In this document: in pieces, positions 1-41,723 of the stretch
How positions within the stretch are numbered: the first letter of the stretch is position 1
Layout of the letters: every line of letters begins with the position of its first letter
DNA from: an uncultured Spartobacteria bacterium
GTDB taxonomy: Bacteria; Verrucomicrobiota; Verrucomicrobiia; Chthoniobacterales; UBA6821
Length of the DNA stretch: 41,723 nucleotides
Reading direction: 5' to 3'
NCBI GenBank assembly: GCA_903858595.1
Contig: CAIOJL010000030.1
Span: 1 to 41,723, forward strand
Translations under genes and position numbers: made by a program
Notes under the pieces: model-generated
The model's input: only the letters and a program-made list of their open reading frames with translations
What the model was told of the DNA's origin: nothing
Database searches by the model: none

Positions 1-77
1 TCCTTCATCAGCCTCATCCCTCCCCATGCCGTCACCTTCTCGTCGCTGTACTCAATCTCGTATTGCGGGTTCACCAT
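1..77 (-). mobile_element. 5' end of a putative IS1380-family transposase, truncated by the window edge
   Basis: Minus-strand translation from ATG at 77: MVNPQYEIEYSDEKVTAWGGMRLMK..., which resembles the N-terminus of IS1380-type transposases (xEYSDxxVTAWGGxxLMKE). Only 25 codons are visible. Confidence 0.55.
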
Positions 78-127
78 ATGGGTGATGCTCCCTTCTCTGT
101 TATCCCATGCCTATCGCAAAATCTGGG

Positions 128-398
128 ATGAAAACTACGATCCCCGTAACGGTCTCCACGATCCTTCTATTGGTCACGAGCGGCTGCACGACGGTCACCG
201 ACCGATATGGAAACACCCGTTCGGTGATGACTCCTATGGGGGCAGCGGTTGTTCAGACCGCTACGGCTACAGGCATCGGCGCAGGTACAGGAGCCCTTCA
301 TGAGAGGCTCTAATCCTGTCGCTATCGGTGCCGTGAGTGCCGGCGCTGGAAGCATAGGCTCCCAGGCCATCAACGCCTTCATTCCGAAATCGAACTAG
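128..398 (+). pseudogene. Small glycine-zipper-like lipoprotein, apparently frameshifted near 296-300
   Basis: MKTTIPVTVSTILLLVTSGCTT has a signal peptide and lipobox (LVTSGC). The Gly/Ala-rich reading GIGAGTGA stops at 313, but the +1 frame continues MRGSNPVAIGAVSAGAGSIGSQAINAFIPKSN* to 398. Confidence 0.5.
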
Positions 399-421
399 GT
401 TCTAAAGTGTACCGCAACCCG

Positions 422-447
422 GCTTGGGAGATTCCTCCCGAGCTTTG
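422..447 (+). terminator. Possible terminator hairpin downstream of the lipoprotein
   Basis: GCTTGGGAG-ATTC-CTCCCGAGC stem (9 bp, one GU) followed by a short TTTG tract. Confidence 0.4.
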
Positions 448-465
448 TCACAGGGGTCGGGTCTA

Positions 466-651
466 TTATTGGGCAGCTGGAGGAGTTTCCGTAGAGTCCT
501 CTGGAGTCTCCACGACAGCGTCTGGATTCTCGACGATATCATAGTCGCCTGAGGGCTTCCCTTCGGCCTTGGCTTTTTTCTTTTCTTCCTTCTTGCGCTT
601 TTTCTCCATTTCTTTCCTGCGCTTCTCGAATCCGTAATTGATTTTTACCAT
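466..651 (-). CDS. Small highly charged hypothetical protein
   Basis: 61 aa ORF, MVKINYGFEKRRKEMEKKRKKEEKKKAKAEG..., with a Lys/Glu-rich helical N-terminus and an acidic/Pro/Thr C-terminus. Confidence 0.55.
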   Translation of the reverse strand: MVKINYGFEKRRKEMEKKRKKEEKKKAKAEGKPSGDYDIVENPDAVVETPEDSTETPPAAQ

Positions 652-699
652 GGGTTGTTCTGTTGGTGATGTGGGTTATTGGCACAGGTGAGGTAGCGA

Positions 700-948
700 C
701 TAAAGGTCGCCAACGTCACCGTTTAGCCATTTGTTGAATTTCTCGTCGAGTCTCTCGAGCATGGACGCGGTATCCCGGTCCATATTGGTGAACTGGGCCC
801 ATTTCAAGATGTCCTTGGACTTTCCGGAACCCTCGATCTCCCCGATGAAGTCCTCCACTAGGACTCCCTGCGAGGCATAGGTGCCGCGGAGGTGCTCCTT
901 GCAGAGTTCGGCTGTCTGGTTCTGCCTGTTCTTAGTCCCGATGCCCAT
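700..948 (-). CDS. Hypothetical protein
   Basis: 82 aa ORF, MGIGTKNRQNQTAELCKEHLRGTYASQGVLVEDFIGEIEG...; no family recognised. Confidence 0.45.
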   Translation of the reverse strand: MGIGTKNRQNQTAELCKEHLRGTYASQGVLVEDFIGEIEGSGKSKDILKWAQFTNMDRDTASMLERLDEKFNKWLNGDVGDL

Positions 949-1289
949 TCAGAAGGAAAGTAGGGCTCTCGTAGGAAGGCTTAAAGAAGAGCCCGCAAGA
1001 GTGGAAGAGAAATGGGCCGAGTAACTCAATAGGCAATTAGTCTACTCTATTTCTGCCCGCACACTAATAAAATTATCAAAAAGTCTCCTCGAACTTTCGC
1101 CGAGCCATCAAGCGCATTTCTTTATTTTATCTTGCAAAACATGGAAAGCCGTTCACTTTGAAGGAGTTCGATATTTAGTGATTCGTTGCATGGTGGATTG
1201 CCCGTTGATTTTTTCGATGGTGATTTGAAACCCGGTTCTCGGGAACAGCTCTGATTAGCAGATTTCAACACCAACAAAAAACACATCAT

Positions 1290-1607
1290 ATGAAACTATA
1301 CGTAGGCAATCTGACCTTTGACACCACCGACCAGGATCTCCGCGAGCTCTTCACACAGTACGGCAAGCCGACAGACGTCGCCCTTGTTACCGATCGTGAG
1401 ACCGGCCGTTCCCGCGGATTCGGCTTTGTCACCATGGGCAACGCCGAGGAAGGCAATGCAGCTATCAGCGCTCTCGAGGGCAAGGATTTTCAGGGTCGCA
1501 ACCTGACCGTCAATGAGGCACGTCCCCGCGAGGATCGTCCCCAGGGCGGTGGTGGTGGCCGCTCGTTCGGAGGAGGCGACCGCGATCGCGGTCCTCGCCG
1601 CTACTAA
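1290..1607 (+). CDS. RRM-domain RNA-binding protein with Gly/Arg-rich tail
   Basis: RNP2 LYVGNLTF and RNP1 [10 protein letters not shown] motifs; C-terminus [20 protein letters not shown]. Confidence 0.93.
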
Positions 1608-2539
1608 TCCGGCAAATTGGGTCGCCGGAAGGCCCCAAGAAACCAATCAATCAAGGCGGAGTTCCCGAAAGGGGACTCCGCTTTTTTGTATTCTTCCATG
1701 AACTTCTCATCAGCCGATTCATCCTCCAGCTGGCTGAGAACGCAGCTCCCCTGAGGATACTCCTGAAGATAGCATGAGATGTAGTCAGCGATCGCCTTCG
1801 CGATCACAGGGAAGGTTACTAAGCGTTGGTCCAGGAGCTTTCCCTGCACATCCTTCCGGTCGATGAACTCGATCTCCAGAAAACATTTGGGAACCTTGTC
1901 GAGCTGCGGATATCTCTGCATCTGATAGAAGAGATAGGCGCCCGTGCCGTCATGGATATGGTAGTCGTTGAGGGAATCCATCGCCGGTGAGCGGGGGAGA
2001 AAATTCCGTACAGCCGCCGAGGTAGCCGCTGTAAGCTCGTCTGCAAAGCGGAGGTCGTCCTCGTGGTTGAGGCTGAAAAACCTGCTGTGGATCAGGGCGA
2101 CCGTACCGAGAGCTGCTCCGTGGCGGAAGGTATTGAAGTGGATGCTGACCAAAGCTGCGGGATTCAGTGAGTCGGCTGCCACCTTGGCCCGCTGGGCGAA
2201 GTCGGGGTTCCAGTCATTGGTCCTGGTGAGGATGCAGCGGATCTTCGGTGCGCGATTGGGACCGCGTTCCGATTCAAAGGCGCGCTGGATCTCCTGGGAA
2301 AGCTCGAGTGTGAGATCCTTCTCCCTGAGGCCCGAGGGAGAGGTGGCGTTGTTGGGCGAGGAGTTCGACTTCAGGAGGTGTGTCCCGGTAATATTCGTTC
2401 CCCCATGACCCGGGTCAATGATCACCGTCACCTCCCCGGCGGCAAAAATGCCGTTCGTGAAGACCGTGAGAAATGCAAGGAGACCGATGAGGAAAATCGT
2501 GAGCGAAGGGTGCCGAAATCGCTTCACGGAATCCATCAC
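1604..2539 (-). CDS. N-acetylmuramoyl-L-alanine amidase (Amidase_3), secreted
   Basis: N-terminal signal/TM segment; [11 protein letters not shown] zinc-binding start and LVSIHFNTF motif. Confidence 0.88.
1656..1687 (+). terminator. Rho-independent terminator of the RRM gene
   Basis: GCGGAGTTCCC-GAAA-GGGGACTCCGC (11 bp, one GU, GAAA tetraloop) followed by TTTTTT. Confidence 0.85.
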
Positions 2540-3648
2540 ATCCCAGGATACCTCCTGGCGAGAAGGGAGGCGAGTTCCATGGGATCGGAGATCCTGAAGT
2601 CGGCGCTGGCGTGGTTGGTCCCCCAGTCACGACGGGGAGGAACCTTCTGAGCGGCAACATTGACGCTGAGTGTACGGGCACCAAGGCTCATGAGGCGGTC
2701 ATCGAGACTCAATCCCAGATCGCCGTGACCCGTATGGGCTGAGCCGACAATAAGGAGGACTTTGTCTCCGTGCACGTTCCTGAGCACGTTCTTGGCAATG
2801 ATCTGGTTGCGGTAAGAAATCATCGGATCAGTCATGCTCACATTGGCCATTGATGTATCAACAAGGACAACGGTGGCCTTGTATCGGGATGCCATTTCGG
2901 CGACATCCAGGACGCTCATGATGCTTTCCGTGCCGAGCAACCTGCGGGCACACTCGACCTTCTGACGATTGTCCAGGTAAGCCGACAGGGGGCAGTGGAC
3001 GATCATCGAGCTCGCGAATTCCCGCTTATCATCAGCTCTCTTGGGGGAGGCGTAGTACTTGTTGAAGGAGTCTTGAAGGTCGCTCGAGAATTCAAAGGCA
3101 ATGCTTCTGAGATTCGTGGTCTTGAGCAGGTTCTCCAGAGCCAGCATGGTCAGGAGACGGCTTCTCTTATTCCCGTGGTCAAATCCGATGATGATGACAA
3201 CAGGGAGCCCCGTGGAACTCATCGCAGGACCTGTAAGTGTGACGGAAGGACCAAGGGAAGGTTTTCTCTTGGCAAAGAAAAGCTCCGCGCAAGACGGAAC
3301 GGCAGTGATACTGCTCTTATCGTCGTCGGAACAAACTGAAGGCGGAAGCGCCCCACGGAAGGCAGATGCAAGTGGGGAATAATAGGAGGAATTGCCCCCG
3401 ATATCGATTGCCGGACCGAGTGAGCGCGTCATCGGGACACCTCTTGACTGAAGCAAATTCAAAATCACAAAGACACTCAGGAACAGGGGGATCAGGATGA
3501 GGGCCGAGTGAACAAAGGGGTGCCTCGGTATATCCGAAATCAGCGGCAGTACTTTCTTGTGCCACGATCCTGCGGGATCGGTTGTCTGCGGGCTGCCTTT
3601 GGTACCGAAAAAGTCTTTCATACCCAAAGCATCGGGTGATGCAGCCAA
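2536..3648 (-). CDS. Membrane-anchored protein with possible TraB/ChaN-like domain
   Basis: N-terminal TM (FVHSALILIPLFLSVFVILNLL); C-terminal NQIIAKNVLRNVHGDKVLLIVGSAHTGHGDLGLSLDDRLMSLGARTLSV resembles the TraB/ChaN (Tiki-like) pattern. ATGA overlap with the amidase. Confidence 0.55.
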   Translation of the reverse strand: MAASPDALGMKDFFGTKGSPQTTDPAGSWHKKVLPLISDIPRHPFVHSALILIPLFLSVFVILNLLQSRGVPMTRSLGPAIDIGGNSSYYSPLASAFRGALPPSVCSDDDKSSITAVPSCAELFFAKRKPSLGPSVTLTGPAMSSTGLPVVIIIGFDHGNKRSRLLTMLALENLLKTTNLRSIAFEFSSDLQDSFNKYYASPKRADDKREFASSMIVHCPLSAYLDNRQKVECARRLLGTESIMSVLDVAEMASRYKATVVLVDTSMANVSMTDPMISYRNQIIAKNVLRNVHGDKVLLIVGSAHTGHGDLGLSLDDRLMSLGARTLSVNVAAQKVPPRRDWGTNHASADFRISDPMELASLLARRYPGM

Positions 3649-3720
3649 CCTCCAAAGCTGGAATCCCTAAGGAATGAGCTTATTGACGAACGTCGATGCG
3701 CTCCACCAAGTCTCCGGCCT

Positions 3721-5085
3721 CTATTCTCTCTCTTCGGAAGCGAATAATTCAGATTCCTCGATCTTGAGCAGATCATCAATATCAAGGGCTGGGGCCGCTG
3801 GCTGACCGGGTAGGCTCTCCACATTGCGAAGGCTCCGCTCGATGGCCCGGGAACGCGTGCCGACAGTCTCGATCTTGTTGGTGGCTTCCTGAAGCTTCTT
3901 TTTCACGCCATCCAGAGCATCCCCGAACTTAGCGAACTCGGACTTCACATCACTAAGGGTCTTCCAGACTTCACTCGACTGCTTCTGGATCGTGAGTGTC
4001 TTGAAGCCCATCTGGAGGCTGTTCAGGAGGGCGGCAAAGGTCGTGGGTCCTGCAAGGACGACGCGATGCTTTCCCTGCAAATCCTCGATGACTCCCGGAA
4101 TCCGGATGATCTCGGCAAAGAGTCCCTCGGTCGGGACGAACATGACGCCGAAGTCGGTGGTGTGAGGAGGATTGAGGTACTTGGAAGAGATGTCCTTAGC
4201 GCACTTGAGAACGGCATCGCGCAACGCCTTGGTCGATTCCTCGATAGCAACGAGATCGGCGCGCTCCTGGGCCTCGTGGAGGCGCTTGAAGTCCTCGATG
4301 AAGAACTTGGCATCCACGGGTAGCCAGACGACGGAATCATCCTCTCCCTTGCCCGGGAGCTTGATCGCGTACTCGACGATCTCGCCTGAAGCGGGGTTCG
4401 TCTTCACGTTCTTTTCGTACTGCGCAGGCGTGAGCATCTGCTCCAGCAAAGCTCCCAACTGGACCTCGCCCCAACCGCCGCGGGTTTTCACGTTGGTGAG
4501 GACTTTCTTGAGATCCCCAACGCCGATGGCGAGGTTCTGCATCTCGCCAAGTCCGCGGTGGACCTGCTCGAGGCGATCGGAGACCTGCTTGAAGGATTCG
4601 CCGAGTCGCTTCTCCAGGGTCCCTTGGAGCTTCTCGTCGACAGTGCGGCGCATCTCCTCGAGTCGGAGGGCGTTGTCGTCACGGAGCTCCTTGAGCTTGG
4701 TCTCCATGGTGGCGCGGATGCTCTCGAACTTCGTGTCGTTGGCGCTCGTGAGTGCCGTGATGGTCTCGGAGAAGGACTGCAGGCGATCATTCTGGGACTG
4801 TCCGAGGAGGGTAAGTCCGTTCAGGAGCGAGGCGTTACCTTGGTTGAGCATGGTCACGGTCTCCGTGCGGCCGTCACGAGCATGGGTGGCGGCTTCCTGA
4901 CGGGTGAGGTCGAGTTCCTTGCTCAGGACGGCTGCATGCTGATCGTGCATGGCGCGAATTTGCTCCAACTTGTCAACGATTTCCTCCGGGCTTGTACCTT
5001 GAGAAGACGCGGTGGGCTTTCTTAGCTGAATCACCAGCACCGCGATCAGCAGAACAACGATGAGTGAAAGCAGAAGGAGTTCCAT
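3721..5085 (-). CDS. rmuC: DNA recombination protein RmuC
   Basis: N-terminal TM, coiled coil, then VKTRGGWGEVQLGALLEQMLTPAQYEKNV... and MFVPTEGLFAEII motifs typical of RmuC. Confidence 0.93.
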   Translation of the reverse strand: MELLLLSLIVVLLIAVLVIQLRKPTASSQGTSPEEIVDKLEQIRAMHDQHAAVLSKELDLTRQEAATHARDGRTETVTMLNQGNASLLNGLTLLGQSQNDRLQSFSETITALTSANDTKFESIRATMETKLKELRDDNALRLEEMRRTVDEKLQGTLEKRLGESFKQVSDRLEQVHRGLGEMQNLAIGVGDLKKVLTNVKTRGGWGEVQLGALLEQMLTPAQYEKNVKTNPASGEIVEYAIKLPGKGEDDSVVWLPVDAKFFIEDFKRLHEAQERADLVAIEESTKALRDAVLKCAKDISSKYLNPPHTTDFGVMFVPTEGLFAEIIRIPGVIEDLQGKHRVVLAGPTTFAALLNSLQMGFKTLTIQKQSSEVWKTLSDVKSEFAKFGDALDGVKKKLQEATNKIETVGTRSRAIERSLRNVESLPGQPAAPALDIDDLLKIEESELFASEERE

Positions 5086-5170
5086 TACAGGAACGACATT
5101 ACCCGGAAGTCGCGGAATTTTCCCCTCAATTCCTCTTTTTTCTCAAGGAATTCTGCTATTATTTTTTTCA

Positions 5171-5581
5171 ATGGTCACCATCACTTCTACCTACGACGGC
5201 TGTCTCCGCTGCACCGCCATCCACGGCCCCTCCGGCGTCAAGCTGATCACCGATGCCCCGCTCGACAACCACGGCAAGGGTGAGAGTTTTTCACCCACCG
5301 ATCTAGTCGCCACGGCTGTCGCCAACTGTATGATGACCGTTATGGGAATTGCCGCAGTAAGGCACGGAATCGACCTGAAGGGTACGATCGTCACTATTGG
5401 CAAGGAGATGAGTTCCGACCTGCCCCGCCGCATCGTCGGCCTCAAGTCCGTGATGACTATTCCCCTACCCTCCGATCACCCGCAACGTGCTTTGCTAGAG
5501 AATGCCGCGAAGGCCTGCCCGGTTAAGCAGAGCCTGTCTCCGGAAGTCAACGCCTCGGTCGAGTTCCACTGGGCGGGGTAG
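5171..5581 (+). CDS. OsmC-family protein
   Basis: MVTITSTYDGCLRCTAIHGPSG...FSPTDLVATAVANCMMTVMGIAA; OsmC/Ohr-type fold signature. Internal ATG at 5171 preferred over 5060. Confidence 0.88.
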   Translation: MVTITSTYDGCLRCTAIHGPSGVKLITDAPLDNHGKGESFSPTDLVATAVANCMMTVMGIAAVRHGIDLKGTIVTIGKEMSSDLPRRIVGLKSVMTIPLPSDHPQRALLENAAKACPVKQSLSPEVNASVEFHWAG

Positions 5582-5618
5582 TTTGGGAGATCGGCTATCG
5601 GGAGGCGGAGGCTAGTAA

Positions 5619-6569
5619 CTAGAGCTCCCGGAGATGTCCGGAGGCTTGGTTCGCGAGAAAGTCCTCGTAGGCGTGACTTAACCCGGTCTCCAGATCATAT
5701 TTCGGACGCCATCCGGTCGCGAGCAGCTTGGAGCTGTCCATCAGCTTGCGATGGGTGCCGTCCGGCTTGCTGGAATCCCAGGCAAGCTCTCCCGTAAAGC
5801 CCGTGACCTTGGCTATAAGCTCTGCGGCCTCACGGATCGTGACATCGTTACCATAGCCGACATTGATCCAGTCCGGAGGATTCTCCATCCCTAGAACTGC
5901 CAGAAGCCCAGCCGCCAAATCATCGGCATGGAGGAACTCACGTCGGGCGATACCGGTACCCCAGAGTGTCACGGTCTGAGCCCGGCTCTGCACGGCCTCG
6001 TGAAAGCGTCGGATGAGGGCCGGAAGCACGTGCGAATTCTCCGGATGGTAGTTGTCACCGGGTCCGTAGAGATTGGTCGGCATGGCCGAGTGGAAGAGAA
6101 CTCCATACTGCTTGCGGTAGTATTGGCAGAGCTTCAGCCCGGTGATCTTGGCGATCGCGTAGGCCTCGTTGGTCGGCTCGAGCGGGGAAGTGAGCAGGCA
6201 TTCTTCGGTCATTGGTTGCGGTGCCTCGCGCGGGTAGATGCAGGAACTGCCGAGGAAAAGGAGGCGCTTCACACCCTGTTGCCATGAAGCGTGGATGGTG
6301 TTGTGGGCGATCGCCAAGTTCTCGTGGAGGAACTCGGCGGGATAGGTGTTGTTCGCATGGATGCCGCCGACGCGGGCCGCGGCCACGATGACGACTTCAG
6401 GTTTCTCCTTCGTATAAAAATCGCGGACAGCCGCAGCATCCAGCAGGTCGAGTTTGCTTCGCGTGCGGAGCAGGAGATTCTCATGACCGAGAGCACGGAG
6501 GGCCCTGACGATGGCCGATCCGACCATGCCGTTGTGTCCCGCGACGTGGATGCGCGTGGAGGAATTCAT
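5619..6569 (-). CDS. fcl: GDP-L-fucose synthase
   Basis: [16 protein letters not shown] Rossmann motif, [33 protein letters not shown]; start at MNSSTRI (6569). Confidence 0.95.
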
Positions 6570-6618
6570 TGACCTGGAAGGAGGGGAGACAGACGAAAAA
6601 AACCGCAATTGCCCGAGA

Positions 6619-7665
6619 TTAGGGAGGTGTAACTCCCAGGTCGTTGCCTGTACCGGCACTCTGGTAGGCCAGCTCGCGGCGTGCCAACTCGAGGTCGGCA
6701 TCCGTCATGATACGGACGAGTTCCTTGAACTTCACCTTCGGCTCCCAGCCGATCTGCTTTTTGAGCTTGGCAGGATCGCCGATAAGCAACTCCACCTCGC
6801 TCGGACGCTCGTAGCGTGCATCGTGCTTCACATACTGCTTCCAGTCCAGATCGAGAAGGCCGAAGCACTCCTCGCAGAATTCCCGAATCGTGTGGGTCTC
6901 GTTAGTGGCGCAGACATAGTCATCCGCCTTCTCATGCTGGAGCATGAGCCACATTACCTCGACGTATTCCTTGGCATACCCCCAGTCGCGCCGCGCATCG
7001 AGGTTGCCTAGGAAGAGCTCGTTCTGAAGGCCCATTTTGATTCGGGTTGCGGCCCGGGTGATCTTGCGGGTGACAAAGGTCTCGCCGCGTCGTGGGCTCT
7101 CGTGGTTGAAGAGGATGCCGTTGGAGGCGTGCAGATTGTAGGCCTCGCGGTAGTTGACCGTGAGCCAGTAGGAAAAGACCTTCGCGCAACCGTAGGGGGA
7201 ACGGGGATGGAACGGTGTCGTCTCGATCTGGGGAACCTCGTGCACCTTTCCGAACATCTCGGAGGAGGAAGCCTGATAAAACCGAACGTCTTGGGTCAAG
7301 CCTGCCTCGCGGATCGCCTCAAGCAGGCGCACGGTGCTGAGTCCCGTGACATCTCCGGTATATTCCGGCACGTCGAAGGAGACGCGGACATGGCTCTGAG
7401 CACCGAGGTTGTAGATTTCGTCGGGGCGAAGTGCATAGAGGAGCTTGGTCAGTTGCGACGAGTCGGCCAGATCGCCGTAGTGGAGAAAAAGGCGTGTCCC
7501 AAGAACATGCGGATCCTTGTAGAGGTGGTCGATCCTGCTGGTGTTGAAGGTGGAGGCGCGGCGGATGATGCCGTGTACCTCATATCCCTTGGAGAGTAGA
7601 AGCTCGGCAAGATAGGAACCATCCTGACCGGTGATGCCCGTGATGAGTGCTTTTTTCATGCGCAA
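6619..7665 (-). CDS. gmd: GDP-mannose 4,6-dehydratase
   Basis: [75 protein letters not shown]. Confidence 0.97.
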
Positions 7666-7735
7666 ACCCTAGCATACAAGAGTCTGCTTGTCTTTCTGTA
7701 TCAGGAGAAAGTTACAAGCCCCATGAGGACTTCCC

Positions 7736-8080
7736 TTATTGGATCCAAAGGAAGCTGACGCCGGGATTGGAGCGCTCCAGATCCCGATCAGTGCGGAGCT
7801 CCGGGGCAAGCGTGATCATTTCCAGGGAAACTGGGTGGAAGATCGAGAACTCTTCTCCTGAAGCATATCCCAGGATGTCACCGTCGCGCTGGTACTCGGC
7901 GAAGACTTTTCTTAAGCCCGTCCTCAGCACCCCTCCACGGCCACCCGAACCGTAGCCGTGGATGATCTTGAGAACGGAGATACCGTCTCCGTGGCAACGG
8001 CGCACTTCCAGCAGAAGTCGGCGCTTTGCTTCCTCGAGCGTCGGAAGTCCCTCCTTGATCGTTACTTCACGAAGAGACAT
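7736..8080 (-). CDS. Stand-alone Smr (MutS2 C-terminal)-like protein
   Basis: TLEEAKRRLLLEVRRC...ISVLKIIHGYGSGGRGGVLRTGLRKVF, matching the HGxGxGxLR-type Smr motif. Confidence 0.85.
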   Translation of the reverse strand: MSLREVTIKEGLPTLEEAKRRLLLEVRRCHGDGISVLKIIHGYGSGGRGGVLRTGLRKVFAEYQRDGDILGYASGEEFSIFHPVSLEMITLAPELRTDRDLERSNPGVSFLWIQ

Positions 8081-8091
8081 TCAATCAGGAT

Positions 8092-10662
8092 CTACTTTGT
8101 CTTAAAGACGAGTTCCCCACCGGCAACATCCGCCTTGATGATCTGACCCTCGTGGATTTTCCCATCCAGGATCTCCATGCTGAGGGGATCGAGAATCTTC
8201 TGCTGGATGACGCGCTTGAGCGGACGGGCGCCGTAGGCGGGATCGTAGCCCTCCTTGGACAGATAAGCGCGGGCCTTGTCGCTAAGCTCAAGTTGGATCT
8301 TCTGCTTGCCGAGGCGCGCGGAGAGACGGACGAGCTGGATATCGACAATCTTGCCGATCTCCTTGTCGGTAAGTCGGTCGAAGATAACGATCTCATCGAC
8401 GCGGTTCAGAAACTCGGGGCGGAAGTGACCTCGAAGCGCCTCCATGACGCGCTTGTTCCGTTCCTCGACAGCCAGATCCTCCATGATGTATTGGCTGCCG
8501 ATGTTGCTAGTCATGATGATAACGGTGTTCTTGAAGTCCACAGTGCGACCCTGACCATCGGTAATCCGTCCGTCATCGAGGACCTGAAGGAGGACATTGA
8601 AGACATCGCCGTGGGCCTTCTCCACCTCATCGAAGAGGATCACGGAGTATGGCTTCCGGCGGACCGCCTCGCTGAGCTGGCCACCCTCCTCGTAACCCAC
8701 GTATCCGGGGGGAGCTCCGATGAGACGTGCCACGGTGTGCTTCTCCATGTACTCGGACATGTCGAGCCGGACGATGGCGTTCTCGTTGTCAAAAAGGAAC
8801 TCGGCTAGGGCCTTGGAAAGCTCGGTCTTACCGACACCCGTGGGGCCAAGGAACATGAAGGAACCTATGGGGCGGTTCTCTTCCTGGAGGCCGGCGCGGG
8901 CACGGCGGACGGCGTTGGAAACGGCCTTGATGGCCTGAGCCTGTCCCACCACACGTTCGATGAGGCGCTCCTCCATCTTGACGAGTTTTTGCCTCTCTCC
9001 CTCCTGGAGGTTGGAGACGGGGATACCGGTCCAGACGGAGACCACCTTGGCGATATCCTCTTCGGTAACCTCTTCCTGGAGTAGTGCGGATTGGCCGCTC
9101 TTGGCGAGCTTGGCATTGTGCTCTTCGAGCTTGGTTTGCAATTCCGGAATGCGCCCGTACTGGATCTCGCTCGCCTTGGCGAAATCACCCTGACGTTGGG
9201 CGATCACAAGCTCGTTCTTCATCGCTTCGATCTGCTCGTTGATCTTCTGCGACTTGCCGATCTCTTCCTTCTCCTTCTGCCAGCGGGCCTTCAGTCCCGA
9301 TCCGGTTTCCTTAGTCTCGGCGAGTTCCTTCTCGAGCTTCTCCAGGCGCTCTTTACTGGCGTCATCCTTCTCCTTACGAAGAGCCTGGCGCTCCATCTCG
9401 AGCATCATGATTTGACGCTCCATCTGGTCGATCTCGGTCGGCATCGACTCGATCTCGATCTTCAGACGGGAAGCGGCCTCGTCGATCAGATCGACAGCCT
9501 TGTCGGGAAGGAAGCGGTCGGAGATGTAGCGGTGGGAAAGGACTGCGGCTGCGACCAGAGCGGCATCCTGGATACGGACGCCGTGGTGGACCTCGTAGCG
9601 CTCCTTGAGGCCGCGCAGGATGGCAATCGTGTCCTCGACACTCGGTTCGTCGACCTTTACGGGCTGGAAGCGGCGCTCCAAAGCGGCATCCTTCTCGATG
9701 TACTTGCGGTACTCGTCGAGGGTGGTGGCACCGATCGTGCGGAGTTCTCCGCGGGCAAGCTGGGGTTTGAGGAGATTGGAAGCATCCATCGATCCCTCGG
9801 CGGCACCCGCGCCGACGATGGTGTGAAGCTCGTCGATGAAGAGGATGATCTCTCCCTCCGAAGCCGTGACTTCCTTGAGGAAAGCCTTCAGACGGTCCTC
9901 GAACTCACCTCGGAACTTGGCTCCAGCCACCATCGCACCGATATCCATGGCGACCAGGCGCTTGTTCTTGAGCGAATCGGGAACATCCCCGCTGACGATG
10001 CGGCGAGCCAGTCCCTCGACGATGGCCGTCTTGCCGACGCCGGGTTCGCCGATAAGCACGGGGTTGTTCTTGGTGCGCCTCGAGAGGACCTGCATGGTGC
10101 GGCGGATCTCCTCGTCGCGTCCGATGACGGGATCGATTTTCCCCTTGCGGGCAAGCTCGGTGATGTCGCGGCCGTATTTCTCCAGTGTCTGGTATTTTCC
10201 TTCGGGGTTCTGGTCGGTGACACGCTGACTGCCGCGGATCTCGACCAAGGCCTTCATCAGCGCCTGATGAGTGATGCCGATTTCTTGGAGCAACTTGGCG
10301 ACGGCGTTTTTCTCCTGGCTCAGGGCCAGAAGGTAGTGCTCCGCGGAAAGAAACTCATCCTTGAGCTTCGCCATCTCCCCCTCGGCGGAGTCGATGGACT
10401 TGCGGAGTTCCTTGCCGACAAAGGGCTGGGCACCTCCATGCACCTTGGGCAGAGCTGCGGAGGCCGACTCGAGCTTGGCAATGAAAGGCTGAACAACCAC
10501 TCCCATCTTCTCCAGAACGGGACGGGTGAGGCCTTCGCTCTGGGCGAGTAGCGAGAGCAGGAAATGTTCGTTCCCGATCTCTTGCTGGCCAAGACCGGAG
10601 GCGATGTCGATCGCACCGTTGAAGGCCTCCTGCATCTTGGCTGTAAATTTATCGGGTTTCAT
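8092..10662 (-). CDS. clpB: ATP-dependent chaperone ClpB
   Basis: Two AAA+ domains ([30 protein letters not shown]), long ClpB middle coiled coil and Clp_N repeats. Confidence 0.98.
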
Positions 10663-10680
10663 TGGGGGAGTGCTTATCCG

Positions 10681-11985
10681 CTATTTCCTGATGGGTGGGT
10701 TGAGCTTGATCCCCTTGCGAAGAAAGGTGGGAACGTCGAGATCTTCACCCTCCACGATGGTCGGCTCGCTCTTGTCAAAGCGGCCCCGCTGGTAGGTGTC
10801 CAGGGCAAGCGTTCCCTGCATCTGCTTGGAAGTGGCAGCGACCTTCTTTCCTGACTTGGAAGCAGGCTTTGTCTGAACCGGGAAGAGCTCGTCAGCGCCC
10901 TTTCCCCCTTCGCTGTGTCCTGAGGGCATCTCCTCCTCACCAGTTGGTTGGGGCAATTTTGTCCCAATTGTCGCCATAGTCCCAATCCGACTGATTGGAT
11001 TATTCGCACTATCCGCACCACTTGGTTCGCCGGTTTGGTTGCTTTCACTGTTTTTGAGAGGCTTCTTGATGGTCCCTCCGGAAGAGGCCAGGAGGTAGAG
11101 CTCCAAGGCCGATCCTATGGGCCCATCCGCGCGGACTCCTACTTTTATTTGACAGCTATCACTGGCAATTTGTTCAATTTTACCGACAACAGCCTGAACC
11201 TCCGCAAAGGAAATATCCTTAGCCCCGCGGAGCAGGAGAAGAATCATCGACGACTCCTTGAGGGCCGATCCCTTGCCGGGCAGGGTCAGGAGAGGGCTCT
11301 TCAGGGCTCTTTCCAGCGACTCGTGGAGACGGTTGGATCCCTCGGCCTTCCCGAATCCGAAATGGGTGAGTGTCCCCGGTTTTCCCAGCACATTGTGAAT
11401 GTCAGCACGGGTGATCTTCACGGGTCCCGAAGTGGAGAGCATTCCGGTGAGCGCCAGAAGGGCGGCTAAAAGGGTCCGATCGGAAAGAGCGAAGGCCTCA
11501 CCCACTGCGGCTATCGATGGAGATCCGCTGGAGAGTTGATCATTTCCAATCACGACAACGGCATCACAGATCTCTTCCAGTTTCTCCAAGGCCCGCACGG
11601 CAAGGTCCTTCTTGTGCTTTCCCTCGAAGGAGAAGGGCATGCCGACACAGGCCATCGTGGTCAATCCAGCCGACTTGGCACGAATGGCCAAGGCCGAAAG
11701 AAGGAATGAACCTGTCTCCCCCCCGAGACCACCGCAAAGAATGACAACGGAAGCCCCCTCAACGATTCGGCCGAACTCCTCGTCAATCATGCGGAAACCC
11801 TCCCCCGGATCTCCCTCGGGCACCTCGATTTTGTCACGGACAATGGAGGCGTTAAGCGAATCGGGATCATTGTTGACGGCCAGAAGTCCGGTCATGCCCG
11901 GATACTCGACGGAAAGCAGGTCGAGCACGGTGACTCCGGCATTGCCAACACCGACCAGGATGCGACGGGATGGTGAGATGCTCAT
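10681..11985 (-). CDS. ftsZ: Cell division protein FtsZ (divergent)
   Basis: FtsZ/tubulin-like GTPase: MPFSFEGKHKKDLAVRALEKLEEICDAVVVIGNDQL; C-terminal peptide DLDVPTFLRKG; located directly after ftsQ-ftsA. Nucleotide-binding loops diverge. Confidence 0.9.
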   Translation of the reverse strand: MSISPSRRILVGVGNAGVTVLDLLSVEYPGMTGLLAVNNDPDSLNASIVRDKIEVPEGDPGEGFRMIDEEFGRIVEGASVVILCGGLGGETGSFLLSALAIRAKSAGLTTMACVGMPFSFEGKHKKDLAVRALEKLEEICDAVVVIGNDQLSSGSPSIAAVGEAFALSDRTLLAALLALTGMLSTSGPVKITRADIHNVLGKPGTLTHFGFGKAEGSNRLHESLERALKSPLLTLPGKGSALKESSMILLLLRGAKDISFAEVQAVVGKIEQIASDSCQIKVGVRADGPIGSALELYLLASSGGTIKKPLKNSESNQTGEPSGADSANNPISRIGTMATIGTKLPQPTGEEEMPSGHSEGGKGADELFPVQTKPASKSGKKVAATSKQMQGTLALDTYQRGRFDKSEPTIVEGEDLDVPTFLRKGIKLNPPIRK

Positions 11986-13205
11986 GGGGAACGTTTCTTG
12001 AAGAGGTTGCCAAGTCCTTGAGTGAGCCGATCGATCATGCTCTCAGGCGCGATGTTCTTGGTCACGAGCCTCGCGTATTTGGTCAGTCCGATTGCGGTAG
12101 AGTATTGCGGGTCCTCGAAGATCTGGGTGGCTCCACTGACATTACGGGCGCGTGTGAGCTCCACCGGAATGTCAAAGATCTCCTCGGCGACCTGGGCAAT
12201 TCCCTTCAGCTTGGAACAGCCCCCGGTGATCATGACTCCCCGGATAAGATCCAACATTCCCTCGCCGGAAGACTCGATGTCGCGACGGATCAGTTCGAAG
12301 ATTTCCTTCACACGGAGGTGAATGATCGTTTCGAGAGAAGTGCGGTCGACATCGCAACCGAGGAATCTGGGGTCGTTCTTCAGCGAGATAATCCCACCCT
12401 GGGAACCTGCCGCATCGGCTGCTGAACCTTCCTCGATCTTGAGAAGTTCAGCCCTAGCAATCGGAAGCCTCAGTCCCACGGAAATATCATTGGTGATGTG
12501 GTCACCTCCCAAGGCCAGCACGCCGCTATGGCGGATGGCGCCGTCGATATAGACCAGGTAATCGGTCGTTCCACCCCCGATATCGATCATAAGGGCCCCG
12601 TAGTTCTTCTGATCCTGGGAAAGAACAACTTGGGCGCTGGCAAGCGAACTGAGCACGACATCCTCGATGCCGATCTTCAGCGACTCGATACAGCGGAGCG
12701 TGTTGTGGATGCGCGTCTTGATTCCGTGAACAATGTGAAAATCTGCCTCCAGCAGCGCTCCTTCCGACTTGAGGGGATCGATGACGTTCTGATTCCCATC
12801 GACGTGATAGGCCTGAAGAATGGTGTGGAGAAAGGTATTCGGTGTGGGAATGGCAACCTCCTTCGCGTTCACCTCCACGGCCTCCAGATCCTCGGGTTCG
12901 ATCTGCCTCTCGCCGGGAAGGGCCAGAGAGCCGCGGTTATTGAAGCTCGCCAGATGAGATCCCGTGATCGCGACCCAGACGTTGCCGATTTCAACATTCG
13001 TCTTGTCTTCGGCATCGAGGATCGCCTCGCGGACGCACTCGGTGACGGTCTCCATATCGACGATCTCCCCCTTGCGCACGCCTCGTGACGGGGTCTCCCC
13101 CACCCCGAGAATGCTGATTTGATCATCGGCCCTGGCTTCAGCGACGATGACGCTGATCTTCGTCGTTCCGATCTCTAGTCCCACAAAGATTTGCTCGTTG
13201 GCCAT
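11982..13205 (-). CDS. ftsA: Cell division protein FtsA
   Basis: IFVGLEIGTTKISVIVAE, ALMIDIGGGTTDYLVY, GVMITGGCSKLKGI; C-terminal amphipathic GLGNLFKKRSP. Confidence 0.97.
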   Translation of the reverse strand: MANEQIFVGLEIGTTKISVIVAEARADDQISILGVGETPSRGVRKGEIVDMETVTECVREAILDAEDKTNVEIGNVWVAITGSHLASFNNRGSLALPGERQIEPEDLEAVEVNAKEVAIPTPNTFLHTILQAYHVDGNQNVIDPLKSEGALLEADFHIVHGIKTRIHNTLRCIESLKIGIEDVVLSSLASAQVVLSQDQKNYGALMIDIGGGTTDYLVYIDGAIRHSGVLALGGDHITNDISVGLRLPIARAELLKIEEGSAADAAGSQGGIISLKNDPRFLGCDVDRTSLETIIHLRVKEIFELIRRDIESSGEGMLDLIRGVMITGGCSKLKGIAQVAEEIFDIPVELTRARNVSGATQIFEDPQYSTAIGLTKYARLVTKNIAPESMIDRLTQGLGNLFKKRSP

Positions 13206-13229
13206 GGCGAAAAAATGGGTTGCCGGGGG

Positions 13230-14204
13230 CTAGTTGTGCTTCGGAGCTTTTTTAGAGGAGGCGACGGGTGCTATTTTGTCAGACACCTGCTCGGGCGTAA
13301 GCACAAAAGTCACGGGCGTATTGCGGCTAACCATGAGATTTGCGGTCTGGATTCTGCGGCCTGTTTCCTGGCAATGGTCGAGCAACTTGCGAAGCCGCTC
13401 GAGTTGCGACGGTAGATCGGCCTCTCCAAGGGTCCCGAACGTGAATTTAGCATTCGAGGCATCGGTCACGATGGCGGCATAGGGCTTGGAAACATCGATC
13501 GATCTGATCTTGAAAGTCTCTTCGGGAAGTTCGGAAAGCGCCTGCCTCAGCAGCAGGGCCGTAGAGATTGACGGATTCTCTAGTTTCTTACCTGGGACCG
13601 CGTTGCCCAGAGAAACGCCTCGAACTAAGGGAAGACCCAGAAATTTGTCATCGAGTCTGGCGGGACGCATCATCACGCCCTCCTTGTCGCAGAAGAAACT
13701 CTTACCGGGGCTGAACGATTCACCGGCGGATGCTTCAGTCTCTCCCGGTGCCACAAACAGAAAAACGGGCGCCCGCGGCTCCAGCCCCACCTCGATAGTG
13801 TCGGGCAATGTCTTTTCGATACTCACGGAGCGGACCTCGGGAAGGGCGGCCAGTTTCTGGTTCGCCTGCTCAAGGTCGAGGCCGAAGATATTCTTTCCCT
13901 CGGTGAAGCCCGTCAGGTTCACCAACTCCTCCTGGGTCAGAACCCCGTTGAGGTGGGTGACGAGGTGCTTAAGATTATACTCGGGGTTCTTGAAAAAGAA
14001 TTTCCCGCAAGCGATCCGCGCTCCGGCGGCCAGCAAGCCGACCACGACAACGATGGAGAATGCTTTCCAAAGGAAACCGCTCGCCTTGCCGCGATGCTGA
14101 CGTTTCATGCTAGCCGTTCGCACATTCACCTCGAGGAGGTGCTGACGGCGTGCGGGGCCGACTCCTTTACGTCTATTTCCTCCGGTATTGCGTCGTGTGT
14201 TCAT
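13230..14204 (-). CDS. ftsQ: Cell division protein FtsQ (POTRA domain)
   Basis: Single TM, POTRA-like region (NLTGFTEGKNIFGLDLEQANQKLAALPEVRSVSIEKTLPDTIEVGLEPRAP); between ddl and ftsA. Start at 14204 gives an ATGA overlap with ddl. Confidence 0.88.
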   Translation of the reverse strand: MNTRRNTGGNRRKGVGPARRQHLLEVNVRTASMKRQHRGKASGFLWKAFSIVVVVGLLAAGARIACGKFFFKNPEYNLKHLVTHLNGVLTQEELVNLTGFTEGKNIFGLDLEQANQKLAALPEVRSVSIEKTLPDTIEVGLEPRAPVFLFVAPGETEASAGESFSPGKSFFCDKEGVMMRPARLDDKFLGLPLVRGVSLGNAVPGKKLENPSISTALLLRQALSELPEETFKIRSIDVSKPYAAIVTDASNAKFTFGTLGEADLPSQLERLRKLLDHCQETGRRIQTANLMVSRNTPVTFVLTPEQVSDKIAPVASSKKAPKHN

Positions 14205-15130
14205 GCGCTGGCGGTTCGGGCCGTGAGTGATCGTTCCGCTATTCTGCAGCAAAGGGCTGTAAAATCGAGCCCCATGGCGGCTGCTGCTTTGGGAAGCAGA
14301 CTGGTTTCCGTCATTCCGGGGATGGTGTTGATTTCTAAAACGGTGGGGCCGGCGGAGGAGAGCAGGACGTCAACCCGGCTGTAGACGCTCAGCCCTAGAG
14401 CGCGCACCGCGGCGAGCGCCACTCCCTGCACGGCTTCTGTCTCCGAGGAAGAGAGGGGTGCTGGCACTAGATACTCCGTGGCTCCCTTGGTATACTTGTT
14501 GGTGTAGTCGTAAAATCCTTCGTTCGGCTTGATCTCAACCACAGGCAGCACCTGATCTCCGATCACACCCACGGTCAGTTCCCTTCCCGACACTAACTCC
14601 TCGACAAGGATCTCCTCACCGTAAAGGCGACAGTCCGCAAGGGCCTGGTCGATTCCAGCAGGCTCATGGATGAGATGAACTCCAACACTCGATCCCTGAC
14701 GTGGAGCCTTGATGACGATAGGCAGGAGCAGCGATGGCCGGACTCCTGTCTTAGAGCTCAGGATTTCGTAACAGGGAGTCGGCACACCGGCTTTCACCAA
14801 AGCCTGCTTGGTGAGGATCTTGTCAAAGGCCACACGACTCTGCGCCCCCCCCTCACCCGTATAAGCAATGCCGCGTTCGTCGAGCACTTGCTGGAGTCCT
14901 CCATCCTCGCCAAAGGTTCCATGGATCAGGTTGAAGACAAGTTCGGTCCCTTCCGGAATAACAACCTCCGTGCCAGCAAGCTCGATCTCCTCGACATGCG
15001 CTCCGGCATTCCTGAGTGCAGCAGCAACGGAGGCTCCGGAGCGAAGAGAAACCTCACGCTCGGAACCCGGTCCTCCCTTTAGAACAACAAGAAAACGGTT
15101 ACGAGGATTGAAGGAGAGTTCAGTGGCCAT
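14201..15130 (-). CDS. ddl: D-alanine--D-alanine ligase
   Basis: VVLKGGPGSEREVSLRSG, NLIHGTFGEDGGLQ, EEILVEELVSGRELTVGV, LEINTIPGMTETSLLPKAA. Confidence 0.95.
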   Translation of the reverse strand: MATELSFNPRNRFLVVLKGGPGSEREVSLRSGASVAAALRNAGAHVEEIELAGTEVVIPEGTELVFNLIHGTFGEDGGLQQVLDERGIAYTGEGGAQSRVAFDKILTKQALVKAGVPTPCYEILSSKTGVRPSLLLPIVIKAPRQGSSVGVHLIHEPAGIDQALADCRLYGEEILVEELVSGRELTVGVIGDQVLPVVEIKPNEGFYDYTNKYTKGATEYLVPAPLSSSETEAVQGVALAAVRALGLSVYSRVDVLLSSAGPTVLEINTIPGMTETSLLPKAAAAMGLDFTALCCRIAERSLTARTASA

Positions 15131-17501
15131 GGGTATTTTCGTGATTTTCCGGTTCTTCACCGATGATAGAGACCTCCGTCTCCAGCTCAATCCCACGCTC
15201 CAGACGAGCCCGATCTTGGATTCGGCTGATCAGGGCAAGGATCTCGCCAGCCGTGGCGCCGCCGTTATTGACAATGAAATTTGCATGGACTTCGGAGACG
15301 CGGGCACCACCGATAGCGCTGTTCTTGAGTCCCAGTTCGTCGATCAGTTTACCAGCGGAGATCCCACCGGGATTTTTGAAGATGCAGCCGGCACTGGCCG
15401 CCACAGGCTGGGTTTCCTTACGGTGGCGAAGCGACTCGCCGAGGAGATCGTCGATCTTTTCGGTGCCAGCCAATTCTCCGGAGAGCGTGGCCGAGAGCGC
15501 GTAATGGTCATGCAGAACCGGGACATCGCGGTAGCGCACTTCGATCTCTTCCGGGGTACGGGAAACGATATTTCCATCACGATCGGCAAACCGGATCCTG
15601 ACGACCTGGTCGAATGTCTGAACCCCCATCGCGCCGGCATTCATGCGCAAAGCCCCGCCCAGGTTTCCCGGAATGCCGTCCATCCATTCAAACCCCGTAA
15701 GGCCGGCATTGCGGGCGACGGCAGCCAGTTGCTTCAGGCGGATCCCGACCCCGGCGACAACCTCATTCCGATCCACCGAGGCCTCGGCAAAGCAACCCTT
15801 AGACAAATGGGCGACCACGCCGGGAAACCCGCCGTCCCGGACAATCAAATTGGATCCGCGACCCATGACCATAAAGGGTATTCCCTCGTCGTGGCAGAGG
15901 CGGACCAGTTCCGCAAACCCTTCCTCACTCTCGGGCTCCACCCAAAAACGCGCTGGCCCGCCGACCCTCATCGATGTGTGACGGGAAAGCGGTTCGGACA
16001 TTTTGATGACACCCGGACCCATGGCCTTGCGGAGTTTTCCACGCAGGACCAATTCCCGGGCGATCAGCAGGCCTGCCTCATGGATATTTCCCGCGCCGAG
16101 GGTGATTACCAGATCTCCTTCTTTAAGAGAGGCCGCGGCAGCCCATCCCGCCTCCAGCACAGAAGCGGCGCGCATCATTCCCTGATGCCCTTCGACACGG
16201 GCTGCCTCCACCAAGCTCCCTGCGTCAACTCCCGGTATGGGGGATTCGCCGGCGGGATAGATAGGGGCGACAAAGACAAGGTCAGCATCTCCAAAGGACC
16301 TTCCGAATTCGGCTTTGAGGGAAGCTGTGCGGGAATAACGATGTGGCTGGAAGAGAACCACGAGACGGCCCTCTCCTCTAATTTCCCCTTCTTGCCCGGG
16401 GTTACGAAGGGCAACCCTGGCCGTCGCAAGCGTTGCCGTAATTTCGGTGGGATGATGGCCATAATCGTCAAAAACTCGGAATTCATGATCCTCATACTTG
16501 AGCTCAAACCGGCGCTTAGCTCCACGGAAGGCTTCCAACGAGGAGGCGATGACGGAAAAGGAAATTCCCAAGTCGGTCGCCAGCGCAATCACCAGGAGGG
16601 CATTCTGGGCATTATGCAACCCGGGAATCCCGAGATGGACACGCCCAAGCAATTCCCCACCATGGAATACCTCAAAGCGGATTGTGAGCCCCGACTGCTC
16701 GATCTTCCCTAGGCGATAATGGCAGAGGGAACCTGTCCCCACAGGAACAGCCCCAGGGTGCGTGGAACAGATACGCGTCGCCCCGGGATCGTCGGCCCAG
16801 AAATAGACCTTGCCGGAAGTCTGGCCGAGCAGTTTGGAAAAAACCGCATCGATCGCGGCGAGATCCCGGTAATGGTCGAGATGCTCGGGTTCGATGTTGA
16901 GCACCAGCGCATGACGCGGGTGGTAATGGACCAGCGTCCCATCGCTTTCGTCCCCCTCGGCCACCAGATGAGTCCCTTCGGAGTCCCAACAGGCATTCGT
17001 GCCGAGGATGGGGATCTCGGCCCCGACATAGTGGGAAGGCTTGAGCCCGCCCGCCCGCAGGACATGGGCGGCCATGGCGGAAGTCGTGGTTTTTCCGTGC
17101 ATCCCGCAAACCACCACGCCTTGCTTGCCGGTCATCACGGCGGCCAGAACTTCGGCCCGGCGTACCATCGGCTTCTTATGAGCCAGAGCAGCGTCAAAGG
17201 CCGGATTGCCGGCATGGATAGCGGAAGAAAAAATTACCAGTTCGGCATCACCGACCATGCGGGTGCCGTGGGGAGACTCAAAATCGAGCCCCTTGCGACA
17301 CAGACGTTCCACTTCCTGGGTGTCGACCTTGTCCGAACCGCTGACACGATGACCGAGGGCCAGAAGAAGCGCCGCAATGCCACTCATCCCGGAACCGGCT
17401 ACTCCGATGAGATGGATGCGACGTGATGCGGGGCCCAGAAGGAATGAAGCCAGTTCCGCATCCTCAAGCCGGACGCCAGCGCCTCTCCTCTCTGAAATCA
17501 T
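15120..17501 (-). CDS. murC-murB: Fused UDP-N-acetylmuramate--L-alanine ligase / UDP-N-acetylenolpyruvoylglucosamine reductase (MurC-MurB)
   Basis: N-terminal MurC (IHLIGVAGSGMSGIAALLLALGHRVSGSD, GKTTTSAM, FDDYGHHPTEI) fused in frame to MurB (HTSMRVGGPARFW, RGSNLIVRDGG, GIPGNLGGALRMNAGA, GCIFKNP). Confidence 0.96.
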   Translation of the reverse strand: MISERRGAGVRLEDAELASFLLGPASRRIHLIGVAGSGMSGIAALLLALGHRVSGSDKVDTQEVERLCRKGLDFESPHGTRMVGDAELVIFSSAIHAGNPAFDAALAHKKPMVRRAEVLAAVMTGKQGVVVCGMHGKTTTSAMAAHVLRAGGLKPSHYVGAEIPILGTNACWDSEGTHLVAEGDESDGTLVHYHPRHALVLNIEPEHLDHYRDLAAIDAVFSKLLGQTSGKVYFWADDPGATRICSTHPGAVPVGTGSLCHYRLGKIEQSGLTIRFEVFHGGELLGRVHLGIPGLHNAQNALLVIALATDLGISFSVIASSLEAFRGAKRRFELKYEDHEFRVFDDYGHHPTEITATLATARVALRNPGQEGEIRGEGRLVVLFQPHRYSRTASLKAEFGRSFGDADLVFVAPIYPAGESPIPGVDAGSLVEAARVEGHQGMMRAASVLEAGWAAAASLKEGDLVITLGAGNIHEAGLLIARELVLRGKLRKAMGPGVIKMSEPLSRHTSMRVGGPARFWVEPESEEGFAELVRLCHDEGIPFMVMGRGSNLIVRDGGFPGVVAHLSKGCFAEASVDRNEVVAGVGIRLKQLAAVARNAGLTGFEWMDGIPGNLGGALRMNAGAMGVQTFDQVVRIRFADRDGNIVSRTPEEIEVRYRDVPVLHDHYALSATLSGELAGTEKIDDLLGESLRHRKETQPVAASAGCIFKNPGGISAGKLIDELGLKNSAIGGARVSEVHANFIVNNGGATAGEILALISRIQDRARLERGIELETEVSIIGEEPENHENTHGH

Positions 17502-18631
17502 CGGGCAGCCTCCCGGGTTACGATCCCCTGCTCCATGACGTCGGCGACAAGTCCCGCGGCACCGCATGGCAGAACGGAGCCTGCTGCTGCAGCCATGCGC
17601 TCGCGGCGCCTCACGTCGGTGAGGAGATTCCGAACCAAGAGAGCGAAGGATTCCGGGTCAGCCGTCTTTTCCTCAATGAGCTCAGCGGCACCGGCATCCC
17701 GGAAGGCCTCCGCATTGCGATGCTGATGCAGATCCGCTGCAAAGGGGAAGGGAATCAGGAGTGACGGAAGTGAGAATTGCGAAATCTCGCTGAGGCTTGC
17801 CGCACCGGCACGCGACACCACAAGGTCGGCAGCGGAATAAGCTTGTTCCATCCGGTGATGGAAGGAAGCGACATGAGAGGCAATTCCCTCCCTTTGGTAA
17901 TTGATGGCAGCCAGGTTGTCATCGCGCTCACCGGTGAGATGAATGATTTGCAGGGGCTTGTTCTCTTCGTTGCGGAAATCCTTCAGAAAAGCTGCCGAGC
18001 GGAAGAGGAGCTGGTTGATTCCGGCTGCACCCTGGCTCCCACCCATCACCAGGAGTGTCGGTAGTTTCGGATCCAGACCGAATGCGGAACGCGCCTCCCC
18101 CTTGGGAAGCGAGGTCCCGAGATTACGGCGCACCGGAGTTCCTGTCACGATGCAGGAGCTCTTCGGAAAGGAGGGTTCACAGACCTTCAATCCCAGCAGA
18201 ACGCGGTCCGTCCAACGTGAGGCGAGACGGTTAGCCCGTCCGGCAATCGCATTGGACTCGTGCAGGTAGCAGGGAATGCCGGAGAGACGCGCCGCCAACA
18301 GCGGAGCTGCGGAGGTAAATCCCCCCATCCCAAGGACGCCGGCGGGCTGATAGCGCGAGTAGAGCTGCCTGCAGGTGCTGAAGCTCTCCCAACTCCGCTT
18401 TAGGAACCGTAGAAATGCCGGGGAGAGGATCGCGGGCATTCCGATGGAGGGAAGCTTCTCACACCGGAACTCGGCATGATCCCTCAGCGCCACAGCATCG
18501 ATCTCCTTCTCCGAGACAAGCAACAGAACCTCGTGGCCGCGTTCATGCAGGACCTCGGCGACCGCAAGGCCTGGAAAGAGATGGCCTCCGGTACCACCGC
18601 AGGCAATGACGAATTGTTTGGGGACCGCCAT
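17498..18631 (-). CDS. murG: UDP-GlcNAc:undecaprenyl-PP-MurNAc-pentapeptide GlcNAc transferase
   Basis: IACGGTGGHLFPGLAVAEVL, GMGGFTSAAPLLAARLSGIPCYLHESNAIAGRANR, VMGGSQGAAGIN. Confidence 0.97.
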   Translation of the reverse strand: MAVPKQFVIACGGTGGHLFPGLAVAEVLHERGHEVLLLVSEKEIDAVALRDHAEFRCEKLPSIGMPAILSPAFLRFLKRSWESFSTCRQLYSRYQPAGVLGMGGFTSAAPLLAARLSGIPCYLHESNAIAGRANRLASRWTDRVLLGLKVCEPSFPKSSCIVTGTPVRRNLGTSLPKGEARSAFGLDPKLPTLLVMGGSQGAAGINQLLFRSAAFLKDFRNEENKPLQIIHLTGERDDNLAAINYQREGIASHVASFHHRMEQAYSAADLVVSRAGAASLSEISQFSLPSLLIPFPFAADLHQHRNAEAFRDAGAAELIEEKTADPESFALLVRNLLTDVRRRERMAAAAGSVLPCGAAGLVADVMEQGIVTREAAR

Positions 18632-18640
18632 GCGTGATTC

Positions 18641-19786
18641 CTAGATTCTGGGAACGGATCGTCCCACGAGGACGACATGCCTTGCCGTAGCAGGAGCGAT
18701 CGGGGTGCCGGTGCGGTGAATGTTGACAAGGATTCCAATCATGAAGAGACAAACGGCCATGTTGCTTCCCCCGTAACTGATGAAGGGCAGGGGCATCCCT
18801 TTGTTGGGAAGCATCGAGGTCGTCATCCCGATATTGACCGCTGCCTGCAACGAGATCAACAGGAGGATTCCCATGGCGAGAAGTTTCCCAAAGCGATCCT
18901 TGGCATTGGCAGCTATAAGGCCGCCGCAGAGAACAATGAGAATGAATCCCAGGAGGACAAGCCAGGTGAAACGGAGTCCTAACTCCTCCCCGATCATCGG
19001 GAAGATGAAGTCGGTGTGGGCGTAGGGCAGGTAGAGCATCTTCTGACGTCCCTCCCCGAGCCCAAGCCCTTCGAATCCGCCGGAGCCGAATGCGATCAGG
19101 GCCTGCCATTGCTGGAGTCCTTTGCCCAACTTGTCGGCCTCGGGATGCATGAAGGTCATCATGCGGGCGGCGCGTTCCGGAATCAGCATGGCGATTCCAA
19201 GTAAACCCATAAGCCCCACTCCGCAAAGTCCGGCGATGATCACCCAATTGGCACCTCCCACCAGACAGATGGCGAGGGTCGTCGCTCCGATGAGGGCGGC
19301 CGTACCGAGATCCACCTCCTTGGCAATCAGGCCCATGATAATGGCCACGACGCCGATCGGAATCACGAACCCATTCAGCAGTTTCCGGGGATCCGCCTCT
19401 TTGCGGGAAAACCACCAGGCGACAAAGAAAACCGCGGCGATCTTGCCGAACTCGCTGGGCTGGAAGACAAGGACGTGCAGATTGAGCCAGCGATGTGACC
19501 CGTTGATCTTCATTCCCACATGGGGAACGAAGCAGAGAACGAGCAGGAGGACGGAGACCACGAACCAGATTTTCCAAGTGCGCTGCCAGAGATGATAATC
19601 GGTCATCGCTCCCACAACGCAGACCCCCACGCCGATGATCAGCCAGAAGATATCTTTTTTGACAAAGTAGTAGATATCACCGTGACTCTCCTGGGCATAA
19701 GCGCTCGTGCTGAAAAGCATCACAACCCCGAGGGCAAGCAGCCCGACCACGGAGATCAGGAGGAGATAGATGCTGCTGCGCTGCAC
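18641..19786 (-). CDS. ftsW: Lipid II polymerase/SEDS protein FtsW
   Basis: Polytopic SEDS protein: FQPSEFGKIAAVFFVAWW, DFIFPMIGEELG, GMPLPFISYGGSNM. Confidence 0.96.
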   Translation of the reverse strand: MQRSSIYLLLISVVGLLALGVVMLFSTSAYAQESHGDIYYFVKKDIFWLIIGVGVCVVGAMTDYHLWQRTWKIWFVVSVLLLVLCFVPHVGMKINGSHRWLNLHVLVFQPSEFGKIAAVFFVAWWFSRKEADPRKLLNGFVIPIGVVAIIMGLIAKEVDLGTAALIGATTLAICLVGGANWVIIAGLCGVGLMGLLGIAMLIPERAARMMTFMHPEADKLGKGLQQWQALIAFGSGGFEGLGLGEGRQKMLYLPYAHTDFIFPMIGEELGLRFTWLVLLGFILIVLCGGLIAANAKDRFGKLLAMGILLLISLQAAVNIGMTTSMLPNKGMPLPFISYGGSNMAVCLFMIGILVNIHRTGTPIAPATARHVVLVGRSVPRI

Positions 19787-19840
19787 GGCTCCTGGATTCT
19801 GAAGGACTCTGGGACGATTGCGAGAGGGTTTTAGAGACAG

Positions 19841-20953
19841 TTACTGGGCCGCTTTCTTCGATGACGTAGGGGCAGAGGAGGCGGGAATCTTCAATTTCTG
19901 GCCGATCTGGATCTTCTTCGGATCGGTGATACCATTCGCTTTCATGAGCTGATCGGGCGTGATTTTGAATTTTTTGGCGATCTTGTAGGGGCTGTCACTC
20001 TTGATGACAATGTACTCGGTGGTCGGCTCCTGATTCTCAACAGATACCGCGACCGCAGTAGCACCCGCGGCGGGAGTTGCTATCGTAAGTGCCGCAGTCG
20101 CCGAAGTGACAGCGCCGGCTACTGCAACTCGCGCCTGCTGCACGCTTTCCACAACCTTGCCGGCCTGGGTCGAGACATCAGAAGCTGCCTGACTCATCAC
20201 TTTGGCCGGAATCTTGAGGATCTGTCCGACCTGAAGTACCGACTTTTCCGTCATTCCGTTCACCTTTTCGAGTTCGGGAATCGCCACTCCCAGTGAGGAA
20301 GCAATGCGGGTGAGAGTGTCTCCCGCCTTAACCATGTAGGTGTTCGCTGTTGCGGGAATTCCGGAATGCCCTGCCGCGTGGGATGCCTGAGGGGATTGAG
20401 ATGCCTGGGAAGTTGTAGTCGCGGGTTCCTGGGCAGATGACGTTGACACAGCAGCGTCACCGAGACCCGAGGCACCGAGGGTTTTCCCAATCATGCTCCT
20501 GGCACTTGCCAGGAATCCCCTCGGAGCCGTGGATGCAGTGGAGGTCTGCTTCGTTTGCTGGGCTGAGCTTTCTGTAGCGGCTTTTGCTGACTTAGGAGCC
20601 TCGCTCACTTTGGCGACAAGGGGAGCCTTGGAAGGTGCCGGAGGCTCTTCGCCTGGACCAGAACCAGAACCACTGGCATTACCGGGACCTTGGCCGTTCG
20701 ATGGCTGCTTTTGAGAGGCCACAGGCTCGGTGGAGCGAGCCGTCTTGGCGGAAGAGGCCTTGCCGACCTTTAAGGAATTAAAGGCATAAAGTCCACTCAC
20801 AGCCACCACATGAAGAAGAAGAACCACCAGAAAAGCATGGGAGAGCTTCATGTTCGGTTCGGGACCATAGTCTTCATACTCCTCTTCAGGAGCGTTCATG
20901 GTTGCCGCGCGAGCGCGGAGCCGACGGGTACGTTTAGGATTCATCGGATTCAT
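19841..20953 (-). CDS. Type II membrane protein with two C-terminal LysM domains
   Basis: TM LSHAFLVVLLLHVVAVSGLYAF; LysM1 YMVKAGDTLTRIASSLGVAIPELEKVNGM...LQVGQILKIP; LysM2 YIVIKSDSPYKIAKKFKITPDQLMKANGI...IQIGQKLKIP; long Ser/Ala/Thr/Pro linker. Confidence 0.9.
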   Translation of the reverse strand: MNPMNPKRTRRLRARAATMNAPEEEYEDYGPEPNMKLSHAFLVVLLLHVVAVSGLYAFNSLKVGKASSAKTARSTEPVASQKQPSNGQGPGNASGSGSGPGEEPPAPSKAPLVAKVSEAPKSAKAATESSAQQTKQTSTASTAPRGFLASARSMIGKTLGASGLGDAAVSTSSAQEPATTTSQASQSPQASHAAGHSGIPATANTYMVKAGDTLTRIASSLGVAIPELEKVNGMTEKSVLQVGQILKIPAKVMSQAASDVSTQAGKVVESVQQARVAVAGAVTSATAALTIATPAAGATAVAVSVENQEPTTEYIVIKSDSPYKIAKKFKITPDQLMKANGITDPKKIQIGQKLKIPASSAPTSSKKAAQ

Positions 20954-21019
20954 GGGTCGGATTATCTTATTGGATTTACTAGGTATTGTGGTTGTTGAAG
21001 AGCTAAAAGTTTATTTTTT

Positions 21020-22405
21020 CTAGGGGTTGTGTATGGCTACTTGAGCGAGGGGAATCTCTGTGCCCATGGATTCCTTCACAAGCCGTCTGAATGTCTCCCC
21101 GCGCTCCACATAATCGCAGAACATGTCGAAAGAGGAGGTGCCGGGTGAGAAGAGAATGGTCGTTCCGGATTTGGCTTCCTTTCGGGCGATCAGTACCGCC
21201 TCCTGTAGACTCTCTGCCTCGAGGCAATGAAGAGGCGCCCAATCCCTTGCAATCCGATGACGCATTTCACCAATAAGAATCGCCAGACTAACATGTTCTC
21301 GGACAAAGTTTGCGATGGGTGAGAATTCAAAACCCTTGTCCTTTCCACCGGCGATCAGGATGAGCGGTCCTTGGACGGAGCGAATCGCCTGCTCCATGGC
21401 GTCGAGGGTTGTCGCTTTGGAGTCGTTGATCCAACTTAGGCCTTCACGCTCCGCGATGAATTCACAGCGGTGAGCGGGCGGCGTGTACTCCCGGATCGCA
21501 TCTGCCATCATTCTTGTATCGGCACCAAGCACTATGCAGGCACCAAAGGCGGCCATGACATTGGCCGCATTGTGGGGACCTCGGAGCCGGGTCGTGGACA
21601 GATCGAGTAGCACTTTTCCTCCATACTGGATCCTAAGATTGTCCTTGAGAGAAAGATCTGCTGATGGATCTGTGGTACTGAAAGTGATCCCCTTTGCCTT
21701 GATCTTGGAAAGATCCAGTTCCTTTGTATCCGCAGGAATCACCGCCCAGTCGTCAGCGGTCTGATTCTCAAAGATTCTGAGTTTCGCTGCGCGGTACTCG
21801 TGCATCGAGGGATAGCGGTCGAGATGGTTGGGACTCAGATTGAGCCATACCGAAACCTTGGGATGGAATGTCCTGATGGTCTCAAGCTGGAACGAACTGA
21901 CCTCCACAAGCAGCACATCCCAAGTCACTTCTCCCTCCAGAAGTTCTGACATGGGGGTTCCGATATTCCCGCATGAGGCAGCCCTAAGTCCCGCCCCCCG
22001 GAGCATGAGGGTGGTGAGTTCCGTCGTGGTGGTTTTCCCATTGGTGCCTGTGATCGCCACCACCGGAAAGGGACAGAGAGTGAATGCCAGCTCGAGCTCG
22101 CCGATCAGGGGAATGCCCTTCCTTAGCACATTCACGACGATGGGTGCCGTCTCCTCGATTCCTGGACTCAAGACCGCGATGTCATGAACGACATTATCCC
22201 TCGCGGCATCCGCTCCCGTGAAAACGCTGATCCCTTCCTTCCGCAAGAGTTCTGCCCGCTCCATCAGAATAGGTGATTCCCCACTGTCACAGGCAGTCAC
22301 CTCGGCACCGGAGCACTTGAGTAGACGTGCGGCGGCGAGACCGCTTCTCCCCAATCCGAGGACGACAGCTTTTTTGCCCGCGTAAGGATTGGATGAGGCA
22401 TTCAT
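21020..22405 (-). CDS. murD: UDP-N-acetylmuramoylalanine--D-glutamate ligase
   Basis: AVVLGLGRSGLAAARLLKCSGAEVTACDSGE, AITGTNGKTTTTELT, INDSKATTLDAMEQAI. Confidence 0.96.
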   Translation of the reverse strand: MNASSNPYAGKKAVVLGLGRSGLAAARLLKCSGAEVTACDSGESPILMERAELLRKEGISVFTGADAARDNVVHDIAVLSPGIEETAPIVVNVLRKGIPLIGELELAFTLCPFPVVAITGTNGKTTTTELTTLMLRGAGLRAASCGNIGTPMSELLEGEVTWDVLLVEVSSFQLETIRTFHPKVSVWLNLSPNHLDRYPSMHEYRAAKLRIFENQTADDWAVIPADTKELDLSKIKAKGITFSTTDPSADLSLKDNLRIQYGGKVLLDLSTTRLRGPHNAANVMAAFGACIVLGADTRMMADAIREYTPPAHRCEFIAEREGLSWINDSKATTLDAMEQAIRSVQGPLILIAGGKDKGFEFSPIANFVREHVSLAILIGEMRHRIARDWAPLHCLEAESLQEAVLIARKEAKSGTTILFSPGTSSFDMFCDYVERGETFRRLVKESMGTEIPLAQVAIHNP

Positions 22406-22414
22406 CGGCACCGG

Positions 22415-23533
22415 TCAGCGCAGTTTCAGTGTGGCGATTCCAAGAAGCCCGAACACAATAGCCATTATCCAGAACCGAACGGTGACTGTGTTTTCCTTCC
22501 ATCCAGAAAGTTCGAAATGGTGGTGTAGCGGAGACATCTTGAAGATGCGTTTTCCAGTCAGCTTGAAGCTTGCGACTTGAAGGATGACCGAGAGCGCCTC
22601 GGCGACAAAAACTCCTCCGACAATCGCAAGCATCAGTTCCTGCTTGCAGCAGATCGCGAGCACACCAAGCAGACCTCCGATCGCCAGGGACCCCGTGTCA
22701 CCCATGAAGACTTTGGCCGGATGGCAGTTCCACCAGAGGAAACCGAGCGCCGCGCCGGCCAAGGCAAGACTCACGACAGCCAGTTCGCCGGAAAACCCAT
22801 AATACGGAATCTGAAGGTAGAAGGCCGCCTTGCTGTTTCCGGCCAGATAGGTGAAGACACCGAAGCAGATCCCGGCCATGACCGTGCATCCCGAGGCCAG
22901 TCCGTCAAGTCCATCGGTGAGATTCACCGCATTCGAGGATCCGACGATGATCAGCAAATAGAAAATATAGGTCCAGAAGATGCCGAGGCTTAAAACAGGG
23001 CCCTTCATGAACGGGATGTAGAGTTGCTGAGCCTGATTGGCCAGTGAGGGAGAGAGAAGAAAGAATGCCGTGATTCCGCCCGCGAGAACGCATTGAAGAA
23101 CAAACTTGAGACGACTGCTGATGCCTGCCGAACTTTTTTTCGTCACCTTCAGCCAATCGTCATAAAATCCAAGCGCTCCGAGAAAGATGACCGTGATGAG
23201 ACAGATCCAGACAAAAGGATTGTCAGGACGCGCCCAGATCAGAGTGGAAAGAACCACGGCCGCAATGAGCAGGATACCCCCCATGGTTGGGGTTCCCTTC
23301 TTTCCGCCATGAAGTTCATTGAGTCGGTTGACTTCATCGGAGCTTCGGATCGGTTGGCCCAGCTTCAGCTCAACCAGGCGGCGAATGACCGTGTTGCCGA
23401 ACATCAGGCAGATCAGGAAGGAAGTGAGTCCGGCGCAGAGAGCACGGAAGGAGATGTATTGAAAAACATTCAGGACTTTCCCGATATGCACCCCGTGCAG
23501 GAGAGTTCCGAATTGTGATAGGTAATAAAGCAT
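22415..23533 (-). CDS. mraY: Phospho-N-acetylmuramoyl-pentapeptide transferase
   Basis: HGGKKGTPTMGGILLIAAV, NLTDGLDGLASG, KVFMGDTGSLAIGGLLG, MSPLHHHFELSGW. Confidence 0.97.
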   Translation of the reverse strand: MLYYLSQFGTLLHGVHIGKVLNVFQYISFRALCAGLTSFLICLMFGNTVIRRLVELKLGQPIRSSDEVNRLNELHGGKKGTPTMGGILLIAAVVLSTLIWARPDNPFVWICLITVIFLGALGFYDDWLKVTKKSSAGISSRLKFVLQCVLAGGITAFFLLSPSLANQAQQLYIPFMKGPVLSLGIFWTYIFYLLIIVGSSNAVNLTDGLDGLASGCTVMAGICFGVFTYLAGNSKAAFYLQIPYYGFSGELAVVSLALAGAALGFLWWNCHPAKVFMGDTGSLAIGGLLGVLAICCKQELMLAIVGGVFVAEALSVILQVASFKLTGKRIFKMSPLHHHFELSGWKENTVTVRFWIMAIVFGLLGIATLKLR

Positions 23534-23552
23534 CGTGTGACGGGTTGGATGT

Positions 23553-24914
23553 TCAGTTGAAATGTTGAAGGACTTCCTCCATGTGTGCGCTCCTGCTGGC
23601 TTTTAGCAGGACCAGGTCGCCCTGAGTGGCAAATGAGGAGAGAAGCTTGGCGGCCGCGGCATTGTCCGAAACGACGCGCACATCCGAAAGCCCTGCCTTC
23701 GAAGCCGCATCAGCGATTGCGGAGGCTTCTTCACCTATAGTGATCAGCGTGGAGAGTACGGCAGCGGCCTTGGTACCCACGCTTTGGTATCCCGTAGCCG
23801 CATGAATTCCCAATTCCCCCATCCTGCCAAGAACAGCAATCTTGCGACCCTGCATGGAAAGTCCCTCAAGCGTCTCAAGAGCAGCTATCATCGATTCGGG
23901 ATTCGCATTATAGGTGTCGTCCACAAACGTCACCCCACCCCTGATCACCTTGGCCAGTCGTCCTGAATTCAAGGTGACACCAGCAAGTCCCGAAACGCAC
24001 TTCTCCAGCGTGATGCCACACTGCAATCCCGCCGCAATTGCCAGAAGGGCATTGCCGACCATATGCCGACCCGGAACTGGGAGAACGCCTTCGGCTCTCC
24101 CGAACTCTCCCTCGATCACAAAACGTGTCTCATCCAGGCCGTATCGAATTCGCGCGGCCCTGAGGTCTCCCCGATCGAACCCAACCTGCAAGACCGGGGC
24201 GGATGTTCTAGAGGCGAGCTCCTTCGCAAAATCGTCCTCAGCCGGGATGATCGCATACCCCCCGGACGGCAGCTTCTCCAGAAGATCTCCCTTTTCCGCC
24301 GCGATTTCTTCACGACTCCCGAGATGCTCGATGTGGGCGGTTCCTACATTTGTGATGATGCCGATCTCCGGCCTGGCCAATCCGGCAAGTGGCGCGATCT
24401 CACGGCGGTGATTCATTCCGATCTCCCAGACAGCAGCTTCATCGTCCAGATCGGCCGCCAGGATGGAGAGAGGAAGACCGATCTCGTTGTTCAGATTACC
24501 CAGAGTTGCTGTTGTGCGTAATGATGAGCGAAGCACGGCCGCCGTAAAATCCTTCACGGAGGTCTTACCGCTACTGCCGGTGATGGCAATGGCACGCAGT
24601 GTGAGTCTGGAGCGCCAGGCTGAGGCAAGGAGTGCGAGTCCTGTCAGGGAATCCGGCGTGCTCAGAATACCAAACCCCTGAGGCAAACCAACCGGAGGTT
24701 CACCGTCGCAGAGAGCCGCAACGGCTCCTTTTGCAGCGGCTTCAGCGATGAATTGATTCCCGTCGAAACGTTCCCCCCTGAGCGCGACATAGAGATCACC
24801 TGCCTCGATCGACCGCGTATCCTTGGCGACACGGCGCACAATGCCTTCGGGATTGCCGGCAATAAGAGCTGCGCCGCACATTCCGGCTATCTCGGAAAGG
24901 GAAAGCGGATTCAT
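23553..24914 (-). CDS. murF: UDP-MurNAc-tripeptide--D-Ala-D-Ala ligase
   Basis: DTRSIEAGDLYVALRGERFDGNQF, AITGSSGKTSVKDFTAAVL, DDTYNANPESMIAALETL. Confidence 0.95.
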   Translation of the reverse strand: MNPLSLSEIAGMCGAALIAGNPEGIVRRVAKDTRSIEAGDLYVALRGERFDGNQFIAEAAAKGAVAALCDGEPPVGLPQGFGILSTPDSLTGLALLASAWRSRLTLRAIAITGSSGKTSVKDFTAAVLRSSLRTTATLGNLNNEIGLPLSILAADLDDEAAVWEIGMNHRREIAPLAGLARPEIGIITNVGTAHIEHLGSREEIAAEKGDLLEKLPSGGYAIIPAEDDFAKELASRTSAPVLQVGFDRGDLRAARIRYGLDETRFVIEGEFGRAEGVLPVPGRHMVGNALLAIAAGLQCGITLEKCVSGLAGVTLNSGRLAKVIRGGVTFVDDTYNANPESMIAALETLEGLSMQGRKIAVLGRMGELGIHAATGYQSVGTKAAAVLSTLITIGEEASAIADAASKAGLSDVRVVSDNAAAAKLLSSFATQGDLVLLKASRSAHMEEVLQHFN

Positions 24915-26434
24915 CGTCTCGCTTCCTCCCTTTCATCAAACTCCTTCCCAGCCATCGCGTGGGCAGTGACCCTGACATCGTCAAAAGGGTGACGGCCGGA
25001 CTCTGTTTCTTGGTAATCCTCGTGCCCCTTGCCCGCCACCAGCACGATATCCCCTGGCGCCGCGATCTCCACAGCACGCCTAATGGCGCTTTCACGGTCG
25101 ACATAGCTTTCGTGGCCCTGGGCACGGAAGCCTCCTGCTGCCTCGTTCATGATCTCCAGCGGATCCTCGCCGCGGGGGTTGTCGGAGGTCAGAATCACGC
25201 GATCCGAGTTCTGCTCGACGGCAGCCGCCATGAGAGGACGCTTGGCCCTGTCACGGTCACCGCCGCAACCGAAAACCGTGATGATGCTGGCGGGGTTCAG
25301 TTGCCGGAGTGTGCTGAGCACATTCACCAGCGCATCGGGCGTGTGGGCATAGTCGACAAAGGCCTGGAAATTCCGCTTTACGGGAACGCGCTCCAGGCGT
25401 CCCGGAACCTGGGGTATCGTCGCAACAGCGGCAATGGCACGGCGAAGTTCAAGTCCCATAGCCGAGGTAGCGGCCAATGCGGCGACGGTGTTGTACACAT
25501 TGAAGAGACCGATCAGCGGAGTCCGGACCAGATAGCTTCTTCCCTTGGCATCCAATCGGAAGATGGTGCCTGGCGCGGTATAAGCAATGTCACTGGCGCG
25601 GAAATGACAGCTGCTTCCCTGACCGTAGGTGATGATCGGGACTCCCTGAACGCGGTCGAGGAGACGATGCCCATAACGGTCATCAGAGTTGATGATCGCT
25701 CGACCCTTTTTCTTGGTCTGCTTTGCAAGTCCCGTGAAGAGTAGGCGTTTCGCCTCGAAGTACTCCTCCATGGATCCGTGGTAGTCGAGATGATCCTGGG
25801 TGAGATTGGTAAAGACGGCGGCATCGAACTCGACCCCTCCAATGCGATGCTGCATCAGCGCATGGCTGGAGACCTCAAGAGCTGCTGCCCGAAATCCCCC
25901 ATCCCTCATGATGGCCAGCATCCGCTGCAGATCGATCGACTCGGGCGTGGTCCTGGAAGCTGGCTCGACGATACCTGGAAGGACATACTCAATCGTCCCA
26001 ACAAGCCCGCAAGGACGGCCGACTGAATCGCAGAGATGCCTGATGATCCAGGCCGTGGTTGTCTTGCCATTCGTTCCGGTGACACCGGCCACGGCTAGCG
26101 ATGCCGAGGGATGTCCGTAGAAGACCGAAGACAGGGCGGCCATCGCCACACGAGCATCGGGAACCCTCACAACAGGAACCCCTGCTATCGAGGGAATCTC
26201 ATTTCGGGAAATGTCTTCAGCTGTCACGACCGCAATTGCTCCCTTTTCGATCGCCTCGCGAACAAAGTGGATTCCGTTTTCACTCGATCCCGGAATCGCA
26301 ATAAAGAGATCGCCGGCCCAGACAGATCGGGAATCGCAACTCAGGCCCAAGACCGTTACATCGGGACTCCCCATGACGGAGATTACCGGGGTGGATTGAA
26401 TGAGGGTTTCTAGATTCATGGCCGGGATATTCAT
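24911..26434 (-). CDS. murE: UDP-MurNAc-dipeptide--diaminopimelate ligase
   Basis: GVTGTNGKTTTAWIIRHL, FTNLTQDHLDYHGSMEEYFEAKRLLF, DYAHTPDALVNVL, TSDNPRGEDPLEIM (DNPR is typical of mDAP-type MurE). Confidence 0.96.
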   Translation of the reverse strand: MNIPAMNLETLIQSTPVISVMGSPDVTVLGLSCDSRSVWAGDLFIAIPGSSENGIHFVREAIEKGAIAVVTAEDISRNEIPSIAGVPVVRVPDARVAMAALSSVFYGHPSASLAVAGVTGTNGKTTTAWIIRHLCDSVGRPCGLVGTIEYVLPGIVEPASRTTPESIDLQRMLAIMRDGGFRAAALEVSSHALMQHRIGGVEFDAAVFTNLTQDHLDYHGSMEEYFEAKRLLFTGLAKQTKKKGRAIINSDDRYGHRLLDRVQGVPIITYGQGSSCHFRASDIAYTAPGTIFRLDAKGRSYLVRTPLIGLFNVYNTVAALAATSAMGLELRRAIAAVATIPQVPGRLERVPVKRNFQAFVDYAHTPDALVNVLSTLRQLNPASIITVFGCGGDRDRAKRPLMAAAVEQNSDRVILTSDNPRGEDPLEIMNEAAGGFRAQGHESYVDRESAIRRAVEIAAPGDIVLVAGKGHEDYQETESGRHPFDDVRVTAHAMAGKEFDEREEARR

Positions 26435-28170
26435 CGGGCACTGACGGCGGCGGTGCTGGAATCCTGTTTGGATACTGAGTCTGTAGGTTCGGGATCCATA
26501 TCGAGATGCCTAGCGGCTTTTTCTCCGATTTTTGCAAAGACTGGCCCAGCCACTGAACCGCCGTAGTTTGCTGTCTCGCCTAATTTCGCATCATCCACGA
26601 TAACGATACCCATGATTCTCGGTTTATTGACGGGAAAGAAGCCAGCAAACGAGACGATATAGCGCCCCTCCAGGTATCCCCCATGAGGACTGATTTTCTG
26701 CGCAGTGCCCGTCTTGCCGGCGACGCGGTACCCCTCGATTCGGGCCAACGGTGCCGTTCCTTGATTGCCGACAACCTTCTCCAGCGCATTGGCGATGTAG
26801 TTGGCGCTCTCTGTCTTGACCACCTGCGCGACAGGAGCCTCCGTCAACTCGGCGCTCCCCTCTCCCTTACTCATGACAAGTTTTGGCTTCAGAAGCTTGC
26901 CACCGTTCGCGATCGCCGACATTGCCATGACCATCTGTATCGGCGTCACACTGATTGATTGACCAAAGGCCACACGCGTCTTTGTCAGCATGTCCCAACG
27001 ATGAGGAGGAATCACTTGTCCCGGAATCTCTCCAGGAAGAGGGATGCCCGTACGTGTCCCGAATCCGAATTTCCTGACATAGTCATAGAACATCTGATCC
27101 TTCATCCGCAGGGAGATCTTGGCGGCACCGATATTGGAGGACTTCATCAGGATTTCCGGGATGCTCAGATCGCCGCTCCCGTGGTGGTCCTTGATGATTT
27201 TCCCTCCGTAGGAAAAGTGTCCGTTCTCACAAAAGATCTGTGTCTTGTCGTTGACAATCCCCTCATTGTAAGCGGCCGAGGTGACAACTATCTTGAAGAC
27301 GGATCCAGGCTCGTAGATGTCCGAGATAGCACGATTACGCATTTCCTCGGGCTTCGCCTGATTGAATTTGTTCGGGTCGTAGTTCGGTCTGCTGGCCATG
27401 GCCAGGATCTCGCCAGTATTGGGATCGGCCAGAATCGCCGTTGCCGAGGCGGGATGATTCGTCTTGTAGGCCGCATCAACCTCACGCTCCGCGATCGCCT
27501 GCAGACCCATGTCGATGGAGAGGCGGATATCTGATCCGTTCTCGGGAAGCTGCTCCTGCCCCCGGTAGACGACGATCTCCCTGCCCTTGCGGTCGTGCTC
27601 GATCCATCGGAATCCCTCTTGGCCGGTCAGGGCATCATCGCAGGTCTTTTCGATCCCATCGGCCCCGTGCCCTGTGTGATCAACATATCCCAACACATCG
27701 CAAAGCATCTCCCCGTTGGGATAACTCCTCACGGATCCCTCTTGAAGATAAAGGCCGTGAAGATTCGCCTTCTCAAGTGCCCTGATCATGTCCTGGGCCT
27801 TCTCTTCGGAGACCCCCTTGCGGATGACCAAGTACTTGCTCTTGGTCGTGAGTTTCTCCGTGAGTTCTTCGGGCGTCATTTCGAGAAATGGGGCTGCCAC
27901 TCCGGCGACCGCCGCCGGTTTCTGGATGTGCGAACCATCGGCATAGACCATCTGCACGGGAACGTTCACTGCAAGCTCCTCGCCGTTCCGGTCAAGAATG
28001 CGACCCCGCCGGGCTTGGATCACCTGTCTAGTATCATGCTTCTCCGCGGCTATTTCTTGATAATAGTCGTGCTTGAGGATCTGCAGGTGTATTAATCGCC
28101 AGGCGAAGGCGGTGAAGATGAGGACCAGCAGGGCGCAGACAACCCCGATGCGCTCGCCCGTACCCTTCAC
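26431..28170 (-). CDS. ftsI: Penicillin-binding protein, FtsI-like (PBP3)
   Basis: N-terminal TM, RRGRILDRNGEELAVN, YEPGSVFKIV, SSNIGAAKISL, KTGTAQK. Confidence 0.95.
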   Translation of the reverse strand: MKGTGERIGVVCALLVLIFTAFAWRLIHLQILKHDYYQEIAAEKHDTRQVIQARRGRILDRNGEELAVNVPVQMVYADGSHIQKPAAVAGVAAPFLEMTPEELTEKLTTKSKYLVIRKGVSEEKAQDMIRALEKANLHGLYLQEGSVRSYPNGEMLCDVLGYVDHTGHGADGIEKTCDDALTGQEGFRWIEHDRKGREIVVYRGQEQLPENGSDIRLSIDMGLQAIAEREVDAAYKTNHPASATAILADPNTGEILAMASRPNYDPNKFNQAKPEEMRNRAISDIYEPGSVFKIVVTSAAYNEGIVNDKTQIFCENGHFSYGGKIIKDHHGSGDLSIPEILMKSSNIGAAKISLRMKDQMFYDYVRKFGFGTRTGIPLPGEIPGQVIPPHRWDMLTKTRVAFGQSISVTPIQMVMAMSAIANGGKLLKPKLVMSKGEGSAELTEAPVAQVVKTESANYIANALEKVVGNQGTAPLARIEGYRVAGKTGTAQKISPHGGYLEGRYIVSFAGFFPVNKPRIMGIVIVDDAKLGETANYGGSVAGPVFAKIGEKAARHLDMDPEPTDSVSKQDSSTAAVSAR

Positions 28171-28571
28171 CTGTTGACGGCGCGCTGGGGACCCCCGGGA
28201 CCGAACCGGCTTTCCGGATCGCGCGAGGCCGTGCGCAGAACCCCATCAACTTCAGCCGAAGCGGGCGGCGTGACGCGGGCGATCGCCGTATCGCGGATCG
28301 CCTGAAGCGTTATATATCCATCATCCAGACGATGCTGCAGAGCCCCGCGTGAGGTCATGGAAGTGATCTGCGCCTTCAGGGCCTCGTCCCTGCCCTCCTC
28401 CTCCCGGAGGGCGGCCTCAACTAGGCGGGACTGATTGCCGACAGCATGCTGCTGGTTCTTGAGATAGACGAAGAAAAGCCCAGCAAGGCCTATCAGAAAA
28501 ACGATGACAAGCCATCTTGCGAGAAAATTCACCTCGATCGCATTTGTGGTGCGTCGGCGGTTCACGCTCAT
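28167..28571 (-). CDS. ftsL: FtsL-like bitopic protein
   Basis: 134 aa; single N-terminal TM (LARWLVIVFLIGLAGLFFVYL) then a coiled-coil-like region; located between rsmH and ftsI with ATGA overlaps. Confidence 0.55.
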   Translation of the reverse strand: MSVNRRRTTNAIEVNFLARWLVIVFLIGLAGLFFVYLKNQQHAVGNQSRLVEAALREEEGRDEALKAQITSMTSRGALQHRLDDGYITLQAIRDTAIARVTPPASAEVDGVLRTASRDPESRFGPGGPQRAVNR

Positions 28572-29518
28572 GGTCGGGCTCCCTGTTTCAACGTTGAGGT
28601 CGATCCCAGTCGTTCGACAACCCTCAGTCGGGCGCTGCGCGACCGGGGATTGGAGGAAAGCTCGCCCGGCGAGGCTGTTACCGATCGCGAGGTTAGCGCC
28701 TCAAAGAGGTATTCAGGGTTGGGACGCGGAGCGGGCCATGTGGGATCGTCGATCTCGCTCATGGCGTGACGGCGGAAGAAATGCTTCACGATCCTGTCCT
28801 CCAGCGAGTGAAAGGTAATGACGGCCAGTCGCCCTCCAGATGCGAGAAGGGACGTAACCGCGGGCAATGCACGCTCCAGTGAGCCGATCTCGTCATTCAC
28901 GGCGATGCGGAGCGCCTGGAAAACACGGGTCGCAGGATGACGGGGGCCTGTGCGTCCGGCAGCTATCAACTCGGCAAGCTCTGCGGTGCTTACGATCTGT
29001 TTTTTCTCACGCGCCCGGGCTATGCGTGCAGCAAACTGAATGGCACGGGGCTCATCACCGTACTCTCGGAAGATGCGGGCAAGCTCTTGCGCGGGTGCCG
29101 TATTCAGCAGGTCGGCGGCGGTCATTCCTGTGTTTCCCATGCGCATGTCGAGAGGCCCTTCACGCTGGAAGGAAAACCCTCGCTCCGGGGTGTCGAGTTG
29201 GTGGGAAGAGACCCCGAGGTCAAGTAACACCCCGTCGATCTTACTGATTCCGAGGGCTGCCAACGCTTCCACGGCCCCGGTGAAATTCCCCTCCACTGCG
29301 GTGAAGCTTTCGCCATGAGAGAAAAGAAACTCACGCGAGTGAGCCAGAGCCTCCGGATCGCGATCAAAACCAATAACCCGCGCCCCGCCCTTCAGCAGCA
29401 AGCTGCTGTGGCCTCCCCCCCCCAGGGTCCCATCGACGATGGTCCGGCCGGAAGCGGGGCGCAGGAATTCAACGACCTCCTTTGCCAGAACTGGTTCGTG
29501 GCGGAAAGAGGTACTCAT
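28568..29518 (-). CDS. rsmH: 16S rRNA (cytosine(1402)-N4)-methyltransferase
   Basis: FRHEPVLAKEVVEFLRPASGRTIVDGTLGGGGHSSLLL, DGVLLDLGVSSHQLDTPERGFSF, VITFHSLEDRIVKHFF. Confidence 0.97.
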   Translation of the reverse strand: MSTSFRHEPVLAKEVVEFLRPASGRTIVDGTLGGGGHSSLLLKGGARVIGFDRDPEALAHSREFLFSHGESFTAVEGNFTGAVEALAALGISKIDGVLLDLGVSSHQLDTPERGFSFQREGPLDMRMGNTGMTAADLLNTAPAQELARIFREYGDEPRAIQFAARIARAREKKQIVSTAELAELIAAGRTGPRHPATRVFQALRIAVNDEIGSLERALPAVTSLLASGGRLAVITFHSLEDRIVKHFFRRHAMSEIDDPTWPAPRPNPEYLFEALTSRSVTASPGELSSNPRSRSARLRVVERLGSTSTLKQGARP

Positions 29519-29633
29519 GAAATGGGAGGAAGAGGTGGAAGTAGAGAAGGTTGTCGTCGCAAGGTCGTGATGGGCCCTGAGAAATCTGTTGCGTCTAAGT
29601 TTGTGTTGGATGCGGGTCATCGGTTCATGCGGC

Positions 29634-30086
29634 TCAGAGACCGATCAACTCCGCCACCTGACGATAGGATGCGGATTCCTCCGCACTCACGTCGTCCCAG
29701 CGCTTTGCGTTCCAGATTTCAAAACGGCTGCGGCCGCCGACCAGCACGACATCTCCCTTGAGCTTCACGGAATCGCACTGCTCCTCGGGAAGCAGGATCC
29801 GGCCATTACTGTCTGCGGAAACAGCGCGCGCCTGTCCGTAAAATTGCCGGATTGCCATGCGTCTTTTGGGTGCAGGTTCACCGCTCTGCTCGATGCGCGA
29901 CTCGATCGAATCGAACTCCTCCGGCGGCATCACAATGAGGCAATCGCCCGATGGTCCGGGGATCGCATGGAACTCATCCGGGCCCCCGCTCAACCATGCC
30001 GCCGGGATCGTGACACGATTCTTCGCATCCATGGACCTCTCAAAAGTCCCGGCGTAGGTAATCGAATTGGAGGTGGATTTGGGCAT
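29634..30086 (-). CDS. mraZ: Transcriptional regulator MraZ
   Basis: SITYAGTFERSMDAKNRVTIPAAW...; first gene of the dcw cluster; AbrB/MraZ-type repeats. Confidence 0.92.
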   Translation of the reverse strand: MPKSTSNSITYAGTFERSMDAKNRVTIPAAWLSGGPDEFHAIPGPSGDCLIVMPPEEFDSIESRIEQSGEPAPKRRMAIRQFYGQARAVSADSNGRILLPEEQCDSVKLKGDVVLVGGRSRFEIWNAKRWDDVSAEESASYRQVAELIGL

Positions 30087-30109
30087 GGGTTTTGCAGTGG
30101 GCAGAAAGA

Positions 30110-30144
30110 CCACTTTCCGCCACTACGCCCCACTTTTTCCCACT
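30110..30144 (-). promoter_or_regulatory. Putative MraZ-binding operator: four AGTGG boxes with exact 10-bp period
   Basis: Minus strand AGTGGGAAAA|AGTGGGGCGT|AGTGGCGGAA|AGTGG; CCACT on the + strand begins at 30110, 30120, 30130 and 30140, just upstream of mraZ. Confidence 0.85.
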
Positions 30145-30559
30145 AAAAGAGAAAAGGGTCAACGTAAAAAAGATAAAAAGAGAGAAAATCGTGACCGTTT
30201 CCCTTAAGACCTAAAAAGCCCCTTAATTTCCCAACTCAGTACTGACTTGCTAATAGCCAAGCAATAAAATGACTCAGCCTTTCGTTAAAAAGGCTTGGAA
30301 GTTTTCCTATACGATCTGAGCTGACAATTTTGCGTTAGGGGTGGGAATTTCGGATGCTGGCAAATTTTCCAATCTGCGCAAGCGGGCATCTGCTTCAATT
30401 AGGGCGCGGCGATTTTAGGTGCAGGGCAAGGCCCTCTTCTCTCTACCCTGCCAAGGTTTGGAAGTTTGGATGGAGAGCAATGCGGCCAAGGGAGCCGTAG
30501 TAGTCCTAGGGCGACCGCAGGCCAACACAGCTATCCGTCAAAATCCCAAGCCTTAAAGA

Positions 30560-32059
30560 TTAACCGGGGATGTTCTTGAGCAGCTCCGCATTCGTCGGAT
30601 ACCGACGAATGAAAAACAGCAGACGCTCGATCGCCTCAATCGGCTTATGACCGGCAAGTCCACGGCGGATGATGTTGATCTTGTGCATCTCATCGGGTGA
30701 GAGGAGGAGTTCTTCGCGACGGGTTCCGGAGAGGAAGATGTCGACGGCGGGATAGATGCGCTGGTCGCTGATCTTGCGATCGAGGACGAGCTCCATGTTG
30801 CCCGTTCCCTTGAATTCTTGGAAGATCAGGTCATCCATGCGGCTGTTAGTATCGATCAGGGCAGTCGCCATGATGGTGAGTGATCCGGCCTCCTCGGTGT
30901 TGCGGGCAGCGGCGAAGAGCTTGCGAGGGATCTCCATGGCACGGGCGTCCATACCGCCGCTCATGGTGCGGCCTCCTCCACCCTGCGCGTTATTGAACGC
31001 ACGGCCGATGCGGGTGAGTGAATCCATGAGGACAAACACATCCTTACCCTGCTCGACAAGACGCTTGGCGCGGTCGATGGCAATCTGGGCGATGCGGGTG
31101 TGGCTGCGGATATCGCTGTCGTTGGAGCTCGCGTAGAGCTCGGCCTGCGGAATGGTGCGACGGATTTCAGTTACCTCCTCGGGACGCTCGTCGACCAGGA
31201 GGATGAGGAGCTTCATCTCGGGGTGGTTCTTTACCACGGCGTCGGCGATGTGCTGCAAGAGGGTTGTCTTGCCGGTGCGAGGAGGAGCCACAATGAGTCC
31301 GCGCTGACCCTTGCCCACTGGGGTCATCAGGTCGATCACGCGGGTGGTGAAGCGCTCCGGAGTGGTCTCGAGCCTGATGCGCTTGTTCGGACTGATCGTG
31401 GTGAGTTCCTCGAAGAGCGGTATGTTGATGAACTTGGCGGGATCCGCACTCTCGATCTCGGTGGCGCGGAAGAGCTGGATCCCCCGGGGACCTCGTCGGG
31501 TCTGACCCTTGATGAGGACTCCGTCACGCAGGTTGTACTCACGGATCACCTCGGGGGTGATGAAGATGTCGTTCTGCGTGGCAGAGTAGGCGCGCTTCGC
31601 CTCGCGGAGGAAGCCAAACCCCTTGCCGGAGACTTCGACAATCCCTTCGGCATAGGTGGGCTCAGGCGGGGGGCCGTCATGAGGCGTAGCTCCGGCGGAT
31701 CCTGGCAGGGGCTCGGCAAATTCATTGGGGCCAGGGCCATATTCTCCCTGAGAATCATGTCCACTTTGTCCGCCCTGCGAGCTCTGATCATTCGGCCCGC
31801 GATCGCCACGGTTATCCTGGCGATTATTGCGGAAGGGACGGCGTCCACGGGGATTACGTCCTCCGCCGCCACCCTGGCGGTTGTTATCGAATCTGCGACC
31901 TCCTCCTTGCTGGCTTACCTGCTGACCTCCCTCGGAGCCAGCGGCTTGGCCGGCGGAGGAATCGGAGTTGGGTTGCTGAGAGGGAGCCTGTTCGTGGGAA
32001 CGTGAAGAGGGCTCCGGCTGGGGCTGGGATTGGGACTGGGGCTGTTGATCGTCGCTCAT
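30560..32059 (-). CDS. rho: Transcription termination factor Rho with long disordered N-terminus
   Basis: GIVEVSGKGFGFLR (cold-shock-like RNA-binding domain), RGLIVAPPRTGKTTLLQHIA, LLILLVDERPEEVTEIRR, VFVLMDSLTRIGRAFN; N-terminal ~130 aa Q/G/R/N-rich. Confidence 0.97.
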   Translation of the reverse strand: MSDDQQPQSQSQPQPEPSSRSHEQAPSQQPNSDSSAGQAAGSEGGQQVSQQGGGRRFDNNRQGGGGGRNPRGRRPFRNNRQDNRGDRGPNDQSSQGGQSGHDSQGEYGPGPNEFAEPLPGSAGATPHDGPPPEPTYAEGIVEVSGKGFGFLREAKRAYSATQNDIFITPEVIREYNLRDGVLIKGQTRRGPRGIQLFRATEIESADPAKFINIPLFEELTTISPNKRIRLETTPERFTTRVIDLMTPVGKGQRGLIVAPPRTGKTTLLQHIADAVVKNHPEMKLLILLVDERPEEVTEIRRTIPQAELYASSNDSDIRSHTRIAQIAIDRAKRLVEQGKDVFVLMDSLTRIGRAFNNAQGGGGRTMSGGMDARAMEIPRKLFAAARNTEEAGSLTIMATALIDTNSRMDDLIFQEFKGTGNMELVLDRKISDQRIYPAVDIFLSGTRREELLLSPDEMHKINIIRRGLAGHKPIEAIERLLFFIRRYPTNAELLKNIPG

Positions 32060-32452
32060 GGTATGAAAAGGCTTTTAGGCTGAAGGCTGTTAGGTAAGAG
32101 GGAAAGGGGAGGCTCGGGCGGTTTAGGGCTCTAGATGATGAAGTGTGAGGAAAAACTTGAAATCACTCCGGTATAGGTGCGAGTGACCCGGTGACGATCT
32201 GGATCGCTGATTTATCAACAGCGGCTCTCCGTCGGACCGATGACCACTTCCTTGTTGGAATGAATGATCTGCTGAACTGTAATTGGGTTGGTGAGGATCT
32301 CCAAAACCAAACAACCGGGGTTACTTCAACTCACCGGCAACCGTGTGGGGAGAGATCCAAAAAGACCGAAACTTGATTCAAAGCAAACCACACCCTTCCG
32401 GCAAGTCAACGCCTTTCTCGGCATTCATCCTAAAACACCCTTAGATCTCCCC

Positions 32453-33145
32453 TTAAAACTCCCTCTCCGAACCGATCTCCATAAGATAGAGATTCTTTCC
32501 CTCCTTTTCAAAAGCCTTCCTGGCCGACTCATGGTCGATGGCAATCAGGGGAAAGGTATCGTAATGCACCCCTAGGATTTCCGTGCACCCAAGCCATTCA
32601 GCAGCAATGACGGCGTCCTTCACGCCCATGGTGAAGTTATCGCCAATGCAGAAAGCTGCGAATTTCAATGGGCCCGTCTGCGCGATAAGCTCCATATCCC
32701 GGTTGAGCGCGGTGTCGCCGCTGTAGTAAAAGGCCCCCTCTGGGGTCTCAACCCGGAAGCCTCCCGCTTGTCCTCCATAGGTGTTGTCCGGCATGCTACT
32801 GGAGTGAATTGCCGAGGTGAAGGTGACGCGGCCGAAGTCGAAGGTCCAGGAACCGCCGGAGTTCATGGGATGGATCTTCTCGATTCCCTTGCCGCCGAAC
32901 CATTGAATAACCTCATAGTTGCCGATAAGCGTCGCGCCGCTCAGACGCGCGATCGCCTCCACATCGGCGACATGGTCGAAATGTCCATGCGAGATCAGAA
33001 TGTAATCGGGATGCAGATTGGCATAGTCGATGGAAGAAGCCAGGGGGTTCGGTGTGATGAAGGGATCGAAGAGGAGCGTCTTGCCGGAGACTTCGACTGA
33101 AAAGCAGGAGTGGCCGTAGTAGGTGACCTTCATAGATGTCATCAT
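32453..33145 (-). CDS. Metal-dependent hydrolase, UPF0173/metallo-beta-lactamase superfamily
   Basis: MKVTYYGHSCFSVEVSGKTLLFDPFITPNP, ILISHGHFDHVADVEAIA, DTALNRDMELIA, FTMGVKDAVIAAEWLG. Exact start uncertain (33133-33145). Confidence 0.9.
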   Translation of the reverse strand: MMTSMKVTYYGHSCFSVEVSGKTLLFDPFITPNPLASSIDYANLHPDYILISHGHFDHVADVEAIARLSGATLIGNYEVIQWFGGKGIEKIHPMNSGGSWTFDFGRVTFTSAIHSSSMPDNTYGGQAGGFRVETPEGAFYYSGDTALNRDMELIAQTGPLKFAAFCIGDNFTMGVKDAVIAAEWLGCTEILGVHYDTFPLIAIDHESARKAFEKEGKNLYLMEIGSEREF

Positions 33146-33237
33146 TCTGGGTTCTTCTTTCCACGCCAAGTGAGAATGCTTCTGAAATCTTGCAACCATA
33201 CCCTCCTGCGCTCAGGCTAAGGAACCATTGAACACCT

Positions 33238-34944
33238 ATGACGCTTGATCCTGAGAAAAAAATCGCGGGACTTCTGGTTCCCCTCTTCGCCTTGAGGGGC
33301 AGACATGATCTGGGTGTCGGAGACACGGCGTCCCTCTCCGAAGTGATTGAATGGGCTGCAGAAAATAATTTCCGTGCATTACAGATCCTGCCGGTCAATG
33401 AAACCGGTGGCGACCACAGTCCCTACAACGTCCTGAGTGCTTTCGCGCTGGATTCCTCGACAATCACAGCCCACCCCTCGAAACTCCCGGAACTGACGCC
33501 CGGGGACTACCGTCAGATCACGGAACGCCATGACCTGGCAGCGCTTCGCTCCGGACCGGTGGATTACACCCAGGTCAAAGCACTCAAGAGGAAACTTCTT
33601 GAAGCCGCCTGGAAGCGCTTTCGCAAAGGGGACGGACGTAGCGGACGCTCGAAGCTCTTTGCTCGTTTCCTGGACCAGCATTCCGCATGGCTGCCGGATT
33701 ACACGCTCTACCGCGTGCTGCTGGAGATCAATCACCACGTGGAGGATACCTCCAGCTGGCCCTTGACCCAGAGGAATACAAAGTCGGCCCGTGTCTGGCT
33801 TGCCTCCCTTCCGGAGAAAGATCGTGCTGACGTGGAGGAACAACGGCTCTTTTTTGCCTTCGTGCAGTGGATTGCCTTCTCCCAGTGGTCTGCGGTGGCA
33901 GATCTCGCGGAGGTCATGGGGGTTGCCCTGATCGGCGATGTGCCGGTCGGCGTGGCAGTCGGAGGTGCTGATGTCTTCGCGTCACCGGAGGAGTTCGACC
34001 CTACGCGCTCTTGCGGCGCGCCCCCGGAGCATGTCTTCAAGAGCGATCCCTTCACCGAGCAGTGGGGGCAGAACTGGGGGTTTCCTCTCTACCGCTGGGA
34101 TGTGATGGCCCGGAATAACTTCCTCTGGTGGCGCAGGCGTCTCCGGCTGCTTCGGTCGGTGTTTCATCTGCTGCGCGTCGATCATGCACTCGGATTCTTC
34201 CGCATCTACAGCTTCCCGTGGCCGCCGCAGCGCAATGCCGAATTCACCGGAATCTCCGACGAGGAGGCCCGGGCTAAGACAGGCGGCCCACTGCCGGGGT
34301 TCATCGACTTGGATGACAGCACGCCCGGGAACCGCGTCCACAACAAACGCCACGGCGAGGTGCTACTCGGCATCCTAAACGAGGAACTCGGCGATCATCG
34401 CCTCATCGCCGAGGATCTCGGGGAAGTCGCGCCGTATGTCCGCCCGGTCATGGCCAGGATGGGGCTTCCAGGCTTCAAGATCCCGATGTGGGAGCGAAAC
34501 CCCGACGGCACCATGAAGGGTGGGGAAACTTACGACCGCATCTCGGTCGCCACCTACGCCACCCACGACCATGCGCCCATGATCACCCAGTGGGCAGAAT
34601 GGCAGGCAGGCGTTGTCCATGGTGGGGACGAAGAGGTGGGGTGCCGCAAAATTCTTGGCGAACTCCTTCTTTTTGCAGGCCATACGGAGATAGATCCGAT
34701 GACCCCCTTCGGCGAAATTGTTCATCACATCCTCTTGGAGGGACTCCTTGCCTGTAATTCCTGGATTGCCATCCCGATGATTACGGACCTCTTCGGGACA
34801 AGCCAGCGCTTCAATGTGCCGGGTGCGGTGGGATCCGCCAACTGGACGGCCCGAATTGCCGAGCCTATCTCGGAGTGGAATGCCCGCCATCCTGAGTTAC
34901 TGGCTTGGTGGCGTTTGGCAGTACTCAAGAATGGCAGATGTTGA
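33238..34944 (+). CDS. malQ: 4-alpha-glucanotransferase (GH77)
   Basis: GLLVPLFALRGRHDLGVGDTASL, LQILPVNETGGDHSPYNVLSAFALD, LLRVDHALGFFRIYSFP, LIAEDLGEVAPYVRPVMARMGLPGFKI. Confidence 0.93.
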   Translation: MTLDPEKKIAGLLVPLFALRGRHDLGVGDTASLSEVIEWAAENNFRALQILPVNETGGDHSPYNVLSAFALDSSTITAHPSKLPELTPGDYRQITERHDLAALRSGPVDYTQVKALKRKLLEAAWKRFRKGDGRSGRSKLFARFLDQHSAWLPDYTLYRVLLEINHHVEDTSSWPLTQRNTKSARVWLASLPEKDRADVEEQRLFFAFVQWIAFSQWSAVADLAEVMGVALIGDVPVGVAVGGADVFASPEEFDPTRSCGAPPEHVFKSDPFTEQWGQNWGFPLYRWDVMARNNFLWWRRRLRLLRSVFHLLRVDHALGFFRIYSFPWPPQRNAEFTGISDEEARAKTGGPLPGFIDLDDSTPGNRVHNKRHGEVLLGILNEELGDHRLIAEDLGEVAPYVRPVMARMGLPGFKIPMWERNPDGTMKGGETYDRISVATYATHDHAPMITQWAEWQAGVVHGGDEEVGCRKILGELLLFAGHTEIDPMTPFGEIVHHILLEGLLACNSWIAIPMITDLFGTSQRFNVPGAVGSANWTARIAEPISEWNARHPELLAWWRLAVLKNGRC

Positions 34945-35076
34945 ACTCTGTGGATTCATCAGGAAGGGGGGTTCTTTTAATTTTGCTTCTTGCTATCAGA
35001 GAATTTTCTCTGTAGGACATTTGCCTCTCTCTGGAACCCGATAGAGAAACAAACAACATCATTATTTTTGCTCATT

Positions 35077-35415
35077 ATGGCTAACCTCACCAAACGCGAC
35101 CTCGTCATTGCCATCAGTAACGAAACGGGTCTGATTCAGAGCGATGTCTTCAACGTCATTCAGAAGACGCTCGACCATATCACGGATGCCCTGTCAAAAG
35201 GTGATGGTGTCGAATTGCGGAATTTCGGTGTGTTCGAGGTACGCCTCACCCGCTCCCGCGTGGGACGGAATCCGAACCAACCCGATGTCGATGTGCCCAT
35301 CCCCTCGCGTGCGACTGTGAAGTTCAAGTCCGGAAAGATCATGCGCCAGAGGGTTTTGCTTCGCACCGAAGAGCTCAAGAGCCAACCGGCTTACAACGGG
35401 ACTGCTGTATCTTAA
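35077..35415 (+). CDS. HU/IHF family DNA-binding protein
   Basis: MANLTKRDLVIAISNETGL..., GDGVELRNFGVFEVRLTRSRVGRNPNQP, VKFKSGKIMRQRV. Confidence 0.94.
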   Translation: MANLTKRDLVIAISNETGLIQSDVFNVIQKTLDHITDALSKGDGVELRNFGVFEVRLTRSRVGRNPNQPDVDVPIPSRATVKFKSGKIMRQRVLLRTEELKSQPAYNGTAVS

Positions 35416-35474
35416 TCCCTTGGGCATGGCCTAAGCCCTTCTCTTTTCCTTCCCCCAACCAAAAAACTTAGCCG

Positions 35475-38400
35475 GTGCCTGAGTCTCCAAGGATCCGCCT
35501 TCAGGGCGTCACGCAGAACAATCTCAAGGGCATCGACCTCGACCTTCCCACAGGGTCGCTCATTGTCGTTACGGGCCCCAGTGGATCGGGTAAGTCGAGC
35601 CTCGCCTTCGACACCATCTATGCGGAGGGACAGAGACGCTATGTCGAGACCTTCAGCCCCTACACGCGGCAGTTCCTTGACCGGATGGATAAGCCCCGCG
35701 CGACCTCCATCGAGGGGATCCCGCCGGCGATCGCCATCGAGCAGAGCAACAGCGTCAAGACCACCCGCTCCACCGTCGGCACGATCACGGAGATCAACGA
35801 CTACCTGAAGTTGCTGATGGCGCGCACCGCCACAGCCTCTTGCCCCGGATGCGGACGCCCCGTCACTCCCGAGTCACCCGAGTCAGTCACCTCCTCACTC
35901 ATGGCCTCTCTCTCGGGAAGGCGAATGCTCGTCACCTTCCCCGTCGCCACGCGATCGGAAGCATCGGAAGAGGAAACGGAGGCAACACCCCTGCCTCGCT
36001 CACCGGCCGACTTCTTTACCTTTCTCCAGGGGCAGGGATATCTGCGGATCTGGATCGAGGGAACCATCCATCGCACGGATGAGCCCACACAGCTGACCCA
36101 ATTGCCTGCTGTCGTAGAGGTCATCCAAGATCGTCTGGCCATCACGCAGGAGGAACGCGGGCGCCTCACCGAAGCGATCGAAACCGCCCTGCGACTCGGC
36201 AAGGATCGGGTGACACTCATTGATCCGGAAAGTGTTGAGCAGTTTCCCCACTCGTCGGGCTGGCATTGCGCCCATTGCGACCTTGATATCCGGCCTCCCG
36301 TGCCCGGTCTCTTCAGCTTCAACAATCCCCTTGGCGCCTGTCCCGACTGCCGCGGCTTTGGCCGAGTGATCGGCCTCGACTATGACCGGGTCATGCCGGA
36401 CCGTTCCCTGAGCATCGCCGGAGGTGTGGTGAAGCCCTTCCAGAGTGGTCAGTCGCGCGAGTGCCAGCGAGATCTTCTGAAGGCCTGTGCCACCGCGGAC
36501 ATCGACGTGCATCTTCCCTTCGAGGAACTGCCCGAGTCCGATCAGCGTTTCGTGATCGAGGGGGAAAAGGGAGCGGATCTCAGCGGCGAGGAACTCTGGC
36601 AGAGCGGTCAATGGTACGGGATCGACGGGTTCTTCAAATGGATGGAGAAGCGAACCTACAAGATGCATATCCGCGTCTTCCTGAGCCGCTACCGCGCCTA
36701 CAGACCCTGTACGACGTGCAAGGGGGGGCGCTTCCAACCGGAGACCCTGAACTTCCGTCTCCCGTTGCCCGGGAAGCCGATGACTCTGCCTGAGATCGCC
36801 AGGACACCGGTCTCACGACTCTCTCCGCTGCTCAGAGAGCTCCCTATTGCGCCAGGCGATGCCGGGGCGACGATGCTTCTGGATCAGATCGTTTCCCGGC
36901 TCGGCTACTTGGAGTCGGTCGGCCTGGGGTACCTCACACTCGACCGTGCCACCAAGACTCTCTCCGGCGGAGAGATCGAGCGGGTGAACCTGACCACCTG
37001 CCTCGGGGCCTCCTTGGTCAACACGCTCTTTGTCATGGATGAACCGAGTGTCGGCCTGCATCCGCGTGATGTCGGCAAGCTCCTCGAGATCATGCGGGCT
37101 CTGCGCGACAAGGGAAACACTCTCATCGTCGTCGAGCACGAGGAGGCTGTGATCCGCTCGGCAGACCATATCGTCGACCTGGGACCAGGTCGCGGGCAGG
37201 AAGGAGGCCACCTGATGTTCTCGGGCCCGCTCTCCGAACTCGCCTCCTCCAAGGAATCACTCACCGCCGCCTACTTACGCGGTGACAAAGTGATCGGGGT
37301 GCCAAAGAAGCGGAAGAAACCGAAGCAGTGGATCGAGATCAAGGAGATCCGCCACCACAACATCGAGAAACTTGATGTGAAGTTCCCGCTTGGAGTCTTC
37401 TGCTGCGTGACGGGTGTCTCCGGCTCCGGCAAAAGCTCACTGGTCCGCGATGTCCTCTACAGAAATCTCACCTCGGCAGCGGCCGAAGAGGGAGAGGCAG
37501 CCGGTCGCTGTCGCTCGATCAAGGGGGGAGATGAGCTTTCCGACGTGGTATTGGTCGACCAGTCTCCCCTCGCCCGCACTCCCCGATCCACCCCTGCAGT
37601 CTATCTCGGGGTCTTCGATGCGATCCGCGAACTCTTTGGCATGGAGGACGAAGCGATCGAGGCTGGCATGAGCCCCTCCGCCTTCTCGTTCAACTCGGGA
37701 CAGGGACGCTGCGATCGTTGTTCGGGCCTTGGCTTTGAGAAGGTCGAGATGCAGTTCCTGAGCGATCTCTTCCTCCGTTGTCCGGAGTGCGAGGGGAAGC
37801 GCTACCAAGAGCGGGTCCTTGCGATCAGACACCGCGGCAAGTCGATCCACGACGTCCTGGAGATGACCTCCCGGGAGGCAATCTCCTTTTTCAAGGGAGG
37901 CTCCAAATCCGAGGCGATCTGTGCCCCGCTGCAAATTCTCTCCGATGTGGGGCTCGACTACCTGAAGCTAGGCCAACCCCTCAATGTCCTGAGCGGTGGC
38001 GAGTCGCAGCGACTGAAGCTAGCCGCACGGCTTGCGAGTCACGAACCGGGGGGAGCCCTCCTCATCTTCGACGAGCCGACGACCGGACTGCATATCGACG
38101 ACATCGCGATTCTGCTTAAAGCCTTCGAGCGTCTGGTCTCCGAAGGAAACAGCATCATTGTCATCGAGCATAACCTCGACGTGATCAAGACCGCCGACTG
38201 GGTCATCGACATCGGTCCGGAAGCCGGTGACGAGGGGGGGGAACTCGTGGTCAGCGGAACCCCCGAGGAGGTTGCGGTCGCCGAGGACTCCCACACAGGA
38301 CGTTATTTGCGCGAAGTCCTGGCAGGAAGACCCCCTCTCCTTCTTGAAAAAGGCCTGGTCCGGAAGCAGACACCGGTTTCAAAATCGATCCAGATTCACG

Positions 38401-41087
38401 GGGCGCGCGAGCACAACCTGAAAAATATCTCCATCGATATCCCGCGTGATGAGATGATCGTCGTGACCGGACTAAGTGGCAGCGGTAAGTCGACCCTCGC
38501 CTTCGATATTCTTTTCGCGGAAGGGCAGCGGCGTTTCCTAGACAGCATGTCCCCGTATGCCCGTCAGTTCGTCGAGCAACTCGAGAAGCCCGATGTCGAC
38601 CGAATCGAAGGCCTGCCACCAAGCGTGGCGATCGAGCAGCGGATCACCCGGGGTGGAGGCAAGTCGACCGTCGCCACCGTCACCGAGATCCACCAGTTCC
38701 TAAGACTCCTTTACTCAAAGCTCGGAACCCAGCATTGCCCCGACTGCAATGTCGCCGTCCAGAAGAGCTCACTCACCGCCGTGGCCACGGAGCTTGAGGC
38801 CATGGCAAAAGACTCTCCGGTCCAACTCTTTGCCAATTTGATCCGGGGCCGCAAGGGATACCACACCGAGGTTGCCCGCTGGGCGGGTGACCATGGGTAT
38901 TCGATTCTGTTGGTCGATGGGGAACTTTTCGCCGTGGAGGATTTTGAGCCGCTGGAACGCTTCAAGGAACACAGCATCGATGTGCTAATCGGCACGATCG
39001 AGAAGGGAGCAAAGAAAGGGGTCCTGGATCTTGCCAAGCAGGCTCTTGAGATCGGCAAGGGAACCGCGAAAGCACGCCCAGTTCCTCCGGCTGAAAAATC
39101 ATCCAAAGCAAAAGCCACCAAGACGGCCAAGACAGCCAAGCCGAAGGTGAGCAAGAAAATCGCTAAAGCCTCCTCCGAGGAATTCCGAATCCTCAGCTCC
39201 GAGATGAACTGCCCAGATTGCGGACGATCCTTCGAGGAACTCGATCCCCGGCTCTTCTCCTTTAACTCCCCCCACGGATGGTGCGAACATTGCCGGGGAT
39301 TCGGGGAGGTCTGGAGCGAGATCCCCAAGGCCAAAGACTTTGACTCGCAGTTGGAAGCCGACTTGGCGGCGGAAAAATCCTTTGAAAACCGCGAGGAGGG
39401 CGAGACCCGCCCCTGCCCCGTCTGCCAGGGTGACCGCCTCAATCCCGTGGCCTGCGCCGTGCGGATCAACGGGGAGAGCATCGCCGGTTTCTCCGCTCGA
39501 TCCTCAAACGATGCCCTCACTCTCACGGGAAATTGGAACTTCAAGGGGCGCGATGAGATCGTCGCGCGGGATATCCTTCCGGAGATTCGCCAGCGACTGG
39601 AATTCCTGGGCCGTGTCGGCCTCGACTACCTGCAACTCCACCGCTCTGCCAAGACACTCAGCGGCGGAGAATCACAGCGCATCCGTCTCGCTGCCCAGCT
39701 TGGTTCGAATCTGCGCGGCGTCCTCTATGTCCTCGACGAACCGACCATCGGACTGCATCCCCGCGATAACGAGCGACTCCTGGACGCACTCGGGGAACTC
39801 ACCGCACAGGGCAATTCGTTGATCATCGTCGAACACGATGAGGAAACGATGCGCCGGGCCGATCGGATCATCGATCTCGGCCCCAAGGCCGGCAGCCACG
39901 GAGGGGAAATCATCGCCTTCGGCACCATGGATGAGGTGATGGCTAACGAGCGCTCACTGACCGGAAAGTTCCTACGCGAACCGCCCGTTCATCCGCTACG
40001 CGGATCGCGTCGCTCGATGAAGGATGTGGACGCATGGCTCGAACTCAAGGGCGCCAAGCGTCACAACCTCGACAACGTCGACGTCAGCTTCCCACTTCAA
40101 CGCCTCACCGCTATCAGCGGTATCAGCGGATCGGGCAAAAGCACCTTGCTGCGAGGTGTGCTCCTTCCTGCCGTAGAGGAATCCCTGGTTCGTACCGGCC
40201 GACGGAAGAAGAATGGCCCGCAATATTGGAAGTCGATCAGCGGAGTCCAGCACCTCTCGCAGGTGATCGAGGTCGACCAGTCTCCGATCGGTAAGACCTC
40301 CCGCTCGACCCCCGCCACCTACCTGAAGATCTTCGATGCCATCAGGACCCTCTACGCGGGTTTGCCGGACGCCCGGATGCGCGGTTACTCGGGAAGTCGC
40401 TTCTCTTTCAACAATCAGGGGGGGCGCTGCGACACCTGCGAGGGCCAAGGTGTCATCAAGCTGGAGATGAACTTCCTGCCTGCTTCCTACATGCCCTGTG
40501 AGGATTGCGGCGGAACCCGCTTCAACCGCCAGACCTTGGAAGTAAAGTACGACAGCAAGTCCATCGGTAACGTTCTCTCGATGACGGTCGAACAGGCCGC
40601 GGAGTTCTTTGCCGCCCATCCCAAGATCCGCAAGCCTTTGCAGCTCTTGGTTGAGACCGGCCTCGGTTATCTCAAGCTTGGACAGCCAAGCCCCACGCTC
40701 AGCGGTGGCGAGGCCCAGCGCATCAAACTCGTTACCCAGCTTGCCCGCGGAGGAGGAGGCACTGAACGCCCACGCATGGCCAAGCGGGGAGGCACACTCT
40801 ATATTCTGGAAGAGCCGACGATCGGACTGCATGCCGCCGATGTGGAACTTCTCCAGACGGTGCTCCATCGTCTTGTTGACGAGGGGCACACTGTGATCGT
40901 CGTGGAGCATCATCTGGATCTCGTGGCCGAGGCCGACTACATCATTGATGTCGGTCCGGAGGCTGGGCATCGGGGCGGTCAGATCGTGGCGACCGGAACT
41001 CCCGAGGAAGTAGCCAAGAGCAAGACCAGCAGAACAGCCCCGTTCCTCAAAGAGGTGCTTGGTCGCAAGGCGACCAAAGGGGTTTAG
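35475..41087 (+). CDS. uvrA: Excinuclease ABC subunit A, tandem double-length UvrA with four ABC ATPase domains
   Basis: 1870 aa, GTG start. Four Walker A motifs ([36 protein letters not shown]), four SGGE signatures, paired CxxC zinc modules in each half, UvrA motif [22 protein letters not shown] repeated as [22 protein letters not shown]. Confidence 0.97.
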
Positions 41088-41163
41088 GCTGTTAGGAGAA
41101 TCCAAAAAATCCTCTGGTAAGGGGATTTTCTCCACTTCAACCTTTCACTTTTCATTTGTCACT

Positions 41164-41211
41164 AAGCCATACCCTTCCGCTTGCATTGAAAGAAGGGGTG
41201 GGTTATGGCTT
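41164..41211 (+). repeat. Interrupted inverted repeat overlapping the 5' end of RNase P RNA
   Basis: AAGCCATA-CCCTTC (41164-41177) versus GAAGGG-gtgggt-TATGGCTT (41192-41211). Confidence 0.6.
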
Positions 41212-41628
41212 CTTTGTGGCGGTGGACGACCGCTGGGAGCAATCCTGGAGGAAAGTCCGGACACCACAAGGCAGCATACCGTGTAGAACACGCGGGAGGC
41301 AGGGGCGAAAGCCCCGGTCGACGGATAGTGTCACAGAGAATATACCGCCCTGGTCGCAAGATTGGGGTAAGGGTGAAAAGGCGGGGTAAGAGCCCACCGC
41401 CCCGAGGGTAACCGAGGGGGCATGAAAAACCCTATGCGGTGCAAGACAGAACAGGGGAAGAGGCAGCCGGCTTCGAGGCTTCACCATCGGTGAAGCGGGA
41501 CCCCGGGGAACGTCGCACTCGTCGCAAGACGGGCGGGGGTCCATGGTTCGCCGAGGATCCTTGAGAGAAATGGCCGTCCAAGCCGGGGTGACCCGGCCTG
41601 ACAGAATCCGGCTTATAGCCGTCACAAC
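41200..41628 (+). ncRNA. rnpB: RNase P RNA (class A)
   Basis: GGAGGAAAGTCCGGACACCACAAGGCAG (CR-I region), GGTAAGGGTGAAAAGGCGGGGTAAGAGCCCACCG, GTGCAAGACAGAACAGGGG, and 3' GAGAGAAATGGCCGTCC...CAGAATCCGGCTTATAG; ends inferred from P1 pairing. Confidence 0.95.
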
Positions 41629-41663
41629 TGGCGGGGGTGGGTCCGATTCCGTCCCCCGCCTCC
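41629..41663 (+). other. tRNA/tmRNA 3'-end-like hairpin downstream of rnpB
   Basis: TGGCGGGGGTGGGTCCGATTCCGTCCCCCGCCTCCACC resembles a T-arm/acceptor end (GGTTCGATTCC...CCTCCACC) but T-stem pairing is imperfect; GGCGGGGG/CCCCCGCC form an 8-bp stem. Confidence 0.35.
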
Positions 41664-41699
41664 ACCTCCTAGAGCCAGATAAACAAAGGCTCTAGAGGT
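41664..41699 (+). repeat. Inverted repeat/hairpin
   Basis: ACCTCcTAGAGCC - agataaacaaa - GGCTCTAGAGGT: 12-bp arms with one bulged C. Confidence 0.7.
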
Positions 41700-41701
41700 A
41701 G

Positions 41702-41723
41702 CGGACACCAAACGGACACCAAA
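41702..41723 (+). repeat. Tandem 11-bp direct repeat at the window edge
   Basis: CGGACACCAAA CGGACACCAAA; may continue beyond the window. Confidence 0.75.

Follow-up and report, generated by a model that had tools for sequence, protein, structure and literature searches.

A family of Chthoniobacterales whose only FtsZ lacks the T3 loop and most catalytic residues of the GTPase

The window, by which we mean the whole 41,723-nucleotide stretch of DNA analyzed here, comes from a Chthoniobacterales MAG of 2.35 Mb (96% complete), the named relatives of which are MAGs labelled Chthoniobacterales and Spartobacteria. It carries a complete dcw cluster on its (-) strand, and downstream of all the listed genes of that cluster, with clpB next after it, lies an ftsZ-derived gene of 434 aa (10681-11985, (-)), recognized from its translation and from Pfam Tubulin and FtsZ_C matches. 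The gene shares a 4-base overlap with a canonical ftsA (11982-13205, (-)), which scored 334 bits against a TIGR01174 cut-off of 176 and was aligned to E. coli FtsA; ftsQ (13230-14252, (-); POTRA_1, 4.3e-12), whose start is uncertain, precedes it, so the position directly after ftsQ-ftsA reported in the initial annotation holds. The rest of the cluster (14201-30113, (-); translations, ORFs and Pfam) consists of ddl, a murC-murB fusion and murG, identified from translations, and ftsW, a LysM protein gene, murD, mraY, murF, murE, ftsI, mraW and mraZ, identified by Pfam scan. The murC-murB fusion is seen in the translation of 15120-17567 (-); in Verrucomicrobium spinosum a fusion of these two genes is reported to be essential (PMC12283558). 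Elsewhere in the window, positions 35475-41087 (+) encode a UvrA-like protein of 1870 aa, about twice the usual UvrA length, in which the ABC and UvrA interaction domains are duplicated.

The ftsZ-derived protein passed the Pfam cut-offs for Tubulin (52.2 bits; cut-off 33) and FtsZ_C (35.3 bits; cut-off 27), its only Pfam matches, although the Tubulin match was limited to the second half of the profile (93-186); Tubulin_2 (PF13809) was not matched. It scored 113.8 bits with the NCBIfam FtsZ equivalog TIGR00065, below the cut-off of 295.2. With canonical FtsZ (TIGR00065; E. coli, S. aureus, M. tuberculosis) it shares the two-domain fold, the dcw place behind ftsQ-ftsA, the PFxFEG and NDxL segments and the FtsA-binding C-terminal peptide, but unlike canonical FtsZ it has no T3, a broken tubulin signature and five of seven active-site residues changed, and lies far below the family cut-off. 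Descent, synteny, fold and tail all mark the gene as an orthologue of FtsZ, yet its sequence falls short of what defines FtsZ as a GTPase. Translation and alignment place the peptide EDLDVPTFLRKG, a canonical FtsA-docking motif, at aa 414-425 (10711-10746, (-)); its presence had been noted before, with a span that reached one codon too far out, to 10708. It belongs to a conserved C-terminal tail (aa 386-434; 10684-10830, (-)) defined by dN/dS and conservation in the family and containing RGRFDKSEPTIVEGEDLDVPTFLRKGIKL, which follows a disordered, fast-evolving linker (aa 306-385; 10831-11070, (-); pLDDT ~50, and dN/dS). The extended tail RGRFxKSEPTIVxGEDLDVPTFLR is shared with other FtsZ proteins of Chthoniobacterales and Verrucomicrobiota, that of V. 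spinosum included.

Crystal structures of S. aureus FtsZ filaments name seven active-site residues, D46, Q48, G72, R143, N208, D210 and D213, and show that T7 reaches the nucleotide pocket of the neighbouring subunit, where its two aspartates and the T3 glycine position the water that attacks the gamma-phosphate (PMC8936486; for the role of T3 at the gamma-phosphate, also PMC8456036). In S. aureus, D46A, R143Q, N208L, D210N and D213N each abolish assembly, and R143K permits assembly with lowered GTPase activity (PMC8936486). The window protein retains two of the seven, D45 and D212 in E. coli numbering; the five changes are Q47->D, loss of the T3 glycine, R142->K, N207->K and D209->T. The T3 deletion is the largest of all the changes: alignment and AlphaFold leave a remnant, PEGDPGEG (aa 56-63; 11797-11820, (-)), where the canonical GITKGLGAGANPEVG is about 12 residues longer, the spacing from the T2 Asp to the T4 Gly is 47 residues versus 59 in E. 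coli, and the model has only a short turn from S3 (51-54) to H3 (60-75).

Alignment and residue comparison located the other loops, all on the (-) strand. T1 reads GVGNAGVTV (aa 12-20; 11926-11952) where the canonical form is GVGGGGGNA. T2, NNDPD (aa 38-42; 11860-11874), retains D45 and carries Q47->D. T4 reads GLGGETGSF (aa 86-94; 11704-11730), the phosphate-loop glycine G107 being replaced by E90, and its GGETGSF does not match the tubulin signature [SAG]GGTG[SAT]G (PMC1845146). T5/H5, PFSFEGKHKKD (aa 117-127; 11605-11637), retains P134 and E138 and carries K125 for R142. In T7, KITRAD (aa 190-195; 11401-11418), N207 has become K190, D209 has become T192 and F210 an arginine, and D212 is retained as D195. 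On the guanine side, N165 (the guanine contact in T6, N148-D149; 11539-11544) and F182 (F165 in H7, beside the guanine pocket; 11491-11493) are retained, as is E138. The altered T1, T4 and T7 motifs had been read at these same positions in the initial annotation, where the T3 deletion, Q47->D and R142->K went unnoticed.

We compared these motifs across 146 sequences, including 57 from Chthoniobacterales (20 from the window's family and 37 from 12 other families). The spacing from the T2 Asp to the T4 Gly is 47-53 residues in all 20 readable family sequences and at least 56 in 123 of the 124 others. The family retains 1-3 of the seven active-site residues, compared with mostly 4-5 in the other families of the order; E. 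coli has all seven, and because several other verrucomicrobial lineages of the class have them too, the losses are most simply read as derived. The three motifs flagged initially are real but unequally special. D209, the first catalytic aspartate of T7, is missing from all 57 Chthoniobacterales sequences, the window protein and its vertical relatives alike, and across the order T1 often takes the GVGNAG form and the tubulin signature often ends in GS; N15 of T1 is found in 20 of 20 family sequences. The order-wide loss of D209 is one part of a wider divergence of FtsZ in Verrucomicrobiota, some of which has been published. Other Chthoniobacterales and Verrucomicrobiota FtsZ, by contrast, possess T3 and G107: the G107 position of T4 is acidic in 17 of 20 family sequences and Gly in 37 of 37 from the order's other families, and V. 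spinosum FtsZ is reported to have an intact signature, GGGTGSG (PMC1845146). Close relatives therefore share part of the altered residues, as had been raised as a possible objection, whereas the T3 deletion, the Gly->Glu change in T4 and the fixed basic T7 are special to the window's family. What sets this family apart is its loss of T3 together with an exchange of charge between the two sides of the subunit interface. In the literature searched we found no biochemical characterization of the Chthoniobacterales relatives that share part of these residues. PF00091 scores across 147 genomes of the order were 40-56 bits in the window's family and 78-160 bits in nearly all others, and the family forms a single clade with support of 100 within the order in the gene tree. 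This monophyly, together with the neighbouring ftsA, rules out horizontal acquisition or a paralogue.

The altered gene is the only member of the tubulin superfamily found in its genome, and the same holds for all 15 family genomes that are at least 90% complete. Absence of a second FtsZ, claimed earlier for the window, extends to its whole genome, in which the PF00091 profile had one match and Tubulin_2 none. TIGR00065 matched once in each of 20 of the 22 family genomes, including all 15 that are at least 90% complete, and never above its cut-off, which 13 of 14 control genomes passed. No Tubulin_2-type FtsZ-like gene (PF13809) was found in the 22 family genomes, and a 72-row profile built from the family's own relatives, searched at E up to 10, recovered no additional gene, its extra matches being contig-end fragments of the same ftsZ and one weak tail-like match. 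Taken together, the Pfam Tubulin, TIGR00065, Tubulin_2 and 72-row profile searches rule out a second canonical FtsZ elsewhere in the genome or family.

Several observations indicate that the gene still works. In comparisons with the four closest relatives, dN/dS was 0.07-0.14 across both core domains, 0.01-0.09 in the C-terminal tail and 0.36-0.64 in the linker, and T1 and T4 were nearly unchanged despite synonymous-site changes. Mean conservation of the tail was 0.76 within the family and 0.72 in the rest of the order; within the family, T7 (0.74) and T4 (0.86) exceeded the core mean of 0.69. Judged by this selection on its sequence, the ftsZ of the window's family is a working gene. Sequencing error, proposed at the outset as a way in which the finding might fail, is not the explanation, nor is a pseudogene, given the recurrence of the features in 20 genomes and a core dN/dS of ~0.1. 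AlphaFold2 predicted the two-domain FtsZ fold with confidence both for the window protein (pLDDT >90 in most core blocks) and for a sister-genus protein, so that the models of both genera are free of a nucleotide-free collapse of the fold. Foldseek top hits with the window model were all FtsZ (E 3.9e-29), led by the GTP-gamma-S complex of M. tuberculosis FtsZ (target-length TM 0.83). Because ftsZ is essential in Verrucomicrobium spinosum (PMC12283558), it is not a gene that the phylum treats as dispensable.

The presumptive partner, FtsA, shows no comparable change. Its ATP motifs in the window protein are intact (GLEIGTTK, DIGGGTTD, ITGG), the C-terminal amphipathic membrane helix is present, and ftsA adjoins ftsZ in relatives too. 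Family FtsA proteins score 330-360 bits and exceed the cut-off in 19 of 21 genomes, which rules out decay through loss of FtsA. Identity between the window and the order's other families is 49-58% for FtsA versus 29-39% for the FtsZ core. MreB was found in most family genomes but by itself has no explanatory weight as a replacement for FtsZ, because it is present across bacteria as well; one sister-genus genome (G016, 97% complete) is without a true MreB match, whereas nearly every other family genome has a match of ~500 bits.

We lean towards the view that the window protein is an FtsZ, tethered by FtsA, which no longer hydrolyses GTP in the canonical way and whose filament is held by a remodelled interface. 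The protein would still be the scaffold of division, with its C-terminal peptide and FtsA anchoring it to the membrane; the peptide, the gene order and the canonical FtsA are in place, and their binding is predicted from them. That docking by FtsA is kept and GTP binding or hydrolysis altered had been suggested in the initial annotation; sequence, FtsA, purifying selection and the want of a second FtsZ agree with this, and the biochemical consequence is still a matter of inference. By sequence the GTPase cycle looks dismantled: T3 is gone, T4 has an acidic residue in the phosphate loop, and T7, which normally brings two aspartates to the neighbour's pocket, is basic. Because T3 is gone, T4 is acidified and the first aspartate is lost, canonical hydrolysis is unlikely, and GTP would most likely not be hydrolysed by the known mechanism. 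Head-to-tail stacking of subunits could persist by a remodelled contact in which a basic T7 face (K190, R193, K281) opposes a pocket face made acidic by D/E42 and E90. The replacements are non-random: among the 20 family sequences, the pocket side has E/D for Q47 in 19 and for G107 in 17, and the T7 side has K/R for N207 in all 20, R/K for F210 in all 20 and K for V293 in 15. This pattern suggests that a salt-bridged contact replaces phosphate, metal and aspartates; because the sites were chosen post hoc and in a single lineage, its p = 0.008 is not counted as proof. Nucleotide might be absent, or retained unhydrolysed as a structural ligand, and turnover might speculatively come from another source, such as ATP-dependent dynamics of FtsA or simple concentration control.

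At the intradimer contact of alpha/beta-tubulin (the N-site), GTP stays unhydrolysed and faces a basic T7 (K254 of beta-tubulin). The likeness that we propose is that of a basic T7 facing a non-hydrolysing contact; unlike in the window FtsZ, at the N-site T3 and the glycines of the signature are present and GTP is bound tightly, and the basic positions of T7 lie elsewhere. By this analogy, GTP or GDP may be bound but unhydrolysed in the window protein, an alternative that is as plausible as the salt-bridge version. A bolder form of the proposal, that a free-living lineage divides with a GTP-independent FtsZ in which a salt bridge between basic T7 and acidified pocket replaces the interface nucleotide, so that the Z-ring assembles and turns over without nucleotide hydrolysis by FtsZ, we regard as tentative and on the unlikely side.

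Nucleotide binding and residual hydrolysis may persist in the window's genus, because D212, D45, N165, F182 and E138 are retained there. These retained residues and the strong purifying selection on the changed loops would also suit a compensated GTPase, in which D212 together with K190, R193, E90 and K125 would substitute for the lost residues and the protein would bind GTP, hydrolyse it slowly and treadmill normally. Pocket changes need not mean zero activity, because the E. coli pocket mutant ftsZ84 (G105S), with a GTPase of 0.47 versus 7 per min, supports division under permissive conditions (PMC4603965). However, the deleted T3 is the loop whose G72 holds the catalytic water (PMC8936486), D212 is itself His in three of four sequences of the family's sister genus, and an acidic phosphate-loop residue is hard to square with a triphosphate; we therefore consider compensation rather improbable. 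In E. coli, D212G FtsZ requires a suppressor for growth (PMC5405962).

A non-polymerizing FtsZ that acts as a monomeric or oligomeric linker on FtsA, with the filament formed by FtsA (or MreB), strikes us as less probable again. It would fit an FtsA that is canonical and better conserved than FtsZ across the order, and the occurrence in G001 of an FtsA fusion bearing an FtsZ-type peptide, which would make sense if the peptide on its own served as a tag for docking to FtsA. However, both domains keep a confident fold, and within the family T7 and T4 are conserved above the core mean, suggesting that the two longitudinal faces remain in use. The fusion itself, a second FtsA behind a cREC_REC receiver domain, occurs in two genomes of the window's genus: in G001 (C65; L213:2272-3957 (-)) it ends in PTEDLDIPTFLRRG at the usual place of the FtsA membrane helix, where its sequence suggests transfer of the FtsZ docking tag to an FtsA paralogue, and in G006 (C22; L214:1203-2273 (+)) the contig stops short of the tail. 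That the motif changes are functionally minor products of ordinary drift is very improbable: bacterial FtsZ is known to be at its most divergent in Verrucomicrobiota (PMC9871819), Methylacidiphilum ftsZ is known to have evolved fast (data not shown in the source; PMC2474590) and motif loss is widespread in the phylum, but the altered residues are conserved rather than variable within the family and catalytic in every FtsZ studied, and the family's loss exceeds that of the other families of the order.

Treadmilling, which model bacteria are held to need for division, is set by GTP hydrolysis on FtsZ (PMC8079713). Division in the window's family may proceed without FtsZ cycling on GTP in the usual way, and a sole FtsZ that is under selection and lacks the hydrolysis machinery makes it possible to test a long-standing question, whether the role of FtsZ is that of a GTP-driven motor or of a scaffold bound to FtsA. 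Among FtsZ-like proteins whose GTPase is altered or missing, the plant ARC3 domain is a tubulin-superfamily member with an unusual nucleotide site that is found near division or membranes. FtsZl1/Tubulin_2 is another (PMC2875224). Both work alongside a canonical FtsZ, unlike the altered protein of the window, which is alone. Our literature search, partial in its coverage, found no description of a sole FtsZ that lacks T3 or is GTPase-dead.

Judged from sequence, Verrucomicrobiota have repeatedly lost catalytic residues of FtsZ. Besides Chthoniobacterales, one family of the same class (f24; e.g., L110, L112, L120) retains D209 and has lost D212 in 11 of 11 sequences, and another family (f20; e.g., L154, L156, L157), closed single-contig genomes among them, has lost almost everything, including most of T4 and T7. 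The phylum thus presents a graded series of FtsZ sites from intact to wholly eroded. The same superphylum includes phyla that lost FtsZ altogether, and the series may reveal the path of a lineage toward FtsZ-free division. In another family of the phylum, one sequence (G330, L197:647-1789) has a shortened T3 region and a broken signature (CLGHRTGSEC); its T3 shortening is apparently independent of that in the window's family, and two PF00091 matches were tallied in the G330 genome.
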